From the NCBI RefSeq assembly GCF_000014565.1, contig NC_008268.1, forward strand, positions 1,860,001-1,924,000: 64,000 nt of DNA, read 5' to 3'. Position 1 is the stretch's first letter; each line of letters opens with the position of its first letter. The translations under genes and the position numbers were made by a program. Origin of the DNA: Rhodococcus jostii RHA1. GTDB lineage: Bacteria > Actinomycetota > Actinomycetes > Mycobacteriales > Mycobacteriaceae. The notes beneath the pieces are model-generated. The model was not told the origin of the DNA, did no database searches, and saw only the letters and a program-made list of their open reading frames with translations. Positions 1-64,000 of this stretch are shown one piece after another.

Positions 1-79
1 GTCTCCGACTCCAGCACCGCTGACATCCACACCCCTTCGATTTACAACCACTACCGCCCCCGCGCCCCGCGAGTCCGGG

Positions 80-778
80 TCACTGCGCGAGAGCGCCGGC
101 CGGTTCGCGGAGGATGATGTCGGGCGTCCCCGGCAGGCGGAGACGCTCGAGGAACTGCACGATCTCGGCGGCGACCGACCGGTGGGACACGTCGTTGAGG
201 ATGTCGTGCAGCCCCTCGTGAACGACGACGACCCGGGCGTCGGGCAACGCGGACGTGACGGCCAGGACGTCCGCTGCCGGGCTCAGTACGTCGGCGCCTC
301 CGTGCACGACGAGGACGGGAACCTGCACGTGGGTCAGCGAATCGGCCGTGGCAACCGGCGTTTCCGCACCGAGCGTTCCCCGCTCGAGAGCGTCGGCCGA
401 CGACAGGACCCCTCGATGCACGGGACACGCGGAACGGATCTCGAGTTCGCCGTCCCACTCTCCGGTGAAGGCGTCGGCGCCCGCCACGAGAAGACCGGCG
501 GCCACCACACCGGACACGGCCGGATGCGTCGCGGCCAGGTCGAGGGCGGTCAGGGCGCCACTGTCCGACCCGACGACGGTGACAGGAAGACCGGTCTCGG
601 CATCGGCGATCACCCGAGCAGTCGCCGCGGGATCGTTCTCCACCACCGCGACACGGTAACCATCGAAGGCGATCCGGCGGGCGAACCGGCGGTACACGTG
701 AGCATGCTCACCGCGGCCGGCGACGACGATCACCGAGCCACGCGCAGTCGCTTCGGGTTCCAGCCAGTCGATGTCCAC
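80..778 (-). CDS. Alpha/beta hydrolase fold protein
   Basis: A 232-residue protein starting at a GTG, with GAGG about six bases upstream. The core looks like a compact alpha/beta hydrolase: a nucleophile elbow G-S-D-S-G with Ser73, a likely acid Asp163 in HGGAD, and a likely base His191 in HEGLHD. No lid insertion or signal peptide is visible, so it is probably cytoplasmic. It is transcribed divergently from the sulfhydrylase gene across a 209-base region with repeated half-sites. The substrate cannot be told from sequence; an esterase, thioesterase or C-C hydrolase role is possible. The first 79 bases of the window hold nothing I can assign. Confidence 0.8.
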   Translation of the reverse strand: MDIDWLEPEATARGSVIVVAGRGEHAHVYRRFARRIAFDGYRVAVVENDPAATARVIADAETGLPVTVVGSDSGALTALDLAATHPAVSGVVAAGLLVAGADAFTGEWDGELEIRSACPVHRGVLSSADALERGTLGAETPVATADSLTHVQVPVLVVHGGADVLSPAADVLAVTSALPDARVVVVHEGLHDILNDVSHRSVAAEIVQFLERLRLPGTPDIILREPAGALAQ

Positions 779-868
779 TGATTACCTCATTCGGGGGGTT
801 GTTCGCAGGATTGACTGCGTCACCCTGACCCACACGCGCGAGGTCGAACAAGACTAATGCTCGAGCAG

Positions 869-928
869 AACAAAACGCGTGCCTTCTCGCCGCGCTTCGT
901 GTTTTGTTCCGAACATATTCGTTTTGCT
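869..928. promoter_or_regulatory. Three GTTTTGYT half-sites in the divergent promoter region
   Basis: AACAAAAC at 869-876 is the reverse complement of GTTTTGTT at 901-908, and GTTTTGCT recurs at 921-928, exactly 20 bases (about two helical turns) after the second site. The array lies between the divergent hydrolase and sulfhydrylase genes, just upstream of the latter. This looks like a binding region for a regulator not encoded nearby. Inference only. Confidence 0.4.
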
Positions 929-987
929 CTGCCATTCACCCGCTCTGCCATTCATCCAGAAGTATCGACGAAGGGACAGGCACACCG

Positions 988-2286
988 ATGCCCGAGACCA
1001 CAGGGTTCGCGACCCGGCAGGTCCGCACCGGCTATCAACCCGGAACGCCGCAGAACACCGCGATCCCCCCGATCTACCAATCGGTTGCCTACGATTTCGG
1101 CAGCTTCGAACAGGCACGGGACATCTTCTCCCTCCGCCGGAAGGGAAACCTGTACAGCCGCACCGGCAATCCCACCCAGGCCGTGTTCGAGCAGCGCCTC
1201 GCCGATCTCGACGACGGAGTCGCCGCCCTGGCCACGGGATCCGGGCAGTCCGCTGTCGCGGTCGCCCTCCTCACGCTCGCCAAGTCCGGACAGCACATCG
1301 TCGCGGCGCGGCAGCTGTACGGGGGAACCGTCGATCTCCTCAGCGACACCTTCGCGGACTTCGGGATCGAGGTCACGCTCGTCGATCAGGACGACCTCGA
1401 CGCCTGGCGTGCGGCCGCGCGTCCCGAGACCCGGGCCTTCTTCGCCGAGACGATCGGCAACCCCGTCGCCTCCGTGCTCGACGTCCGGGCCGTGGCCGAC
1501 ATCGCGCACCAGGCGGGGGTCCCGCTGATCGTCGACAACACGATCGCCACCCCGTATCTGCTCCGCCCGAAGGACTTCGGAGCCGACATCACCGTGTACT
1601 CGGCCACCAAGTTCATCGGTGGGCACGGCAGTTCGCTGGGTGGTGTGATCGTGGACCTCGGGACGTTCGACTTCGGCGCGGAACCGCAGCGGTGGACCCA
1701 GTTCACCGAGCCCTACCCGCGCATCGGTGACCTCGTGCTGTGGGAGGAGTTCGGCCGCGAACGGAGCGCCTACCTGGTCTACGCGAAGACGAAGATCGTC
1801 CACGATCTCGGTCCCGCACTGTCCCCGTTCAATTCGTTCCAGCTGCTTCAGGGGCTGGAGACGCTGGACCTGCGGCTGGAACGGCAGGTCGGTTCGGCGC
1901 TGGCTATCGCACGATTCCTCGACGGTCATCCCGCGGTCGCGAAGGTCAACTACCCCGGACTGCCGGACAACCGGTGGCACGCTGCAGCCCAGCGGTACCT
2001 GCCGCGCGGCGCCGGCTCGGTCTTCTCGTTCGATCTCGCCGTCGACGACTCGAAGGTGGCGAAGTTCATCGACTCGCTGCAACTGTTCGCCATCGTCGCC
2101 AACATCGGCGACGCCCGTTCGCTGGTAGTACACCCCGCCACCACCACGCACAGCCATCTCGGCGACACGCAACTCCGTGACGCCGGATTCGGGGACCGCA
2201 CCGTCCGATTGTCGATCGGACTGGAAAACCTGGAAGACCTCGTCGACGATCTGCGTGCTTCGCTCGACGCCATCACGGAGGAATGA
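988..2286 (+). CDS. metY: O-acetylhomoserine sulfhydrylase (PLP-dependent)
   Basis: A 432-residue protein of the Cys/Met metabolism PLP family; the length is typical of O-acetylhomoserine sulfhydrylases, which make homocysteine from O-acetylhomoserine and sulfide. The PLP lysine is Lys208 in SATKFIGGHG. The N-terminal TRQVRTGYQP and the YSRTGNPT motif are family hallmarks. I chose the ATG at 988, preceded by AAGGGA, over an in-frame start 84 bases upstream. The stop is one base before the downstream monooxygenase start, so the two are co-transcribed. The pairing suggests that sulfur released from organosulfur compounds is assimilated into homocysteine. Cystathionine gamma-synthase is the main alternative. 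Confidence 0.87.
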   Translation: MPETTGFATRQVRTGYQPGTPQNTAIPPIYQSVAYDFGSFEQARDIFSLRRKGNLYSRTGNPTQAVFEQRLADLDDGVAALATGSGQSAVAVALLTLAKSGQHIVAARQLYGGTVDLLSDTFADFGIEVTLVDQDDLDAWRAAARPETRAFFAETIGNPVASVLDVRAVADIAHQAGVPLIVDNTIATPYLLRPKDFGADITVYSATKFIGGHGSSLGGVIVDLGTFDFGAEPQRWTQFTEPYPRIGDLVLWEEFGRERSAYLVYAKTKIVHDLGPALSPFNSFQLLQGLETLDLRLERQVGSALAIARFLDGHPAVAKVNYPGLPDNRWHAAAQRYLPRGAGSVFSFDLAVDDSKVAKFIDSLQLFAIVANIGDARSLVVHPATTTHSHLGDTQLRDAGFGDRTVRLSIGLENLEDLVDDLRASLDAITEE

Positions 2287-2287
2287 C

Positions 2288-3358
2288 ATGCACTTCGGCT
2301 ACTGGACGCCCATCTACGGTGGCTTCCTGCGCAACCTCGGCGACGAAGGGATGCCCGCCACCTGGGACTACGTCAAGAAGCTCTCACAGCTCGCCGATCG
2401 TCTCGGGTACCACACCACCCTCGTGCCGGAGCTCTATCTCAACGACCGCAAGGGCGTCGACGCGCCCAGCCTCGAGGCGTGGTCGCTGTCGTCGGCGATC
2501 CTCGCAGTCACCGAACAACTCCGGGTGATGACGGCGGTGCGACCCGGATTCCACCTGCCGGCGGTCACCGCGAAGGAATCGGCGACGATCACCGACATCG
2601 CCGGAACAACCGAGGCCGGTGCGGCACGGTTCGCGCTCAACGTCGTCGCCGCGTGGTGGGAGGAGGAAGCCCGGCAGTACGGCGGCGCCTTCACCCGGCA
2701 CGACGACCGGTACCGGCAGGCCACCGAATTCGTCGACGTTCTCCGTGGGCTCTGGGAACACACCCCGTTCACCTACGAGGGTGAGCACTTCAGCGTGCGC
2801 GACTCGATCCTGTCGCCGAAGCCCGGCGTCCATCCCCCGGTCTTCGCGGGCGGGGAGAGCGAGAGCGGCCGCGATTCGATCGCGACCTTCGCCGACTCGT
2901 ACGTGCTGCACGGCGGCACCGTCGAGGAGGTGCGCACGAAGATCGCGGACATGAACGCACGGTCCCAGCGAATCCACCAGCGGGACATGGCCGAATTCGG
3001 CATGTCCACGTACATCATCGTGCGCGACACCGAAGCCGAGGCCCGCGCCGAACTCGCACGCATCACCACCGTCGATCCGCACTCGCCCGGGTACGCGTCG
3101 TTCGAGGAGTTCGTGAAGAACTCCGAACTCGACGTCGAGCTGTCCAAGCGCGAGTACTCCGTCGGCACCCGTGGACTGCGACCCGACCTCGTCGGCACAC
3201 CGGAACAGGTCGCCGAGAAGATCCGCGCCTACCAGGACGCCGGTCTCACCCTGCTGCTCATCCAGTGCTCTCCCGCGCACGAGGAACTCGAGCGCATCGC
3301 CGAGCAGGTCTTCCCGCTCGTCCCCGCCCGTGAGTACTTGTCAACCACGGGCGGTTAA
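2288..3358 (+). CDS. LLM-class flavin monooxygenase, SsuD/SfnG type
   Basis: A 356-residue luciferase-like monooxygenase. Family features are the RFALNVVAAWWEEEA core (SsuD and SfnG have NIVSGWF-type motifs there), the DDRYRQATEFVDVLRGLW segment and the LVGTPEQVAEKI C-terminal motif. Such enzymes use reduced FMN and oxygen to cleave C-S bonds of alkanesulfonates or dimethylsulfone, releasing sulfite or sulfinate. No flavin reductase is adjacent. The gene lies one base after the sulfhydrylase, so a sulfur-scavenging role fits. The last codons (REYLSTTGG and stop) are inside a long palindromic repeat, so the native C-terminus has probably been replaced. The exact substrate is not determinable. 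Confidence 0.85.
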   Translation: MHFGYWTPIYGGFLRNLGDEGMPATWDYVKKLSQLADRLGYHTTLVPELYLNDRKGVDAPSLEAWSLSSAILAVTEQLRVMTAVRPGFHLPAVTAKESATITDIAGTTEAGAARFALNVVAAWWEEEARQYGGAFTRHDDRYRQATEFVDVLRGLWEHTPFTYEGEHFSVRDSILSPKPGVHPPVFAGGESESGRDSIATFADSYVLHGGTVEEVRTKIADMNARSQRIHQRDMAEFGMSTYIIVRDTEAEARAELARITTVDPHSPGYASFEEFVKNSELDVELSKREYSVGTRGLRPDLVGTPEQVAEKIRAYQDAGLTLLLIQCSPAHEELERIAEQVFPLVPAREYLSTTGG

Positions 3359-3382
3359 CAAGTACTCACGGGCGGGACGCCC
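3324..3382. repeat. Dispersed long palindrome, copy A, with GC mini-hairpin
   Basis: Arms 3324-3345 and 3354-3375 pair at 21 of 22 positions around an 8-base loop. The core GTGAGTACTT pairs with AAGTACTCAC. A GGGCG-GGA-CGCCC mini-hairpin follows at 3370-3382. The stop codon of the monooxygenase gene lies in the right arm. Copies B, C and D are at 5815, 14044 and 62904. Confidence 0.85.
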
Positions 3383-3411
3383 TTGACCGGACCACTCGCC
3401 GCGAGTAAGGA
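3383..3411 (+). promoter_or_regulatory. Candidate promoter for the amine oxidase gene
   Basis: TTGACC (3383-3388), a 17-base spacer and TAAGGA (3406-3411) form a plausible housekeeping promoter directly after palindrome A. It would give a leader of about 120 bases before the amine oxidase start at 3538. Confidence 0.4.
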
Positions 3412-3537
3412 TGAATATGTTCTGTGCGCGGCGATTTCATTCCCGGAGAGAGGAATTCACACCCCCAGGACCAATGGCGGCGCACCCGTTACATACGGCC
3501 GCACGAGGGCCGGGCGCGCAGCGCGAGGGGATTTGTC

Positions 3538-4920
3538 ATGGCAGACATCGAGGTCGACTATTGCGTCGTAGGCGCTGGATTCGCCGGACTGACGGCGGCA
3601 CTGCGTCTGAAACAGGCCGGACAATCGGTCGCGCTCGTGGAGGCGCGTGACCGGATCGGCGGGCGAACGTTCACCGAGGTCCGCGAAGATGGTTCGTGGA
3701 TAGATCGGGGCGGTGCGTGGATCGGGCCGGGACAGGACCGGATCTACGCCATGATGGACGAATTCGGCGTCAAGAGTTACAAGCAGTACACCGACGGCGA
3801 GGCGATGATGGTCGTCGACGGCAAGCAGTACCGGTACAAGGGCACGATTCCCCTGACGATGAGTCCCTGGGCGGCCGCGAATCTCGGGGCCGTGTTCGTC
3901 GAACTCGGCGAGATGTGTAAGACGATCCCGCTCGAGGCGCCGTGGGAGGCGAAGAAGGCAGCGAAGTGGGACTCGATCAGCCTCGCCAAATGGCTCGGCG
4001 ACAACACGCTGTCCACACCCGCCCACGACCTTCTCGAGACCGCCATCGCCGGCTGCTACACCTCCGCGGCGTCCGAAGTGTCGATGCTGTTCGTCCTGTA
4101 CCAGATGGCATCCGGCGGCGGTCCGAGTTTCGTCCTCGGTGTGAAGGACGCCGCCGAGGACGCGCGGCCGGTCGGCGGAATGGGCGCCGTCTATCGTCCG
4201 ATGGCAGTCGAGATCGGCGACGCGCTCCATCTGTCACAACCCGTCCGGGACATCGCACAGGACGGCGACGGCGTGACCGTCCGCTCCGCGGATCTGGCCG
4301 TGCGCGCCCGGAGGGCGATCGTCGCGGTACCCCTCGCGATCGCGAGCCAGATCGTCTACGAACCGCTGCTGCCGATGGATCGGTCCTTCCTGCACCAGCG
4401 AATGCCGAGCGGTGCGGTCATGAAAATCGCCGTCCTCTACGACGAACCCTTCTGGCGCGCCGCCGGACTGTCGGGGCAGTCGGCGGCACCCGACTCCCCC
4501 GCGACGATCACCATCGACGCCAGTACCGACACGGGACGTCCCGGCGTTCTGTGCGTCATCGTCGAGGGACCGATCGCCCGCAAGCTGGGGACGCTGCCGG
4601 AAGCGGAACGGAGGAAGGCCGTGCTCGCGGAGTTGACCGCGAGGTTCGGAAATAAGGCAGCCTCCCCCGTCGACTACATCGAGCAGAACTGGAGCGTCGA
4701 GCGGTACTCCGGCGGCGGCATGCTCAGTCATGCGCCGACGGGAGTGCTCACCCAATTCGGGCACGCCCTCCGCACCCCCTGCGGTCGCATTCACTGGGCC
4801 GGCACGGAGAGTTCGTCCGTGATGTGCGGCTGGGTCGACGGGGCCATCAGGTCCGGGGAGCGCGCCGCCCGCGAAGTCACCGAACACGACGGCGTGCTGT
4901 CACCCACCCGGTCTCAGTAG
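3538..4920 (+). CDS. Flavin-containing monoamine oxidase
   Basis: A 460-residue FAD-dependent amine oxidase. The N-terminus carries the dinucleotide-binding GxGxxG (VVGAGFAGLTAAL), the acidic EARDRIGGRT motif and RGGAWIGPGQ. The C-terminus has HWAGTE followed by DGAIRSGERAA, the second FAD-binding region. Members oxidise primary or polyamines such as tyramine or putrescine to aldehydes with release of ammonia and hydrogen peroxide. I chose the ATG at 3538, preceded by GAGGGG, because the in-frame extension upstream lacks family sequence. Its last 7 bases overlap the end of the convergent SDR gene. The aldehyde product could feed the aldehyde dehydrogenase at 5873. Confidence 0.86.
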   Translation: MADIEVDYCVVGAGFAGLTAALRLKQAGQSVALVEARDRIGGRTFTEVREDGSWIDRGGAWIGPGQDRIYAMMDEFGVKSYKQYTDGEAMMVVDGKQYRYKGTIPLTMSPWAAANLGAVFVELGEMCKTIPLEAPWEAKKAAKWDSISLAKWLGDNTLSTPAHDLLETAIAGCYTSAASEVSMLFVLYQMASGGGPSFVLGVKDAAEDARPVGGMGAVYRPMAVEIGDALHLSQPVRDIAQDGDGVTVRSADLAVRARRAIVAVPLAIASQIVYEPLLPMDRSFLHQRMPSGAVMKIAVLYDEPFWRAAGLSGQSAAPDSPATITIDASTDTGRPGVLCVIVEGPIARKLGTLPEAERRKAVLAELTARFGNKAASPVDYIEQNWSVERYSGGGMLSHAPTGVLTQFGHALRTPCGRIHWAGTESSSVMCGWVDGAIRSGERAAREVTEHDGVLSPTRSQ

Positions 4921-5711
4921 TAGACGGCGCCCGGAGCACCACCGCCGACGGCCACCGCGTCGCCGGTGATCCCGACACTGCGCGGTGACGCCAGGAACGT
5001 GACGACGTCCGCGACCTCGCTCGCGTCGATCAGCCGGTGGATCGAGTTGGTGGCCAGCCGCGACTCCAACTCGGCGACCGGTACACCTTCGTCCTCGGAC
5101 TGCTTGGCCAACCGGTCGACGAGTCGTTCCGTCCGGGTCAGGCCCGGATGCACCACCGTCACGTTGATTCCGTGCGGTCCGAGTTCGTCGGCGAGGTTCT
5201 TCGTCAGCGCCGACACCCCGACGTTCCGCACGGTTTGCGCGATGGAATTGGCCTGGCGTGCACCGAGCCCGCTGATATTGATGATCCGCCCCCACCCCTG
5301 TTCCACGAGGTGCGGTGCCACCGCGCGGGCGGTCCGCAGATAGCCGAGCACCTTGATCTCGAGTTCGGCGCGCACCACGTCGTCGGTGGTGGACGCGAAG
5401 TCGCTCGGCTTGCCCACACTCCACGGTGTGGCCGCGGCGTTCACGAGAATGTCGACGCCACCGAGTTCGTCCACCGTCCGCTGCACGAGGGCGCGCACCG
5501 AATCGTCGTCGCCGGTGTCGGTGGGCACCCCGATCACACGCCGCCCGGTCTCCTGCGACAGCGTCTTCGCCGCCAATTCCAGCGCCTCGACGCCCCTGGC
5601 CGCGAGCACCACGTCGACGCCCTCCGCCGCGAGGCTACGCGCGATCGCGAGACCGATTCCGCGGCTGCCGCCGGTGACGACGGCCCGCTTGCCGCCCAGA
5701 CCGAGATCCAT
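4914..5711 (-). CDS. Short-chain dehydrogenase/reductase-like protein lacking the YxxxK dyad
   Basis: A 265-residue SDR-fold protein. The cofactor motif TGGSRGIG and the D/NAAxxP-like NAAATP segment are present. The active-site segment reads SIAQTVRNVGVSALTKNL: aligned on the conserved ALTKNLADELGP helix, the catalytic Tyr is Gln and the catalytic Lys is Asn. It therefore either acts by other residues or is non-catalytic. I chose the ATG at 5711, preceded by GAGGAGA; a GTG 27 bases upstream would put that ribosome-binding site inside the coding region. It overlaps the convergent amine oxidase gene by 7 bases. Confidence 0.8.
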   Translation of the reverse strand: MDLGLGGKRAVVTGGSRGIGLAIARSLAAEGVDVVLAARGVEALELAAKTLSQETGRRVIGVPTDTGDDDSVRALVQRTVDELGGVDILVNAAATPWSVGKPSDFASTTDDVVRAELEIKVLGYLRTARAVAPHLVEQGWGRIINISGLGARQANSIAQTVRNVGVSALTKNLADELGPHGINVTVVHPGLTRTERLVDRLAKQSEDEGVPVAELESRLATNSIHRLIDASEVADVVTFLASPRSVGITGDAVAVGGGAPGAVYY

Positions 5712-5814
5712 GTTGTTCTCCTCATCTCCGCTGTCCACCCCTCGGTTCGAGGGTAGGACCGCGACGGTCGGGAGTCACGGATTCGGTTCAGCGTGAGGCC
5801 AATTGCGCTCCGCA

Positions 5815-5873
5815 CCCGTGCGTGGTTAAAGAGTCCAGAGACTCGTCAACCACGCACGGGCGGCGAAGCCGCC
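5815..5873. repeat. Dispersed long palindrome, copy B, with GC mini-hairpin
   Basis: Arms 5815-5835 and 5840-5860 match at 19 of 21 positions. The core is GTGCGTGGTT paired with AACCACGCAC, so both arms differ from copy A in a compensating way. The mini-hairpin GGCGGC-GAA-GCCGCC at 5859-5873 touches the stop codon of the aldehyde dehydrogenase gene. The element lies at the 3' end of that gene and may act as its terminator. Confidence 0.85.
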
Positions 5874-7297
5874 TACCGCTGGATCGACTTGATCTCGAGG
5901 AACTCCTCGAAGCCGAGGACGCCGGCCTCGCGGCCGATGCCCGACTGCTTGTACCCGCCGAACGGGGCGTTGGTGTTGAACGCGCCGCCGTTCACCTCGA
6001 CCTGGCCTGCGCGCAGCTGCCGCGCCACGCGGTCGGCGCGGTCCTGGTCACCGGACCAGACGCCGGCGGCGAGCCCGTATTCGGTTGCGTTGGCGATCCG
6101 CACGGCGTCGTCCTCGTCCTGGTACCCGATGATCGACAGGACGGGACCGAAGATCTCCTCCTTGGCGATGGTCATGTCCTCGGTGACACCGGAGAATACG
6201 GTGGGGCCGACGAAGTAGCCGGATTCCTGGCCGGTCTCCCGGCCGTCGAGAACGGCGTGCGCGCCTTCCGAGATGCCCTGTTCGATGTAGCCGCGCACTC
6301 GCTTCAGCTGGTTCGAGTTCACCAGCGGCCCCAGCACCGAGGTGGCGGCCGTCGGATCGCCGACGGAGTAGTTCTGCGCGACCTTCGCCGCGATGGCGGC
6401 AGCCTCGTCCACCTTGCCCGCGGGGACCAGCATCCGGGTCAGCGCCGAGCAGGTCTGACCGGAGTTGAGGAAACACTTGGCCACTCCGTCGGTGACAGCC
6501 TTCGTCAGGTCGGCGTCGTCGAGGATGACGTTGGCCGACTTGCCGCCGAGTTCGAGTGCCACCTTCTTCACCGTCTCGGCCGCGACCACGGCGACCCTCT
6601 TGCCCGCGCGGGTGGAACCGGTGAACGAGACCATGTCCACCTCGGGATGGCCGGCGATCGCCTCGCCCACGACGGGCCCGAATCCGCTGACGAGGTTGAA
6701 CACGCCTGCCGGCAAACCGATTTCGTCGAAGATGTCGGCGAGTGCGTAGGTGGCGAGCGGCGCCACCTCGGTCGGCTTGAGCACCACGGTGCATCCCGCG
6801 GCCAGAGCACCGCCGACCTTGAGCACCACCTGGTGGAGCGGGAAGTTCCACGGAGTGATCGCACCGACGACACCGATCGGCTCGCGCACGATCAGGGAGT
6901 TGCCCACCTCGTGGGCGTCGAAGTCGTAGGTGGCGGCCAGTTCCGCGAAGGCGGCGAGGTTCGCGAGCGGCATGCCGATCTGGACGGGCTTCGCAAATCC
7001 GAGCGGCATGCCCATGTCGCGGGACACCAGGGCGGTGAAGTCGTCGAGGCGCTCCTGGATCAGGGCAGCCGCCTTCCGGAGGTACTCGCCACGTTCCTTG
7101 CCGCTGAGCGCGGACCATGCGGGGAAGGCTGCTCGCGCGGCCTTCGCGGCGCGATCGACGTCGTCGGCGGTGCCCTCGGCGACCACCGCGATGACATCTT
7201 CGGTGGCCGGATTCACCACGTCGATCCGGCCCGTTCCCTGCGAATCGATCCAGGATCCGTCGATGTAGATCTTGGTCCGGTCCAGAACTTCGCTCAT
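5873..7297 (-). CDS. NAD(P)-dependent aldehyde dehydrogenase
   Basis: A 474-residue aldehyde dehydrogenase, full length for the superfamily. The cofactor motif is TPWNFPLHQ with FTGSTRAG. The general base is Glu249 in ALELGGKS and the nucleophile is Cys283 in SGQTCSAL. The C-terminal [12 protein letters not shown] motif is present. It oxidises an aldehyde to the acid in the cytoplasm; the substrate is not evident. A link to the amine oxidase 1 kb away (amine to aldehyde to acid) is possible but is inference from proximity. The start ATG at 7297 is the only good one. The palindrome copy B begins immediately after the stop. Confidence 0.88.
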
Positions 7298-7459
7298 CGG
7301 TCAGCCTCCAGTGAATGTGTCGCGGATCCCCTGCGCCCCGCAGCCTACGACCGGACTCCTCCGGCGAGGGGCGAATGCGATCTCCCCGAATCACATACCG
7401 GGATGCCACCGATCGCGGACCATCGACTACGGCAGCACATCAAGAGGAGGAGCGATCGG

Positions 7460-8038
7460 ATGCGCACGCAGTCACCGGCACGCGCCCTTCTCGGCGTACT
7501 CGGAATCACCGCCGTGCTCACCGCCTCGGCGTGTGGCTCGACGGACGAGACGGGGACCGCCGAACCCTCGCGTGACATCACCGTCACGAGGTCCGCACCG
7601 ACCGTGACGACCGCACCGCATCCCGACCGCTGCCTGATCGGCGAATTGCAGGTGACGCTCGGACGGGCGAGCGGGGCCGCGGGATCTCAGGAGATCCCGC
7701 TCGTCTTCACCAACACCGGCGCCCGCAGCTGTGTCCTCCACGGCTACCCCGGGGTCTCGTACGTCGCGTCCCCGGACGGTCCGCAGGTGGGTGCCGCGGC
7801 CGAGCGGGACGGCGGAACCGACACTCCGGTGACGGTCGCTCCGGGCTCGCGGGCCACCGCAGCGGTGCGTGCCACGGTGGTGCAGAACTATCCGGCCGAG
7901 ACGTGTGAGCCCACTCCGGTCGCGGGATTCCGGGTGTACCCACCCGACGACACCGGTTCGGTGTTCGTCCCCTACGCCACCACCGGCTGTTCGCAGAACG
8001 GCGTGAAGCAGCTGTCGGTGCAGCCCGTGACCGGGTGA
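7460..8038 (+). CDS. DUF4232 lipoprotein
   Basis: A 192-residue exported protein. The N-terminus is a signal peptide with a hydrophobic stretch and a lipobox ending TASAC, so Cys25 is probably lipidated and the protein anchored outside the membrane. The mature part matches the DUF4232 pattern common in actinobacteria: an N-terminal Cys, a LVFTNTG segment, CVLHGYPGV, and two further Cys that may form disulfides. Function is unknown; such proteins are often redundant cell-surface lipoproteins. The start ATG at 7460 follows AGGAGGAG. A candidate double hairpin follows the stop. Confidence 0.82.
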   Translation: MRTQSPARALLGVLGITAVLTASACGSTDETGTAEPSRDITVTRSAPTVTTAPHPDRCLIGELQVTLGRASGAAGSQEIPLVFTNTGARSCVLHGYPGVSYVASPDGPQVGAAAERDGGTDTPVTVAPGSRATAAVRATVVQNYPAETCEPTPVAGFRVYPPDDTGSVFVPYATTGCSQNGVKQLSVQPVTG

Positions 8039-8043
8039 CCTGG

Positions 8044-8075
8044 TTCACCCGCCCAGGGTGAATCGGCTCACCCTG
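8044..8075. promoter_or_regulatory. Overlapping alternative hairpins / alternating GGGTGA half-sites
   Basis: TTCACCC (8044-8050) pairs with GGGTGAA (8056-8062), and CAGGGTGA (8054-8061) pairs equally well with TCACCCTG (8068-8075). The two stems share the middle segment and exclude each other. The site lies right after the lipoprotein gene and before a small reading frame with a strong ribosome-binding site. It could be a terminator/antiterminator pair or a three-half-site operator. Confidence 0.35.
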
Positions 8076-8125
8076 TCGCCGACCTACCGTCGTGCTACCG
8101 GCTCGCGCAGAAGGAGGGCGGAGGC

Positions 8126-8230
8126 ATGTTCGAGATCATTCGCGAAGTGCATTCCGAAGTTCGGCACCGCCGCGGTCCGCGGCACCACCACCATCTCCTC
8201 ACCGAGCGGAGCGCCGGTCGCGGATCCTGA
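8126..8230 (+). CDS. Candidate 34-residue His/Arg-rich small protein
   Basis: A short reading frame starting at ATG 8126 with AAGGAGGGCGGAGG just upstream, the strongest ribosome-binding site in this neighbourhood, and ending at TGA 8228-8230. The predicted peptide is basic with a run of four His (residues 20-23) flanked by Arg. It has no membrane segment or recognised motif. It lies 100 bases upstream of the emb gene on the same strand and could be a leader peptide or small protein. Support is only the ribosome-binding site and position; conservation was not testable here. Confidence 0.35.
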   Translation: MFEIIREVHSEVRHRRGPRHHHHLLTERSAGRGS

Positions 8231-8315
8231 AGCGCTTCCACATGTGATCCGCCGGGGCGGCCGGCCCTCCGACCGGGCCTGTTCCTTGCCTTCGCTAACA
8301 ATTGTCGCGGATGGG

Positions 8316-8330
8316 TACTATCCGACTTCG
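8316..8330 (+). promoter_or_regulatory. TACTAT -10 element giving a possibly leaderless emb transcript
   Basis: TACTAT at 8316-8321 lies eight bases before the GTG start at 8330. Transcription would start at or next to the GTG, and no ribosome-binding site precedes it. No good -35 element is seen at standard spacing. Confidence 0.45.
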
Positions 8331-11300
8331 TGACTGAGAGCAGGCTGGAATCGGCGAATGTGTCCAGAGACGACTCGGACGAGACGCCGATCGAGACCCC
8401 GCCCCAGTCGTCGCCCCTCGGTCAGCCGGTCCGCTCGACCCGCCTTCTCGCGATCATCGCCTCCGTCTTCGGAGTGCTGCTCACCTTGTCGCTCCCGTTC
8501 CTTCCGGTCGAGCAGGACAACGCGACCCTCAGCTGGCCGCAGAACGGCAGCACCGGAAGCGTCGAAGCACCGCTCGTCACCTACGCGCCGCTGAGCCTCG
8601 ACGTGCGGATCCCCTGTTCGGCGGTCGGCGAACTCGCCGACCGCGGCGGGATCCTGACCTCCACCGCCCCCGCAGGCGCCGCCGACGCCGGGAAGTACGG
8701 ACTGGTCGCCAAGGTGAATCCCCCGACCCCGGACGGTCCCGCCGGCGTCGAGGTGCTGTTGCGGAACAAGGTGCTGCTGTCGTCGCCGCTGGACCAGCTA
8801 CCCGCAGACTGCACGCTCGTGGTGTCGTCGGATTCCACGCGGACCACCGCCGGTGTCGTCGCGGCGGGCCAGGACGCACCGACCGTCGTCGACGGCGACC
8901 TCCGCCCGCAGATGGTGGGCATCTTCAGCGACCTCGACGGTGCGGCGCCCGACGGGCTGCAGGTGACGGCAGAGATAGACAGCCGCTTCTCGTCGACGCC
9001 GTCGACCCTCAAGTTCGCCGCCATGGTGGTGGGCGCGCTCGCGACGATTCTGGCGCTGGTGGCTCTGCACCGTCTCGACAACGTGGACGGACGCCGGGCA
9101 CGAAGATTCCTGCCCACCCGCTGGTGGTCGTTCGGGGTCGTCGACGCCGTCGTCATCGGCACGCTGGTGCTGTGGCATTTCATCGGCGCCTCCACCTCCG
9201 ACGACGGCTATCAGTTCAACATGGCCCGCACGTCCGAGTCCGCGGGCTACATGGCCAACTACTTCCGCTGGTACGGCGTCCCGGAGGCGCCGTTCGGGTC
9301 TCCGTACTACGACGTCCTCGCGGTGCTGGCGAACATCACCCCGGCGAGCCCGTTCGTGCGTCTGCCCGCGCTGCTCGCCGGCATCGTCGCGTGGCTGGTG
9401 ATCAGCCGTGAAGTCGCGCCGCGACTCGGCGCCGCGGTCCGCGGCAACCGGCTCGCGCTGTGGACCGGCGGATTGGTGTTCCTCGCGTTCTGGCTCCCGT
9501 ACAACAACGGTCTGCGGCCCGAACCGATCGTCGCGGTGGGCGTGCTGCTCACCTGGTGCTCAGTGGAACGCGCCGTCGCGACCCGGCGACTGCTGCCCGC
9601 CGCGGTGGCGATCCTGGTCGGTGCGGCCACGCTGACCGCGGGTCCGTCCGGGTTGATCTGTTTCGGCGCCCTCGTCGCGGGCGCCCGGCCGATCCTGCAG
9701 ATCGTGATCGCGCGGGCCAAGACGGTGGGATACGTCGCCTTGCTGGCGCCGCTCGTCGCCTCGGGGACCGTGATCCTCGTGGCGGTGTTCGCCGACCAGA
9801 CCCTCGCCGCCGTCATGGAGATGCAGCACGTTCATGCGATCGGTCCCAACGTTCCCTGGTTCGACGAGTACCTCCGCTACCAGTACCTGCTGAACATCTC
9901 CGTCGACGGTTCCCTGTCGCGCCGGTTCGGCGTGTTCGTGATGGTGCTGAGCCTGGCCGTGACGGTTCTCGTGATGCTCCGCAAGGGTGGCCGGATTCCC
10001 GGGACCGCGGCCGGACCGTCGCGGCGGCTCATCGGCATCACGCTCGCCGCGATGGGGCTGATGATGTTCACGCCCACCAAGTGGACGCACCACTTCGGCA
10101 TCTACGCGGGCCTCGCGGGGTCGCTCGCCGTCCTGGCCTCTGTGGCGGTGAGCACCGCCGTGGTGCGCTCGCCACGCAACCGCGCCCTGTTCGCGGCCGC
10201 CCTGCTGTTCCTGCTGGCGATGTGTTTCACCAGCACCAATGGGTGGTGGTACGTGTCCAGTTACAGCGTCCCGTGGTGGGACAAGCCGGTGTCGATCGCC
10301 GGCCTGGGTGCCGGCACGATCCTGCTCGGCGCCACGCTGGTGATGCTGCTGGTCGCGGCGTGGTGCTACTTCCGCGAGCCCTACACCCGGACCGACTCCG
10401 TGCGGCGACGCCGGTTGTGGGCGATCCCGCCGCTGACGGTGGCGGCCGCCGCGATGGTGCTGTTCGAGGTGCTGTCGATGGCGAAGGGCGCGGTCGCGCA
10501 GTATCCCGCGTTCTCCCTCGCCCGTTCCAACGTCGACGCCGTCACCGGCGCACCATGTGGTCTCGCCAACGACGTCCTGCTCGAAACCGATCCGAACGCG
10601 TCGCTGCTGCAACCGCTGTCCGGCGACGCCGCCACCGCTCTGGCGGGTACCGGCACTGTCGGCTTCACACCGAACGGCGTCGCCGGCGACCTCAGTGCCG
10701 ACGAGGAATCGTCGGATGCGGGGGTCGCTAACTCCGTCAAGACCGACAACACCGAGCAGACGGCGTCGAGCAACGCTGCGGGCACCGGCGGCGGCGCCGG
10801 CGTGGTGGGTGTCAACGGCAGCGCGGTGGCCCTGCCCTTCGGCCTCGATCCCGACCGCACGCCGGTCCTCGGCAGCGACGGCAGCGACGGCGACGCGTCA
10901 CTGACCACCGGCTGGTTCCGGTTGCCGAATCCCGACTCGGACGCCGGGGCGGGCGACATCATCTCCATCGCCGCGGCGGGCCGCATCCACTCCGTCGACG
11001 CGGACGGCGTCGTCACCTACGGCCAGAACCTCGAGGTGGAATACGGCACGACGGGGCCGGACGGCGCGGTCGCGGTGTCGGGACGCGTGACGCCGATCGA
11101 CATCGGCCCGGCACCGTCCTGGCGGAATCTGCGCGTCCCGCTCGATTCCCTGCCAGGCGATACGAATGTCATCCGACTCGTGGCGTCGGACTCGGACAGT
11201 GATCCGCAGCAGTGGCTGGCGGTGACACCGCCGCGTGTTCCGCGGACGCAGACACTGAACGACGTGATCGGATCCGACGCACCCGTGATGATCGACTGGG

Positions 11301-11632
11301 CTGTGGGACTTGCCTTTCCGTGCCAGCGACCGTTCGACCACCGCACCGGGGTCGCGGAGGCGCCCGAGTACCGGATCCTTCCCGACCGTCCCGGCGCGAT
11401 CATGACGAGCCTGTGGCAGGACCGGTACGGCGGAGGCCCCCTGGGCTGGATCGAGATGACCCGGTCGAGCCGAACCATACCGTCGTATCTGCGCGACGAC
11501 TGGGACCGTGACTGGGGCGGAGTGGAGCAGTACTCCCCGCTCGACCCCGGCGCGAAGACGGCGGAGATCGACACCACCCGGATTCAGCGTTCGGGCATGT
11601 GGAACCCGGCGCCGATCATCACGGCCTACTGA
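8330..11632 (+). CDS. Emb-family arabinosyltransferase (cell wall arabinan)
   Basis: An 1100-residue membrane glycosyltransferase matching mycobacterial EmbA/B/C length. A first membrane segment (about residues 38-58) is followed by an extracytoplasmic domain, then a multi-spanning region. The catalytic acidic motif is SDDGYQ (Asp291-Asp292), followed by the loop GYMANYFRWYG that holds the ethambutol-resistance methionine in EmbB. The C-terminal part (from about residue 720) is a large extracytoplasmic carbohydrate-binding region. These enzymes use decaprenyl-phosphoryl arabinose to build the arabinan of arabinogalactan or lipoarabinomannan. The MART variant after the DDG motif is closest to my recollection of EmbB, but I would not assign a letter. 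It stands alone rather than in an embCAB cluster. Confidence 0.93.
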   Translation: MTESRLESANVSRDDSDETPIETPPQSSPLGQPVRSTRLLAIIASVFGVLLTLSLPFLPVEQDNATLSWPQNGSTGSVEAPLVTYAPLSLDVRIPCSAVGELADRGGILTSTAPAGAADAGKYGLVAKVNPPTPDGPAGVEVLLRNKVLLSSPLDQLPADCTLVVSSDSTRTTAGVVAAGQDAPTVVDGDLRPQMVGIFSDLDGAAPDGLQVTAEIDSRFSSTPSTLKFAAMVVGALATILALVALHRLDNVDGRRARRFLPTRWWSFGVVDAVVIGTLVLWHFIGASTSDDGYQFNMARTSESAGYMANYFRWYGVPEAPFGSPYYDVLAVLANITPASPFVRLPALLAGIVAWLVISREVAPRLGAAVRGNRLALWTGGLVFLAFWLPYNNGLRPEPIVAVGVLLTWCSVERAVATRRLLPAAVAILVGAATLTAGPSGLICFGALVAGARPILQIVIARAKTVGYVALLAPLVASGTVILVAVFADQTLAAVMEMQHVHAIGPNVPWFDEYLRYQYLLNISVDGSLSRRFGVFVMVLSLAVTVLVMLRKGGRIPGTAAGPSRRLIGITLAAMGLMMFTPTKWTHHFGIYAGLAGSLAVLASVAVSTAVVRSPRNRALFAAALLFLLAMCFTSTNGWWYVSSYSVPWWDKPVSIAGLGAGTILLGATLVMLLVAAWCYFREPYTRTDSVRRRRLWAIPPLTVAAAAMVLFEVLSMAKGAVAQYPAFSLARSNVDAVTGAPCGLANDVLLETDPNASLLQPLSGDAATALAGTGTVGFTPNGVAGDLSADEESSDAGVANSVKTDNTEQTASSNAAGTGGGAGVVGVNGSAVALPFGLDPDRTPVLGSDGSDGDASLTTGWFRLPNPDSDAGAGDIISIAAAGRIHSVDADGVVTYGQNLEVEYGTTGPDGAVAVSGRVTPIDIGPAPSWRNLRVPLDSLPGDTNVIRLVASDSDSDPQQWLAVTPPRVPRTQTLNDVIGSDAPVMIDWAVGLAFPCQRPFDHRTGVAEAPEYRILPDRPGAIMTSLWQDRYGGGPLGWIEMTRSSRTIPSYLRDDWDRDWGGVEQYSPLDPGAKTAEIDTTRIQRSGMWNPAPIITAY

Positions 11633-11638
11633 GCGTCG

Positions 11639-11667
11639 GGTGACGCGCCCGCCCCGGGCGCGTCACC
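11639..11667. terminator. Bidirectional terminator between emb and the TerB-like gene
   Basis: A perfect 13-base-pair stem GGTGACGCGCCCG / CGGGCGCGTCACC with a three-base loop, seven bases after the emb stop and eight bases beyond the stop of the convergent gene. There is no T tract, as is usual for actinobacterial terminators. Confidence 0.75.
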
Positions 11668-11674
11668 GATCACC

Positions 11675-12130
11675 TCAGAGTTCGAATTCCGCCGGGGCGA
11701 TGCCGACGGCGAAACAGGCGTCGCGCACCACGTTTCGCTCGTGCTGGTCGAAGTTGCCGTCGGCGCCACCGATGACGATGCCGATCTGGATGACGGCACG
11801 TGCCTGATCCTGCTTGGACTTCAGTTTCGCGATGGTCGCGGTGGCCTCGATCTTGCCGAACTCGAAATCGGACTGCAGTTTGCTGCAGTACCAGTCGAAC
11901 TTCTGACTCAACTCGTCCGACGGGAACACACTCAGCGCCTCGTTGCTGGTGATCAGCGCCGCCGTCTTCTGACGCTCGGACGGGTCGATGGTCCCGTCCG
12001 CCGCGGCGATGAGGGCGCACATGGCCATGCTGGCGTTGGCGAACTCCTTGTTCTGGAACTGTGCCGTCTTGGTCTTGAGCTGGCCGTTCATCTCGAACGC
12101 CTTTGCCTTCAGCTGATCCCAGAAAGCCAT
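11675..12130 (-). CDS. TerB-like protein
   Basis: A 151-residue cytoplasmic protein related to the TerB/DjlA-type helical domain. Two acidic metal-binding-like repeats are visible: AAADGTIDPSER in the first half and GGADGNFDQHER in the second, as in TerB proteins associated with tellurite resistance and envelope stress. No other ter genes are nearby, so a tellurite role is not supported by context. The start at 12130 follows AAGGAG; an in-frame ATG 24 bases upstream has no good site. An inverted repeat CACGCAC-G-GTGCGTG precedes the start. Confidence 0.8.
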   Translation of the reverse strand: MAFWDQLKAKAFEMNGQLKTKTAQFQNKEFANASMAMCALIAAADGTIDPSERQKTAALITSNEALSVFPSDELSQKFDWYCSKLQSDFEFGKIEATATIAKLKSKQDQARAVIQIGIVIGGADGNFDQHERNVVRDACFAVGIAPAEFEL

Positions 12131-12151
12131 TGGACTCCTTCTTCGTGTGCC

Positions 12152-12166
12152 CACGCACGGTGCGTG
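12152..12166. promoter_or_regulatory. Inverted repeat upstream of the TerB-like gene
   Basis: CACGCAC and GTGCGTG flank a single G, centred about 30 bases upstream of the start codon. It is a possible operator or leader hairpin; no regulator is encoded nearby. Confidence 0.3.
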
Positions 12167-12242
12167 TGGTGTCCAATTTGCCAGGTTTCGCCCGGGGGCG
12201 TCGCCGCGGTCGGTCTACCAGCGCAGTCACAGGAATCCGCCG

Positions 12243-12986
12243 CTAGGGCTGCAGCGCCTGCAGGTCTCCCGTCGGCACGTGGATCCACCCCTCCCGCTCG
12301 GCGATGGCGCGGTCGTCGCCCCCGGGTAGTGCTGTGCGGCCGACGGCCGCGGCCCGCGCGATGACGGCGGCCAGCACCGCGTCGAGGGCGTCGTCCGATT
12401 CGCGGCAGATCGTCTGGAATGCACCGAGTTCCAACCAGTCCGCGGCCGCCAGGAGCGTGTCGACCAACTCCCCCAGCGTCACCCGGTTCTGCGCGCTCTT
12501 GTATCCCCGCGACACCAGCCCCCAGGTGCGCAGCGCGGCCGCCGGATACACCTCGACCACGCGGCCGTCGACGCGTCCGACGTCGACGCCGAGGTCGCCG
12601 AGTTCCGCGAGAATTCCGGCGCAGCGCAACGCGACGTGCGCAATGAGATCCGCCGACACACTGAGCGGGGATATCCCCGTCGCGGACTGCACCACGAGGT
12701 CGGTGCGCCGCTTCGTCAACGGTCGACGCCCCTCGCGGTTGGCGAGGCCGTTGGTTGCGGACAGCCGGCCGGCGTGATGCTCGGACACCATGCGGACGAA
12801 TGCGTCGGGCCAGCCGAACGGTGCATCGATACCGGTCCTGTCGCAGGCCAGCACGGCCTCGGTGACGGCGTCGTTCCCGGCTCCCAGCCGGACGGACTCG
12901 ACGCGGGCGACACCGTCGGACCAGTCGATGATCGCCAGGGCCGTCTTCTTCGGCTCGGCAGCCAGGTCGACTCCCACGGTGCGCAT
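12243..12986 (-). CDS. DUF429 family protein (predicted RNase H-like nuclease)
   Basis: A 247-residue protein whose N-terminal VGVDLAAEPKKTALAII and central GIDAPFGWP segments fit DUF429, a family predicted to have an RNase H-like fold with acidic metal ligands (Asp in GVDLA, Asp in GIDAP, and an acidic ESDDALDA motif near the C-terminus). The biochemical role is unknown. It stands alone between the TerB-like gene and the divergent permease remnant. Only the upstream 145 bases separate it from the remnant's start, and they contain the shared catabolic promoter box facing the other way. Confidence 0.75.
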   Translation of the reverse strand: MRTVGVDLAAEPKKTALAIIDWSDGVARVESVRLGAGNDAVTEAVLACDRTGIDAPFGWPDAFVRMVSEHHAGRLSATNGLANREGRRPLTKRRTDLVVQSATGISPLSVSADLIAHVALRCAGILAELGDLGVDVGRVDGRVVEVYPAAALRTWGLVSRGYKSAQNRVTLGELVDTLLAAADWLELGAFQTICRESDDALDAVLAAVIARAAAVGRTALPGGDDRAIAEREGWIHVPTGDLQALQP

Positions 12987-13024
12987 CGGCCCAGGCTAGC
13001 CCCGACCTGCTGAATCAGAACAAG

Positions 13025-13059
13025 TGATGCAACGCATCAGTTAGTTGTTCTGTACAGAT
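13025..13059 (+). promoter_or_regulatory. Shared catabolic promoter box, copy 1
   Basis: TGATGCAAC (13025-13033), a 17-base spacer and TGTACAGAT (13051-13059), 72 bases before the permease remnant start. The same two blocks at the same spacing precede the flavin reductase operon and the APC transporter. TGATGC here also forms a small palindrome with GCATCA. Confidence 0.7.
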
Positions 13060-13131
13060 ACACGGCCTCCGGCCATTGTGGTCTGCACGACTCGACCTAG
13101 AAGTGGCGCACCTGCGCCGTTCGGAGCATTG

Positions 13132-13488
13132 ATGCCCGACACCCACGTCGCCCCGATGCTGGAGAAGCACACCATCGGGTTCGTCCCGGAATCCGATCGC
13201 CACGGCAAGGTTCGTGATCTGTTCACGCTGTGGTTCGGCGGCAACCTCGCCCCGCTCCCGATCGTGACCGGCGCCCTCGGACCCAGTCTGTTCGGCATCA
13301 TCGTCCAGATTCCGTTCTTGGCCACGTCCCTCTACACGGGCCCGGTGTCCGCGTTCCTCGGCGGCGCCGACCTGTCCTGGGTGGCCGGACTCGTGGTGAC
13401 CGGACCCATCTACCTGCTCCTGGCCCGGCGCGGTTCGACCGGAGCGAAGAGCACGTCCGCCGCGACGCGTGAGCCTGCGCGCCTGTAG
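13132..13488 (+). pseudogene. NCS1 nucleobase permease with a large internal deletion
   Basis: A 118-residue in-frame remnant. Residues about 1-46 are the conserved start of NCS1 (cytosine/purine/allantoin) permeases, with HGKVRDLFTLWFGGNLAP and the first membrane segment. From about residue 52 the sequence is the permease's last membrane segments and tail (VQIPFLATSLYTGP, LGGADLSWVAGLVVTG). About 350-400 residues between them are missing, so transport is not possible. The promoter box and terminator are intact. Its start matches a shared promoter with the nearby catabolic operon, suggesting it was once that pathway's importer. Confidence 0.75.
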
Positions 13489-13501
13489 TCCTCGAACACC
13501 G

Positions 13502-13534
13502 CACCGCCCGAGCCCGTTACAGGCTCGGGCGGTG
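13502..13534 (+). terminator. Terminator after the permease remnant
   Basis: A perfect 13-base-pair stem CACCGCCCGAGCC / GGCTCGGGCGGTG around a seven-base loop, 14 bases after the stop codon. Confidence 0.8.
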
Positions 13535-13653
13535 TGCGTAGTGCCCGCCCCTGCCCGCTCGGGCAGGGTTTCGCGTTTGTCCACCACCCGGCAGCGCCGG
13601 CTCGCTAGGGTCGAAAGAAGAGACCGATTCACCGGAGAAGGAAGTTGTCGCAG

Positions 13654-14061
13654 ATGTCCAGTTTCCCGGGCCTCACCCACGTCGCGATCACCGTGTCCGA
13701 CCTACCGGCCAGCACCGCCTGGTACACCGCACTGTTCGAATCAGCCCCCGTGCTCGACGAGGACGAGGAATCGGGAACCTTCCACCACACGGTGTTCGCG
13801 CTCGACGGCGGCATGCTCTTCGGCCTCCACACGCACCCCGACAGCGGCGCTCCCGCACGGTTCGACGAACGGCAGGTCGGACTCGACCACATCGCGTTCC
13901 AGTGTTCCCCCGACGCGCTGCCCCGGTGGGTGGAGCGGCTCGACGCCCTCGGCATCGAGCACGGGGGCATCAAGACGGCGCACTACGGGTCCGGCATCTC
14001 GTTCCGCGACCCGGACAACATCGCGCTCGAATTCTTTGCTCCACCCGTGAGTACTTCTTAA
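13654..14061 (+). CDS. VOC family (glyoxalase/dioxygenase fold) protein
   Basis: A 135-residue vicinal-oxygen-chelate domain. The N-terminal THVAITVSDLPASTAWY, the central VGLDHIAFQC and the C-terminal FRDPDNIALEFFAP are family hallmarks; His in THVAI, His in LDHIAF and Glu in LEFF are the likely metal ligands. It could be a lyase, dioxygenase or resistance protein; the substrate is not determinable. I prefer the ATG at 13654, nine bases after AAGGAAG, but a TTG at 13645 is possible. The last four codons (VSTS) and stop come from palindrome C, and the end overlaps the convergent amidohydrolase gene by four bases. Confidence 0.82.
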   Translation: MSSFPGLTHVAITVSDLPASTAWYTALFESAPVLDEDEESGTFHHTVFALDGGMLFGLHTHPDSGAPARFDERQVGLDHIAFQCSPDALPRWVERLDALGIEHGGIKTAHYGSGISFRDPDNIALEFFAPPVSTS

Positions 14062-14101
14062 CGTCGGGCGGTTGACAAGTACTCACGGGCGGCGGAGCCG
14101 C
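14044..14101. repeat. Dispersed long palindrome, copy C, with GC mini-hairpin
   Basis: Arms 14044-14062 and 14071-14089 match at 17 of 19 positions, one of the differences being a G-U-compatible pair. The core is GTGAGTACTT as in copy A. A GCGGC-GGA-GCCGC mini-hairpin follows at 14089-14101. Two convergent genes both terminate inside it. Confidence 0.85.
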
Positions 14102-15212
14102 AGGCGTCGAGCAGGGTCAGGGCGAGGGCCAGCGCGCCGTCGACGGCCGCCCGGTCTGCGGCGGGCGCGGCGCTGGCCGCGGCGAACTCGGCCTGATGGT
14201 TGACGGCAGGCGCGGAGTCGATTCCGATGTAGGGGTGGATCGCGGGAATCACCTGCGAGACGTTGCCCATGTCGGTGGAGGCCCGGTTCATCAGCGAGTC
14301 CGCACCGGTGCGGAATCCGCGGCCCAGTCCCTCCGCGTGCCGGACGTACGACGCGAGCAGCGCCTCGTCGGTGCGGAACTCCGAGTACGGTTCGCTTTCG
14401 GGGGCGATGGTGAGTTCACAGCCGGTTGCGATGGCGCCGGCCTCGAAGCAGCGGGCCACGCGGGGTTCGATGCGGGCCAGTTCCTCCAGCGTCTCCGCGC
14501 GCACGTACCAGCGACCTTCGGTGCGCTCGGGGATGGCGTTGGGCGCCTCTCCCCCGCGGGTCATCATTCCGTGCACTCGCGTGCTCGACGGAAGCTGTTG
14601 CCGGAGAAGCCCGATGGCGACCTGCGCCACCGTGAACGCGTCGGCCGCGTTGACGCCCCGTTCCGGGTACGCGGCGGCGTGTGCTGCCTTGCCGTCGTAC
14701 CGGATGTGACTGTGGGACACCGCGTACGGTTCGGCCCGGGCGACGTCGACCGGGCCGGGGTGGGCCATGACGGCGGCGTGGACGCCCTCGAACGCTCCGC
14801 GTTTCAGCATGTCGATCTTGCCGCCCCCGCCTTCCTCGGCGGGGGTGCCGAGTACCGACAGGGTGATCCCGAGGTCGTCGACCAGCGGGGCGAGGGCCAG
14901 CGCCGTCCCCACCGAGATGGCGGAGATGACGTTGTGCCCGCACGCGTGTCCGAGCCCGGGGAGCGCGTCGTATTCCGCGCAGACCGCGAGGTGCAGCGGT
15001 CCGGAACCGACGTGCGCGCGGAACGCGGTGGGCAGTCCGACGTACTGCTGCTCCACCGTGAAACCGGCGTCCGACAGCACCCCGGCCACCCGGACGCACG
15101 AACGTTCCTCCTCCCACGCGACCTCCGGGTGGGCGTGAAGGTCGTGCGACAGAGCCAGGATCCGGTCTTCCGCCCTCCTGGCTCCGTCACGTACCGCGGC
15201 GTCGGCGCTCAC
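14058..15212 (-). CDS. M20 family amidohydrolase
   Basis: A 384-residue metal-dependent amidohydrolase of the M20 aminoacylase/carbamoylase type. The metal-site region AEYDALPGLGHACGHN, the catalytic-Glu segment GTPAEEGGGGK and the dimerisation-domain GKAAHAAAYPERG are present. It would hydrolyse an amide or N-acyl bond in the cytoplasm. It is the last gene of a five-gene operon: its GTG start overlaps the DUF1028 stop as GTGA. The likely substrate is an amide produced by the upstream monooxygenase. The C-terminal AREYLSTARR is encoded by palindrome C and replaces whatever the ancestral tail was. Confidence 0.87.
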   Translation of the reverse strand: MSADAAVRDGARRAEDRILALSHDLHAHPEVAWEEERSCVRVAGVLSDAGFTVEQQYVGLPTAFRAHVGSGPLHLAVCAEYDALPGLGHACGHNVISAISVGTALALAPLVDDLGITLSVLGTPAEEGGGGKIDMLKRGAFEGVHAAVMAHPGPVDVARAEPYAVSHSHIRYDGKAAHAAAYPERGVNAADAFTVAQVAIGLLRQQLPSSTRVHGMMTRGGEAPNAIPERTEGRWYVRAETLEELARIEPRVARCFEAGAIATGCELTIAPESEPYSEFRTDEALLASYVRHAEGLGRGFRTGADSLMNRASTDMGNVSQVIPAIHPYIGIDSAPAVNHQAEFAAASAAPAADRAAVDGALALALTLLDACGSAAREYLSTARR

Positions 15213-15880
15213 AGGTCCCCCGGCACGCCGTAGGACGCGGCGGCCGTCGGGTCGACACCCCGCGCCCGGTAGTCCCGCTTCTGCGGTTCCCACACCGTCC
15301 ACAGCCGGTGCAGTTCGCCGACCGGGTCGTCGTGCCAGTCGACGCGCAGATCGGTGACGGGCCAGGGCACGTCCTCGACCACCTGGATTCCCGCCGAGTG
15401 CACAGGCCCCGCCTCCCCGCCGGCGATGACGGCCGCGGTGAGTCCGTCGAACAGTCTGCCCTCGAACGTCGGGGCGGTACTCGACACGTAGCCGAACAGC
15501 AGCGACCGGATGACGCCTTCGTCGCGGAGCATGTTGCCGGCGACGGCGGCGCCGCCGCCCTGCGCACTGCTGTGGATGCCCAACGTCTGCGCGCCCGAGT
15601 GCACCGCGGTGCCGCCGTCCGCATCGACGACGACGACCTGGCGGTACTCCGGGAACTTCTCTTGCGCGAGTGCGGTTTTCAGTGCGGTTTCCGCATTCGC
15701 ACCCGAGGCGAGCGCGTCGAGGCCGATCGGCCCCAGCTGCGGATTGGTCACGTTCTGGGAGGCGACGACACCGACCCCGGACCGCACGTGCAGGCAGCGT
15801 GCGGCCACGGCGGGGCTGGAGGAGCAGACGACCATCCCGAACGCGCCCCCGGAATCGCGGGCGACGAGTGAGAACGTCAT
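15209..15880 (-). CDS. DUF1028 protein (Ntn-hydrolase-like)
   Basis: A 223-residue protein of the DUF1028 family, recognised by the N-terminal TFSLVARDSGGAFGMVVCSS and the GVGVVASQNVTNP and GGGAAVAGNML segments. The family is thought to have an Ntn-hydrolase fold; I know of no firm biochemical role. Thr2 after the initiator Met could be the nucleophile if the Met is removed. The ATG overlaps the RidA stop as ATGA and the stop overlaps the M20 GTG, so its expression is coupled to both. In this operon it may be a second hydrolase acting on the ring-opened product. Confidence 0.8.
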   Translation of the reverse strand: MTFSLVARDSGGAFGMVVCSSSPAVAARCLHVRSGVGVVASQNVTNPQLGPIGLDALASGANAETALKTALAQEKFPEYRQVVVVDADGGTAVHSGAQTLGIHSSAQGGGAAVAGNMLRDEGVIRSLLFGYVSSTAPTFEGRLFDGLTAAVIAGGEAGPVHSAGIQVVEDVPWPVTDLRVDWHDDPVGELHRLWTVWEPQKRDYRARGVDPTAAASYGVPGDL

Positions 15881-16290
15881 GAGCTGATCACTGCCGTCGC
15901 GTCGATCTCGACGAGCCATTCGGGCCGGGCGAGGGCGTCGACGACGATGCCGGTGGACACCGGATGCACACCTTTCAGCCAGCGTCCGACCACCCGGTAG
16001 ACGGTCTCCCGGTACCGGATGTCCACCAGGTAGATGGTGACCTTGACGACGTCCTCGAGCCGGCTGCCCGATTCCTTCAGCAGCATCGCGATGTTCGCCA
16101 TCGCCTTCTCGGCCTGGGCCTCGACGTCGCCGATTCCCACCGACTCCCGGGTGTCGAGGTCCTGTCCGATCTGCCCGCGGAGATACACGACTCCGCCGGC
16201 GACGACCGCTTGCGCGAGGTCGTTGTCGAGGTTCTGTTCCGGGTACGTGTCGCGGGTGTTGAACGGGCGGATGCGGGTGTGGGTGGTCAT
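15877..16290 (-). CDS. RidA/YjgF family protein
   Basis: A 137-residue RidA-fold protein. Members hydrolyse reactive enamines or imines, or act on related intermediates such as aminoacrylate; RutC in pyrimidine catabolism is one. The VVYLRGQIGQDLDT, ANIAMLLKESGSRLEDVVKVTIYL and GIVVDALARPEWLVEIDA segments are typical, including the Arg/Glu region of the subunit cleft. Start and stop both overlap neighbours by 4 bases. Its place after the monooxygenase suggests it processes an unstable nitrogen-containing ring-cleavage product. Confidence 0.85.
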   Translation of the reverse strand: MTTHTRIRPFNTRDTYPEQNLDNDLAQAVVAGGVVYLRGQIGQDLDTRESVGIGDVEAQAEKAMANIAMLLKESGSRLEDVVKVTIYLVDIRYRETVYRVVGRWLKGVHPVSTGIVVDALARPEWLVEIDATAVISS

Positions 16291-17747
16291 GCCGCACCTC
16301 CGTCGACGTTGTTCGACAGTCCCGCTGCGGCCTTGACCAGTCCGAGCGGACCGTCGAAGTCGAAGTTGCGGTAGACGGCGGCGAGTTGCGCGAACGGCGG
16401 TGACTGGGCGAAGAGCTGGAACGTCAGGCGATGTCCCGCGTAGTCGCTGTTGAGCAGGTCGCGGGCGAACGCGAGGAGCTTGCGACGGTCGTCGGCCACC
16501 CAGTTGTCGTTGATGGAGTAGAACTTCTCCAGCCACGGCGCGACGTCGGGGTCGGCGAACGTGGCGGCGTCCGGGGTGATGCAGATCTGGCCGCCGCACA
16601 GTTCGCGGGCGATGTGCATCATCGCGGGCAGCTGGCTGAGCGCCATCACCCGGCCGGTGTAGAGGAGGGACTGGTTGGGCATGAGCAGGCCGCCGGGGCT
16701 GGGCTCCGCGAGCGAGATGGCCGCGGTGAGGTGGGCGTTGATCGTCTCCCGGTAGCAGGCGAGCTGGGCGAGCTTCTCCTGCACCGCCTGCTGCTTCTCG
16801 AGGCCGCTCTGCTTGACGTTCCACAGTGCGGATCCGATCATCAGATCGGCGAGGTGCAGAGTGCGTTGCACGAACGGGAACGCGCTGTAGCGGTGCAGGG
16901 TGGAGCGGATGAACGTGGCTGCCCGGGTGTGCCGGTAGAACAGAACGTCTTCCCAGGGGATCTCGACGTTGTCGAACACGACGAGGGACTCGACCTCGTC
17001 GACCCGGTTGGCGAGCGGGTAGTCGGCGGACGGCGCGCGGCCGGCGAACCCGTTGCGGGAGATGTACTTCAGCCCCGGCGCGCCCATGTCGAGCACGAAC
17101 CCGACAGCGTAGTCGGACAGTTCGCTGTTTCCCCAGTTGGCGATGGTGGGTTTGGTGAACGCCTGGTTGGAGTAGGCGGCGGCGGTCTCGTACTTCGCGC
17201 CGCGCACGACGATGCCGTTGTCGGTCTCCTTCACGACGTGCAGGAGCATGTCGGGGTCCTGATCCTGCGGCGCCTTGGACCGGTCGCCCTTGGGGTCGGT
17301 GTTCGCCGACACGTGGAACGGGTCCTCCCGGACCGACCGGTCCAGGTGGCGGCGGATGTTCTCCGAGAAGCGCGGGTCCACCTCGTTGAGGACGTCCTGG
17401 CCGTCGAACAGCGACCACATCTCGCCGATGGTCTCGTCACCGACTCGGGTGACCACGCCCCGGGTGTCCCCGAGGACCAGGTCGACGGCGGCGCGCTTGT
17501 CGAGCCAGTCCTGCTGCGTGCGGGGAAGCTTGTTGGCGATGGCGTTGCGTTCGCCGGATTCGGGATCGACGTAGGTCATCGCGTCCTGCGTGGCCTCCTC
17601 GTGCGCGAGGTCGTAGATGCGTGCCCGCACCTCGACGATCGGCTTGAACATGGGGTGGTCGGCCACGTCCTTGACGCGCTCCCCGTCGACCCAGACCTCA
17701 CGGCCGTCTCTGATGGACTCCCTGTATTCGTCTCCGGTGCGGATCAT
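16287..17747 (-). CDS. HpaB-type FADH2-dependent monooxygenase
   Basis: A 486-residue protein of the 4-hydroxyphenylacetate 3-hydroxylase oxygenase family (acyl-CoA-dehydrogenase fold). Motifs include the N-terminal TGDEYRESIRDGREVWVDGERV, the central PGLKYISRNGFAG region, and ARELCGGQICITPDAATFADPD near the C-terminus. Such enzymes take reduced FAD from a separate reductase, here the gene immediately upstream, and hydroxylate phenols or open N-heterocycles (the pyridine monooxygenases of Arthrobacter are of this type). The start follows GAGGAG and overlaps the reductase stop by four bases. Hydroxylation of an aromatic ring is the alternative, but no ring-cleavage dioxygenase is present while RidA and two hydrolases are. 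Confidence 0.85.
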   Translation of the reverse strand: MIRTGDEYRESIRDGREVWVDGERVKDVADHPMFKPIVEVRARIYDLAHEEATQDAMTYVDPESGERNAIANKLPRTQQDWLDKRAAVDLVLGDTRGVVTRVGDETIGEMWSLFDGQDVLNEVDPRFSENIRRHLDRSVREDPFHVSANTDPKGDRSKAPQDQDPDMLLHVVKETDNGIVVRGAKYETAAAYSNQAFTKPTIANWGNSELSDYAVGFVLDMGAPGLKYISRNGFAGRAPSADYPLANRVDEVESLVVFDNVEIPWEDVLFYRHTRAATFIRSTLHRYSAFPFVQRTLHLADLMIGSALWNVKQSGLEKQQAVQEKLAQLACYRETINAHLTAAISLAEPSPGGLLMPNQSLLYTGRVMALSQLPAMMHIARELCGGQICITPDAATFADPDVAPWLEKFYSINDNWVADDRRKLLAFARDLLNSDYAGHRLTFQLFAQSPPFAQLAAVYRNFDFDGPLGLVKAAAGLSNNVDGGAA

Positions 17748-18364
17748 TTCGTGCTCCTCGTCCTCGGCGCGGGGTGTGCGTCCGGGTAGTCGGGAAAGGT
17801 GGAAGGTTCGAACGCTGCAGGCTTGCTGTAGGTGTGGGAGGCGTACACGAGGGGTTCGCCGGGGTGTGCCTCCACGGCGGCGACGCGTCCGATGTAGACG
17901 CGGTGGGTACCGGCCTCGATGACGTCGTGGACGGTGCAGTCGAACGACGCGATCGCGTCGTGGACGCGGGGTGAGCCGGATTCGGCCACGGTCCAGTGCC
18001 CGCAGGTGAAGTCCCACCGCCGCTTGCCCGGCCAGGGGCGGCCGGCGAAGGTGTCGGCGACGTGATCGTGCTGGGTGGCAAGCACATTGACGCAGAAGAC
18101 GCCGTTCTCGGAGATCGCGTCGTTGACCGGGCTTCGTCCGTGCAGGCAGACCAGCACCAGTGCCGGGTCGGCCGAGACGGAGCACATCGCACTCACGGTC
18201 TGGGCGGCGCGCCCGCCTGGACCGTCGGTCGCGACGACGGTGACTCCGGTCGCGACGGCGCTCATGGCCATGACGAAGTTCGCGGTCGAGTTGTCCGGCA
18301 TCGGTGGGGCCACCGATGTTCGGGCCGTCGTTTCGACGGCTGGGTGACGGTCAGCGATCGGCAT
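17744..18364 (-). CDS. Flavin reductase (HpaC-like partner)
   Basis: A 206-residue flavin reductase-like protein of the FMN-binding split-barrel type. The ATGVTVVATDGPGGRAAQTV and PALVLVCLHGRSPVNDAI segments are characteristic, as is GTHRVYIGRV. It supplies reduced flavin to the HpaB-type oxygenase, using NAD(P)H. It is the first gene of the operon, with AAAGGAG before the ATG at 18364 and a 72-base leader after the shared promoter box. Its first 30 residues are longer than usual and without recognisable motif. Divergent from the dienelactone hydrolase gene. Confidence 0.85.
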   Translation of the reverse strand: MPIADRHPAVETTARTSVAPPMPDNSTANFVMAMSAVATGVTVVATDGPGGRAAQTVSAMCSVSADPALVLVCLHGRSPVNDAISENGVFCVNVLATQHDHVADTFAGRPWPGKRRWDFTCGHWTVAESGSPRVHDAIASFDCTVHDVIEAGTHRVYIGRVAAVEAHPGEPLVYASHTYSKPAAFEPSTFPDYPDAHPAPRTRSTK

Positions 18365-18435
18365 GACGGGCTCCTTTCTGTGTGCGGTGAGCGAGGAGTT
18401 CGTGCCGTTGCACCAATCTTGAGGTCCCCGGTGAA

Positions 18436-18470
18436 ATCTGTACAACACAGATAAGTGGCGCACTGCATAA
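18436..18470 (-). promoter_or_regulatory. Shared catabolic promoter box, copy 2
   Basis: Read on the minus strand: TTATGCAGT, 17 bases, TGTACAGAT, then a 72-base leader to the flavin reductase start. TGTACAGAT also forms part of the inverted repeat ATCTGT-ACAAC-ACAGAT. Confidence 0.7.
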
Positions 18471-18557
18471 GGAAAAGTGATGAACTGGGAACCGATGCCG
18501 ATCACGGGTTCGACCAGGGATAATTCCCTACATCAGCCGATGCGGACGGGGACGATC

Positions 18558-19463
18558 ATGACGCCACTGCAACGCTATATCGCCGAGGAGATCGCGATCG
18601 ACCATGCCGACGGGCTGCTGTCCCGCCGCGAGGCGTTGCGAAGACTCGGACTCATCGGCCTCGGCGTGGCGGCGGCGTCCTCGTTGCTCGCCGCCTGTTC
18701 CACCGACAGCGACGAGTCGCCGACGTCGGCGCCGGTGACGCCCGGCGGAGCGACGCCCCCACCGCCGGGAGCGGCCGAGGCCGTCGAGACCGAAGCGGTG
18801 ACGTTCCCCGGGCCGGACGGCCGCGTCCTGCAGGGTGCGTGGGCCGACGCCGCCACACCTCGCGGAGCGGTCCTCGTCATACACGAGAACAAGGGCCTGA
18901 CCGACCACATCCGTTCGGTGGCGGGACGATTCGCGGGTGCCGGCTACTCCGCGCTCGCCCTCGACCTGCTCTCGGAGGAGGGCGGGACCGCAACGTTCAC
19001 CGATCAGGCGCAGGCGACCGCCGCGCTGGCCACCGTGCCGCCGGCGCGCTTCGTCGCCGACATGAAGGCCGGGGTGGACGAACTCGGGCGTCGGGTGCCG
19101 GACGAGAAGATCGCGGCGGTCGGGTTCTGTTTCGGCGGCGGGATGGTGTGGCAACTCCTCGCGTCCGGTGAGCCGAGGCTGGCTGCGGCGGTCCCCTTCT
19201 ACGGGCCCCTGCCCGAGGGCGCCGATTTCTCCGGGTCGAAGGCCGCGGTCCTCGCCATCTACGCGGAACTGGACGCCCGGGTGAACGCGTCCCGGGACGC
19301 CGCTGCCGCCGCACTCGCGAAGGCGGGACTGCCGCATGAGATCGTCACGGTTCCGGGCGCCGATCACGCGTTCTTCAACGACACCGGGCCCCGCTACAAC
19401 GCGACCGCGGCAGCCGAGGCCTACGAACGTGTCCTCGCCTGGTTCGGCGAATACCTGGGGTGA
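18558..19463 (+). CDS. Exported dienelactone hydrolase family lipoprotein
   Basis: A 301-residue hydrolase. The N-terminus carries a Tat-like signal with SRREALRRLGLIGLG and ends in a lipobox LLAAC (Cys47), so it is probably exported folded and lipid-anchored. The catalytic domain is of dienelactone-hydrolase type with Cys191 in GFCFGGG as nucleophile, Asp239 and His270 in GADHAFF, and Glu110 in HENKG. Substrates of exported members are unknown. I chose the ATG at 18558 because the Tat motif follows about 20 residues later; the ribosome-binding site is weak. The 3' end overlaps the convergent membrane-protein gene by 43 bases. Confidence 0.82.
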   Translation: MTPLQRYIAEEIAIDHADGLLSRREALRRLGLIGLGVAAASSLLAACSTDSDESPTSAPVTPGGATPPPPGAAEAVETEAVTFPGPDGRVLQGAWADAATPRGAVLVIHENKGLTDHIRSVAGRFAGAGYSALALDLLSEEGGTATFTDQAQATAALATVPPARFVADMKAGVDELGRRVPDEKIAAVGFCFGGGMVWQLLASGEPRLAAAVPFYGPLPEGADFSGSKAAVLAIYAELDARVNASRDAAAAALAKAGLPHEIVTVPGADHAFFNDTGPRYNATAAAEAYERVLAWFGEYLG

Positions 19464-20098
19464 GGCGGGCGCATCAGCAGTGCGGCCACGAGGAAACAGA
19501 CCGCGCCCACGAACGTGCCCAGATCGGCGATCGTCGGGTTCTTCAGCGAGTCCGTGCCGGGCACGATGAACGCGCCGACAGCGGACACTCCGAACGCCAC
19601 CGACCCGATCATGTTCAACCAGGTGCTGCGCCAGTTGCGGGCATGCGGATCCCACAGCTTGTCGGTTTCGGTGGTGGCCACCACAGCCAGACCGCTGGCG
19701 ACGAGGAATGCCGTCGACCCGAAGATGTCGGGACGCCACCCCCACACCCGGTCCTGTTCGACGGTGAGGCCCTGGATCAGCGCGACGCCGGTGCTCACGT
19801 TGAACAGCAAGGTGCCGACGAACTGGATCAGCGCCGCCCACCAGTCGTAGCGTTCGACCGTCGCGGAGTCCTCCCCGGGCACCGGCCTGCCGCTGAGCCG
19901 CAACTGGATGAACCCGGCGGTGGTGAAGAACAGCGACCCGACGAAGTAGGTGATGTTGTCGATCTCGGCGCCGACCGCGTGCCCGTACACCCGGGTGGCC
20001 GCCAGCCCGAACAGGAAGGAGCCGATCACGAATCCCCAGGATTCGCGGCGCAGCCGGAGCGTGCGGCGAGGCGCGGACGAGGGGTGGTCATTCGACAC
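19421..20098 (-). CDS. Integral membrane protein, YrhK-like segment
   Basis: A 225-residue protein with about six predicted membrane segments (FVIGSFLFGLAAT, ITYFVGSLFFTTAGFI, ALIQFVGTLLFNVSTGVAL, FLVASGLAVVATT, MIGSVAFGVSAVGAFIV, FVGAVCFLVAALLM). The start of the protein, RRESWGFVIGSFLF, resembles YrhK-domain proteins. A charged N-terminal tail precedes it. No function can be assigned. The start is a GTG at 20098 with GAGGGGG upstream. It overlaps the dienelactone hydrolase gene tail-to-tail. Confidence 0.72.
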   Translation of the reverse strand: MSNDHPSSAPRRTLRLRRESWGFVIGSFLFGLAATRVYGHAVGAEIDNITYFVGSLFFTTAGFIQLRLSGRPVPGEDSATVERYDWWAALIQFVGTLLFNVSTGVALIQGLTVEQDRVWGWRPDIFGSTAFLVASGLAVVATTETDKLWDPHARNWRSTWLNMIGSVAFGVSAVGAFIVPGTDSLKNPTIADLGTFVGAVCFLVAALLMRPPHPRYSPNQARTRS

Positions 20099-20217
20099 CG
20101 TGACGTCACCCCCTCACCGGTCGGCAAGGTTTCAGACTCTCCGAAAGCGCGCACCGGGTCAAGGTCGGACGCCGAAATTCGGCTGCGAGTCCACGTGGGG
20201 TGTGCCAGTGTCGGGGA

Positions 20218-21426
20218 ATGACGACGACCACCGCCGGCATCACGATCAGAACGGCCACCGAACAGGACTGGCCGAAGATCACCCTGCTCAACGAGATCTG
20301 CTTCGTGACACCGCAGACCGAGGAGTTCACCGCCCACTGGAGGCAACTCGTCAGCGGCGCGCCGCCGATCATCGCGGTCGACGAGGACGCGGTGGTCGGC
20401 GCCACCATGGACATCCCTATGACCGTCACCGTTCCCGGTGGCGAGGGCGTTCCCGCGGCGGGCGTCACCGCGGTGACGGTCGCGCCCACCCATCGACGCC
20501 GCGGCCTCCTTCGCGCGCTCTACACCGAACATCACGACCGCATCCGGACGTCGGGGGTCCCGCTGTCGCTCCTCACGGCCAGTGAGGGCGGGATCTACGG
20601 ACGCTTCGGGTACGGACCCGCGACCATCGAGACCACGTCGAGCATCGACCGCCGATTCGCGGTGCCGCACCCGAAGGCACCGGACCCGGGTGGTGTGCGG
20701 ATGGTCCATCCGGCGGAGGCCCGGGCCGCGTTCACCGACGTCTACGACCGCTGGCAACGGGTGACCCCGGGGGCGCAGGTGCGGCCCGAGATCGTGTGGA
20801 ATCGGATCTTCGCCGACCGTGAGAGCGAGCGCGGCGGCGGCACAAGCCTGTTCGGGCTCGTGCACGACGACGGTTACGTGCTCTACCGTCGCGTGTCCGG
20901 CGACAACGGAACCGTCGCCCGGGTGGAGGAGATCCGCACCGTCACGCGAGACGCGCACGCCGCGCTGTGGCGAGCACTGCTCGGCCTGGACCTCGTGCGG
21001 CGCATCGAAGCGCACCTCACCCCCGAGGACCCACTGCCGTATCTGCTGACCGACGGCCGGCTGGTACGCACCACCTCGCGCCACGACGAGCTGTGGGTCC
21101 GGATCATGGACGTGCCCGCCGCACTCGAGGCCCGCAGGTACCGAACAGACTTCGACGTCGTGATCCAGGTCGACGACGGATTTTTGGACGCCGGCGGGCG
21201 GTTCGCGCTGACCGTGCGGGACGGCACCGCGTTGTGCACCCCGACCGACTCCACCCCGCAGGTGGTGCTCGACCTGGACGTGCTGGGCAGCCTGTATCTC
21301 GGCGCCCACCGGGCACGCACCTTCGCCGCCGCGAACCGGCTGCAGGCCGCGGACCCCGACGTCCTCGACCGCTTCGATCACGCCTTCGGCGCCGACCGCG
21401 ACGCCCAGATGGGGTGGCCGTTCTAG
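20218..21426 (+). CDS. eis: Eis-type GNAT N-acetyltransferase
   Basis: A 402-residue protein, the same length as mycobacterial Eis, which acetylates aminoglycosides at several positions and affects host responses. The N-terminal GNAT domain has the acetyl-CoA loop VTVAPTHRRRGLLRAL; a second GNAT-like domain and a C-terminal sterol-carrier-like domain follow. The protein ends in a free Phe carboxylate as in Eis, where the C-terminus takes part in catalysis. The ATG at 20218 is close behind a GGGGA and the leader is short. Its stop overlaps the stop of the convergent LysR gene in the sequence CTAG. Role in this organism is unknown. Confidence 0.85.
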   Translation: MTTTTAGITIRTATEQDWPKITLLNEICFVTPQTEEFTAHWRQLVSGAPPIIAVDEDAVVGATMDIPMTVTVPGGEGVPAAGVTAVTVAPTHRRRGLLRALYTEHHDRIRTSGVPLSLLTASEGGIYGRFGYGPATIETTSSIDRRFAVPHPKAPDPGGVRMVHPAEARAAFTDVYDRWQRVTPGAQVRPEIVWNRIFADRESERGGGTSLFGLVHDDGYVLYRRVSGDNGTVARVEEIRTVTRDAHAALWRALLGLDLVRRIEAHLTPEDPLPYLLTDGRLVRTTSRHDELWVRIMDVPAALEARRYRTDFDVVIQVDDGFLDAGGRFALTVRDGTALCTPTDSTPQVVLDLDVLGSLYLGAHRARTFAAANRLQAADPDVLDRFDHAFGADRDAQMGWPF

Positions 21427-22349
21427 CGGGCCGAACCCGCCTGTTTCGCGAACACGGCCCGCGCCCGTTCGGCGACGGCCCGGGCCCGCGCCGTGCTCCG
21501 CACACCCTTCAGCCGGGCAAGCACCACCGGGAGGCCGGGAACGTCGTCGGCGATGGGCAGCGACGCGACGCGTCCGCCGTCGTAGGTCCGGCCCTCGGCG
21601 GGCCGCTGGTTGAGGATCGAGAAGCCGTGGCCGCGAGCGACGAGTCCGCGCACCGTTTCGTAGCTCGCCGACCGGTACCGGACCACCGGCGTGACCCCCG
21701 CCGCCGACAGCATCGCCAGGAAGTAGTCGCGGCTGCTCGGCAGGTCCAGCAACACCATGGGTTCGCCCTCGAGGTCGGCGAGGGTGATCGCGTCGTGGCC
21801 GGCCAGCCGGTGGTCCGGCGGAAGGATGACGTGCGGCCTGGCAACGCCGAGCGTCTCCGTCTCCATGTCGTCGCCCAGCGCGAGGTCGTAGGTCAGGGCC
21901 AGTTCCGCGGTGCCGTTGCGCAGCGCCGCCCGCACCGCCTCCGCCTGCGTCTCGACGACCTCGACCTCCAGGTCGGGGTGCTGATCGCGCAGGTCCGAGA
22001 TCAGTGTCGGGAGGATGAACGGAGTGAGGGTGACGAAGCAGGCCAGGCGCACCGTTCCCCGCACGTTGTCCTCGTGGCCGCGCGCCGCGTCGAGAACCTC
22101 ACCGAGGTGGGCGAGGACGCTGCGGGTGTCGCGGAGCATCTCCTCCCCCGCAGCGGTGAGGACCAGTCCGCGGGACCGTTGCCGGATGAAGAGCTGGGTG
22201 CCGATCTGATGCTCGAGTTGGGAGATCGCCGAGGAGACCGCCGACTGCGCGACCATCAGTTCGTCGGCGGCCTTCGTCATGCTGGAGAAGTTCGCGGCCT
22301 CGACGAAATACCTCAGTTGGGTGAACGTCACGTCGGGTCGTCGTTGCAT
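21423..22349 (-). CDS. LysR-family regulator
   Basis: A 308-residue LysR protein: N-terminal winged helix-turn-helix (FTQLRYFVEAANFSSMTKAADELMVAQSAVSSAISQ, split here as FTQLRYFVEAANFSSM and QSAVSSAISQLE) and a C-terminal effector domain (VRLACFVTLTPFILP onward). The start follows GAGGAGAG. It is downstream of the APC transporter gene on the same strand and next to the divergent TMADH-like operon. It is the best candidate for the regulator that reads the TGATGCAGT boxes found here and before the flavin reductase operon and permease remnant. That assignment is inference. Confidence 0.9.
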   Translation of the reverse strand: MQRRPDVTFTQLRYFVEAANFSSMTKAADELMVAQSAVSSAISQLEHQIGTQLFIRQRSRGLVLTAAGEEMLRDTRSVLAHLGEVLDAARGHEDNVRGTVRLACFVTLTPFILPTLISDLRDQHPDLEVEVVETQAEAVRAALRNGTAELALTYDLALGDDMETETLGVARPHVILPPDHRLAGHDAITLADLEGEPMVLLDLPSSRDYFLAMLSAAGVTPVVRYRSASYETVRGLVARGHGFSILNQRPAEGRTYDGGRVASLPIADDVPGLPVVLARLKGVRSTARARAVAERARAVFAKQAGSAR

Positions 22350-22435
22350 GCACTCTCCTCGGGATCTGAGGCCACCAGGATTGCAGGTCTCCGACCGGGG
22401 AGCCACCCACGACACACGCGGCGGACGCGACACCG

Positions 22436-23977
22436 TCAGCGGATGTCGGCGTTCACGAGGTCGGGATCCGGCTGCGATCCGGGGCCGTCTTCCCGGGTGC
22501 GGCGCGGGCCGCTCGCCGACCGCACGGAATTGCCACGCACGTATCCGACGGCGCCGAGGAGCGCGAGCACGGCCAGCGTCCCGAGGGTGAACAGTTCGAA
22601 CGTCCCCTGGTTCACTCCCCAGATCTCCTCGAAGTCGTAGTCCAGGCCGAACACCGATTCCAGGGTGCCGGGGAAGACCGCCACCCAGGAACCGAGCAAC
22701 ACCCACGCGAAGCACAGGATGCCGAGGACGCGGAAGCCCGCGTTTCCGGTGGGAACCCGGAAGGGCCGCACGACGTCCGGGAAACGCGTGCGCAGGCGGA
22801 CCGCCGACGGGATGACGATCAGGTAGCTGAGCAGGAACGTCGAGATCGAGATGGTGAGCACGACCGCGAAGATGGAACCGCCGGAGCCGGTGATCTGCAT
22901 GGCCGCGACCATGAAGACGGTGGCGACGAGTCCGGACAGGAAGTTGACGCGCACCGGCGTTCCCAGACGCGGATGGAAGCGGCCGAAGAATCCGCCGAAG
23001 AACGCACCGTCGGCCGCGGCCATCGCCTGCATGCGGTCGCTGATGATCATCCACGCCGCGCCCTGGGTCATCAGGATCACCGCGAAGATCACCCCGGTCA
23101 CGGTCAGCATGGCGGGTGCGGCGGGACCGTACACGCTGTACACGGTCGCGACCGCCTCGAGGAGTCCGCCGACACCGGTGATGTCGTCCGCGGGGACGAC
23201 GAGCAGGATGGCGAAGATCGGCAGCAGGTAGGACGCGGCGGCGATGGCGCAGGCGCGGGCGATCGAGATCGGGACGTCGCGGGCGGGGTTCTTCATCTCC
23301 CCGGCGGCGCTGTTCCCGGATTCGAACCCGAGGTAGGAGAACAGCAGCAGCGGCGTCACACCGAGGAGCCCGGTCAGGGTGGGGCTGAAGTCGCCGGCCG
23401 AGATGCCGGCGAATCCGTTCTTCGCGGCGTAGATGCCGGTGGTGACGAGGAAGAACAGCAGGAAGACGATCTTGAGGAACGCGCCGACCGTCGGAATCCA
23501 TTTGCCGCGAGCCAGACTCACGACGGCCGCGAGCACAGTCAGCCAGATGAAGACCAGTTTGAACAGGTAGTCCGTCACCGATCCTTCCTCGAACGCGGTG
23601 ACGTAGTGGTTCCAGGTCTCCGCGGCGATGAACGCCATCGACCCGCCGACCCACACGGGCTGGGTCACCCACGTCAGCAGCGATGCGAGGGCGGCCAGCG
23701 GCCGGCCGAACGCTCTCCGGACCCACACGTACACCCCGCCCTCGCCGGTGAACGTGCTGCCGATCTCGGCGAAGATGAGGCCGTAGGGCAGCAGGAAGAA
23801 CACCGCGAGAACCAGTGCCCAGGTGAAGGTCTCCGCGCCGAAGGTGGAGACCTGACCGAGAACCTCGACCGACACCACCGCCGCGACGATGAGGAAGACG
23901 ATGTCGAAACGGCCGAGTGACTTCTCGAGATGTTGCATCTGTTCGTCCGCCAGGGCGGTGGGGGTGTTGTCGCTCAT
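22436..23977 (-). CDS. APC-superfamily amino acid/amine transporter
   Basis: A 513-residue permease with about twelve membrane segments. The N-terminal LGRFDIVFLIVAAVVSVE, the GEGGVYVWVRRAFGR loop after segment 2 and the GFESGNSAAGEMKNPARDVP segment are typical of APC transporters for amino acids or amines. It is divergent from the TMADH-like gene across a 230-base region containing a 22-base-pair inverted repeat and promoter box copy 3. Likely imports the substrate of the TMADH-like/HpaB pathway by proton symport or exchange. Confidence 0.88.
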   Translation of the reverse strand: MSDNTPTALADEQMQHLEKSLGRFDIVFLIVAAVVSVEVLGQVSTFGAETFTWALVLAVFFLLPYGLIFAEIGSTFTGEGGVYVWVRRAFGRPLAALASLLTWVTQPVWVGGSMAFIAAETWNHYVTAFEEGSVTDYLFKLVFIWLTVLAAVVSLARGKWIPTVGAFLKIVFLLFFLVTTGIYAAKNGFAGISAGDFSPTLTGLLGVTPLLLFSYLGFESGNSAAGEMKNPARDVPISIARACAIAAASYLLPIFAILLVVPADDITGVGGLLEAVATVYSVYGPAAPAMLTVTGVIFAVILMTQGAAWMIISDRMQAMAAADGAFFGGFFGRFHPRLGTPVRVNFLSGLVATVFMVAAMQITGSGGSIFAVVLTISISTFLLSYLIVIPSAVRLRTRFPDVVRPFRVPTGNAGFRVLGILCFAWVLLGSWVAVFPGTLESVFGLDYDFEEIWGVNQGTFELFTLGTLAVLALLGAVGYVRGNSVRSASGPRRTREDGPGSQPDPDLVNADIR

Positions 23978-24035
23978 CGATCGTGCCTCTCACGTTGCAG
24001 TGATGCCGGTCACTACTCTCGTCCGCACCCGGCAA

Positions 24036-24147
24036 ATCTGTACAGCACAAAGATCCGGGGTACTGCATCAGTTATCCAGATGCTGAGGCCGCCGGGTTGG
24101 CATCTGAATAACTGATGCAGTGGCACGGAAAGATCCTGTTGACTGTT
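24036..24147. promoter_or_regulatory. Divergent control region with 22-bp inverted repeat and promoter box copy 3
   Basis: Arms 24062-24083 and 24100-24121 pair at 21 of 22 positions around a 16-base spacer; each contains TGATGCAGT facing outwards. On the minus strand TGATGCAGT (24070-24062), 17 bases and TGTACAGAT (24044-24036) repeat the architecture of copies 1 and 2. On the plus strand TGATGCAGT (24113-24121), 17 bases and TTGACTGTT (24139-24147) form a degenerate copy facing the TMADH-like gene. Confidence 0.75.
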
Positions 24148-24207
24148 GTGGTCGCGCGGACCGACGATTCTGGCACTGCACGAACCGAACAGCGTGAGGA
24201 ACCCACC

Positions 24208-26325
24208 GTGCGTGATCCGAGATACGACATCCTTTTCGAACCGGTCAAGATCGGACCGGTCACCGCCCGCAACCGATTCTTCCAAGTCCCGCACTGCAAC
24301 GGCATGGGTTACCGCGATCCCTCCGGCGAGGCCTACATGCGGCGCGTCAAGGCCGAGGGCGGCTGGGCCGTCGTCTGCACCGAGCAGGTCGAGATCCACC
24401 CGACCTCGGACATCGGCCCGTTCATCGAGCTGCGCCTGTGGGACGACCAGGACCTGCCCGCCCTGACCCGGATCTCCGAGAAGATTCACGAGGGCGGCTC
24501 CCTCGCCGGCATCGAGCTCGCCCACAACGGCCTGAACAGTCCCAACCTGATCAGCCGCGAGACCCCGCTGGGCCCGCAGAATCTGCCCGTCGTCTCCTGG
24601 AACTACGACCCCGTCCAGGCCAGGGCGATGACCAAGTCGGACATCGCCGACCTCCGGCACTGGCACAAGGAGGCGGTGCGCCGGTCGCTGAAGGCCGAAT
24701 ACGACATCGTCTACGTGTACGCCGGGCACGCGATCGGCGGCCTGCACCACTTCCTGTCCCGCCGGTACAACAACCGGACGGACGAGTACGGCGGCAGCCT
24801 GACCAACCGGGTTCGCCTGCTCCGCGAGATCCTCGAGGATTCGCGTGAGGTCGCCGACGGGAAGGCCGCTGTGGCGTGCCGCATCTCGGTCGACGAACTC
24901 CTCGGCGACGAAGGGATCACCCGCAGCGAGATCGAGGACGTGATCGGCCTGCTCGGCGAGACCCCCGATCTGTGGGACTTCGTGCTGGGCAGTTGGGAGG
25001 ACGACTCCGTCACGTCGCGGTTCGGTCCCGAGGCGGAGCAGGAGCCGTATGTCCGCGGGCTGAAGCAGCTCACCACGAAACCCGTCGTCGGTGTCGGCCG
25101 CTTCACCTCGCCCGACACGATGCTGCATCAGGTCAAGAGCGGCATCCTCGACTTCATCGGGGCGGCCCGACCCTCGATCGCCGACCCGTACCTTCCGCGC
25201 AAGATCGAGGAGGGGAACCTCGAGGACATCCGGGAGTGCATCGGCTGCAATATCTGCGTGTCCGGCGACTTCACCATGTCGCCGATCCGCTGCACCCAGA
25301 ACCCGACGATGGGCGAGGAGTTCCGGCGCGGCTGGCACCCGGAGCGGATCAAGGTGCGCTCGACCGATTCGAACGTCCTCGTCGTCGGCGCCGGCCCCGC
25401 CGGACTCGAGGCGGCCCGCGCACTCGGGCAACGCGGCTACCACGTCAGCCTCGCCGAGGCGAGCAGGCAACTCGGCGGCCGCGTGACCCGCGAGTCCAAG
25501 TTGCCCGGCCTGTCCGCGTGGGTCCGTGTGGTCGACTACCGCGAACAGCAACTCCGCAGGCTCCCCGACGTGGACGTGTTCATGGAGAGCGAGATGACCG
25601 CGGACGACGTCATCGAGAACGACTTCCAGCACGTGGTCGTCGCGACGGGCTCGCACTGGCGCCGCGACGGCGTCGGCCGGTGGCACACCCACGCCGTTCC
25701 TGTCGACGAGCACGCCGACGTCCTGACCCCCGACGACGTGATGGCGGGGCTCCGGCCCCGGGGAAACAAGGTCGTCCTCTTCGACGACGACCACTACTAC
25801 CTCGGTGCCGTCGTCGCCGAACTCCTCGCCAAGGAGGGATTCGACGTCACCCTGATCACGCCGGCCGCGCACGTGTCGCAGTGGACGACGAACACCATGG
25901 AGGTGGTCCGCATCCGCAAGCGAATCATCAAGGCCGGTGTGCACGTTCAGGTGAACCGCGCCGTCACCGCGGTCACCCCCCAGGGCGTCCGCACCGTGTG
26001 CGCGTTCACCGGCGACGAGCAGTTCGTCGACGCGGACAGCGTCGTCCTCGTCACCGCGCGGCTCCCGAAGGACGGGTTGTTCCACGAACTGCAGTCGCGC
26101 GAATCCGAATGGGGCGGCGCCGACCTGCGCAGTGTCCGCGGCATCGGCGACGCCTGGGCCCCGTCCACCATCGCGGCGGCGGTCTGGTCCGGGCACCGGT
26201 ACGCCGAGGAACTGGACGAACCACCCGCCGCGGGCCCGGTCGCCTTCCGACGCGAAGTCACCGGACTGTCCATCGAACCCGTCGAGAGATTCTCCGTCCC
26301 CCCGCTCGCCAACGCACAGAACTGA
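24208..26325 (+). CDS. Trimethylamine dehydrogenase-like iron-sulfur flavoprotein
   Basis: A 705-residue enzyme of the TMADH / dimethylamine dehydrogenase / dienoyl-CoA reductase family. Domains: an FMN TIM barrel (about 1-340), a 4Fe-4S site with CIGCNICVS and a later CTQN cysteine (about 345-370), then NAD(P)/ADP-binding domains (VLVVGAGPAGLEAA at about 392). Cys30 in QVPHC matches the cysteine that covalently binds FMN in TMADH. By ungapped alignment to TMADH as I remember it, Tyr60 of the aromatic substrate bowl is Gln60 here, so trimethylamine is an unlikely substrate. GTG start at 24208 with GAGGA upstream. Probable role: oxidative deamination or dealkylation of an amine, coupled to the downstream aldehyde dehydrogenase. 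Confidence 0.87.
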   Translation: MRDPRYDILFEPVKIGPVTARNRFFQVPHCNGMGYRDPSGEAYMRRVKAEGGWAVVCTEQVEIHPTSDIGPFIELRLWDDQDLPALTRISEKIHEGGSLAGIELAHNGLNSPNLISRETPLGPQNLPVVSWNYDPVQARAMTKSDIADLRHWHKEAVRRSLKAEYDIVYVYAGHAIGGLHHFLSRRYNNRTDEYGGSLTNRVRLLREILEDSREVADGKAAVACRISVDELLGDEGITRSEIEDVIGLLGETPDLWDFVLGSWEDDSVTSRFGPEAEQEPYVRGLKQLTTKPVVGVGRFTSPDTMLHQVKSGILDFIGAARPSIADPYLPRKIEEGNLEDIRECIGCNICVSGDFTMSPIRCTQNPTMGEEFRRGWHPERIKVRSTDSNVLVVGAGPAGLEAARALGQRGYHVSLAEASRQLGGRVTRESKLPGLSAWVRVVDYREQQLRRLPDVDVFMESEMTADDVIENDFQHVVVATGSHWRRDGVGRWHTHAVPVDEHADVLTPDDVMAGLRPRGNKVVLFDDDHYYLGAVVAELLAKEGFDVTLITPAAHVSQWTTNTMEVVRIRKRIIKAGVHVQVNRAVTAVTPQGVRTVCAFTGDEQFVDADSVVLVTARLPKDGLFHELQSRESEWGGADLRSVRGIGDAWAPSTIAAAVWSGHRYAEELDEPPAAGPVAFRREVTGLSIEPVERFSVPPLANAQN

Positions 26326-26336
26326 GGAACACCACC

Positions 26337-26702
26337 ATGACCGCAGTGCACCCGATCCCGACCGACGCCCGGAACATCGCGGCGATGACACCCAGCGCGT
26401 ACGTCACCGCGGACACGCTCCGGGCGGGCGATCCGAAGGAACACGAAATGATCCACCTGAGCAGCGGCGACGAGAAGTTCACCGTCGGCTCCTGGCGCGC
26501 CGAGCCGTATCGCGAGTACATCGAGTCCTACCCGGGCGACGAATACACCCGGGTGCTGGAGGGTTCGGTGACGCTGACAGCGGACGACGGCGTCTCGCAC
26601 ACCTTCGGACCCGGCGACGCATTCACCCTGACCAAGGGGTGGCGCGGCGAGTACCGCGTCGACGAGCCCCTGCTCAAACAGTTCGCCATCTATGTTCCCT
26701 GA
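26337..26702 (+). CDS. Cupin-domain protein (DUF861-like)
   Basis: A 121-residue single-cupin protein. The segment SWRAEPYREYIESYPGDEY and the barrel motif VLEGSVTLTADDG...FGPGDAFTL are typical of the DUF861/ureidoglycine aminohydrolase-like cupins. It lies between the TMADH-like and aldehyde dehydrogenase genes, 11 and 35 bases from each, so is part of their operon. Small cupins of this type often accompany amine or amino-acid oxidation genes; a sensor, isomerase or detoxifying role is possible. No clear His-rich metal site is visible (the usual first-motif His pair is not evident). Confidence 0.75.
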   Translation: MTAVHPIPTDARNIAAMTPSAYVTADTLRAGDPKEHEMIHLSSGDEKFTVGSWRAEPYREYIESYPGDEYTRVLEGSVTLTADDGVSHTFGPGDAFTLTKGWRGEYRVDEPLLKQFAIYVP

Positions 26703-26737
26703 TCCCACACCACCACTTTCGAGCACGAGGGATGACG

Positions 26738-28234
26738 ATGCCTGACCCGACCACACTCGACGACTGGACCCGGCTCGCCGCGACGATCACGCCGCGCCGG
26801 GAGCTCTTCATCGACGGCGCGTTCCGTCCCGCCAAGTCCGATGAGACGTTCGACTCGATCAACCCGGCCACCGGTGAGCTGCTCGCACGGGTGGCGGCCG
26901 CGGACGCCCCGGACGTCGACGCCGCGGTGCGGTCTGCGCGCGAGGCGTTCGACTCGGGCGTCTGGTCGCGGAGCCCGGCGTCGCACCGCAAGCGGGTCCT
27001 GCTCCGGCTCGCCGAGCTGATCCTCGAACACCGGCACGAGCTCGCCCTGCTCGACTCCCTCGACATGGGCAAGCTCGTGGTGGAGGCACTGACCGTCGAC
27101 GTCCCCTCGGCCGCTGATCTTTTCAGGTTCTACGCCGAAGCCCTCGACAAGATCGGCGGGGAGATCGCGCCCACCGATCCTGGGAGTCTCGCGCTCGTCT
27201 CCCGCGAACCCCTCGGGGTCGTCGGGGCGGTGGTCCCGTGGAACTTCCCACTCGACCTCGCGGTGTGGAAGCTGGCGCCGGCCCTCGCCGCGGGCAACAG
27301 CGTCGTCCTCAAACCCGCCGAGCAGGCTCCCCTGTCGGTGCTGCGGCTGGCCGAGCTCGCCGCCGAGGCGGGCCTGCCCGACGGCGTCCTGGGCGTCGTC
27401 CCGGGGTTCGGCGCCACCGCCGGGGCGGCGCTGGGCCTGCATCCCGACCTCGACGTCCTCGCCTTCACCGGCTCGACCGCGACCGGGAAGCGGTTCCTCC
27501 GGTATGCGGCGGACTCGAATCTGAAGCAGGTCTGGCTCGAATGCGGAGGCAAGAGCCCCAACCTGGTGTTTGCGGACGCCGATCTCGACGAGGCGGTGGA
27601 GAAGGCGGTCTTCGGCGCGTTCTACAACCAGGGCGCGGTGTGCTCGGCCAACTCCCGGTTGCTGGTCGAGGAGTCGGTGGCCGAACAGGTGACCGAGGCC
27701 CTCGTCCGCCGGGCGTCGTCGATCCGCCCCGGCAATCCGCTCGATCCCGCCTCCACACTGGGCGCGATCGTCGACGAGAACCACGCTCGCACCGTTACGG
27801 GGTTCATCGACCGCGCCCGGTCCGAGGGCCGGGTGTTGCTGGGCGGCAACAAGACCACCGTGGACGCCCGGGGATCCTTCGTCGAACCGACGATCTTCGC
27901 GGACGTCGCACCCACCGCCGAGGTGGTGACCCGGGAGGTGTTCGGACCCGTCCTCACCGTCCAGACGTTCACCGACGAGGCCGAGGCCGTCCGGATGGGC
28001 AACGACAGCATCTACGGCCTGGCCGCCTCGGTGTGGACCGAGAACCTGAACCGGGCGCACCGCGTCTCCGCGGCGCTGCGGGCGGGGACCGTCTCCGTCA
28101 ACACCGTCGACGCCATCAGCGCGCAGACCCCGTTCGGCGGGTTCAAACAGTCCGGGTTCGGCCGCGACCTCTCCCTGCACGCGACGGACAAGTACACCGG
28201 GCTGAAGACGACGTGGATCCGGCTGCGGCAGTGA
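26738..28234 (+). CDS. Aldehyde dehydrogenase (gamma-aminobutyraldehyde type)
   Basis: A 498-residue aldehyde dehydrogenase with the classical numbering: Glu268 in WLECGGKSPN and nucleophile Cys302 in GAVCSANS; VPWNFPLD and FTGSTATGK bind NAD. The overall length and the SVNTVDAISAQTPFGGFKQSG segment near the C-terminus are like PuuC-type enzymes that oxidise gamma-glutamyl- or aminobutyraldehydes. Two in-frame ATGs (26732 and 26738) are possible; the second has GAGGG at a proper distance. Presumably takes the aldehyde made by the TMADH-like enzyme. Third gene of that operon. Confidence 0.88.
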   Translation: MPDPTTLDDWTRLAATITPRRELFIDGAFRPAKSDETFDSINPATGELLARVAAADAPDVDAAVRSAREAFDSGVWSRSPASHRKRVLLRLAELILEHRHELALLDSLDMGKLVVEALTVDVPSAADLFRFYAEALDKIGGEIAPTDPGSLALVSREPLGVVGAVVPWNFPLDLAVWKLAPALAAGNSVVLKPAEQAPLSVLRLAELAAEAGLPDGVLGVVPGFGATAGAALGLHPDLDVLAFTGSTATGKRFLRYAADSNLKQVWLECGGKSPNLVFADADLDEAVEKAVFGAFYNQGAVCSANSRLLVEESVAEQVTEALVRRASSIRPGNPLDPASTLGAIVDENHARTVTGFIDRARSEGRVLLGGNKTTVDARGSFVEPTIFADVAPTAEVVTREVFGPVLTVQTFTDEAEAVRMGNDSIYGLAASVWTENLNRAHRVSAALRAGTVSVNTVDAISAQTPFGGFKQSGFGRDLSLHATDKYTGLKTTWIRLRQ

Positions 28235-28268
28235 GCGTCACGACACCGTGCCGATCCCCGACCTCGGC

Positions 28269-28319
28269 GGGCGAATGTACCCGTCGGCGCTCCCGAAGCG
28301 CCCGCGGGTACATTCGCCC
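28269..28319. repeat. Cruciform-forming palindrome, distinct core
   Basis: Perfect 15-base arms GGGCGAATGTACCCG (28269-28283) and CGGGTACATTCGCCC (28305-28319), with an inner GGCGC-N7-GCGCC stem. It follows the aldehyde dehydrogenase stop by 34 bases. The layout resembles the GTGAGT palindromes but the arm sequence is unrelated. It abuts a truncated acetyltransferase gene. Confidence 0.75.
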
Positions 28320-28344
28320 CGAAACGTGACACCCCACGTCCCCC

Positions 28345-28629
28345 GTGTCCTCGCGGCGCTGCTTCCGCGGGGTGGCCGAGAACTCCGTGTACACGGCCCG
28401 GGCGTTCCGCGGCGCGGGCGTCGGGACCGCGCTGATGCGGCGGCTCATCGACGAAGCGGACTTCTCGGGCATCTGGACGCTCCAGGCCTCGGTGCTGGCG
28501 GTGAACACCGGGTCCATCGCACTGCACCACGCGGTCGGCTACCGGACGGTCGGGGTGCGGCAACGACTCGCACAGATCGACGGCGTCTGGCACGACAGCG
28601 TGCTGCTCGAGCGCTGCCGGGAGACCTGA
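28345..28629 (+). pseudogene. 5'-truncated GNAT acetyltransferase (phosphinothricin acetyltransferase type)
   Basis: Up to 94 residues, of which the part from VAENSVYTARAFRGAGVGTALM to VLLER matches the second half of phosphinothricin-type acetyltransferases, including the acetyl-CoA loop RGAGVG and the GIWTLQASV strand. The first 75 or so residues of the family, with the substrate site, are missing. Instead the palindrome at 28269 lies just upstream. No ribosome-binding site is evident. It is most likely a deletion remnant. Confidence 0.65.
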
Positions 28630-28660
28630 CACCGCGACCAACCGGAGCTACCGTGGAGGG

Positions 28661-29647
28661 ATGCTCCCCGTCATCGATTTCGCCGAACTGGACACTCCGG
28701 CCGGGCGGGAACGGCTGCGGGAGATCACCCACCACGTGGGGTTCTTCTACCTCGACGGGCACGGCGTGGACCGGGAACTGCTCGATCGGGTGTTCACCGT
28801 CGCGCGGGAATTCTTCGCCCTGCCCGACGACTCCAAGCAGTCGATCGCGATGCTGAACAGCCCCCATTTCCGTGGCTACAACCGGGTGGGCGACGAACTG
28901 ACCAACGGCGAGACCGACTGGCGGGAACAGATCGACATCGGCCCCGAACGGCAACCGATCCCCGGCGCCGACGGCTACCTGAGACTGCAGGGTCCCAATC
29001 AATGGCCCGCGGATCTCCCCGACCTCGAGAAGACGATCGAGGCCCTGGACGCCGCGCTCGCCGACGTCGGGATGCGGCTCCTGCGGCACTGGGCCGCGTC
29101 ACTCGACGCCGATCCGGCGATCTTCGACGACGCCTTCGCGCACGCCCCCGCCACGCTGATCAAGGTCGTCCGCTACCCGGAACGGCCGAGCGCCGACCAC
29201 ACCGGCGAGCAGGGCGTCGGCGCCCACAAGGATTCCGGCGTGCTGACGATGCTGCTCCTCGAACCCGGGTCGTCGGGACTCCAGGTGGAAACAGAGACCG
29301 GCGACTGGATCGACGCACCCGCCCGCGCCGGCTCGTTCGTGGTGAACATCGGCGAACTGCTCGAGGTCGCGACCGGCGGGTACCTGAGGGCCACCCGGCA
29401 CCGGGTGCTCACCCCCGCCGGTGCGCCCGAACGACTGTCCGTGCCGTACTTCCTCAATCCCGCCCTCGACGCCACGGTCCCGACCATCGAGCTGCCGCCT
29501 CACCTGGCCGAACGCGCCCGCGGCATCGAACTCGATCCGGCGAATCCGCTCTATCGCACGTACGGCGAGAACGCGTGGAAGAGCCGCACCCGCGCGCACC
29601 CCGACGTCTACGCCCGCTGGTATCCGGACGAGGCCGAACCGGAGTAA
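28661..29647 (+). CDS. Isopenicillin N synthase-like Fe(II)/2-oxoglutarate dioxygenase
   Basis: A 328-residue non-heme iron oxygenase. The N-terminal DIOX_N part (VIDFAELDTPAGRERLREI, then HHVGFFYLDGHGV) is followed by the jelly-roll domain. Iron ligands are the HxD of GAHKDSG and the distal His in ATRHRV; the Arg in RLSVPYF would bind 2-oxoglutarate. Bacterial members hydroxylate small molecules; the substrate is not known. It starts 31 bases after the acetyltransferase remnant, with GGAG 13 bases upstream of the ATG and GGAGGG adjacent to it. The 190 bases after it hold a perfect GCGAGCGC/GCGCTCGC inverted repeat (29726-29750) but no gene. Confidence 0.83.
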   Translation: MLPVIDFAELDTPAGRERLREITHHVGFFYLDGHGVDRELLDRVFTVAREFFALPDDSKQSIAMLNSPHFRGYNRVGDELTNGETDWREQIDIGPERQPIPGADGYLRLQGPNQWPADLPDLEKTIEALDAALADVGMRLLRHWAASLDADPAIFDDAFAHAPATLIKVVRYPERPSADHTGEQGVGAHKDSGVLTMLLLEPGSSGLQVETETGDWIDAPARAGSFVVNIGELLEVATGGYLRATRHRVLTPAGAPERLSVPYFLNPALDATVPTIELPPHLAERARGIELDPANPLYRTYGENAWKSRTRAHPDVYARWYPDEAEPE

Positions 29648-29837
29648 ACGCGCGCCGCCACCGGGAGTATTGTTCCCGCAGTGTTGTTCCTGACCTCTCG
29701 GCGCTACGTCGACCTCCGCCTGCAGGCGAGCGCAATCTGTCCGCGCTCGCGCTGACGCACCTCTCCACTCAGGACTCTCTCTCGCCGTATCCGCCCCACC
29801 GGGCGACGTTCCACGGCCCCACGCGAAAGGCACACCC

Positions 29838-31217
29838 ATGCCCAGTCCCGCGCTGTCCACGCGCGCCGAGACCACCTCTCGACGCCGTCTACCCCAGTGG
29901 GCCACATCATTCGGCCCCCAGATCGTCACCGGTCTCGTCGTCGGCGTCATCCTCGGACTCGTCGCCCGCGCCATGCCCGTCGCCGCCGACGGCAACGAGA
30001 ACTGGCTCGTCGGAACCGTCCACACCATCGGCTCCAGTTACGTGAAACTCCTTACCGTCGCGGTGATCCCGCTGGTGTTCACGGCCATCGTCAGTTCGAT
30101 CGCCAACCTGCGCGAGGTGGCCAACGCCGCGCGCCTCGCCGTGCAGACACTGCTGTGGTTCGCGATCACCGCGTTCATCGCCGTCGTCATCGGGATCGTC
30201 ATCGGACTCGTCATCCAGCCGGGATCCCACACGACCGTCACCGGCGCCGGCAAGGAACCGGCCACCACCGGCTCGTGGTGGGCGTTCGTCACCGGCCTCG
30301 TGCCCAGCAACTTCCTCGGCCTGAACGCGAAGACCACCCTCACCGAGGGCGCAGCCAGCACGTCGCTGAGTTTCAACGTGCTGCAGTTGCTCGTCGTCGC
30401 GGCCGCGATCGGCATCGCCGCACTGAAGGTCGGGGCCAAGGCCGAACCGTTCCTGCAGTTCAACGCGTCACTCCTCGCGATCGTGCAGAAGGTGCTGTGG
30501 TGGATCATCCGCCTCGCACCGATCGGGACCGCCGCGCTGATCGCGAACGCCGTCGCCACCTACGGCTGGGACGCCATCGGCTCGCTCGGCTGGTTCACCG
30601 CCGCCGTCTACATCGGCCTGGCCATCGTGTTCCTCGTCGTCTACCCCGTCCTGATCCGCGCGCACGGACTGTCGGTGCGTGCCTTCTACTCCGGTGTGTG
30701 GCCTGCCACGCAGCTCGGCTTCGTGTCCCGTTCGTCGATCGGTACCCTGCCCCTCACCGAGCGGGTCACCGAACGCAATCTCGGTGTCCCCCGCGAGTAC
30801 GCGTCGTTCGCCGTGCCGCTCGGGTCGACCACCAAGATGGACGGCTGCGCTGCCATCTATCCCGCGATCGCCGCGATCTTCGTCGCCGAGTTCTACGGTG
30901 TGCCTTTGTCGTTCACCGACTACCTGCTGATCATCGTCGTCTCCGTGATCGGATCCGCTGCCACCGCGGGCACCACCGGCGCCACCGTCATGCTGACGCT
31001 CACGTTGTCGACGCTGGGGCTGCCCCTCGCCGGTGTGGGCCTGCTGCTCGCGGTCGAACCGATCGTCGACATGGGCCGCACCGCGGTCAACGTCACCGGG
31101 CAGGCTCTCGTCCCGACGATCGTCGCGAAGCGCGAAGGCATCCTCGACGAAGCCCGCTACAACGCCGAACGGACAGGCGACCCGTTCGAGGACGACGACG
31201 CGGTCGCCGCGAAGTAG
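29838..31217 (+). CDS. Dicarboxylate/amino acid:cation symporter (DAACS)
   Basis: A 459-residue GltP/DctA-type symporter with about eight membrane segments and two re-entrant loops. The first re-entrant loop has the serine-rich VSRSSIGTLPLT, followed by PLGSTTKMDGCA, and the second contains GTTGATVMLTL; the substrate-binding Asp-Met-Gly (DMGRTAVNVTG) region near the C-terminus is present. It probably imports a C4-dicarboxylate or acidic amino acid with protons or sodium. A 35-residue basic N-terminus precedes the first membrane segment. Terminated by the hairpin at 31229. Confidence 0.9.
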   Translation: MPSPALSTRAETTSRRRLPQWATSFGPQIVTGLVVGVILGLVARAMPVAADGNENWLVGTVHTIGSSYVKLLTVAVIPLVFTAIVSSIANLREVANAARLAVQTLLWFAITAFIAVVIGIVIGLVIQPGSHTTVTGAGKEPATTGSWWAFVTGLVPSNFLGLNAKTTLTEGAASTSLSFNVLQLLVVAAAIGIAALKVGAKAEPFLQFNASLLAIVQKVLWWIIRLAPIGTAALIANAVATYGWDAIGSLGWFTAAVYIGLAIVFLVVYPVLIRAHGLSVRAFYSGVWPATQLGFVSRSSIGTLPLTERVTERNLGVPREYASFAVPLGSTTKMDGCAAIYPAIAAIFVAEFYGVPLSFTDYLLIIVVSVIGSAATAGTTGATVMLTLTLSTLGLPLAGVGLLLAVEPIVDMGRTAVNVTGQALVPTIVAKREGILDEARYNAERTGDPFEDDDAVAAK

Positions 31218-31228
31218 CGAAACGGTCG

Positions 31229-31260
31229 ACGAGAGCCTTCCCCACGTGGAAGGCTCTCGT
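31229..31260 (+). terminator. Terminator hairpin whose right arm contains the next gene's ribosome-binding site
   Basis: Perfect 13-base-pair stem ACGAGAGCCTTCC / GGAAGGCTCTCGT with a six-base loop. It begins 12 bases after the symporter stop. The right arm contains GGAAGG (31248-31253), eight bases before the ATG of the next gene, so folding would hide that site. Confidence 0.75.
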
Positions 31261-31261
31261 C

Positions 31262-31657
31262 ATGGCCGACCTCGACGCGATCAAACGACGGATCGTCATG
31301 CAATTCCAGCGGCACGTCGCCAACCCGCTCTCCACGCGACTGTCGAGCCAGACGCTCCTCGAGACCACCGGCCGCGTCAGCGGGCAGCCCCGCGTCACGC
31401 CCATCGGCGGCCGGCGCACGGGCACCGAGTTCTGGCTGGTGTCCGAGTTCGGTGAGCGGTCGAACTACATCCGCAACATCCGCGCGAACAATGCCGTTCG
31501 GCTGCGGATCCACGGCAGGTGGCACGCCGGCACCGCGACGCTGCTCCCCGACGACGACGCCCGCGCCCGGCTGGCGCAGCTTCCCCGGATGAACAGCGTC
31601 GCCGTCCGGGCCGTCGGCACCGACCTGCTGACCGTCCGCATCGACCTCGCCGACTGA
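31262..31657 (+). CDS. Deazaflavin-type nitroreductase family protein (Ddn/DUF385)
   Basis: A 131-residue split-barrel protein of the DUF385 family, which in mycobacteria includes the F420-dependent Ddn. Landmarks are the N-terminal helix (KRRIVMQFQRHVANP), TTGRVSGQPRVTPIGGRRTG and EFGERSNYIRNIRANN, followed by VRLRIHGRWHAGTA. The family binds F420 or other flavin-like cofactors and reduces quinones or nitro compounds. The ATG at 31262 begins two bases after the terminator hairpin; the ribosome-binding site lies within that hairpin. Long in-frame sequence upstream is antisense-free but is only a shadow of the symporter gene. Confidence 0.83.
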   Translation: MADLDAIKRRIVMQFQRHVANPLSTRLSSQTLLETTGRVSGQPRVTPIGGRRTGTEFWLVSEFGERSNYIRNIRANNAVRLRIHGRWHAGTATLLPDDDARARLAQLPRMNSVAVRAVGTDLLTVRIDLAD

Positions 31658-32033
31658 GGTCAGCGGGACAAACGCCCACCGAATGGTCACCCGCACCCGC
31701 AATAGCGTCGGCATCTGACCAATGCGTTGCGTCTACGAGCGCGGCCCAGCGTCCTGGCCAGGTGTGATGTTCGCAACTCGGCGTTCGGCTGCACGCTCGT
31801 CGCGGATTTGGTACCGCTCGGCGGCTGCGGATCGAGCAGCTTGCAGTAGGGACTTAGCCTCGGCTAATCTGCGATTTCGCGCGGACCTGGAAAAGGTCCG
31901 CACCTCAGACAACGACGTCTGCCTCACCGGCGTATCGGTTCGGGGCCGGTTCTCTGCCGTGTTCCTCTCGCCGACGCCACCCGTGCGCCCAGCACGGCCC
32001 CATATTCGGCGAGTATCGCGAGGAGACAGTCGG
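31658..32033 (+). promoter_or_regulatory. 376-base gltB upstream region: promoter and leader hairpin
   Basis: Contains no gene. TTGCAG (31841-31846), an 18-base spacer and TAATCT (31865-31870) form a good promoter, giving a leader of about 157 bases. A stem GCGGACCT (31881-31888) / AGGTCCGC (31894-31901) with a five-base loop lies close to the predicted 5' end of the transcript. A ribosome-binding site AGGAGA (32021-32026) precedes the TTG start. Confidence 0.5.
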
Positions 32034-35000
32034 TTGAACACGAGTGCCACCGAGTCCGGCCTGTACGACAGGACGCTCGACAAGAGCAGCTGCGGCGTGG
32101 GCTTCATCACCCGCAAGGACGGCATTCAGACCCATGACGTCCTCATCAGGGGCCATGAGGCCCTGTGTGCTGTTCCTCACCGTGGTGGCATGTCGGCGGA
32201 GGGTGTCGGCGACGGCGCCGGTGTCTGCGTCGACCTGTCGGTGCCGTTCTTCCGCACCCTGACCGGTCAGGACGATCTCGAGGCCGGCCGGTTCGGTGTC
32301 GGCAACTTCTTCCTCCCCACCGACGTGGCATTCCACGGCGACGCGGAGGCCGTCATCGAGCGGGCTCTCGCCGACCAGGGTTTCCACGTGCTGCTCGAGC
32401 GTGACGTGCCCGTCGACGCGACCGTGCTCCGGCCCGCCGCGATCCGGCACCAGCTGCCGATCCGGCAGTGGGTGTTCACCGCGCCCGACGCGTGCGCCGA
32501 CGAGACCGAGTTCGACCGTCGCATCCACGACGCCCTGCTCGCGATCGAGGCCGTCGCGTACACCCAGCCCGATCTGGCCGGGCTGTACCCGCTGTCGCTG
32601 AGCGCCCGCACCCAGGTGCTCAAGGGCCGCCTCAATTCGAACGAGGTGATGCCCTACTTCCAGGACCTCGTCGACCCGGCGCACGCCATCCACACCCTGT
32701 ACTTCCACACCCGGTTCTCGACGAACACCGACCCGCATCCGACGATGGCGCAGCCGTTCCGTCTGATGGCGCACAACGGCGAGCTCAACACGGACAAGAA
32801 GAATCGCCTGTCCGAGACGGCGCTCGCTCGTGCCCGGAACCGGGAGATCGTCCGCCCGCACGGCCAGTCGGACAGTTGCCGCCTCGACCAGACGCTGCAG
32901 AGCCGGGTGGTGGAGGACGGTCTCGACCTGGTGACCGCGGTGGTGTCGATGATGCCGCCGGCGTGGGAGAACGACTCCACCCTGTCGCCCGAGGTCCGGG
33001 CGATGCTCGAGTACTTCTCGCTGTACGAGGAGAAGAACGACGGCCCGGCCGCGCTGATCTTCGGCGACGGCACCGTCGTCGGCGCGCGGCTCGACCGGCT
33101 CGGGCTGCGTCCGCTGCGCTCGGTGGAGACGGACGAGTACCTGTGCGTCACGTCCGAGGCCGGGCAGATCGACTTCGACCCCGAGACCGTTGTGCACCGC
33201 GGACGCATCGAGGCCGGCGGCATGCTGTACTTCGACCACCGCGAGGGCCGCTCGTACTCCACCGACGAGGCACTCGAGCTGCTCGCCTCCCGGAACGACT
33301 ACCCGACGCTCGTCGCGGAGGCCCGCCGGACCATCGAGGCGCTGCCCGAGGTCGAGGCCGAGCCGGGACCGCTGCGGTACAACGGCGACCTCGAGCGCAC
33401 CCAGCGCTACGTCGCGTACTCGCACAACCAGGAAAGCTTCAAATTCATGATGGACCCGATGCTCGCGTCGGGTCAGGAGAAGATCTCCGCGATGGGCTAC
33501 GGCAACGCCATCAACGCGCTCTCCGATCAGGAAGGCGGGGTGGCCAAGTACTTCTCGCAGCGTTTCGCCCAGGTCACGAACCCTTCGCTCGACAGCATCC
33601 GTGAGGCCGACGGCATGACGCTGCGTGTCGCGCTCGGCGCCAAGCCGAACAGCGGGGCGCAGTCTGCGCCGCAGATCGTGGTGCCGTCGCCGATCCTCAC
33701 CCACATGGACATGCTGCGGATCCGCAAGCAGTCCGAGACCCCGGTGCAGCGTTTCCCGATGCTGTACACCCCCGTCCACGGTGACTCCGCCGCCAACGCG
33801 GCTGCGCTCGAGGCCGCGGTCGACGGGCTCTGCGACGAGGTGGAGGCGTTCGCCCGCGAGCAGGGCGGCATCGCGATCGTCACCGACCGTCACGTGGCCA
33901 CCGACCGCGCCGCGCTGCCGATGATCGTGGCGATCTCCGCTGTCAACCAGCGGCTGATCGAGGAGGGCCTGCGCCTGCGGGTGTCCGTCGTCGCCGAGAG
34001 CGGTCAGATCTCGTCGTCGCACCACGTGGCCGCGGCCCTCGGTTTCGGCGCCGCCGCGATCTACCCGCTCGCCGTCCGTCTGCGCGCCGAGGAGAAGTTC
34101 GCCGACGAGGCGGATGTGGCGTTCAAGCGGTTCGCGAAGGCCGCGGAGAAGTCGCTGATGAAGACGATGGGCCGGGTCGGCCTGTGCACCGCCGAAAGCT
34201 ACATCGGCGGCGAATTCTTCGAACCCAACTACCTCGACACCGACGACCGGGTGCTGCGCCGCTACTTCGCGAACGTGAAGACGCCGGTGGGTGGTGTCGG
34301 GTTCGCCGTCATCGCGCAGGCCGTCGCCGACTGGCACCAGCGCGCCCTGACGGTCACCGGGGAGAAGGACGTCCCGCTGCTCGGCCTGTTCAAGGAGCGC
34401 GCGGAGGGCGCGGGTCACTCGTACGGCACGGCGGCCGTGCGCGGCTTCGTCGACCTCACCGAGGAGCCCATCTCGTTCGACACGGCGGGCACGCAGGACC
34501 ACACGGAATCGCTGCGACTGCTGCCGCTGAACCGGCTCGAGGACGCGTTCGGTCTCGACGACGACGCCTACCGCAACGCCGGCTTCCAGAAGCTGACACC
34601 CGAGGCGATCGACTGCTTCGAGATCACCCCCGGCTACCGCGCCTTCGCGCGGACGATGGCCGAGGAGCGCACCCGTCGTCCGGCAGCGCTGCGCGACGTG
34701 CTGGATCTGCCTGCCGACGTCACGTTCCTCACCACGGCAGCCGAGTTCCGCAAGCAGATGGGCCGCTTCTCCCGCAAGGGCAACAACAGCTTCGCGGTGC
34801 GCGGGCTCGAATCCGAGGCCATCGGCGAGGACCGGTTCCGGCTGCGGCTCACCGGCCCCCACGCGGGCGAGTCCCGTGTGCTCGCGGCGCTCGGCGAATC
34901 GCTGGTCATGCGGTTCGGCGACGACCTCCTCGACCACAGCGTGGACGGCGACGCCCTTGTGGTGAGCACGTCCGGTGAGGCGCTGCGATGTCTGTCGCTG

Positions 35001-37526
35001 CTGCGCACCGCTCCGGCGAGCGTGCCGATCGGTCAGGTGCAGAAGGCCAGCGAGATCACCCCGTTCCTCACGTCCGGCGCCATGAGCCACGGTGCGTTGA
35101 ACTCCAACGCGCACGAGGCCGTCGCGCACGGCACCAACATGGTCGGCGGTATGTCGAACAGCGGTGAGGGCGGCGAGCACATCTCGCGCTACGGCACCAT
35201 CCGCGGTTCCCGGATCAAGCAGTTCGCGTCCGGCCGTTTCGGTGTGTGGGCGGGCTACCTGGCCGACCCGATGCTCGAGGAACTCGAGATCAAGATCGCG
35301 CAGGGCGCCAAGCCCGGCGAGGGCGGGCAGCTGCCCGCACCCAAGGTGACCGTCGAGATCGCGGCAGCGCGTGGCGGCACTCCCGGCGTCGAACTCGTCT
35401 CTCCCCCACCGCATCACGACACGTACTCCATCGAGGACCTCGCGCAGCTCATCCACGACTGCAAGGCGGCGCGGGTCCGCGTCATCGTCAAGCTCGTGTC
35501 CTCGGAGGGCATCGGCACCATCGCGGTGGGTGTCGCGAAGGCCGGCGCCGACGTCATCAACGTCGCGGGCAACACCGGCGGTACCGGTGCCGCCGCGGTG
35601 ACCAGCCTCAAGTACGCCGGACGTTCGGCGGAGATCGGTGTCGCCGAGGTCCATCAGGCGTTGTGCGCCAACGGGTTGCGGCAGAAGGTGCTGCTCCGGT
35701 GCTCCGGGGCGCACCAGACGGCGAGCGACGTCGTGAAGTCGGCGCTGCTCGGCGCCGACAGCTTCGAGTTCGGCACCACCGCGCTGATGATGCTCAAGTG
35801 CGTCATGGCCAAGAACTGCAACATCAAGTGCCCCGCCGGTCTGACCACCAACCCCGAACTGTTCGACGGTGATCCGCGGGCGATGGCGCAGTACCTGCTG
35901 AACATCGCGCACGAGACCCGCGAGGTGCTGGCCGAGCTGGGGATGTCCTCGCTGCGCGAGGCCCGGGGCCGCTCCGATCTGTTGCAGCTCCTCGACCACC
36001 CGTCGAGCGTCGGCCAGCTCGACCTGCGTGCGATGCTCGCCGTGGTCGAGGAAGTGACCATCGGCGATCCGGTGTACCTGGAGAAGGACTACACCCTCGA
36101 CGACGGCTGGCTCGTGCAGCTGCGCGCCGCGCTGGTCGAGCAGGGCGAGGCCACGGTCGAGCTCGGCGACGGGGTGCACCTGAGCAACCGCAACAAGAGC
36201 GTCGGCGCCCAGCTGGCGGTCGACATCGAGCGGATGCTGAACCACGAGCTCACCGATGTCGAACTGCCCGCCGTGCTCCGCGACGAGCGCGGCCGCGGCT
36301 ACCTGCGCGACGGCAGCGTCCGGATCGCCACGTCCGGGTCCGCGGGCCTGTCGTACGGTGCGTTCTGCAACGACGGCATGACCCTCGTCCACACCGGCAC
36401 CGCCAACGACGGCGTCGGCAAGGGCGCCAACGGCGGCAGCATCGTCGTGCGCTCGCCCGGTGGCGGCTCCGACCGGCACGGCGGCAATGTGCTGATCGGC
36501 AACTTCGCACTGTTCGGCGCCACCGGTGGACGCACGTTCGTGGAGGGTCAGGCGGGCGACCGCTTCGCCGTACGCAATTCGGGTGCCACCGCGGTGGTCG
36601 AGGGTGTCGGCGACTTCGCCTGCGAGTACATGACCAACGGCGCCGTCCTCAACCTCGGCAGCTTCGGCAAGGGCGTCGGCAACGGGATGAGCGGTGGCTT
36701 CGTCTACCAGTACGACCCCGAGGGCAAGCTGCCCGGCAAGGCCAGCGCGGACTCGATCCTGCTCGGCTCCATCACCGGCGACGACGAGCACGCGGCGCTG
36801 CACCGTCAGGCCGTGCACGTGCTGCTCGGGTGGCACCTCGAGGCCACCGGCTCCGCCAAGGCGGCCTGGTTGCTCGAGAACTGGGAGACCGAACAGCACC
36901 ACTTCGTGTACGGCATGCCGCGCGCACTGCTGCAGTACCAGGACAGCGACGAGATCCTGAAGGCCAAGCCCCGCAAGGAGCTCGCCGACGAACTCGCCGC
37001 CGCACTGGTCGCGCACCAGGTGCGCAAGTTCAAGCTGGACTACCGGGACGGTCACGCGGTGCTGGACGGCGCCGTGCCCGGCTACGGCGAGGCCGACACC
37101 GAAGCCATGTTCGCGCTGCTGAACAACTACACCGTGCTGAACGCGGCGCAGGAGATGGCGCTGTCCAAGCTGCCGGGTGTCGCGGATCCGTCCGATCCGG
37201 CGGTCGACAAGGCCGTCCGCAACCTGCTGCTCACCGAGGACTTCTTCCTCATGCAGCGGTTGCAGCGGTACGCGCGGGAAGCGTTGAAGGACTACAGCGA
37301 CGAGGACCTGGCCGTGATGGTGGCGGCCAAGCGTCTCGCCGACTACAAGGATGCGCTGCGCCGCCGCAACGTCCGGTCCATCGACGCCCCCGGCACGTAC
37401 GGCTGGATCCTGCACCAGGACGCCAAGAACGTCGACAAGATCGGCCGGCTGCCCGGTTTCGAGGAGTTGTTCGCGCAGCACGCTCTCCCCGATCTCATCC
37501 CCACGAGAGACGTGGTCCCCTCATGA
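32034..37526 (+). CDS. gltB: Glutamate synthase large subunit, unusual long form
   Basis: 1830 residues versus about 1500 for ordinary GltB. TTG start with AGGAGA upstream; a 19-residue propeptide precedes the Ntn nucleophile Cys20 (SSCGVGF). Domains: glutaminase (about 20-430, HNGELN and HGQSDSCRLDQ), central domain (about 440-800, FAQVTNPSLDSIRE), a roughly 100-residue insertion (about 905-1000) absent from standard GltB, FMN/2-oxoglutarate barrel (about 1010-1400, MSHGALNSNAHE, GEGGQLPAPKVT), GXGXG domain (about 1430-1560) and a C-terminal extension of about 195 residues. The iron-sulfur cysteines are Cys1256, Cys1262 and Cys1266, one residue tighter than the usual Cx5Cx4C. No gltD is adjacent; the next genes are a diflavin reductase (ATGA overlap) and a flavodoxin. 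Ammonia transfer from glutamine to 2-oxoglutarate is expected. Confidence 0.92.
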   Translation: MNTSATESGLYDRTLDKSSCGVGFITRKDGIQTHDVLIRGHEALCAVPHRGGMSAEGVGDGAGVCVDLSVPFFRTLTGQDDLEAGRFGVGNFFLPTDVAFHGDAEAVIERALADQGFHVLLERDVPVDATVLRPAAIRHQLPIRQWVFTAPDACADETEFDRRIHDALLAIEAVAYTQPDLAGLYPLSLSARTQVLKGRLNSNEVMPYFQDLVDPAHAIHTLYFHTRFSTNTDPHPTMAQPFRLMAHNGELNTDKKNRLSETALARARNREIVRPHGQSDSCRLDQTLQSRVVEDGLDLVTAVVSMMPPAWENDSTLSPEVRAMLEYFSLYEEKNDGPAALIFGDGTVVGARLDRLGLRPLRSVETDEYLCVTSEAGQIDFDPETVVHRGRIEAGGMLYFDHREGRSYSTDEALELLASRNDYPTLVAEARRTIEALPEVEAEPGPLRYNGDLERTQRYVAYSHNQESFKFMMDPMLASGQEKISAMGYGNAINALSDQEGGVAKYFSQRFAQVTNPSLDSIREADGMTLRVALGAKPNSGAQSAPQIVVPSPILTHMDMLRIRKQSETPVQRFPMLYTPVHGDSAANAAALEAAVDGLCDEVEAFAREQGGIAIVTDRHVATDRAALPMIVAISAVNQRLIEEGLRLRVSVVAESGQISSSHHVAAALGFGAAAIYPLAVRLRAEEKFADEADVAFKRFAKAAEKSLMKTMGRVGLCTAESYIGGEFFEPNYLDTDDRVLRRYFANVKTPVGGVGFAVIAQAVADWHQRALTVTGEKDVPLLGLFKERAEGAGHSYGTAAVRGFVDLTEEPISFDTAGTQDHTESLRLLPLNRLEDAFGLDDDAYRNAGFQKLTPEAIDCFEITPGYRAFARTMAEERTRRPAALRDVLDLPADVTFLTTAAEFRKQMGRFSRKGNNSFAVRGLESEAIGEDRFRLRLTGPHAGESRVLAALGESLVMRFGDDLLDHSVDGDALVVSTSGEALRCLSLLRTAPASVPIGQVQKASEITPFLTSGAMSHGALNSNAHEAVAHGTNMVGGMSNSGEGGEHISRYGTIRGSRIKQFASGRFGVWAGYLADPMLEELEIKIAQGAKPGEGGQLPAPKVTVEIAAARGGTPGVELVSPPPHHDTYSIEDLAQLIHDCKAARVRVIVKLVSSEGIGTIAVGVAKAGADVINVAGNTGGTGAAAVTSLKYAGRSAEIGVAEVHQALCANGLRQKVLLRCSGAHQTASDVVKSALLGADSFEFGTTALMMLKCVMAKNCNIKCPAGLTTNPELFDGDPRAMAQYLLNIAHETREVLAELGMSSLREARGRSDLLQLLDHPSSVGQLDLRAMLAVVEEVTIGDPVYLEKDYTLDDGWLVQLRAALVEQGEATVELGDGVHLSNRNKSVGAQLAVDIERMLNHELTDVELPAVLRDERGRGYLRDGSVRIATSGSAGLSYGAFCNDGMTLVHTGTANDGVGKGANGGSIVVRSPGGGSDRHGGNVLIGNFALFGATGGRTFVEGQAGDRFAVRNSGATAVVEGVGDFACEYMTNGAVLNLGSFGKGVGNGMSGGFVYQYDPEGKLPGKASADSILLGSITGDDEHAALHRQAVHVLLGWHLEATGSAKAAWLLENWETEQHHFVYGMPRALLQYQDSDEILKAKPRKELADELAAALVAHQVRKFKLDYRDGHAVLDGAVPGYGEADTEAMFALLNNYTVLNAAQEMALSKLPGVADPSDPAVDKAVRNLLLTEDFFLMQRLQRYAREALKDYSDEDLAVMVAAKRLADYKDALRRRNVRSIDAPGTYGWILHQDAKNVDKIGRLPGFEELFAQHALPDLIPTRDVVPS

Positions 37527-39292
37527 AGATGCCCTACATCCCCCAGGACGCCCCGTTCAGCGAGGACCAGCGCGTGTGGCTCACCGGCTTCCTCGCCGGC
37601 ATGAGCTCGCGCCTCGTCGTCGGCGGCTCCGACGCGCCCGCCGCGGCGGCCGGTGGGCAGTTGCCCGCCATGCACGTGCTGTACGGCAGCCAGACCGGGA
37701 ACGCGGAGGGTGTCGCGGAAGACGCTGCGGCCGCGGCCCGTTCGCAGGGCTTCGCGCCGGTCGTGAGCGCGCTCGACGACGTCGACACGGACGCCCTCGC
37801 CGCCATGCAACGCGTCCTGGTCGTCACCTCCACCTACGGTGAGGGTGAGATGCCCGACAACGCCGAACTGTTCTGGCAGGCGCTGGCCGCGGAGACCGCG
37901 CCGCGACTGGAGAACACCGACTTCGCCGTCCTCGCGCTCGGCGACACCGGCTACGACGGGTACTGCCAGGCCGGCAAGATGATCGACACCAGGCTCGAGC
38001 AGCTCGGTGCCCGCCGCGTCACTCCGCGCGTCGACTGCGACGTCGACTACGAGGACACTGCCGCCGCGTGGGTCGCCGACACCCTCCCCCTGTTCGCGGC
38101 CGTCGAGGGCATTCGCGGCGAGTCCCCCGTCGCCGATGTCGCCGAGCCCGAGACGAAGCCGGCCCGGAAGCGGTCGCAGTGGAACCGCAAGAACCCTTAC
38201 GCGTCCACGCTCTCCGTGAACCGGCGGCTGTCGAGCGAGACGTCCGCGAAGGAGATCCGGCACTACGAGTTCGCGCTCGCCGACAGCGGTCTCGAGTACG
38301 AGGCCGGTGACGCGCTCGGTGTGATGCCGATCAACGATCCCGCGCTCGTCGACGCTCTGGTGTCCCGGCTGGGCATCCCGGCGGACGCCGCCGTCACCGG
38401 GAAGGAGCGGCCGTTCAGCGACCTCCTGCTGCACGGGTACGAGATCTCCACGCCGAGCCACGAATTCATCGACGAGATCGAGAAGCGGGCGGGCGACGAA
38501 GAACTGAGCCACGTGCTGCGGCACGGCGACAAGGAAGCCCTCGACGCCTGGTTGTGGGGCAAGGACGTGCTCGACCTGCTGCTCCTCGAACCGTCGGTGA
38601 CCCTGACCGCGGACGAGTTCGTCGGGTTGCTGAAGCCGTTGCAGCACAGGGCGTATTCCATCTCGTCCAGCCCGCTCGCCAACCCCGGCAGCGTGCACCT
38701 GACCGTCGCCAGCGTCCGCCACAGCTCGGCCGGACGCGACCGCGGCGGCGTGTGCTCCACGTTCCTCGCCGATCGGATCGCCGAGGGCGGCAGCGGTGGA
38801 ATCTTCGTGTCGAAGAACAAGTCGTTCCGCGTCCCCGCGAACGACGACGCACCGATGATCATGGTCGGCCCCGGCACCGGCATCGCGCCGTTCCGCGCGT
38901 TCCTGCAGGAACGGCAGGCGCGGGGCGCGTCGGGACGCAACTGGCTGTTCTTCGGCGACCAGCACCGCGCGTCGGACTACATCTACGAGGACGAGATCGG
39001 CGCGATGAGCGACAGCGGTCTCCTCACCCGACTCGACCTCGCCTTCTCCCGCGACCAGGCGGAGAAGATCTACGTGCAGAACCGGATGGTCGAGAACGGC
39101 GCGGAGTTGTTCGCCTGGCTCGAGGACGGCGGCCACTTCTACGTCTGTGGCGACGCCACCCGGATGGCGAAGGACGTCGACCGGGCCCTGCACGAGGTCA
39201 TCGCCACCCATGGCACCCTTTCCACCGAGCAGGCCGCCGACTACGTGACCAAGCTCAAGAAGGAAAAGCGCTACCTGCGCGACGTGTACTGA
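37523..39292 (+). CDS. NADPH diflavin reductase, CysJ-like
   Basis: 589 residues. After an N-terminal segment (PFSEDQRVWLTGFLAG) comes a flavodoxin domain (about 49-190, LYGSQTGNAEGVAED; TSTYGEGEMPDNA), then a CysJ/P450-reductase-type FAD domain (RAYSISSSP, GGVCSTFL) and an NADPH domain (VGPGTGIAPFRAFLQER, FYVCGDATRMAKDV) ending in RDVY as in CysJ. It would carry electrons from NADPH through FAD to FMN. The start overlaps the gltB stop (ATGA) so the two are translationally coupled. There is no sulfite reductase hemoprotein here. I infer that it replaces GltD as electron donor to the glutamate synthase, directly or via the flavodoxin. Confidence 0.88.
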   Translation: MKMPYIPQDAPFSEDQRVWLTGFLAGMSSRLVVGGSDAPAAAAGGQLPAMHVLYGSQTGNAEGVAEDAAAAARSQGFAPVVSALDDVDTDALAAMQRVLVVTSTYGEGEMPDNAELFWQALAAETAPRLENTDFAVLALGDTGYDGYCQAGKMIDTRLEQLGARRVTPRVDCDVDYEDTAAAWVADTLPLFAAVEGIRGESPVADVAEPETKPARKRSQWNRKNPYASTLSVNRRLSSETSAKEIRHYEFALADSGLEYEAGDALGVMPINDPALVDALVSRLGIPADAAVTGKERPFSDLLLHGYEISTPSHEFIDEIEKRAGDEELSHVLRHGDKEALDAWLWGKDVLDLLLLEPSVTLTADEFVGLLKPLQHRAYSISSSPLANPGSVHLTVASVRHSSAGRDRGGVCSTFLADRIAEGGSGGIFVSKNKSFRVPANDDAPMIMVGPGTGIAPFRAFLQERQARGASGRNWLFFGDQHRASDYIYEDEIGAMSDSGLLTRLDLAFSRDQAEKIYVQNRMVENGAELFAWLEDGGHFYVCGDATRMAKDVDRALHEVIATHGTLSTEQAADYVTKLKKEKRYLRDVY

Positions 39293-39326
39293 CCACGTCG
39301 GCAGCAACTCACGAGGAGCAAGAACA

Positions 39327-39776
39327 ATGGCAGTGGTGATTCTGTACGGCAGCGAGGGCGGGACCTCCGAACTGGTGGCCGACAACATCGCCGACGTGCT
39401 CGGCGACTACGGCGACACGTCCCTGTACGACATGATGGAGTTCGACGCGGGCGATCTCGACCCCGAGAATTTCCACGTCATCGTGTGCTCCACCTACGGT
39501 GAGGGCGAGCTGCCCACCGGCGCGGAACCCTTCTTCGAGGGTCTCGAGGAAGACGAACCCGATCTCACCGGTTTGCAGTTCGCGCTGTTCGGCCTCGGCG
39601 ACAAGGTGTACGAGGAGACCTACAACCGCGGCGGCGAGATCATCGCGGAGAAGCTCGTCTCCCTCGGCGCGGTCCAGGTGGGCGAACACGGCAGGCACGA
39701 CGGGTCCAGCTCGATCCGCCCGAAGGATCAGGCCGAGGAGTGGGCCAAGAACATCGGCGAGGAATTCCTCGGATAG
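39327..39776 (+). CDS. Flavodoxin (MioC-like)
   Basis: A 149-residue flavodoxin domain: FMN phosphate loop LYGSEGGTSELVA at the N-terminus, the STYGEGELPTGAEPF loop and the FGLGDKVYEETYN loop. It is 34 bases after the diflavin reductase with AGGAG upstream, so is in the same operon. Its domain resembles the flavodoxin part of the reductase next door, so it may have arisen by duplication and may shuttle electrons to the glutamate synthase. It ends five bases before the convergent PaaX-like gene. Confidence 0.86.
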   Translation: MAVVILYGSEGGTSELVADNIADVLGDYGDTSLYDMMEFDAGDLDPENFHVIVCSTYGEGELPTGAEPFFEGLEEDEPDLTGLQFALFGLGDKVYEETYNRGGEIIAEKLVSLGAVQVGEHGRHDGSSSIRPKDQAEEWAKNIGEEFLG

Positions 39777-39780
39777 CACC

Positions 39781-40644
39781 TCACACCGGGAGCCGCGACT
39801 GCACGCTCCGCACCCAGTCGCGGCTCCCGTCGAGGTAGCGGTCCCGTGCCGACGCGAACAGGCGGACGCTGTCGGCGCCGGGCCAGTCCTCGGGCAGCAT
39901 GCCGGCGGGCAGGCCCGGGTCGATGTAGGGGATGATGCGCCATTCGTCGAGCAGCGGGACGAACCGGACGAACGCTTCGCGCGGCGACACCTCCTCTGCG
40001 GCAGACAGAGCGACCCGGTGGCGGTCCAGGAAGTCGCGGTGCCGCGCGGCGATGCCGTCCAGATCCCACCACCGCGTCGCCGCGTCCCCCATCGAATCGG
40101 GGACGAACACCGATGTGGACACGAAGGTGGTCACGTACTCTGACAGGCCCAGCGCGTCGACGATGTCCTGGACCTCGCGGGCGAGGTACTCGGGGGCGAT
40201 CCACAGGCCGGGCGACACGGTTCCGCAGCCGATCCAGCCGAGTCGCCTGCGCAACTGGTGCCGCACCGCCCGTTGCGATTCGGGGATGGTGAACGAGATC
40301 AGCCGCCAGGGATCGGTTTCCGACATCTGACGGAAGCCGAAGATCCGAGGATCGCCGCGTCTGAACATCGCCTCGGCCTGCTCGGTCACCTCGTACCCGC
40401 TCCGCCCGTCGCGGGTCAGCGGCCGCAGCACCCCCTTCTTCTTCAGGCGGGCCACTGCGATGCGCGTCGATTCGGAGGGGATACCGACGGCCTGCATCAA
40501 TTCCACGAAGTCGGCGATCGCCACCCACCCGCCGAGGTCGCGCACGTACGCGCCGAGGACGGTGCGGATCAGGGACGTCGCGCTGCCGGGCCGCGAATCG
40601 AAGTCGTCGAGGACGGCGCTCGCCGGTTCAGTCGGTGAGTTCAT
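39781..40644 (-). CDS. PaaX-family transcriptional regulator
   Basis: A 287-residue PaaX-type repressor. The N-terminal winged helix (LIRTVLGAYVRDLGGWVAIADFV, here in two parts, and ESTRIAVARLKKKGVLRPL) is followed by the central domain (WRLISFTIPESQRAVRHQLRRRLGWIG, read as WRLISFTIPESQR) and a C-terminal domain. PaaX represses phenylacetate genes; here it is the last gene of the kynAU operon, its ATG lying 17 bases inside kynU. It probably senses a kynurenine, anthranilate or a CoA ester derived from it and controls the operon. No operator was recognised. Confidence 0.85.
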   Translation of the reverse strand: MNSPTEPASAVLDDFDSRPGSATSLIRTVLGAYVRDLGGWVAIADFVELMQAVGIPSESTRIAVARLKKKGVLRPLTRDGRSGYEVTEQAEAMFRRGDPRIFGFRQMSETDPWRLISFTIPESQRAVRHQLRRRLGWIGCGTVSPGLWIAPEYLAREVQDIVDALGLSEYVTTFVSTSVFVPDSMGDAATRWWDLDGIAARHRDFLDRHRVALSAAEEVSPREAFVRFVPLLDEWRIIPYIDPGLPAGMLPEDWPGADSVRLFASARDRYLDGSRDWVRSVQSRLPV

Positions 40645-41863
40645 CACGGATCGCGAGTATCCCGGCGAACACCTCACCGAAGCTGGTACTCAGCGGGCTC
40701 AGGCCGAGCCGCAGCCCCTGCGGGGCCCGGAAGTCGGGGATGACGCCCTTCGTCCACAGTCGCTCGACGACGGTCTGGAACCGCGGGTGGTCGATGATGA
40801 CGTGACCACCCCGTTCGGCGGAGTCCTCCGGCGACCCGATCTCCACGCCTAAGGGAATCAGCACCTCGCGCACGAGGTCGAGTGCGTACTCGGTGAGCGC
40901 GATCGACTTGGCGCGCACGGCGTCCATGCCGACCTCGTCGAGGAGTGCGAGGGTGTCCTGCAGCGCGATCATGCCGAGGACCGACGGCGTTCCGCTGATC
41001 ACCCGCCGGATGCCGGGCGCCGGTCGGTAGCCCTGCTCCATCGCGAACGGGTTGTCGCGGCCCATCCAGCCCCAGATCGGCTGTACGAAGTCCTGCTGAT
41101 GGTCGGCGCGAACGTAGGCGAACGCCGGTGAGCCCGGACCGCCGTTCAGATACTTGTACGTGCACCCGACCGCCAGATCGACACCCCACGTGTCGAGTTC
41201 GAGGGGAACCGAGCCGACGGAGTGACACAGGTCGAGCAGCAGGAGCGCACCGGCGTCGTGTGTCACGCGCGCGGCGCCGGCGGCGTCGACCAGGTAGCCC
41301 GAGCGGTAGGCGACGTGACTGAGCACGACGAGCGCGGTGCGTTCGGAGACCACGGACGTCAGGTCGTCGACGGTGACGCCGCCCCGGGTATCGGATTCGA
41401 TCCACCGGAGCGTGAGCCCGAGTTCTCCGGCCACGGCCTCGAGCACGTAGCGGTCCGTCGGAAAGTTGTCGCGGTCCACGACGATCTCGGTGCGGTCCGG
41501 CCGCAACGCGAGCGCACCTCGCGCGAGTTTGTACAGCAGAACCGTCGTCGAGTCGCCGATGGTGGTCTGCCCGGCGGCCGCGCCGAGCGACACCCTCGCG
41601 AGGGTGTCGCCGATCGTGATCGGCAGGTCGTACCACTCCTCGTCCCACCCGCGGATGAGCCGGCCGCCCCACGACTGGGTGACGAAGGCGTTGATCCGCT
41701 CGGCACTCGCCTTGGTGGGCCGGCCGAGCGAGTTGCCGTCGAGGTAGGCGGGCACCGAGGGGTCGTCGGCGCCGATGAACAGGTCGCGGTACGGGCGCAG
41801 CGGGTCCGCGGCGTCGAGTTCGGCGGCGCGGGCGGCCGGCACATCGGTCGAGGTGGTCATCAT
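40628..41863 (-). CDS. kynU: Kynureninase
   Basis: A 411-residue PLP enzyme of typical kynureninase length: converts kynurenine to anthranilate and alanine in tryptophan catabolism. The N-terminal PAYLDGNSLGR, the Asp-His-type LLLLDLCHSVGSVPLEL segment and the PLP lysine in GCTYKYLNGGPGSPAF are diagnostic. The first of two adjacent ATGs overlaps the kynA stop by four bases; the 3' end overlaps the regulator gene by 17. Confidence 0.95.
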   Translation of the reverse strand: MMTTSTDVPAARAAELDAADPLRPYRDLFIGADDPSVPAYLDGNSLGRPTKASAERINAFVTQSWGGRLIRGWDEEWYDLPITIGDTLARVSLGAAAGQTTIGDSTTVLLYKLARGALALRPDRTEIVVDRDNFPTDRYVLEAVAGELGLTLRWIESDTRGGVTVDDLTSVVSERTALVVLSHVAYRSGYLVDAAGAARVTHDAGALLLLDLCHSVGSVPLELDTWGVDLAVGCTYKYLNGGPGSPAFAYVRADHQQDFVQPIWGWMGRDNPFAMEQGYRPAPGIRRVISGTPSVLGMIALQDTLALLDEVGMDAVRAKSIALTEYALDLVREVLIPLGVEIGSPEDSAERGGHVIIDHPRFQTVVERLWTKGVIPDFRAPQGLRLGLSPLSTSFGEVFAGILAIRDELTD

Positions 41864-42714
41864 CGTCCGATCTCGGTGCGCACGGCCAGCAGTTCCGGGA
41901 AGAACGTCAGGTCCAGCGCCTTTTGCAGGAATCCCACTCCGCTGGACCCTCCCGTTCCGGATTTCATGCCGATGGTCCGCAGCACCGTGCGCATGTGGCG
42001 GAAGCGCCACAGCTGAAAGTTCTCCTCGAGGTCGACGAACTCCTCGAAGGCCTCGTAGACGGCCCAGTGTTCGTCGTGGTTCTCGTAGACGAACTTGATC
42101 AGGGGCAGCAGGTCCTCGTTCAGCGTGTAGGCGGCGGTCACGTCGCGGTCCAGCGCGGAGGCCGGCACGTCGTACCCCAGCCGCGACAGGCACTGCCAGA
42201 ACGCGTCGTACAGGCTCGGCTCGGCGAGGAGCCGTCCGAGCAGGTCGTGGGCGGCGGGATCGGCCTCGAACACCGCAAGCATTCCGGCGTTCTTGTTGCC
42301 GAGCACGAACTCGACGGCGCGGTACTGGTAGGACTGGAACCCGGACGAATTGCCGAGGAACCGGCGGAACTCCGAGTACTCGGTGGGGGTCAGCGTGGCC
42401 AGGACCGACCACTGTTCGGTCAGCGTCTTCTGGATGTGCTTGACGCGCGCCACGCACTTGAGCGCCCTGCCGATGTCGTCCTCGTCGAAAGCAGCTCGGG
42501 CCGCGAGTGTTTCGTGCAGGACGAGCTTCAGCCAGAGTTCGGTGGTCTGGTGCTGGATGATGAACAGCAGTTCGTCGTGATGCTCCGGGCGGCTCACCGG
42601 TTTCTGCGCGCTCAGCAGGGTGTCGAGGTCGAGGTACGAGGCGTAGCTCATCCGCTCGCTGAAGTCGGTGACGATGTCTTTCTCGATGGCTCTGGTGTTG
42701 GCCTGCACGCCCAT
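41860..42714 (-). CDS. kynA: Tryptophan 2,3-dioxygenase
   Basis: A 284-residue heme dioxygenase that opens the tryptophan ring to N-formylkynurenine. Recognised by MSYASYLDLDTLLSAQKP, HHDELLFIIQHQTTELWLKL (split at 20: HHDELLFIIQHQTTELWLKL) and the proximal-His segment RFRHMRTVLRTIGMKSGTGG. I chose the ATG at 42714, seven bases after GAGG, over a GTG at 42726. First gene of the kynA-kynU-paaX-like operon. The formamidase step is not in the operon but is probably encoded at 45262. Confidence 0.95.
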   Translation of the reverse strand: MGVQANTRAIEKDIVTDFSERMSYASYLDLDTLLSAQKPVSRPEHHDELLFIIQHQTTELWLKLVLHETLAARAAFDEDDIGRALKCVARVKHIQKTLTEQWSVLATLTPTEYSEFRRFLGNSSGFQSYQYRAVEFVLGNKNAGMLAVFEADPAAHDLLGRLLAEPSLYDAFWQCLSRLGYDVPASALDRDVTAAYTLNEDLLPLIKFVYENHDEHWAVYEAFEEFVDLEENFQLWRFRHMRTVLRTIGMKSGTGGSSGVGFLQKALDLTFFPELLAVRTEIGR

Positions 42715-42766
42715 GACCGTCCTCACTGCTGGTGTTCGAGTACCGGGCTCCCGAACCCCATATTAC

Positions 42767-42795
42767 ATAATCGTGGCGACCGCTACAGTTGTCGA
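42767..42795 (-). promoter_or_regulatory. Candidate kyn operon promoter
   Basis: On the minus strand TCGACA (42795-42790), 17 bases and GATTAT (42772-42767), about 53 bases before the kynA start. The following AT-rich stretch is unusual for this genome. Confidence 0.5.
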
Positions 42796-42859
42796 ATACG
42801 CGCCACCCCGGGTGCCACACCGGTAGATCCATCGGTACCGCTGGCGCTCCCGGCAGACC

Positions 42860-43693
42860 TCACGCCAACTCGGCTGCCCAGTCGGCGAAGCTCTGCCAGC
42901 CCACCTCGGGGTAGAGCCGGCGCAGTTCGCCGATCTTCGCGTCGTACCCCGTGTCGGCGAGGAAGCGGAACATAGCGCGCATGTCCGGCGACGCGATGGC
43001 GTCCGCGTCGGACGAATGGGCACGTACCGGCGTGCCCAGTACCTCACCGAGCACCTCGGCCATTCGACGTGGCGTCGGATCATCCGACGCCAGGTCGATT
43101 CGTGTCCGGGAAAATCGGTCCGGATCGTCGAACACGAGGGCGACGAACCGACCGAGGTCTCGCCGCGACAACTGCTGCAACGGGGTATCGACTGGCAGAG
43201 GCAGATCGAGTCGGCCATGGCGGATGCCGTCGAGTCCACCGAGCAGGTTGTCATAGAAGTAGGTCGGCCCGACGATCGTGTACGAGACCGAGGATTCTCG
43301 CAGCAACGACTCGGTCGCAGCCTTCGTGTCGAAATGTGGGACCCCGGTGCTCTTGTCCGCGTCGGCCACCGAAGAAAACACCACGTGTGGAACACCGGAA
43401 TCACTGAACGCGCCGACGAGCGCGGCACCCTGAGCGATCTCCGCCTCCGGGCCGTCCTCGAACGGCGTCGTCATGGCGAACACGCCCGCACACCCATCGA
43501 CAGCAGACGCGATCGCCGCCCGATCGGTAATATCGGCCACGGCAATCTCGACGCCTCGTAGGCGCAATGCATCTGAGCGAGAAGAGCTTCGACGGACAAG
43601 CGCGCGGACCTCACGCCCTCGTTCGAGCAGCGCGTCGACGACAGCGCCTCCTTGACCACCCGTCGCTCCGACGACTGCATACGGCTCACTCAT
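42860..43693 (-). CDS. NmrA-like NAD(P)-binding protein
   Basis: A 277-residue Rossmann-fold protein of the NmrA/atypical SDR type. The nucleotide motif is VVGATGGQGGAVVDALL; the next segments (REVRALVRRSSS, VFAMTTPFEDG, VVFSSVADADKSTGVPHFDTK shortened to VVFSSVADADKSTGVPHFD) fit the NmrA family, which includes redox-sensing regulators and quinone or phenylcoumaran reductase-like enzymes. Function unknown. The ATG at 43693 was chosen over a GTG two codons upstream because of spacing to GAGAGG. Confidence 0.82.
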   Translation of the reverse strand: MSEPYAVVGATGGQGGAVVDALLERGREVRALVRRSSSRSDALRLRGVEIAVADITDRAAIASAVDGCAGVFAMTTPFEDGPEAEIAQGAALVGAFSDSGVPHVVFSSVADADKSTGVPHFDTKAATESLLRESSVSYTIVGPTYFYDNLLGGLDGIRHGRLDLPLPVDTPLQQLSRRDLGRFVALVFDDPDRFSRTRIDLASDDPTPRRMAEVLGEVLGTPVRAHSSDADAIASPDMRAMFRFLADTGYDAKIGELRRLYPEVGWQSFADWAAELA

Positions 43694-43837
43694 GGGCACA
43701 ACACCTCTCCTTCTCGACCGCGCCAGCGTACTCGCAGGCTCCGTTCGCTCACCGTGACGTGTGCCCCCCTGTTCGCCGTCGTCAGGTGTGCAGGTGCTGC
43801 CGATGATTTCTCGGCCGTCACGGTGTCAGTATTTGGT

Positions 43838-44383
43838 ATGAGAACACTCGCGATCACCCAGAACATCACCCTCGACGGCTCCATCGAGATGCTCGGCGAC
43901 TGGTTCGACCCCGCGGACCAGGATCCACAGCTGCTGGAGGCGACCCGCCGTCAGTCCGAGCGCGCGGATGCGATGTTGCTGGGTCGGCAGACGTTCGAGG
44001 ACTTCCGCGGCTATTGGCCCCGACAGACCGACGACCGGACGGGGATTACCGACGAGCTGAACCAGATTCAGAAGTACGTCGTCTCCTCGACCATGGTCGA
44101 CCCCCAGTGGCGGAACTCGACCGTGCTCACGAGCGACTGGATCGCCCGGGTACAGGCCTTGAAGGGGCAGGAGGGCCGCGACATCGTGGTCACGGGCAGC
44201 ATCAAGCTGACCCATGCCCTGATCGAGTCCGGCCTGGTCGACGAGTACCGGCTGTTCGTGTACCCCGTCGTCCAAGGTCGGGGACGAAGGCTGTTCCCCG
44301 ACGGGTACGAGATGCCGAGGCTGCAGCTGGTGGAGGCCCGCGGCTTCCAGAACGGCGTCTCTCTGCTGCACTACACCGTCTGA
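43838..44383 (+). CDS. Dihydrofolate reductase family protein (RibD C-terminal type)
   Basis: A 181-residue protein of the RibD-C/YwjB type, resembling dihydrofolate reductase in fold. N-terminal LAITQNITLDGSIE, the LLGRQTFEDFRGYWP segment and the VVTGSIKLTHALIESGLVDE segment are typical. Members bind NADPH; few have known roles and they are generally not true DHFRs. No ribosome-binding site is visible before the ATG, so a very short leader is possible. Divergent from the NmrA-like gene. Confidence 0.83.
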   Translation: MRTLAITQNITLDGSIEMLGDWFDPADQDPQLLEATRRQSERADAMLLGRQTFEDFRGYWPRQTDDRTGITDELNQIQKYVVSSTMVDPQWRNSTVLTSDWIARVQALKGQEGRDIVVTGSIKLTHALIESGLVDEYRLFVYPVVQGRGRRLFPDGYEMPRLQLVEARGFQNGVSLLHYTV

Positions 44384-44439
44384 GGACGTCCACCCAGGGC
44401 CCTCGGCGGACGACGGTTTCCCAGCAGTCGATCCCGCCG

Positions 44440-44967
44440 CTACCGCTCCGCGTCAGCAGGAGCTGTGATCGTCGTGGTGGGCGTCGGTGTGGGTCTCTTC
44501 GTCCGCGTCGGTAGCTCTGGTGGTGGGGGCAGCATCCAGGTAGTGGTCGGCTCCGGCAAGCGTGTCACCGGGAGCACCTCGAAAGTCGTCTGCACCACCA
44601 TGGACGGGGTCGGCAGGCACCGCAGACCGGCCACCTGGAAACCGCGACTGCCGCGGTTCGGCACCGCCGCGCGGAAGTCGGCGACGCTGCCGACCTGACG
44701 GGTCTCGCCCAGGACACGATCGCCGAACTCCACCGCCCACGGCCCGCCACAGGTAGGAAGATTCGTCGCGTGATACTGGATGCGGTCGCCCGGCTGCCCG
44801 CGCGGCGGAGTGAGGACGAGGATCGGCCCGGCGGGATCGAGCATGCGCGTCGCTTCCCTGCCGGGTTCGCTCGACGCACCGCCGCCGGTGTGGACTGTGA
44901 GCAGGACAGCAACCGACCCGACGAATACCGTCGTCGCCAACCAGGGTGTCTGCCGCACCGGTCTCAC
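44440..44967 (-). CDS. Exported or membrane-anchored hypothetical protein with Pro/Thr-rich tail
   Basis: A 175-residue protein not recognised. A hydrophobic N-terminal segment (WLATTVFVGSVAVLLTV, about residues 9-25) suggests a signal peptide or anchor. The central part (about 45-130) has two Cys that may form a disulfide (LPTCGGPW and GLRCLPTP) and looks like a small beta domain. The tail (about 137-175) is rich in Pro, Thr and charged residues, a typical wall-spanning linker. GTG start with GAGGG nearby. The codon pattern and GC are like the neighbours. Confidence 0.6.
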   Translation of the reverse strand: MRPVRQTPWLATTVFVGSVAVLLTVHTGGGASSEPGREATRMLDPAGPILVLTPPRGQPGDRIQYHATNLPTCGGPWAVEFGDRVLGETRQVGSVADFRAAVPNRGSRGFQVAGLRCLPTPSMVVQTTFEVLPVTRLPEPTTTWMLPPPPELPTRTKRPTPTPTTTITAPADAER

Positions 44968-45261
44968 CTCGCACCCTCAATTATGCGGCTTCGCCACCCG
45001 TGCGCACCGACTCAGCGCGCATGTGATGAGCGACCACGCACACAGCTACCTCACCCACGACACGAACAGCCAGACACCCTCGGCGCACCCGGGGACACTC
45101 AGCGCATCTCACGGCGCCTTCGAGCACATCCGGGGGAGGGCCACACAACCGTAACGAGACCCGAATTACATTGCACCAGCACCACCGCCGCCAATCGGCG
45201 GTTGGCGCACGGATCTCGCGTGTCCTGGCCAGATGTCGTCACGGGTACGTACGGTGACCGG

Positions 45262-46443
45262 GTGAGCGAACCACCGCGCAGAGTCGACATCGTCTTCGCC
45301 CCCGGCGTGGTGGCGCACCGCGGAACCGCGGAGGAACTCGTGGGCCGGGCATTGGATGCGCGCGGCCTGACCGGTGAGTTGACGTTCGCCGCGGACACCG
45401 CCGGGCTGGAGCGGGCCGTGCGGTCGGCGGCGGGGCGAGGCGAGTTCATCGCCGTGCCCGGTGCCGGGGCCTCCTTCACCGCCCCGGCCGGCGGGGCGAT
45501 CCGCGTCGATCTCGGGGAGTGCGAGGCCGACCGCTCGCCGCGCACCCGGGTCCACATTCGGGGGCGCGGACTCGACGGACTCCGCTACGCCGTCGACAGC
45601 TGGTATCACCACCGCTTCCACCCCGCACGGATCGTCCACTACGGCGACCACCCCGATCAGCGAGTGGAACTGCGGATTCCGGGCGGCGACGGCCCCTTTC
45701 CCGTCGTCGTGCTGATCCACGGCGGATTCTGGCGTCCGCGTTGGGAGTCCGACCTGATGGACGCGCTGGCAGTCGACCTGACGGCCCGCGGGTACGTCAC
45801 CTGGAATGTCGAGTACCGGCGCGGCGCGGAGAATCGTTGGGCCGCAATGGCGTCCGATGTCGACGATGCCGTGCAGGCCGTCGCGACGGTGCCGGAGGCG
45901 GACCCGGAGCGGGTCGTGATCCTCGGCCATTCGGCCGGTGCTCAGCTCGCTCTCCGCGCCGCCGCCGACGCCGCGGCCGAGGACGCAGCGGTTCGTCCGG
46001 CGCTGGCCGTCAGCCTCGCCGGGGTGCTGAATCTGCGGCTCGCCGGCGAACGCCACCTCGGAGAGGGCGCGGTGGCGGATGCGGTCGGCGGCGACCGGGC
46101 CGGCGACCGGGCGACGTACGAACGGTCGTCACCGATCGAGCGACTGCCGCTGGGCACCGCCCAGCTGGTGGTGTGCGCCGTCGACGACGAGCCGGACATG
46201 CTGGAGATGAGCAGGGAGTACCACGACGCCGCCGCGGCGACACCCGACGACGTCGTGCGGATCGAGGGGCCCGGCGATCATTTCACCGTCATCGATCCGG
46301 AGAGTGAGATCTGGCGAAGGACCGCCGAGGCGATCGACGCCCGGATCAGACCTCGGACAACGTCGACTCCGCCGCCCGCAGCCCGGACCCGGCCCGGCCG
46401 CGGAGCAGATCCGCGCACCTCTCGGCCATCGTCATCACCGTGA
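45262..46443 (+). CDS. Kynurenine formamidase-like hydrolase with AroQ-like N-terminal domain
   Basis: 393 residues, GTG start. The C-terminal two-thirds (from about residue 140) is an alpha/beta hydrolase with HGGFW, the oxyanion motif of kynurenine formamidase, and the nucleophile GHSAGAQ. The first 125 or so residues resemble a degenerate type II dehydroquinase (AroQ) fold: a PGAGASFTAP segment where AroQ has NPGA, then VHIRGRGLDGLRYAV near the end. It lies 2.5 kb from kynA/kynU and would supply the missing N-formylkynurenine hydrolysis. The last 33 residues run antisense to the conserved end of the choline dehydrogenase gene (98-base overlap), suggesting loss of an earlier stop. Confidence 0.75.
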   Translation: MSEPPRRVDIVFAPGVVAHRGTAEELVGRALDARGLTGELTFAADTAGLERAVRSAAGRGEFIAVPGAGASFTAPAGGAIRVDLGECEADRSPRTRVHIRGRGLDGLRYAVDSWYHHRFHPARIVHYGDHPDQRVELRIPGGDGPFPVVVLIHGGFWRPRWESDLMDALAVDLTARGYVTWNVEYRRGAENRWAAMASDVDDAVQAVATVPEADPERVVILGHSAGAQLALRAAADAAAEDAAVRPALAVSLAGVLNLRLAGERHLGEGAVADAVGGDRAGDRATYERSSPIERLPLGTAQLVVCAVDDEPDMLEMSREYHDAAAATPDDVVRIEGPGDHFTVIDPESEIWRRTAEAIDARIRPRTTSTPPPAARTRPGRGADPRTSRPSSSP

Positions 46444-47968
46444 TGTTCGGGTTGACGTGCGGCAGTTTCGGCATCGCCGACGCGTCGACCACCCGCAGTC
46501 CTCGAACCCCCTTGACCCGCAGTTCCGGGTCGAGCACCGCCATCGGGTCGTCGACGGCGCCCATGCGGGCCGTGCCCGCGGGGTGATACACCGTGTTGTG
46601 GGTCTTGTGGATGTAGTCGAGGATCTCGGCGTCCGTCACCGCGTCGGGTCCCGGCGCCAGTTCGCGGGCAATCCAACCGCGTAGCGCCTTCTGCTCGGCG
46701 ATCGTGCGGGCCAGCTTCACCCCGGACAGCATCACCCGGTCGTCGTGGCCCTCACTGTCGGTGAAGTATCGGGGGTCGACCTTCGCGCGGTCACGGAAGT
46801 CCCGCGACCGCAGCCGGACCGTTCCGCGGGAGCGGCCCTGAGTGACGTTGGGTGTCAGGCAGAATCCGTTGTCGGTGGTCGGGTAACCCCACCGCAGGGT
46901 GTTCATGTCGAACGGGACGCTGCCGTAGTGCATCATCAGGTCCGGATGGTTCAGCCCCTCCCGGGTGGTCGCGAACAGTCCGATCTCCCACCACTGCGTC
47001 GATTCGGTGACCATCGGCTGGGACGCCTCCCAGAACACGAGGCCCTCGACGTGATCGTCGAGGTTCGATCCGACACCGGGCGAGTCGACGCGCACGGGGA
47101 TCCCGAACTCCGCGAGGTGCTCCGCCGGACCGATACCCGACAGCATCAGGAGCTTCGGTGTGTCGATGGCCCCGGCCGTCACCACCACCTCCCGTCGCGC
47201 CGACACCGTGTCGTAGCCGGTGAGATCGGGACGCTGGTACCGGACGCCCGTCGCCGTCTGCTGCTCGTCGAACAGGATCTCACTCACCCAGCAGCCGGTC
47301 CGGACCTCCAGGTTGGGCCGGGTCCCGAGGATCGGGTGCAGGTAGGCGTGCGACGACGACATCCGGGTGCCGTCCTCGGACGCGTTGATCTGGAACCATC
47401 CGGCGCCGTTGAGCACCGTTCCGCCGCGGTTGAAGGCGACCGTCGGCAGCCCTACCGCGGCGGCGGCGTCGAGAACCGCTCGGCCGCACGGGTCGTTCGG
47501 CGGGACGTCCCGCAGCCGCACGGGCCCGCTGCGGCCGTGCCCGTCGCCGGGGGCGTCGTTGCTCTCCAGCCGGCTGACGTACGGGAGGATGTCGCGCGCA
47601 CCCCAACCCGACGCCCCCATCGCCTCCCAGTCGTCGAGTGCCTCGGCAGGCGGCCAGAATGCGATACACGAGTTGTGGGACGAGCAGCCACCGAGGACCT
47701 TGGCCCGGGCGTGCCGCATGAAGCTGTTGCCCTTCTCCTGCGGCTCGACGGGATAGTCCCAGTCGTACCCGGAGTCGAGCAGATGCATCCACTGCGACAG
47801 CTCGAGGATCGCCCGGTCCCCGACGTCGGACGGGCCCGCCTCGAGCAGGCACACCGTCACCGACGGGTCTTCGCTGAGACGTGCCGCGAGAGCGCAGCCC
47901 GCGCTGCCACCGCCCGCGATCACGTAGTCGAATTCCCCTGCAGTGCTCTTCGATTCGCCGTCGGTCAT
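46346..47968 (-). CDS. betA: GMC oxidoreductase, probable choline dehydrogenase
   Basis: A 540-residue FAD enzyme of the GMC family. The N-terminal FAD motif is YVIAGGGSAGCALAARLSED; the second GMC signature (VVTAGAIDTPKLLMLSGIGP) and the C-terminal catalytic region (YHPAGTARMGAVDDP, HVNPNITVM with the active-site Asn/His) are present. Choline dehydrogenases oxidise choline to betaine aldehyde. Operon context with betaine aldehyde dehydrogenase and transporters supports this, although another alcohol is not excluded. The start overlaps the APC transporter stop by four bases. Confidence 0.85.
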   Translation of the reverse strand: MTDGESKSTAGEFDYVIAGGGSAGCALAARLSEDPSVTVCLLEAGPSDVGDRAILELSQWMHLLDSGYDWDYPVEPQEKGNSFMRHARAKVLGGCSSHNSCIAFWPPAEALDDWEAMGASGWGARDILPYVSRLESNDAPGDGHGRSGPVRLRDVPPNDPCGRAVLDAAAAVGLPTVAFNRGGTVLNGAGWFQINASEDGTRMSSSHAYLHPILGTRPNLEVRTGCWVSEILFDEQQTATGVRYQRPDLTGYDTVSARREVVVTAGAIDTPKLLMLSGIGPAEHLAEFGIPVRVDSPGVGSNLDDHVEGLVFWEASQPMVTESTQWWEIGLFATTREGLNHPDLMMHYGSVPFDMNTLRWGYPTTDNGFCLTPNVTQGRSRGTVRLRSRDFRDRAKVDPRYFTDSEGHDDRVMLSGVKLARTIAEQKALRGWIARELAPGPDAVTDAEILDYIHKTHNTVYHPAGTARMGAVDDPMAVLDPELRVKGVRGLRVVDASAMPKLPHVNPNITVMTMAERCADLLRGRAGSGLRAAESTLSEV

Positions 47969-49533
47969 CGGGCGAGCTCCTTGTCGTTCGGTTCGGATTC
48001 CGGCGCGGGCGTTACCACCGCCGCGCAGTGTGACGTCAACGTTCCGATGTGGTGCCGGCCGGTGGTGAGGTACCACAACAGGCCGAACCCGAGGATGACG
48101 CCGATGTAGACGAAGGCGCCCCAGGTGTTGTACCACGGTTCGCCGTACACGGCCTCGCGCGGCCACGCGAGGTTGAGGGCCATCCCGATTCCCCAGACGA
48201 GTGCGACGAGGTTGACGGGCAGTCCCCATCTGCCCATCGTGAAGTAGCCGCCCTCCTTCAGGTCCCGCGGCGGCCACTCACCCCGCAGCCGCTTCTTCAG
48301 CATCGGCCCGGTGACCATCAGGTAGGCCAGGTAGATCATGATGATCGCGATCGACGTCAGCACGGTGAAGATGTGCGGCTGACCGATGTTGACCACCAGG
48401 ATCAGCGCGGCCACCACCCCGATGGTCACCGCAGGCACGACGGGTGTCCGCGTCCGCGGGTGGACCCGGGCGAGCCGCTCACCGAACGGGAGGGCGTTGT
48501 CGCGGGCCATGGCAAAGGTCAGCCGGATCGCGGCGGTGTGCACCGCCAGCGAGCAGACCGTCACCGCGATCACGATGCACACCAGGAAGATCGTGCCCAG
48601 CGGACCCCACATCACCTGCTCCACGATGTACTGCAGGCTGCCGTCCGACGCGCCGATCTTCGGGTCGTCGAGGTCGGGTGCCGCCATCACGGCGAACACG
48701 AGGATCGCGCCGCCGATCACGAACGAGGCGAGGATCGCGCGGAAGATCGCCTTGGGGGCCGTCCGTCGGGGTTCCACCGTCTCCTCGCCCAGTGAACTCG
48801 CGGTGTCGAAGCCGTACATCACGTAACCCGACGCGAGCGTCGCCACCAGGAACGCACCGAGGTATCCGCCGCTTTCGCCTGCGCCGTATCCGTGGGTGGA
48901 GAAGAACACCTGTGGGCCGCGGGTCATGTTGGCGGCGAGGATGATCGCGATCAGCACCGCCGCGATGATCTCGATGAACACCCCGGCGCTGTTGATCATC
49001 GCCATGAGACGGACACCGAGCGCGTTGACGACGGTGGTGAAGCCGATCATCACCGTCCCGAGAATGACGGCGTTGGTGGCGAAGTCGTGTTCTCCGGTGC
49101 CGTCACCGACGATCTGGAAGCCGCTCCACAGCCGCGGCAGGTTGAGCTGCAGCGCCAGCACAACGGCCGACAGGGTGACGATCGACGCGGTGAGCATCAG
49201 CCAGCCCGCGGACCACCCCACTATTCGGCTGCCGAGCGTCTTCGCCCAGTTGTACACGGAGCCGGCGATCGGATATTTTGCGGCCAACTCCATGAAGCAG
49301 AGCGCCACGGCGAGCTGGCCGACGAACACCAACGGCCACGACCACAGGTAGGCGGGGCCTGCGGTGCCGAATCCGAAGTAGAACAACTGGAAAGTGCCGG
49401 TCAGGATGGAGATGTAGCTGACGCCCGCGGCGAAGCTCGCGAACTTGCCGATACTGCGATCGAGGGACTCCTTGTAGCCGAATTCCTCGAGTCCACTGTC
49501 GTGATCGCCGGTCGTATTGTCGGTACTGGTCAT
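47965..49533 (-). CDS. APC-superfamily permease in the choline operon
   Basis: A 522-residue permease with about twelve membrane segments, closest to the amino acid/choline transporter group of APC proteins (EFGYKESLDRSIGKFASFAAG at the N-terminus, shortened here as EFGYKESLDRSIGKFASF; GFDTASSLGEETVEPRR after the central segments). It probably imports choline or a related quaternary amine. It is 57 bases after the aldehyde dehydrogenase gene and overlaps the choline dehydrogenase start. It may be the working transporter of the island, given that the BCCT gene nearby is broken. Confidence 0.85.
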   Translation of the reverse strand: MTSTDNTTGDHDSGLEEFGYKESLDRSIGKFASFAAGVSYISILTGTFQLFYFGFGTAGPAYLWSWPLVFVGQLAVALCFMELAAKYPIAGSVYNWAKTLGSRIVGWSAGWLMLTASIVTLSAVVLALQLNLPRLWSGFQIVGDGTGEHDFATNAVILGTVMIGFTTVVNALGVRLMAMINSAGVFIEIIAAVLIAIILAANMTRGPQVFFSTHGYGAGESGGYLGAFLVATLASGYVMYGFDTASSLGEETVEPRRTAPKAIFRAILASFVIGGAILVFAVMAAPDLDDPKIGASDGSLQYIVEQVMWGPLGTIFLVCIVIAVTVCSLAVHTAAIRLTFAMARDNALPFGERLARVHPRTRTPVVPAVTIGVVAALILVVNIGQPHIFTVLTSIAIIMIYLAYLMVTGPMLKKRLRGEWPPRDLKEGGYFTMGRWGLPVNLVALVWGIGMALNLAWPREAVYGEPWYNTWGAFVYIGVILGFGLLWYLTTGRHHIGTLTSHCAAVVTPAPESEPNDKELAR

Positions 49534-49590
49534 TCGATCACTTCCTGAGAAGGTGAGTAGGCCTGCTCGCGCGCCCCTGCCGGGAGCACG

Positions 49591-51111
49591 TCAGGTCGCG
49601 GTGAACCAACCCGCGAGAGGCGAGGTCGTGTTGTTCCAGATGTGTTTGACTTCCTGGTATTCGGAGAGCCCGGCGGGTCCGAGTTCGCGCCCGTTGCCGG
49701 ACTTCTTGAATCCGCCCCATTCCGCCGCCGCGGTGTAGTACCCGAAGTCGTTGAGCCACACCGTCCCGTGGCGCAGGCGGCGCACCACCCGTTCGCCGCG
49801 GGCGGCGTCCGACGTCCGGACTCCGGCGGCGAGGCCGTACTCGGTGTCGTTGCCGAGCCGGACCGCGTCCTCCTCGGTGGTGAACCTCTCGACCGTGAGA
49901 ATGGGCCCGAACGTTTCCTCCTGTACGATGCGCATGGACCGGTCGCAGTGGTCGAAGATGGTGGGCAGGTAGTAGCTGCCGCCGTCGAGCGCGGGATCGG
50001 CGGGCCGGGAACCACCCGTCCGGAGTGCCGCTCCCTCGGAGATACCTAGTGCCACATAGGCTTCGATCTTGTCGCGCTGCGCCGTCGACACGAGAGGTCC
50101 GGTCTCGGTGCCGGGATCGAGCCCGGGGCCGACGCGGATGGCCTCGGCGCGCGAGACGAGGGCGGCGACGAAGTCGTCGGCGATCGACTCCTCGACGATC
50201 AACCGCGTCCCGGCCGAGCACACCTGCCCCGAATGCAGGAAGACGCCGGTGAGCACCTGGTCGACCGACGACTCCCACTCGGCGTCCGCGAACACGATGT
50301 GCGGGTTCTTCCCGCCGAGTTCCACGGCGACCTTCGTGACGTGCTTCGCGGCCGTCCGCAGAATGGTGGTGCCGGTCGCGAGTCCACCGGTGAACGAGAT
50401 GAAGTCGACGTCACCGGTGTCGGTCAGCGCGGGTCCGAGGTCGGCGCCGCTCCCCTGCACCAGGTTGACGACACCGGCGGGCACACCCGCCTCCTCGATC
50501 AGCCGGGCGAACGCGATCGTGCTCAGTGGCGTGACTTCGCTGGGCTTGAGCACCATCGTGCAACCGGCGGCCAGTGCGGGTGCCACCTTCCAGGAAATCT
50601 GGAGCAGCGGGTAGTTCCACGGCGCGATGAGGACGCACACCCCGATCGGTTCGCGAACGACCCGGGAGACGACGGCGGGGTCACCCACGTCGACCACCCG
50701 GTCGCTGGAGACGAGGGCCAGCCGGGCGTAGTACCGGAATACCGAGACGACGTCGTCGATGTCGATTCGGCTCTCCACCAACGTCTTACCGGTGTTCAGC
50801 GTCTCGATACGCGCCAATTCCTCCTTGTCGCGCTCGAGCAGATCCGCGACACGCGACAGGAGCGACGACCGCACGGCGACCGCCGTCTCCGGCCAGTCCC
50901 CGGCGTCGAAGGCCGACCGGGCCGCCTGCACGGCTCGCGCCGCGTCTTCGGGCGACGCCTCGTCGACCGTGGCGATCACGTTCCCGGTTGCCGGGTCGAT
51001 GCAGTCGCGGGTGCGCCCCGACGTCGCCGCCACCCACTCCCCCGCGATGAAATTCACCTTCCCGAACAACCTCTGGACGCCCTGATCCGCGGATAGTGCC
51101 GTCATCTTCAT
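49591..51111 (-). CDS. betB: Betaine aldehyde dehydrogenase
   Basis: A 506-residue aldehyde dehydrogenase with Glu264 (VAVELGGKNP) and nucleophile Cys298 (SGQVCSAG). APWNYPLLQISWK binds NAD. The C-terminal HIWNNTTSPLAGWF tail resembles GbsA-type betaine aldehyde dehydrogenases. It oxidises betaine aldehyde to glycine betaine after choline dehydrogenase. The ATG overlaps the BCCT stop by four bases, so the deletion in that gene may disturb its translation through coupling. Confidence 0.87.
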   Translation of the reverse strand: MKMTALSADQGVQRLFGKVNFIAGEWVAATSGRTRDCIDPATGNVIATVDEASPEDAARAVQAARSAFDAGDWPETAVAVRSSLLSRVADLLERDKEELARIETLNTGKTLVESRIDIDDVVSVFRYYARLALVSSDRVVDVGDPAVVSRVVREPIGVCVLIAPWNYPLLQISWKVAPALAAGCTMVLKPSEVTPLSTIAFARLIEEAGVPAGVVNLVQGSGADLGPALTDTGDVDFISFTGGLATGTTILRTAAKHVTKVAVELGGKNPHIVFADAEWESSVDQVLTGVFLHSGQVCSAGTRLIVEESIADDFVAALVSRAEAIRVGPGLDPGTETGPLVSTAQRDKIEAYVALGISEGAALRTGGSRPADPALDGGSYYLPTIFDHCDRSMRIVQEETFGPILTVERFTTEEDAVRLGNDTEYGLAAGVRTSDAARGERVVRRLRHGTVWLNDFGYYTAAAEWGGFKKSGNGRELGPAGLSEYQEVKHIWNNTTSPLAGWFTAT

Positions 51112-52731
51112 ACTGTGTCCGAAACCCTCTCGTGTGCATACTTTTTCGATGAACCGACGATGAGCGGATCACGGGAGACGTCCCGGTACAGCGAGAAGCA
51201 CAATCCGATCATCACCAGGAGGAACGGCGCGGCCGCGATGATCGTCATCGTCTGCAGACCCTGCAGGGCGTCCGAGCCGCCGGTCCAGAGGATGAGTGCC
51301 GCCGTGCCCCCGGTGAGGGTTCCCCAGAAGATGACGACCCACGTGCTCGGTTCGCGTGCACCCCGCTGCGACAGGGTGCCCATCACCAGGGAGGCGGCGT
51401 CCGCGCCGGACACGAAGAAGATCGCGACCAGCACCATGACCAGCACGGTGGCGAACCCCGTCAACGGCAGATGGTCGAGCATCCCGAACAACTGGCCTTC
51501 GGTCGACGAACGCGCCGCCAGGTCGACTCCGTCCTGCTGCTGTCCGATGCCGGCGCCGCCGAACACCGCGAACCACACGAGGCTGACCGAGGTGGGAATG
51601 ACGATCACGCCGATCACGAACTGCCGGATGGTGCGGCCCCGGCTGATCCGGGCGAGGAACATTCCGACGAACGGAGTCCATGACACCCACCACGCCCAGT
51701 AGAAGATCGTCCACGACGACAGCCAGGACGCCGTGTCGTCGCCGGAACTCGCGGCCGTCCGCCCCGACATGGTGGCGAGTTGCGCCGCGTAGTCCGCGAT
51801 CGCGGTGGGGAGCAGATTGAGGATGAGGACGGTCGGACCGAGCACGAACACGAACAGCGCGAGAATCACCGCCAGCACCATGTTGATGTTGGACAGCCAG
51901 TGGATGCCCCGCGCCACTCCCGACACCGCCGAACCGACGAACGCGAATGTCAGCAGCCCGACGAGGGCGACGAGCGCGAACGTGCCGACATTGCCCATCC
52001 AGCCGATGATCTCGAGACCGGAACCGATCTGCAGTGCGCCGAGTCCGAGCGACGCGGCGGTGCCGAACATCGTCGCGATGATCGCGAGGATGTCGATCAC
52101 CTTCCCCACGGCGCCTTCCGAGCGGCGACCGAGGAGGGGGAAGAATGCGGCGCTGATGAGCTGCTTGCGGCCACGCCGGTAGGAGCCGTACGCAATCGAC
52201 AACCCGACGACCGCGTAGATCGCCCACGGATGCAGCCCCCAGTGGAACATCGTCGTGGCCATCGCCGACCCGACGGAGCCGTCCGTTCCCGGCGGCGGGC
52301 TCGGCGACGCCGTAGAACATCAATCCGATGCCCATGCCGGCGCTGAACATCATCGCGATCCAGCTCACCGTCCGGAACTCCGGTTTCTCGCCGTCGCGGC
52401 CGAGCGGAATCCGGCCGTACCGGGAGAACGCGAGGTAGAGCGAGAAGACGACGAACGCCGACGACGCGGCGATGAACAGCCAACCGAGGTCGGCCACCAG
52501 CCAGTCCAGCGCCGCGGTCGACACGATCGAGAGGTTCTCCGGTGCCAGCAGTCCCCACAGAATGAGTCCGACACCGAGCGCCGCGGCAGTGCCGAACACC
52601 ACCTTGTCGACGCTCCGCCGCCCCTCGCCGTCGGACGGCTGCTGCTCCTGCGCCTGGTGTCGGGGTTGCGGATCGACACCGTTCACCCGGGGAGGGTCGG
52701 TCACCCTCGGTTGTTCGCCGGCGTAGGTCAT
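51108..52731 (-). pseudogene. BCCT-family betaine/choline transporter, frameshifted
   Basis: The first part (start at 52731, to GLMFYGVAE near 52302) and the second part (SPPPGTDGS onward, to 51108) are consecutive pieces of one BCCT transporter but are in different frames. Intact relatives read GVAEP-LSH-x-x-S-PPPG here, so about six codons plus two bases (probably 20 bases) have been lost between E and S, shifting the frame. An ATG at 52262 (MATTMFHWGLH) could restart translation but would lack the first two or three membrane segments. The rest is intact: GDDTASWLSSWTIFYWAWWVSW, shortened as SSWTIFYWAWWVSWTPF, is the classic BCCT motif. The gene overlaps both neighbours by four bases. Confidence 0.8.
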
Positions 52732-53900
52732 CGGGGATCCCCGCTCAGCCTTTCGAGTAGCCATTCGTGGAATTCGCCGATGTGGTGTTCCGCGGGCACC
52801 AGCACACCCCCGTTCCGGTACGCCTTCGACGCCATCGTGGGCTGGGTCCGCTCGCAGGCGTCGAAGTCCTGCTGGTTGACCCGGTGGAAAAGCTCCACCG
52901 AACGGGAGACGTCGCGACCCGAAGCGGTGACCTCCGGCGAGTACAGCCAGTCGCATTCGACGATGGTGCGATCCGCGGACACGGGGTACATGCGGTGGAA
53001 GATGACGTGGTCGGGCACGAGGTTGACGAAGACCTGCGGCCGGATCGTGATGGCGTAGTACTTGCGGTCCTGGTCTTCGCTGATGCCGGACAACGACTCG
53101 AATCCGCCGCTTCCGTCGATGGTGAATCCCTCGACGTCGTCACCGAAGGCGGCACCGTGCCCCACGAAGTACTGTGCCGCAAGGCCGTCCGCGAACTCGG
53201 GAAGTACCTCGGTGAGCTCGGGGTGGATGGTCGCGCAGTGGTAGCACTCCATGAAGTTCTCGATGATCAGCTTCCAGTTGGCCGCGACGTCGTAGACGAT
53301 CCGGCGGCCGAGTTCGAGGGTTCCGATCTGGTACCGGTCGATGGCGGCCGGATCACCGAGTCGTTCGGTGACGGCGCCGACGACCTCGTCCTCGAACGAC
53401 GGAGGTTCGTCGGCCAGGCACACCCATGCGTAGCCGAGCCATTCGCGAAGCGCGACCGGCACCAGCCCGTACCGCACCCGGTCGATGTCGGCTCCGGTCT
53501 CGTCGCGCAGCGCGGCCATGTTGGGGGCGGCCACCAGTTTGCCGTCGAGTCCGTACGTCCACGCGTGGTAGGGGCACTGCAGGTTTCTGCGGATCTGCCC
53601 TTCGTCCTCGGTGCACAGCATGGCGCCGCGGTGCCGGCAGATGTTGAGGAAGGCGCGCAGTTCCCCGTCGCGGCCGCGGACGAGGAGCACGCTCTCCCGG
53701 CCCACCGTGATCTTCCGGAAGGCTCCGGGGTCGGCGAGATCGGCGGCGCGGACGGCGCAGAACCACATTGCCTCGAACAGATTCTCCTGTTCGTCCGTGA
53801 AGATGTCGGCGTCGGTGTAGTACCGGCCACCCAGGGTGGGGATCAGTGCCGGTGCGGGCGCGGAGGCAGGGGCGGGGGCTTGAACGTCCGGAGCGGACAT
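52728..53900 (-). CDS. Rieske oxygenase, probable glycine betaine demethylase
   Basis: A 390-residue Rieske-type oxygenase alpha subunit. The 2Fe-2S ligands are Cys88-x-His90 and Cys109-x2-His112; the mononuclear iron site is ENFMECYHCATIHPEL with His221 and His226. Glycine betaine monooxygenase (GbcA) and carnitine oxygenases are of this kind; the operon with betaine aldehyde dehydrogenase and the divergent dimethylglycine oxidase region favour betaine to dimethylglycine with loss of formaldehyde. The start at 53900 skips an upstream extension without motif. First gene of the choline/betaine operon. Confidence 0.85.
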   Translation of the reverse strand: MSAPDVQAPAPASAPAPALIPTLGGRYYTDADIFTDEQENLFEAMWFCAVRAADLADPGAFRKITVGRESVLLVRGRDGELRAFLNICRHRGAMLCTEDEGQIRRNLQCPYHAWTYGLDGKLVAAPNMAALRDETGADIDRVRYGLVPVALREWLGYAWVCLADEPPSFEDEVVGAVTERLGDPAAIDRYQIGTLELGRRIVYDVAANWKLIIENFMECYHCATIHPELTEVLPEFADGLAAQYFVGHGAAFGDDVEGFTIDGSGGFESLSGISEDQDRKYYAITIRPQVFVNLVPDHVIFHRMYPVSADRTIVECDWLYSPEVTASGRDVSRSVELFHRVNQQDFDACERTQPTMASKAYRNGGVLVPAEHHIGEFHEWLLERLSGDPR

Positions 53901-54282
53901 AGATGTCACCGTTTCTTTCGTTGCCGGGAAAGATGCGTGTCGGTCGAGCTGTGACCTGATGTCTGTGTGCGTTGGGGGCGCAGATCGCAAGGGGCACCGT
54001 TGCCGAGTGTGACGACATGCGTGCCCGATCCGCGGCGACCGTCCGAACAGCGGACAGCTGTTCCCGCCGAGTCATCGCGGCGTCAGCATTGTTGCGTCAT
54101 CAGCAACGCTATGCGATTCACACAACTTAGACCGTCGCCAGCAGACGTGTCAAACATCACATTCGACACTTCTTTCGTGGACGCGACACGACCGAAACAC
54201 CGCGTTAACCGCGGACGGCCGAAACCCGGGCAAACGGGACTATCCGTTCGTCCCGCCTTGAGGGAGAAGCACTTCCGGGCGG
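53901..54282 (-). promoter_or_regulatory. 382-base gap: promoter of the Rieske operon and candidate operator
   Basis: Contains no gene. On the minus strand, a perfect TTGACA (54153-54148), 17 bases and CTAAGT (54130-54125) form a promoter with a long leader of about 218 bases. CGCATAGCG (minus strand, 54115-54107) lies just beyond the -10 and recurs before the ferredoxin gene. A GTTGC-N7-GCAAC inverted repeat adjoins it. Confidence 0.6.
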
Positions 54283-55089
54283 TCAGTCACCCGCGCCGAC
54301 GGATTGCTGCGCCTCGATCCGCACGACTGCGTCGGCGAGCTCGAGTGCCACCGCCTCGAATCGTTCGGGCGCCAGCCGGTACTCCGGCCCGGACACGCAG
54401 ATCGACGCGACGATCCGGTTGGTGACCTTGCTCCGCACCGGTACGGCGATGGAATTGAGCCCCGCTTCGAGCTCCTCGGCCGTGGACGCCCACCCTCGCG
54501 ACCGCACGTGCTCGAGTTCGACGTCGAAAGCCTTGAAGTCGGTGATCGTGTTGGGAGTGAGCGCGCTCAGGTGCGGCCCCAACCGGCTTCGGAGCTGGCC
54601 GGACGTCATTTCCGAGACCAGCACCTTGCCCGTCGCGGTCGCGTGCGCCGGGGTCACCTGACCCACCCACGTGCGCAGCGCGACGTGGCGATCGCTGCGG
54701 GCCTCGAGCACATTGAGGGTCGCCGCACCGTCCAGCACGGCGAGGTTGACCGTCTCCCCGAAGGCGTCGGCCAGGCGGTCGCACTCCGGCTGCGCAACCT
54801 CGACGAGCCCGCTCTGCGCGACCGTGGCCTCGGCCAACCGCACTACCGCGAATCCGAGCTGATACTTACCGCGGACGCCCGCCTCCTCCACGAATCCGCG
54901 TTGCTGCAGCGATGCGATCAGGCGTGACACGGTCGATTTGTGCACGCCGAGACGCACGGCGATCTCCGAGGCGCCGACACGGCCTTCGGCCGCGACTATC
55001 TCGAGCACGTCGATGGCACGTTCCACCGCGTGCACGGTCTTCGCCTTTCCTTCTGCGCCCTGGGCCGCGGGCGCCTCGGATTCACTCAT
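54283..55089 (-). CDS. IclR-family regulator 1
   Basis: A 268-residue IclR protein: N-terminal winged helix (VERAIDVLEIVAAEGRVGAS and RLGVHKSTVSRLIASLQQRG) and C-terminal effector domain (THATATGKVL-type motif here AHATATGKVLVSEM; GWASTAEELEAGLNSIAVPV). It sits between the Rieske gene and the divergent ferredoxin genes and likely controls one or both in response to betaine or a related metabolite. It is similar to the second IclR at 56816, so the two may have arisen by duplication. Confidence 0.9.
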   Translation of the reverse strand: MSESEAPAAQGAEGKAKTVHAVERAIDVLEIVAAEGRVGASEIAVRLGVHKSTVSRLIASLQQRGFVEEAGVRGKYQLGFAVVRLAEATVAQSGLVEVAQPECDRLADAFGETVNLAVLDGAATLNVLEARSDRHVALRTWVGQVTPAHATATGKVLVSEMTSGQLRSRLGPHLSALTPNTITDFKAFDVELEHVRSRGWASTAEELEAGLNSIAVPVRSKVTNRIVASICVSGPEYRLAPERFEAVALELADAVVRIEAQQSVGAGD

Positions 55090-55198
55090 GCCCCGAGGTT
55101 ATGCCCACCGACTTCCGGAACGCAGTTTTTACACGCGAATGCTTGACACCGCGGGGGAGCACCGGAGAGCATTGTGTTGCACAGCTTGCAAGTCGTCG

Positions 55199-55207
55199 CG
55201 CATAGCG
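55199..55207 (+). promoter_or_regulatory. CGCATAGCG motif before the ferredoxin gene
   Basis: The 9-mer occurs in the same gene-relative orientation in the Rieske operon promoter (54107-54115, minus strand). Here it is part of GCGC-ATA-GCGC. A TTGACA at 55143-55148 lies upstream but no good -10 follows. Confidence 0.3.
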
Positions 55208-55260
55208 CAACAACCGCTCCACAACTTGTCCTTCCTCCCCGACGCTTTCGGAGGTATCGA

Positions 55261-55632
55261 GTGATTCTCGATAACGATTCCCCAGTTGTGACCCACCCCG
55301 GCGCCACGGCGTTCCCCGTCTGCGAACTCGTGACACTGCCCGTGGGCGAAGTCGTCACGGTGACCCCGCCGGGCTTGGCTCCCATCTCCGTCTTCCACAC
55401 CTCCGACGGCCTGTATGCCATCGACGACACCTGCACCCATCAGGACGCCTCCCTCGCCGACGGCTGGGTGGAAGGCTGCACCGTCGAGTGCCCGCTCCAC
55501 GAGGCGTGCTTCGACCTCCGCACCGGAGTGCCCTCGGGCCCGCCGGCCAAGATCGCGGTTCGCACACACGACGTGTCGATCGTCGACGGCACCGTGCTGC
55601 TTCATCTCGACCAGAAGGGCGACGCCCGATGA
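55261..55632 (+). CDS. Rieske [2Fe-2S] ferredoxin
   Basis: A 123-residue Rieske ferredoxin with ligands Cys58-x-His60 and Cys77-x2-His80 (CTHQDASLADG, ECPLHEACFDL). GTG start with GGAGG ten bases upstream. It delivers electrons to an oxygenase, here most probably the Rieske oxygenase on the other strand. It overlaps the reductase gene by four bases. Confidence 0.88.
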   Translation: MILDNDSPVVTHPGATAFPVCELVTLPVGEVVTVTPPGLAPISVFHTSDGLYAIDDTCTHQDASLADGWVEGCTVECPLHEACFDLRTGVPSGPPAKIAVRTHDVSIVDGTVLLHLDQKGDAR

Positions 55633-56807
55633 ACACTGTCCCGAATTCCATTGTGGTACTGGGCGCTTCCCTCGCCGGACTGTCGGCGGTGCGCGCACTG
55701 CGCGCGAAGGGATACACCGGCCGCCTCATCGTGGCCGGCAGCGAGCAGTCCCTGCCCTACGACCGGCCGCCCCTGTCCAAGGAATTCCTCACCGGCGACC
55801 TGACCGACGAGGATCTGCTGTTGATGAACAGCGACGACGACACCCTCGACGTCGAATGGCGCATGAACAGAACGGCCACCGGTCTGGTCTACTCCCCCGG
55901 CGGGCTCCACCGCGTCACGTTCGACGACGGGTCCCACTTCGACGCCGATGCCGTCGTCGTCGCGACGGGCGCGCGGGCCCGAACCCTGCCCGGCCACTCC
56001 GGCCTCGCCGGCGTGCACACACTCAGGTCGATCGACGACGCACGCGCACTGCGGGATTCGCTGTCGCGTGCGCAGAACCTCGTGATCGTGGGAGCAGGGT
56101 TCATCGGCGCCGAGGTGGCCTCCACCGCGGCCCGCATGAGCCTGAACGTCACCGTCGTCGAGGCGTCACCGACGCCGCTGGCGGGCCCGCTCGGCATCGA
56201 ACTCGGGGCGATCTGCGCTGGACAGCATGCCGCACACGGCGTCCGTCTCCTCACCGGGGCAGTCGTCGCCGCGCTGCTCGGTGACGACGCGGTCGAAGCC
56301 GTCCAGCTGAGCGACGGAACGATCCTCCCCGCGGACGCCGTGGTGGTCGGAATCGGGGCCGTCCCCAACGTCGAATGGGCACGCGATTCGGAATTGATGA
56401 TCGACGACGGTTTCCTCACCGACTCGTCGTGCCGCACGAACGTGCCCGGCGTGTACGCGATCGGTGACTGCGCACGGACTTTCGACGACGCCCACCAGGT
56501 GCACCACCGAAGCGAGCACTGGAGCAACGCCGTCGCCCAGGCGGCCACCGTCGCCGACACGATCATGGCCACGCCGTCCGGGCCCGCCGCGATCCCGTAC
56601 TTCTGGTCCCACCAGTACGGCAAGATGCTGCAGTTCGCCGGCACGAGACACAGCACCGACGAGGTCCGGTTCGTCGACGGCGACCCCGGAACCGGCACGT
56701 TCGTGGCCACCTACGACCGGGACGGCGACACCGTCGGCGTGTTCGCGATGAACAGTCCCCGGCTGTTCACCCGGTACAAGAAGCAACTCGCTAGGTCGCG
56801 GGCCTGA
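55629..56807 (+). CDS. FAD/NAD ferredoxin reductase
   Basis: A 392-residue reductase of the BedA/TodA/putidaredoxin reductase type. FAD motif IVVLGASLAGLSAVRAL (the second G is Ala, as in some members), PYDRPPLSKEFL, the NAD motif VIVGAGFIGAEVASTA and the C-terminal FAD motif VYAIGDCA with the EHWSNAVAQ segment. It passes electrons from NADH to the Rieske ferredoxin encoded just upstream. Together with the oxygenase this makes a three-component system. Confidence 0.9.
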   Translation: MNTVPNSIVVLGASLAGLSAVRALRAKGYTGRLIVAGSEQSLPYDRPPLSKEFLTGDLTDEDLLLMNSDDDTLDVEWRMNRTATGLVYSPGGLHRVTFDDGSHFDADAVVVATGARARTLPGHSGLAGVHTLRSIDDARALRDSLSRAQNLVIVGAGFIGAEVASTAARMSLNVTVVEASPTPLAGPLGIELGAICAGQHAAHGVRLLTGAVVAALLGDDAVEAVQLSDGTILPADAVVVGIGAVPNVEWARDSELMIDDGFLTDSSCRTNVPGVYAIGDCARTFDDAHQVHHRSEHWSNAVAQAATVADTIMATPSGPAAIPYFWSHQYGKMLQFAGTRHSTDEVRFVDGDPGTGTFVATYDRDGDTVGVFAMNSPRLFTRYKKQLARSRA

Positions 56808-56815
56808 TGCCGGCG

Positions 56816-57616
56816 CTACGTGACGGCATAGCCCAAACGGCTGCTGATCTGCTGGGACGTGTCGAGTGCGGCGTGGGCGACGTCCTCGAACCGTTCCGGC
56901 AGCAGCCGGTAGGCGGGGCCGGACACGCTCAGAGCAGCAATCATTTTCGACGTGTAGTCGCGGATCGGGACGGACACCGCGTTCAGCCCGAGTTCGAGTT
57001 CCTCCTCGGACTCCGCCCATCCCCGCTCGCGAACGGCGTTCAACGATTCCACGAGCGCGGGCACATCGGTAAGAGTCTTGGCCGTGAGAGCAATCGGAGT
57101 TTCTCCCACGCGCTCCGCGAGTTCACTGTCGGACAATTCCGTCAGCAACAATTTTCCACTCGCCGTCGCATGCGCCGGGCTGCTTTGACCCACCCAGGTA
57201 TTGGTACCGACGCCGGACGGACCGTCCGCTTTGACGATGCTGACCGATCGATTGCCGTCGAGTATCGACACATTGACGCTCTCACCGACAGTTTCCGCCA
57301 GTTCGGCGCACAATTCCTGACTCTGCCGCACCAGATCGCCGTCCGGCGACGCGGTGCGGGCCAGCCGGACGATGGAATTGCCGAGTTGGAATTTTCCCCG
57401 GTTCTTCAATTGCGCGACGTACCCTCGCGAATCCAGAACGGCAACGAGGCGCGACGCGGTCGACTTGTGGACACCCAACTCATCGGCGATTTCGGTGACA
57501 CCGGCGGTACCGAGCCTCGCCAGGATTTCGAGTACCGCCAGAGCGCGGTCCACTGACTGCACAGCGCCGGACGGCCGGCTCCGATCTCCATTCGAGTTAT
57601 CGTCCAATTCAGTCAT
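56816..57616 (-). CDS. IclR-family regulator 2
   Basis: A 266-residue IclR protein with the same layout as the one at 54283: winged helix (SVDRALAVLEILARLGTAGV, HKSTASRLVAVLDSRG) and effector domain (AHATASGKLLLTEL, GWAESEEELELGLNAVSVPI). It is convergent with the ferredoxin reductase gene (9 bases apart) and divergent from dimethylglycine oxidase. Probably regulates that gene or the demethylase. Confidence 0.9.
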   Translation of the reverse strand: MTELDDNSNGDRSRPSGAVQSVDRALAVLEILARLGTAGVTEIADELGVHKSTASRLVAVLDSRGYVAQLKNRGKFQLGNSIVRLARTASPDGDLVRQSQELCAELAETVGESVNVSILDGNRSVSIVKADGPSGVGTNTWVGQSSPAHATASGKLLLTELSDSELAERVGETPIALTAKTLTDVPALVESLNAVRERGWAESEEELELGLNAVSVPIRDYTSKMIAALSVSGPAYRLLPERFEDVAHAALDTSQQISSRLGYAVT

Positions 57617-61036
<3,420 letters not shown>

Positions 61037-61040
<4 letters not shown>

Positions 61041-61930
61041 CCAGAAGCCTCGGTGGCGCCGAACTCGCCACCTCCATCCGCAACGACGCATCCGTCGCCG
61101 CCGCAGCACTCAACGACCTCGGTACCCGGCCCAAGCTGGCGGTCGTGCAGGCCACCGACGACGAATCGACCGCCTGGTACGTGCGGTCCATCGCGTCGGC
61201 CGCGAAGCGCACCGGAATCCTGTGCGACATCGTCGATCTCGGCGCCGCGGCATCGACCGAGCAGATCCGCAGCACGCTCGTCGAGCTCGGCCACGACCCG
61301 GACGTCCACGGCATCATCCTGCAGACACCCCTGCCGGACGGAACCGACCTCGACGCCCTCCGGGAAGCGATCAACCCCGCCAAGGACGTCGACGGCGCGA
61401 ACCCGGTCAGCCTCGGCCGTCTCGTCGCGCGTCTGCCCGCGTTCGCGCCCGCCACCGCACAGGCCGTGATCGCCCTCCTCGATCACCACGGAATCTCCCC
61501 GCACGCCAGGACGGCCACGGTGGTCGGCAGATCGACGGTCGTCGGAAGTCCCGTCGCGCATCTGCTCGTGCAGCGCAACGCGACGGTCACCGTCTGCCAC
61601 CGGCACACCACCGACCTGGCCGCCGGCACCCGTGACGCCGACATCCTCGTCGTCGCGGTCGGCATCCCCGGACTGATCACGGCCGACCACGTCGCCGACG
61701 GCGCCGTCGTCATCGATGTCGGGACCACCGCGACCGCGGACGGCCAACTCCTCGGTGACGTCGACGCCGCGGCCGTCGACGGTCGGGCCGGCGCGCTGAC
61801 CCCGGTCCCCGGAGGGGTGGGCCCGGTGACCACCGCGTTGCTGCTCAATCACACGGTCGACGCCGCCGGGACCCAGTACGCCCAGACTCGATCGGAGTCC
61901 GTGCTCGCCGGGTTCCGCAGCAGCGTCTGA
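61037..61930 (+). CDS. folD: FolD, methylene-THF dehydrogenase with lost cyclohydrolase lysine
   Basis: A 297-residue FolD. The dehydrogenase NADP-binding part (VVGRSTVVGSPVAHLL) and the conserved GIILQTPLP (Gln retained) and KDVDGANP (Asp retained) segments are present. The catalytic motif Y-x3-K reads Tyr48-Val-Arg-Ser-Ile52: the essential Lys (Lys56 in E. coli) is Ile, and the nearby K is also lost. Cyclohydrolase activity is therefore expected to be absent, leaving the dehydrogenase. The neighbouring FchA-like protein can fill that step. Confidence 0.92.
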
Positions 61931-61945
61931 CTCCGCCTCCACCCC

Positions 61946-61995
61946 TTGACCCGCTCGTAGAGCCTGAAATAGCATGGGCCCATTCTGATATATCA
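61946..61995 (+). promoter_or_regulatory. purU promoter with TGATATATCA operator
   Basis: TTGACC (61946-61951), 18 bases and TAGCAT (61970-61975), then TGATATATCA (61986-61995). The operator lies about 10 bases after the -10 element, near the transcription start. Confidence 0.7.
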
Positions 61996-62043
61996 GTTCG
62001 CTCGGACTGACACCTCAATTGGTCCGGCATCGAGGAGACCCAC

Positions 62044-62892
62044 ATGACCCAGACCTTCACCCTGACGCTCAGCTGCGCTCAGCGTCCCGGGATCGTTCAC
62101 GCAGTCAGCTCCTTCCTCTTCGAGCAGAACTGCGATATCGCCGAGCATCAGCAGTTCGACGACACCCGAAGCGACGCGTTCTTCCTCCGCACGTCGTTCG
62201 TGTCGGCAGAAGATGTCGACATCGAACGCCTCACAGCGGAATTCGGGAGCGTCGCCGCGAAATTCGGCATGACGTTCAACTTCAACGGCACCGACCTGCC
62301 CCGGGTGATCGTGATGGTCTCCAAGATGGGTCACTGCCTCAACGACCTCATCTTCCGCTGGCGAGCGGGCAACCTCGGCGCCGAACTCGTCGCCGTCGTC
62401 TCCAATCACGAGGTGCTGCGCCCCATGGCCGAGGCCGCCGGGCTGCCGTTCGTCCACGTCCCCGTCACCCCGGCCACCAAGCCGCAGGCCGAAGCCCGGC
62501 TGCTCGAACTCGTCGAGGAATACGACGCGGACCTCGTGGTCCTCGCCCGGTACATGCAGGTGCTGTCGGACGACGCGTGCCGCGCGCTACGGGGACGGGC
62601 CATCAACATCCACCACTCGTTCCTGCCCGGATTCAAGGGCGCCAAGCCCTACCACCAGGCATTCGATCGCGGCGTCAAGCAGGTCGGGGCCACCGCCCAC
62701 TACGTGACACCCGATCTGGACGAGGGGCCCATCATCGAGCAGGAAGTCATCCGCATCGACCACTCCTTCGACCCGGCTCGACTCGCCACGGTCGGGCAGG
62801 ACGCCGAGGCCCTCGCGCTGTCGCGGGCCGTGCGCTGGCACTGCGAGAACCGCGTCCTGCTGCACGGTCATCGGACGGTTGTCTTCAGCTGA
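62044..62892 (+). CDS. purU: Formyltetrahydrofolate deformylase
   Basis: A 282-residue PurU: N-terminal ACT domain (LTLSCAQRPGIVHAVSSFL) and C-terminal formyltransferase-like hydrolase domain with NIHHSFLPGFKG and the Asp of PDLDEGPIIEQ. It hydrolyses 10-formyl-THF to formate and THF, so it can drain one-carbon units made from betaine methyl groups. It is in its own transcription unit with the shared operator. Confidence 0.95.
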   Translation: MTQTFTLTLSCAQRPGIVHAVSSFLFEQNCDIAEHQQFDDTRSDAFFLRTSFVSAEDVDIERLTAEFGSVAAKFGMTFNFNGTDLPRVIVMVSKMGHCLNDLIFRWRAGNLGAELVAVVSNHEVLRPMAEAAGLPFVHVPVTPATKPQAEARLLELVEEYDADLVVLARYMQVLSDDACRALRGRAINIHHSFLPGFKGAKPYHQAFDRGVKQVGATAHYVTPDLDEGPIIEQEVIRIDHSFDPARLATVGQDAEALALSRAVRWHCENRVLLHGHRTVVFS

Positions 62893-62903
62893 GGCGGCTC
62901 CGC

Positions 62904-62962
62904 CGCCCGTGAGTGGTTAACGAGTCCCCGGACTCGTTAACCACTCACGGGCGCGAAGCGCC
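62904..62962. repeat. Dispersed long palindrome, copy D, with GC mini-hairpins
   Basis: The most perfect copy: arms 62904-62927 and 62930-62953 pair at all 24 positions around a two-base loop. The core GTGAGTGGTTAACGAGTCC differs from copies A-C but stays self-complementary. A GGCGG-CT-CCGCC hairpin (62893-62904) precedes it and a GGCGC-GAA-GCGCC hairpin (62950-62962) follows. It lies between convergent purU and GntR stops. Confidence 0.9.
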
Positions 62963-63633
62963 TACAGCAGGTCGCGGATGGCCTTCTCGAAACCCGCGAC
63001 GTGGGCGAGGGTGAGGGACGAGGCGGTGCTCTCGTCGCCGTCGACGATGGCCCGGAGCAGGGCGACGTGCTCGCGGACGTGGCTCGCGACGTCGGGCAGC
63101 CGGTCGAGGAAGAGGCACCAGATGCGGGTGGCGTGTGCGTCGAGGCTGACGAGGATGTCCTCGAGGTGAGGGTTCCCGGACGCTCGGTAGATCTCGCGGT
63201 GGACGCGGACGTCCTTGCGCAGGACTTCGCGTGGGTCTTCGCTGTCGTCTATCTCGGCGATCTCGTCGGCGAGCGCGGTCAGCCGGGCTCGCGCGTCCGG
63301 GGAGGCGGTCCGGGCCGCCCGGGCCGCCGCGGTCGGTTCGAGTTGCTTGCGGATCTCGGAGATGTCGGCGAGATCGGTCATGTCGACGGCGGTGGCGAAC
63401 GTGCCACGACGCGGGTAGGCGACGACGAGGCGTTCCCGCTCGAGGCGCTTGAGCGCTTCCCGCACCGGTGTCCGGCCGAATCCGAGTTCCTCGGCGAGTC
63501 GGTCGTCGTTGATCGGCTCGCCGGGCCGGATGTCCAGCATGACCAGGCGTTCGCGCACGATCTCGTACGCACGGTCGGCGTTGGTGCCGCCGTTCGATGC
63601 CGTGTCCGCGACCGATGAATGCGCCAGGCTCAT
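62962..63633 (-). CDS. GntR-family regulator, FCD type
   Basis: A 223-residue GntR protein with a winged-helix N-terminus (RLAEELGFGRTPVREALKRL) and an FCD/VanR-type C-terminal effector domain (SEIRKQLEPTAAARAA, RVHREIYRASGN, ARVREHVALLRAIVDGD region). It lies next to purU and divergent from glyA. The palindrome TGATATATCA before three C1-metabolism genes is the obvious candidate binding site. Effector unknown; a C1 or betaine metabolite would make sense. Confidence 0.9.
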   Translation of the reverse strand: MSLAHSSVADTASNGGTNADRAYEIVRERLVMLDIRPGEPINDDRLAEELGFGRTPVREALKRLERERLVVAYPRRGTFATAVDMTDLADISEIRKQLEPTAAARAARTASPDARARLTALADEIAEIDDSEDPREVLRKDVRVHREIYRASGNPHLEDILVSLDAHATRIWCLFLDRLPDVASHVREHVALLRAIVDGDESTASSLTLAHVAGFEKAIRDLL

Positions 63634-63662
63634 GTTCCGTCTCCCTGATTTTCCGGAGCTAT

Positions 63663-63711
63663 TGACCTTTGTCCGTCACTGACCTTACTCTACTTTCCAG
63701 TTGATATATCA
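63663..63711 (+). promoter_or_regulatory. glyA promoter with TGATATATCA operator
   Basis: TTGACC (63663-63668), 17 bases and TACTCT (63686-63691), followed by TGATATATCA (63702-63711) at about the transcription start. The GntR gene begins 30 bases upstream on the other strand. Confidence 0.75.
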
Positions 63712-63746
63712 GTTCGAAGTCAACTGACCTTCCAGAAAGGCGAACC

Positions 63747-64000
63747 ATGACCGTGGACACCGCACACCTCACCGAGGCGGCAGCAGCGAACCCGACGCTG
63801 ACGCATTCGCTCGCCGATCTCGACCCCGCCGTGCACCAGGCGATCGCCGCCGAGCTGGGGCGACAGCAGGGCACCCTGGAAATGATTGCCAGTGAGAACT
63901 TCGCCCCGCTCGCGGTGATGCAGGCGCAGGGGTCGGTGCTGACGAACAAGTACGCCGAGGGCTACCCCGGCCGCCGCTACTACGGCGGTTGCGAGCACGT
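63747..64000 (+). CDS. glyA: Serine hydroxymethyltransferase, partial (runs off the window)
   Basis: The first 84 or so residues of Gly[50 protein letters not shown] are diagnostic. It condenses glycine with 5,10-methylene-THF to serine, the expected end of betaine degradation. The ATG follows GAAAGG at seven bases. The gene continues beyond position 64000. Confidence 0.97.

Follow-up and report, generated by a model that had tools for sequence, protein, structure and literature searches.

A glutamate synthase-like protein paired with a diflavin reductase: a candidate iron-sparing isozyme in Rhodococcus jostii and other bacteria

Among the enzymes of ammonia assimilation, glutamate synthase is both central and costly in iron. 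Its electron-donor forms, as set out in passages of PMC8097209, are those based on GltD and on ferredoxin. The question raised by the DNA presented here, which lies within a 64,000-nucleotide stretch of Rhodococcus jostii RHA1 (the window), is what donates electrons to a GltB-like protein whose gene is followed by those of a CysJ-like diflavin reductase and a flavodoxin. We have labelled this divergent GltB and its reductase GltB3 and CysJ3. On the basis of sequence comparisons, the operon probably codes for a third design of glutamate synthase, an isozyme for iron limitation in which CysJ3 would replace the iron-rich GltD. If this is true, an electron-donor class would be added beside the two forms treated in that portion of PMC8097209. 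An earlier note on this DNA named no description of such a design and, in the open-licence PMC literature, we likewise found no description of the gltB3-cysJ3 pair.

The operon and its setting

The gene order given in the earlier note is borne out by the open reading frames and by Pfam (Table 1): the ATG of cysJ3 overlaps the TGA stop of gltB3 (ATGA), and the flavodoxin gene starts 34 bases past the cysJ3 stop. Scores over the Pfam cut-offs were obtained for GATase_2, Glu_syn_central, Glu_synthase, and GXGXG in GltB3, for Flavodoxin_1 (PF00258), FAD_binding_1 (PF00667), and NAD_binding_1 (PF00175) in CysJ3, and for Flavodoxin_1 in the flavodoxin. CysJ3 has, in a single chain, the FMN, FAD, and NADPH domains that characterize an NADPH diflavin reductase.

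Table 1. Features of the gltB3-cysJ3 operon and its upstream region (window coordinates)
Feature	Coordinates	Strand	Remarks
Promoter-like TTGCAG - 18 bases - TAATCT	31841..31870	+	by eye; overlaps the iron box
IdeR/DtxR-like candidate iron box TTAGCCTCGGCTAATCTGC	31854..31872	+	13/19 to consensus
GltB3, glutamate synthase large subunit-like	32034..37526	+	1830 aa; TTG start; GAGGAG-type ribosome site ahead
GltB3-specific insert, ~residues 800-977, between central and FMN domains	34431..34964	+	from alignment and model
Iron-sulfur motif C1256-x5-C1262-x3-C1266	35799..35831	+	118/118 aligned subfamily members
C-terminal helical extension, ~residues 1640-1830 (~190 aa)	36951..37523	+	absent from canonical GltB
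CysJ3, CysJ-like NADPH diflavin reductase	37523..39292	+	589 aa
Flavodoxin, short	39327..39776	+	149 aa; accessory, one Rhodococcus clade only

Neither a gltD nor a sulfite reductase hemoprotein had been noticed nearby, and both statements hold for the whole window. A tblastn search of it with the two GltD proteins of the genome returned only partial matches (33–55%, 33–119 aa); the best, at 25321-25668, was rejected as gltD because it sits in a 736-aa ORF (24115-26325) that we take, by eye, to be trimethylamine-dehydrogenase-like, and the remaining ones, near 3565, are short. No PF01077 (siroheme reductase) match falls inside the window, and the four ORFs of the genome that have one all lie far from it. 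The same genome contains two ordinary gltBD pairs elsewhere, which answers the earlier note's question about a standard gltBD and makes GltB3 an extra isozyme; a GltD from a canonical operon could in principle serve it. An Rfam search of the long 5' leader (31200-32400) gave a single match, under the gathering score.

The two proteins and their pairing

GltB3 has the four-domain architecture, the glutaminase Cys nucleophile, and the FMN/synthase domain of a GltB, and it barely passes NF008730 (1049.2 against a cut-off of 1047). Cys20, RFSTNT, HNGELNT, GEGGE, GAKPGEGGQLP, and Cys1256/1262/1266 are invariant in 75 GltB3 sequences, a set made up of 74 loci and the window and used for the distance, motif, and tree counts (L015, L016, L017, L041, L043, and L047, with genes split or cut by contig ends, were left out). 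Both canonical GltB proteins of the genome have the cluster spacing C-x5-C-x4-C, whereas the loop in GltB3 is one residue shorter, C-x5-C-x3-C, in all 118 aligned members of the subfamily. Since the three cysteines are conserved, GltB3 still likely carries a cluster, and some cluster iron would still be needed.

The insert measures 180–200 residues, compared with 30–50 at that place in solved GltB chains; its model (mean pLDDT 66.6) is confident in the second half only, an alpha/beta domain, and a fold search found no structure match below E 0.05. For the C-terminal extension, the prediction is a domain made up of helices only (mean pLDDT 82.4), and nothing in the PDB matched it with E below 0.5. 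The function of these two regions is not revealed by their predicted folds. Among the 120 relatives listed out of 287, there was no fusion protein longer than 1851 aa.

The two extra regions, the altered cluster loop, and an identity to canonical GltB of only about 32–36% in the N-terminal half could be taken to mean that GltB3 is no glutamate synthase but couples its glutaminase to the reductive amination of some other 2-oxo acid, such as the precursor of a siderophore or stress metabolite. However, the glutaminase and FMN/synthase motifs are canonical and invariant across the 75 sequences, and no constant biosynthetic neighbour of gltB3-cysJ3 was found across the loci examined, which leaves this substrate change very improbable.

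The motifs for FMN, FAD, and NADPH in CysJ3 are largely retained across the 75 sequences. In public annotation, the protein is named cysJ or sulfite reductase subunit alpha, and its best curated match is CysJ (TIGR01931), as if it were an ordinary sulfite reductase flavoprotein lying beside gltB by chance. Against this, its score of 616.7 does not reach the CysJ equivalog cut-off of 668.15, nor does 518.9 reach the 838 of NF008197; the model that it passes is the looser NF004859 for sulfite reductase subunit alpha (482.5 against 432). No CysI was found beside cysJ3. The 595-aa siroheme reductase of the genome is matched best by ferredoxin-type models, all below cut-off, and scores 164.7 against the 756.55 required of CysI; the other three PF01077 ORFs encode 846–946 aa. 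The sulfite reductase reading was already disfavoured, and the adjacency of CysJ3 to GltB3, universal in the loci examined, makes it hardly credible. If the third design is true, a routine annotation would have to be corrected, namely that of a sulfite reductase subunit alpha beside a glutamate synthase-related protein.

The pairing itself was followed in three samples. The best 80 of 315 relatives from a scan all have both genes in the same order, with cysJ3 directly after gltB3, the best segments showing 67–99% identity for GltB3 and 61–98% for CysJ3 and the two matches being 0–97 bases apart. GltB3 was found in 72 of the 401 genomes of a family sample, and CysJ3 is adjacent in each of them (71 besides this one), at a match gap of at most 257 bases. 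On plasmids, the pair is adjacent in 9/9 records with GltB3 (64.6–77.9%); the same nine head the CysJ3 plasmid search at 56.6–70.3%, and the other 11 rows in its best 20 of 227 records have 46.3–50.6%. In these samples, the reductase beside gltB3 is the same one throughout, a point on which the earlier note had asked for a search, and the constant adjacency in 80/80 loci excludes chance neighbours. The distances within GltB3 and within CysJ3 are correlated over the 75 sequences (r=0.919; best of 1000 permutations, 0.09), and 8 of 59 well-supported GltB3 splits contradict well-supported CysJ3 splits. The gltD gene that defines an NADPH-dependent alpha-beta enzyme is next to gltB3 in none of the 80 loci; in one (L080), a separate gltB-gltD pair occurs further on.

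The electron route envisaged in the earlier note, from NADPH through an FAD/FMN reductase to GltB in place of GltD, thus receives strong support from linkage as far as the reductase is concerned. Its suggestion of a step via flavodoxin does not extend beyond a few genomes: a flavodoxin gene follows cysJ3 in 6/80 loci, all from Rhodococcus, and an obligatory flavodoxin carrier was rejected for this reason.

Another possibility is that GltB3 is fed by ferredoxin, flavodoxin, or GltD, while CysJ3 serves a different acceptor, in HemS-type haem degradation or in flavodoxin or siderophore reduction. A HemS/ChuX-type gene comes after the pair in 14/80 loci (a further locus has a fragment of one) and on a Tsukamurella plasmid, and in 12 loci its overlap with cysJ3 is 11 bp; together with the six flavodoxin genes and the canonical GltD in the same genome, this would fit such a role. 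Yet HemS and flavodoxin are missing from most of the 80 loci and GltB3 from none, full-length relatives of CysJ3 at 54% identity or more stand beside GltB3 only, among the matches listed, and CysJ3 has a flavodoxin-like FMN domain of its own. We therefore regard a different acceptor as quite unlikely.

The proposed reaction and known systems

In the third design, the N-terminal Cys20 site of GltB3 would hydrolyse glutamine, and the ammonia would be channelled to the FMN barrel for the reduction of 2-iminoglutarate to glutamate, both as in ordinary GltB. Electrons would pass from NADPH to the FAD and then the FMN of CysJ3, and from there to GltB3, the flavodoxin-like FMN domain of CysJ3 docking near the iron-sulfur cluster, probably with the aid of the insert and the C-terminal extension. 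GltD, with its two [4Fe-4S] clusters, would become dispensable and most of the iron of the enzyme would be saved, the cost falling from 11 Fe per canonical alpha-beta unit to 3 if the GltB3 cluster is [3Fe-4S]. The flavodoxin of Rhodococcus may act as an accessory carrier when iron is similarly short.

The expected reaction, glutamine + 2-oxoglutarate + NADPH giving two glutamate, is that of the alpha-beta enzyme as described in part of PMC8097209. The GATase_2, central, FMN/Glu_synthase, and GXGXG domains are common to both, with conserved catalytic motifs; the differences are the diflavin reductase instead of GltD, the cluster spacing, the two added regions, and the iron-operator-like sites upstream. 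With the ferredoxin-dependent enzyme, GltB3 shares a GltB-like chain that lacks GltD and would be reduced by a separate carrier; unlike it, GltB3 has a dedicated NADPH diflavin reductase adjacent wherever examined, as well as the two extra regions, and its N-terminal half has low identity to the solved examples. Flavodoxin is often able to stand in for ferredoxin.

CysJ3 resembles CysJ in the order FMN, FAD, NADPH, in a similar N-terminal segment, and in a C-terminal DVY; it differs in falling below the cut-off and in having GltB3, not CysI, as its probable partner. The genome also encodes a 1378-aa protein that we take, by eye, to be a NasA-like nitrate reductase; this protein ends in a diflavin module with 46% identity to CysJ3, and an annotated example of nitrate reductase with such a module also appeared in the CysJ3 plasmid search. 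The relationship suggests that modules of this kind feed enzymes of nitrogen assimilation, although there the module is fused to a molybdopterin enzyme, whereas CysJ3 is a chain of its own, paired with a glutamate synthase.

The replacement of ferredoxin by flavodoxin, in the account given in part of PMC9938188, follows the same logic, a flavin protein being used for an iron-sulfur carrier when iron is short; here, iron would be spared by exchanging an entire subunit, and that in an enzyme of central metabolism. Iron-sparing responses turn glutamate synthase down in some bacteria, according to sections of PMC3751524 and PMC9938188, and a section of PMC9410917 presents gltB2 of S. aureus as a predicted iron-sparing target, its mRNA stability showing no significant change. 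A candidate replacement with predictions for donor, cofactor, and regulation makes nitrogen assimilation under low iron directly testable.

Iron signals around the operon

Why a GltB3-CysJ3 variant should exist is suggested by iron signals. New here are IdeR-like boxes and RirA-type motifs upstream of the operons, and haem or siderophore genes adjoining them in several lineages.

With the IdeR/DtxR consensus taken from an excerpt of PMC1382209, the single box in Table 1 is weak by itself, a 13/19 match being reached by 0.4% of 8652 random 410-bp segments. Boxes of at least 13/19 occur in 21/32 actinobacterial gltB3 upstream regions (31 loci and the window; L015-L017, of 34 actinobacterial loci, have no gene start on the contig and were left out) against 2/217 regions that precede other ORFs at these loci. 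Thirteen further genomes (from 20 upstream stretches, one of them, L127, without an anchor and six repeating earlier loci) gave a box of at least 13 in 8 and of 12 in 2. A 19-bp box in the promoter region, by which the IdeR/DtxR regulon is recognized, can in this way be predicted for many actinobacterial gltB3 operons. The score is below 12 in 7/32 regions, which form one Rhodococcus group, and 3/3 further genomes of the genus of that group are without a box. One of the two canonical gltB genes of R. jostii likewise has a 13/19 match, ~250 bp ahead of it; upstream of canonical gltB in ten other genomes, four score 13, three 12, and three 10, one of the last resting on a short, doubtful stretch.

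In the Hyphomicrobiales, the RirA-type IRO motif TGA-N9-TCA precedes 29/36 loci, many of the rhizobial ones being close kin, compared with 9.2% of 6732 segments, so that the upstream IRO box typical of the RirA regulon is a putative feature of these loci. The motif overlaps a TTGACT that is possibly just a promoter element; Shinella loci have TTGACTC without the TCA half. No Fur box of at least 14/19 was found in the non-actinobacterial loci, where the best reach 13/19 (L023, L056, L080), as do 2.6% of random segments, and the Enterobacter and Pantoea loci score 10. An ICE box was rejected in the same loci, the best having 10/14 specified bases (L035, L049, L082), a level reached by 3.4% of segments.

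These signals suggest that iron scarcity turns the operon on; in iron-replete cells it would be repressed by IdeR in actinobacteria or by RirA in rhizobia. It could be argued that GltB3-CysJ3 is indeed an NADPH glutamate synthase of new donor design, but a redundant one or one that responds to nitrogen or oxidants, with the iron motifs incidental in many lineages: one Rhodococcus group and the gamma- and beta-proteobacterial loci are without a recognizable iron operator, a box-like sequence also precedes canonical gltB, the rhizobial motif overlaps a promoter-like element, and the operon neighbours differ between lineages. We consider this unlikely, since the motifs belong to two unrelated iron regulators in two phyla and are far above background, the actinobacterial result was repeated on the 13 further genomes, and several lineages have haem or siderophore genes next to the operon. 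On balance, we favour a dedicated low-iron glutamate synthase in at least two phyla, in which GltD would be swapped for a flavin-only reductase, control would fall to the host regulator, IdeR or RirA, and the two genes would have moved together, as a cassette, from one phylum to another.

Apart from the HemS/ChuX-type genes, a TonB siderophore receptor gene is the third after cysJ3 in Ketogulonicigenium, and a TonB receptor gene lies upstream of the operon in Methylobacillus. The neighbours of gltB3-cysJ3 vary by lineage in other respects too, an aromatic amino acid lyase gene (HutH-like), for example, being found in one rhizobial group.

GltB3 as an additional form of GltB

The layout described in the earlier note, in which a GltB-like gene is overlapped at ATGA by a gene for a CysJ-like NADPH diflavin reductase (CysJ3) and followed by a flavodoxin gene, was confirmed. 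The GltB-like protein of 1830 residues (GltB3) is, judging by sequence, a member of a distinct subfamily. Identity to the window's GltB3 is about 61–99% among subfamily members, while canonical GltB is 32–36% identical to GltB3 in the N-terminal half and 44–50% in the FMN/GXGXG part. Compared with solved GltB chains, GltB3 has a longer insert at about residues 800–977 (180–200 residues versus 30–50) and is extended at the C-terminus by about 190 residues; its cluster motif is C-x5-C-x3-C (118/118 aligned members) rather than the canonical C-x5-C-x4-C. In 75/75 sequences, there is no variation in the glutaminase motifs, in those of the synthase, or in the cluster's three cysteines. The extension is predicted to be an all-helical domain and the second half of the insert a small alpha/beta domain; a PDB search with these models gave no significant match for either. 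The C-terminal region matches 287 proteins, and the 120 listed include proteins from Rhodococcus, Nocardia, the Mycobacterium group, rhizobia, Brucella, Roseibium, Ancylobacter, Methylobacillus, and Lampropedia.

The standard gltBD for which the earlier note proposed to look is present twice in this 9.7 Mb genome: two further full gltB genes (1542 and 1544 aa) are each directly followed by a gltD whose product scores above the TIGR01317 cut-off, and GltB3 is therefore an additional form. Among 61 genomes searched, GltB3 was matched in 20, each of which has a match to canonical gltB besides (read from the search output).

Features of the window and of related loci
Feature	Location	Strand	Remark
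GltB-like (GltB3)	window 32034-37526	+	ORF reading and domain search
CysJ-like (CysJ3)	window 37523-39292	+	ATGA overlap
Flavodoxin	window 39327-39776	+	
Candidate IdeR-like box	window 31854-31872		TTAGCCTCGGCTAATCTGC, 13/19
GACAA-N-GTCTGC-like leader	window 31850-32033; Rhodococcus loci L052, L061, L064, L067, L068, L085, L118-L120		
PaaX-type regulator	window 39781-40677	-	convergent with flavodoxin
Trimethylamine-dehydrogenase-like ORF	window 24115-26325		736 aa, by eye
1378-aa protein	L095:7149-11285	-	window's genome, contig C1
Second diflavin reductase	L050:440-2056	-	48% to CysJ3
CysJ3-like genes without FMN domain	G002:C1:4441322-4443014; G009:C286:1735-3481; G035:C1:1530234-1531388; G597:C1:1637333-1638493; also genomes G464, G585, G750, G754		

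The window's largest GltD-like match is the nucleotide-binding part of the trimethylamine-dehydrogenase-like ORF. Directly downstream of the flavodoxin gene lies that for the PaaX-type regulator and, beyond it, ORFs resembling kynureninase and tryptophan 2,3-dioxygenase (by eye). In one genus, each of the six GltB3 C-terminal matches (genomes G564, G645, G654, G667, G677, and G712) has a single in-frame stop codon, TGA or TAG; this may simply mark where a shorter extension ends.

Association of GltB3 with CysJ3

When one genome per species was scanned for relatives of the GltB3 C-terminal extension, 315 coding sites were found, the closest named relatives being in Rhodococcus opacus, R. wratislaviensis, R. 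koreensis, R. tibetensis, and R. jostii. In the best 80 of the 315, which were fetched, a CysJ-like gene follows GltB3 in 80/80 (0–97 bases between matches), and none has an adjoining gltD. In a separate sample of the same family, GltB3 is present in 72/401 genomes, some being the same records as loci of the scan; the reductase is immediately downstream in 72/72 (the window's own, 22 from one search, and 49 from another, with four of the 49 matching in two pieces), and the matches are at most 257 bases apart. A class-wide sample has GltB3 in 5/394 genomes, the window's own included. Nine plasmid records carry GltB3 (64.6–77.9% identity), and these also rank first to ninth in the CysJ3 search (56.6–70.3%), with the reductase in the adjacent position (9/9); the other 11 of the 20 plasmid rows listed, from 227 records, have CysJ3 identities of 46.3–50.6%, one bearing the annotation bifunctional nitrate reductase/flavoprotein. 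The question raised in the earlier note, whether this gltB form always adjoins the same reductase, is answered affirmatively for the loci, genomes, and plasmids covered, and CysJ3 is the fixed partner of GltB3.

Pairwise distances among GltB3 sequences correlate with those among CysJ3 sequences (r=0.919); the two trees have 53/72 splits in common, and 8/59 well-supported GltB3 splits are contradicted by well-supported CysJ3 splits. The pairing is therefore tight, yet not fully congruent at a fine scale. The window's GltB3 is about 78% identical to Agrobacterium/Shinella copies versus 71–73% to Mycolicibacterium copies, and some copies of the pair are on plasmids, one of which is typed conjugative. 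These observations suggest that the two genes are transferred together from one phylum to another.

The flavodoxin, tentatively offered in the earlier note as an electron carrier step, finds no support as a general one: it adjoins the pair in 6/80 named loci, all six Rhodococcus, and in 10/22 genomes of one part of the family sample. Its identity to the CysJ3 FMN domain is 36%, and we regard it as accessory rather than as part of the core.

CysJ3 and other diflavin modules

The assignment of CysJ3 as a sulfite reductase flavoprotein was disfavoured on the CysJ cut-off, which it does not reach; it does score above that of a less stringent model for the alpha subunit of sulfite reductase. The lack of a siroheme reductase nearby, as first noted, holds up, none of the genome's four ORFs with such matches being near the window. 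The one covered by the model scan (595 aa) has its best scores with ferredoxin-type models, all below cut-off, and a poor CysI score.

Apart from CysJ3, the genome search found one full-length CysJ-like module (46%). It lies at the C-terminal end of a 1378-aa protein, the N-terminal part of which we take, by eye, to be a nitrate reductase. By analogy, this protein would be a precedent for diflavin modules feeding nitrogen-assimilation enzymes. Many of the searched genomes with GltB3 have ORFs of about 1320–1460 aa with a 40–49% match.

Several genomes have CysJ3-like genes without the FMN domain (residues about 190–588, 49–61% identity). A flavodoxin-like match lies beside such a gene in two genomes, a possible split diflavin reductase. 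A second diflavin reductase gene about 3 kb upstream of gltB3 (locus L050) has its own 13/19 IdeR-like box, and similar matches occur in L051, L066, and L074.

A putative role in iron limitation

Canonical NADPH-dependent glutamate synthase is described as GltB with FMN and [3Fe-4S] plus GltD with FAD and two [4Fe-4S]; the other forms described there are a ferredoxin-dependent enzyme and a eukaryotic fusion of both bacterial subunits (PMC8097209). Transcripts of canonical GltBD are reported to fall under iron limitation in Caulobacter (PMC3751524), and glutamate synthase to be lowered in the B. subtilis iron-sparing response, with GltB decreased in a metal-stressed strain having an iron-starvation response (PMC9938188). 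In S. aureus, gltB2 is a predicted target of an iron-sparing sRNA, the effect on mRNA stability being not significant (PMC9410917). A GltB served by a flavin-only NADPH reductase would sustain glutamate synthesis with roughly one quarter of the iron (3 versus 11 Fe, if the GltB3 cluster is [3Fe-4S]). That CysJ3 is the electron donor of GltB3 is, from sequence comparison, highly likely; the fuller proposal, a glutamate synthase with CysJ3 in place of GltD for use under iron limitation, is probable. No description of the pair was found in the open-licence papers searched, and the names in the source records are generic.

The end of cysJ3 is overlapped by 11 bp by a HemS/ChuX-type gene in 12 loci of mycobacteria, nocardiae, and their relatives (one called by Pfam, the others by 58–72% identity to it); one more locus has a fragment only. 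A HemS gene (Pfam) also follows in one Labrenzia and one Hyphomicrobium locus, and a Tsukamurella plasmid has the HemS domain in the third gene. In Ketogulonicigenium, a hypothetical gene and one for an AraC-type regulator precede genes for a siderophore receptor of the TonB-dependent type and for a siderophore ABC transporter. Five Methylobacillus loci have in common an upstream TonB-receptor-type gene, with FecI/FecR-like ORFs read from translations.

The consensus for the actinobacterial iron regulators DtxR/IdeR is given as TTAGGTTAG(G/C)CTAACCTAA (PMC1382209), with a near-identical form in PMC9505556. Sequences matching at least 13/19 positions occur in 21/32 actinobacterial gltB3 upstream regions (17/20 in the mycobacterial/nocardial group). 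The same score is reached by 0.4% of random segments (n = 8652), by 1.3% of base-shuffled upstream regions (n = 3200), and by 2/217 upstreams of other ORFs. Of 13 genomes previously unused, 8 score at least 13, 2 score 12, and 3 fail; the Tsukamurella plasmid copy scores 14. The box is absent in one Rhodococcus group (7 regions and 3 newly checked genomes). The window's box overlaps a promoter-like TTGCAG-18-TAATCT (by eye). However, one canonical gltB of the same genome has an equal-scoring sequence further upstream (the other scores 11), and those of ten other genomes score 13 (four), 12 (three), or 10 (three), so a lone 13/19 match proves little. The argument, made from sequence, relies on the box recurring in different genera and on the motif of RirA, the rhizobial iron regulator, described as TGA-N9-TCA (PMC6386902). 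This motif is found in 29/36 Hyphomicrobiales upstream regions versus 9.2% of background segments; it overlaps a promoter-like TTGACT, and many of these loci are close kin. No Fur match of at least 14 was found in the remaining, non-actinobacterial loci.

An Rfam search of the window's leader gave no match above the gathering score. The long leader upstream of gltB3, which carries a GACAA-N-GTCTGC-like element, is present in loci with no iron box as well.
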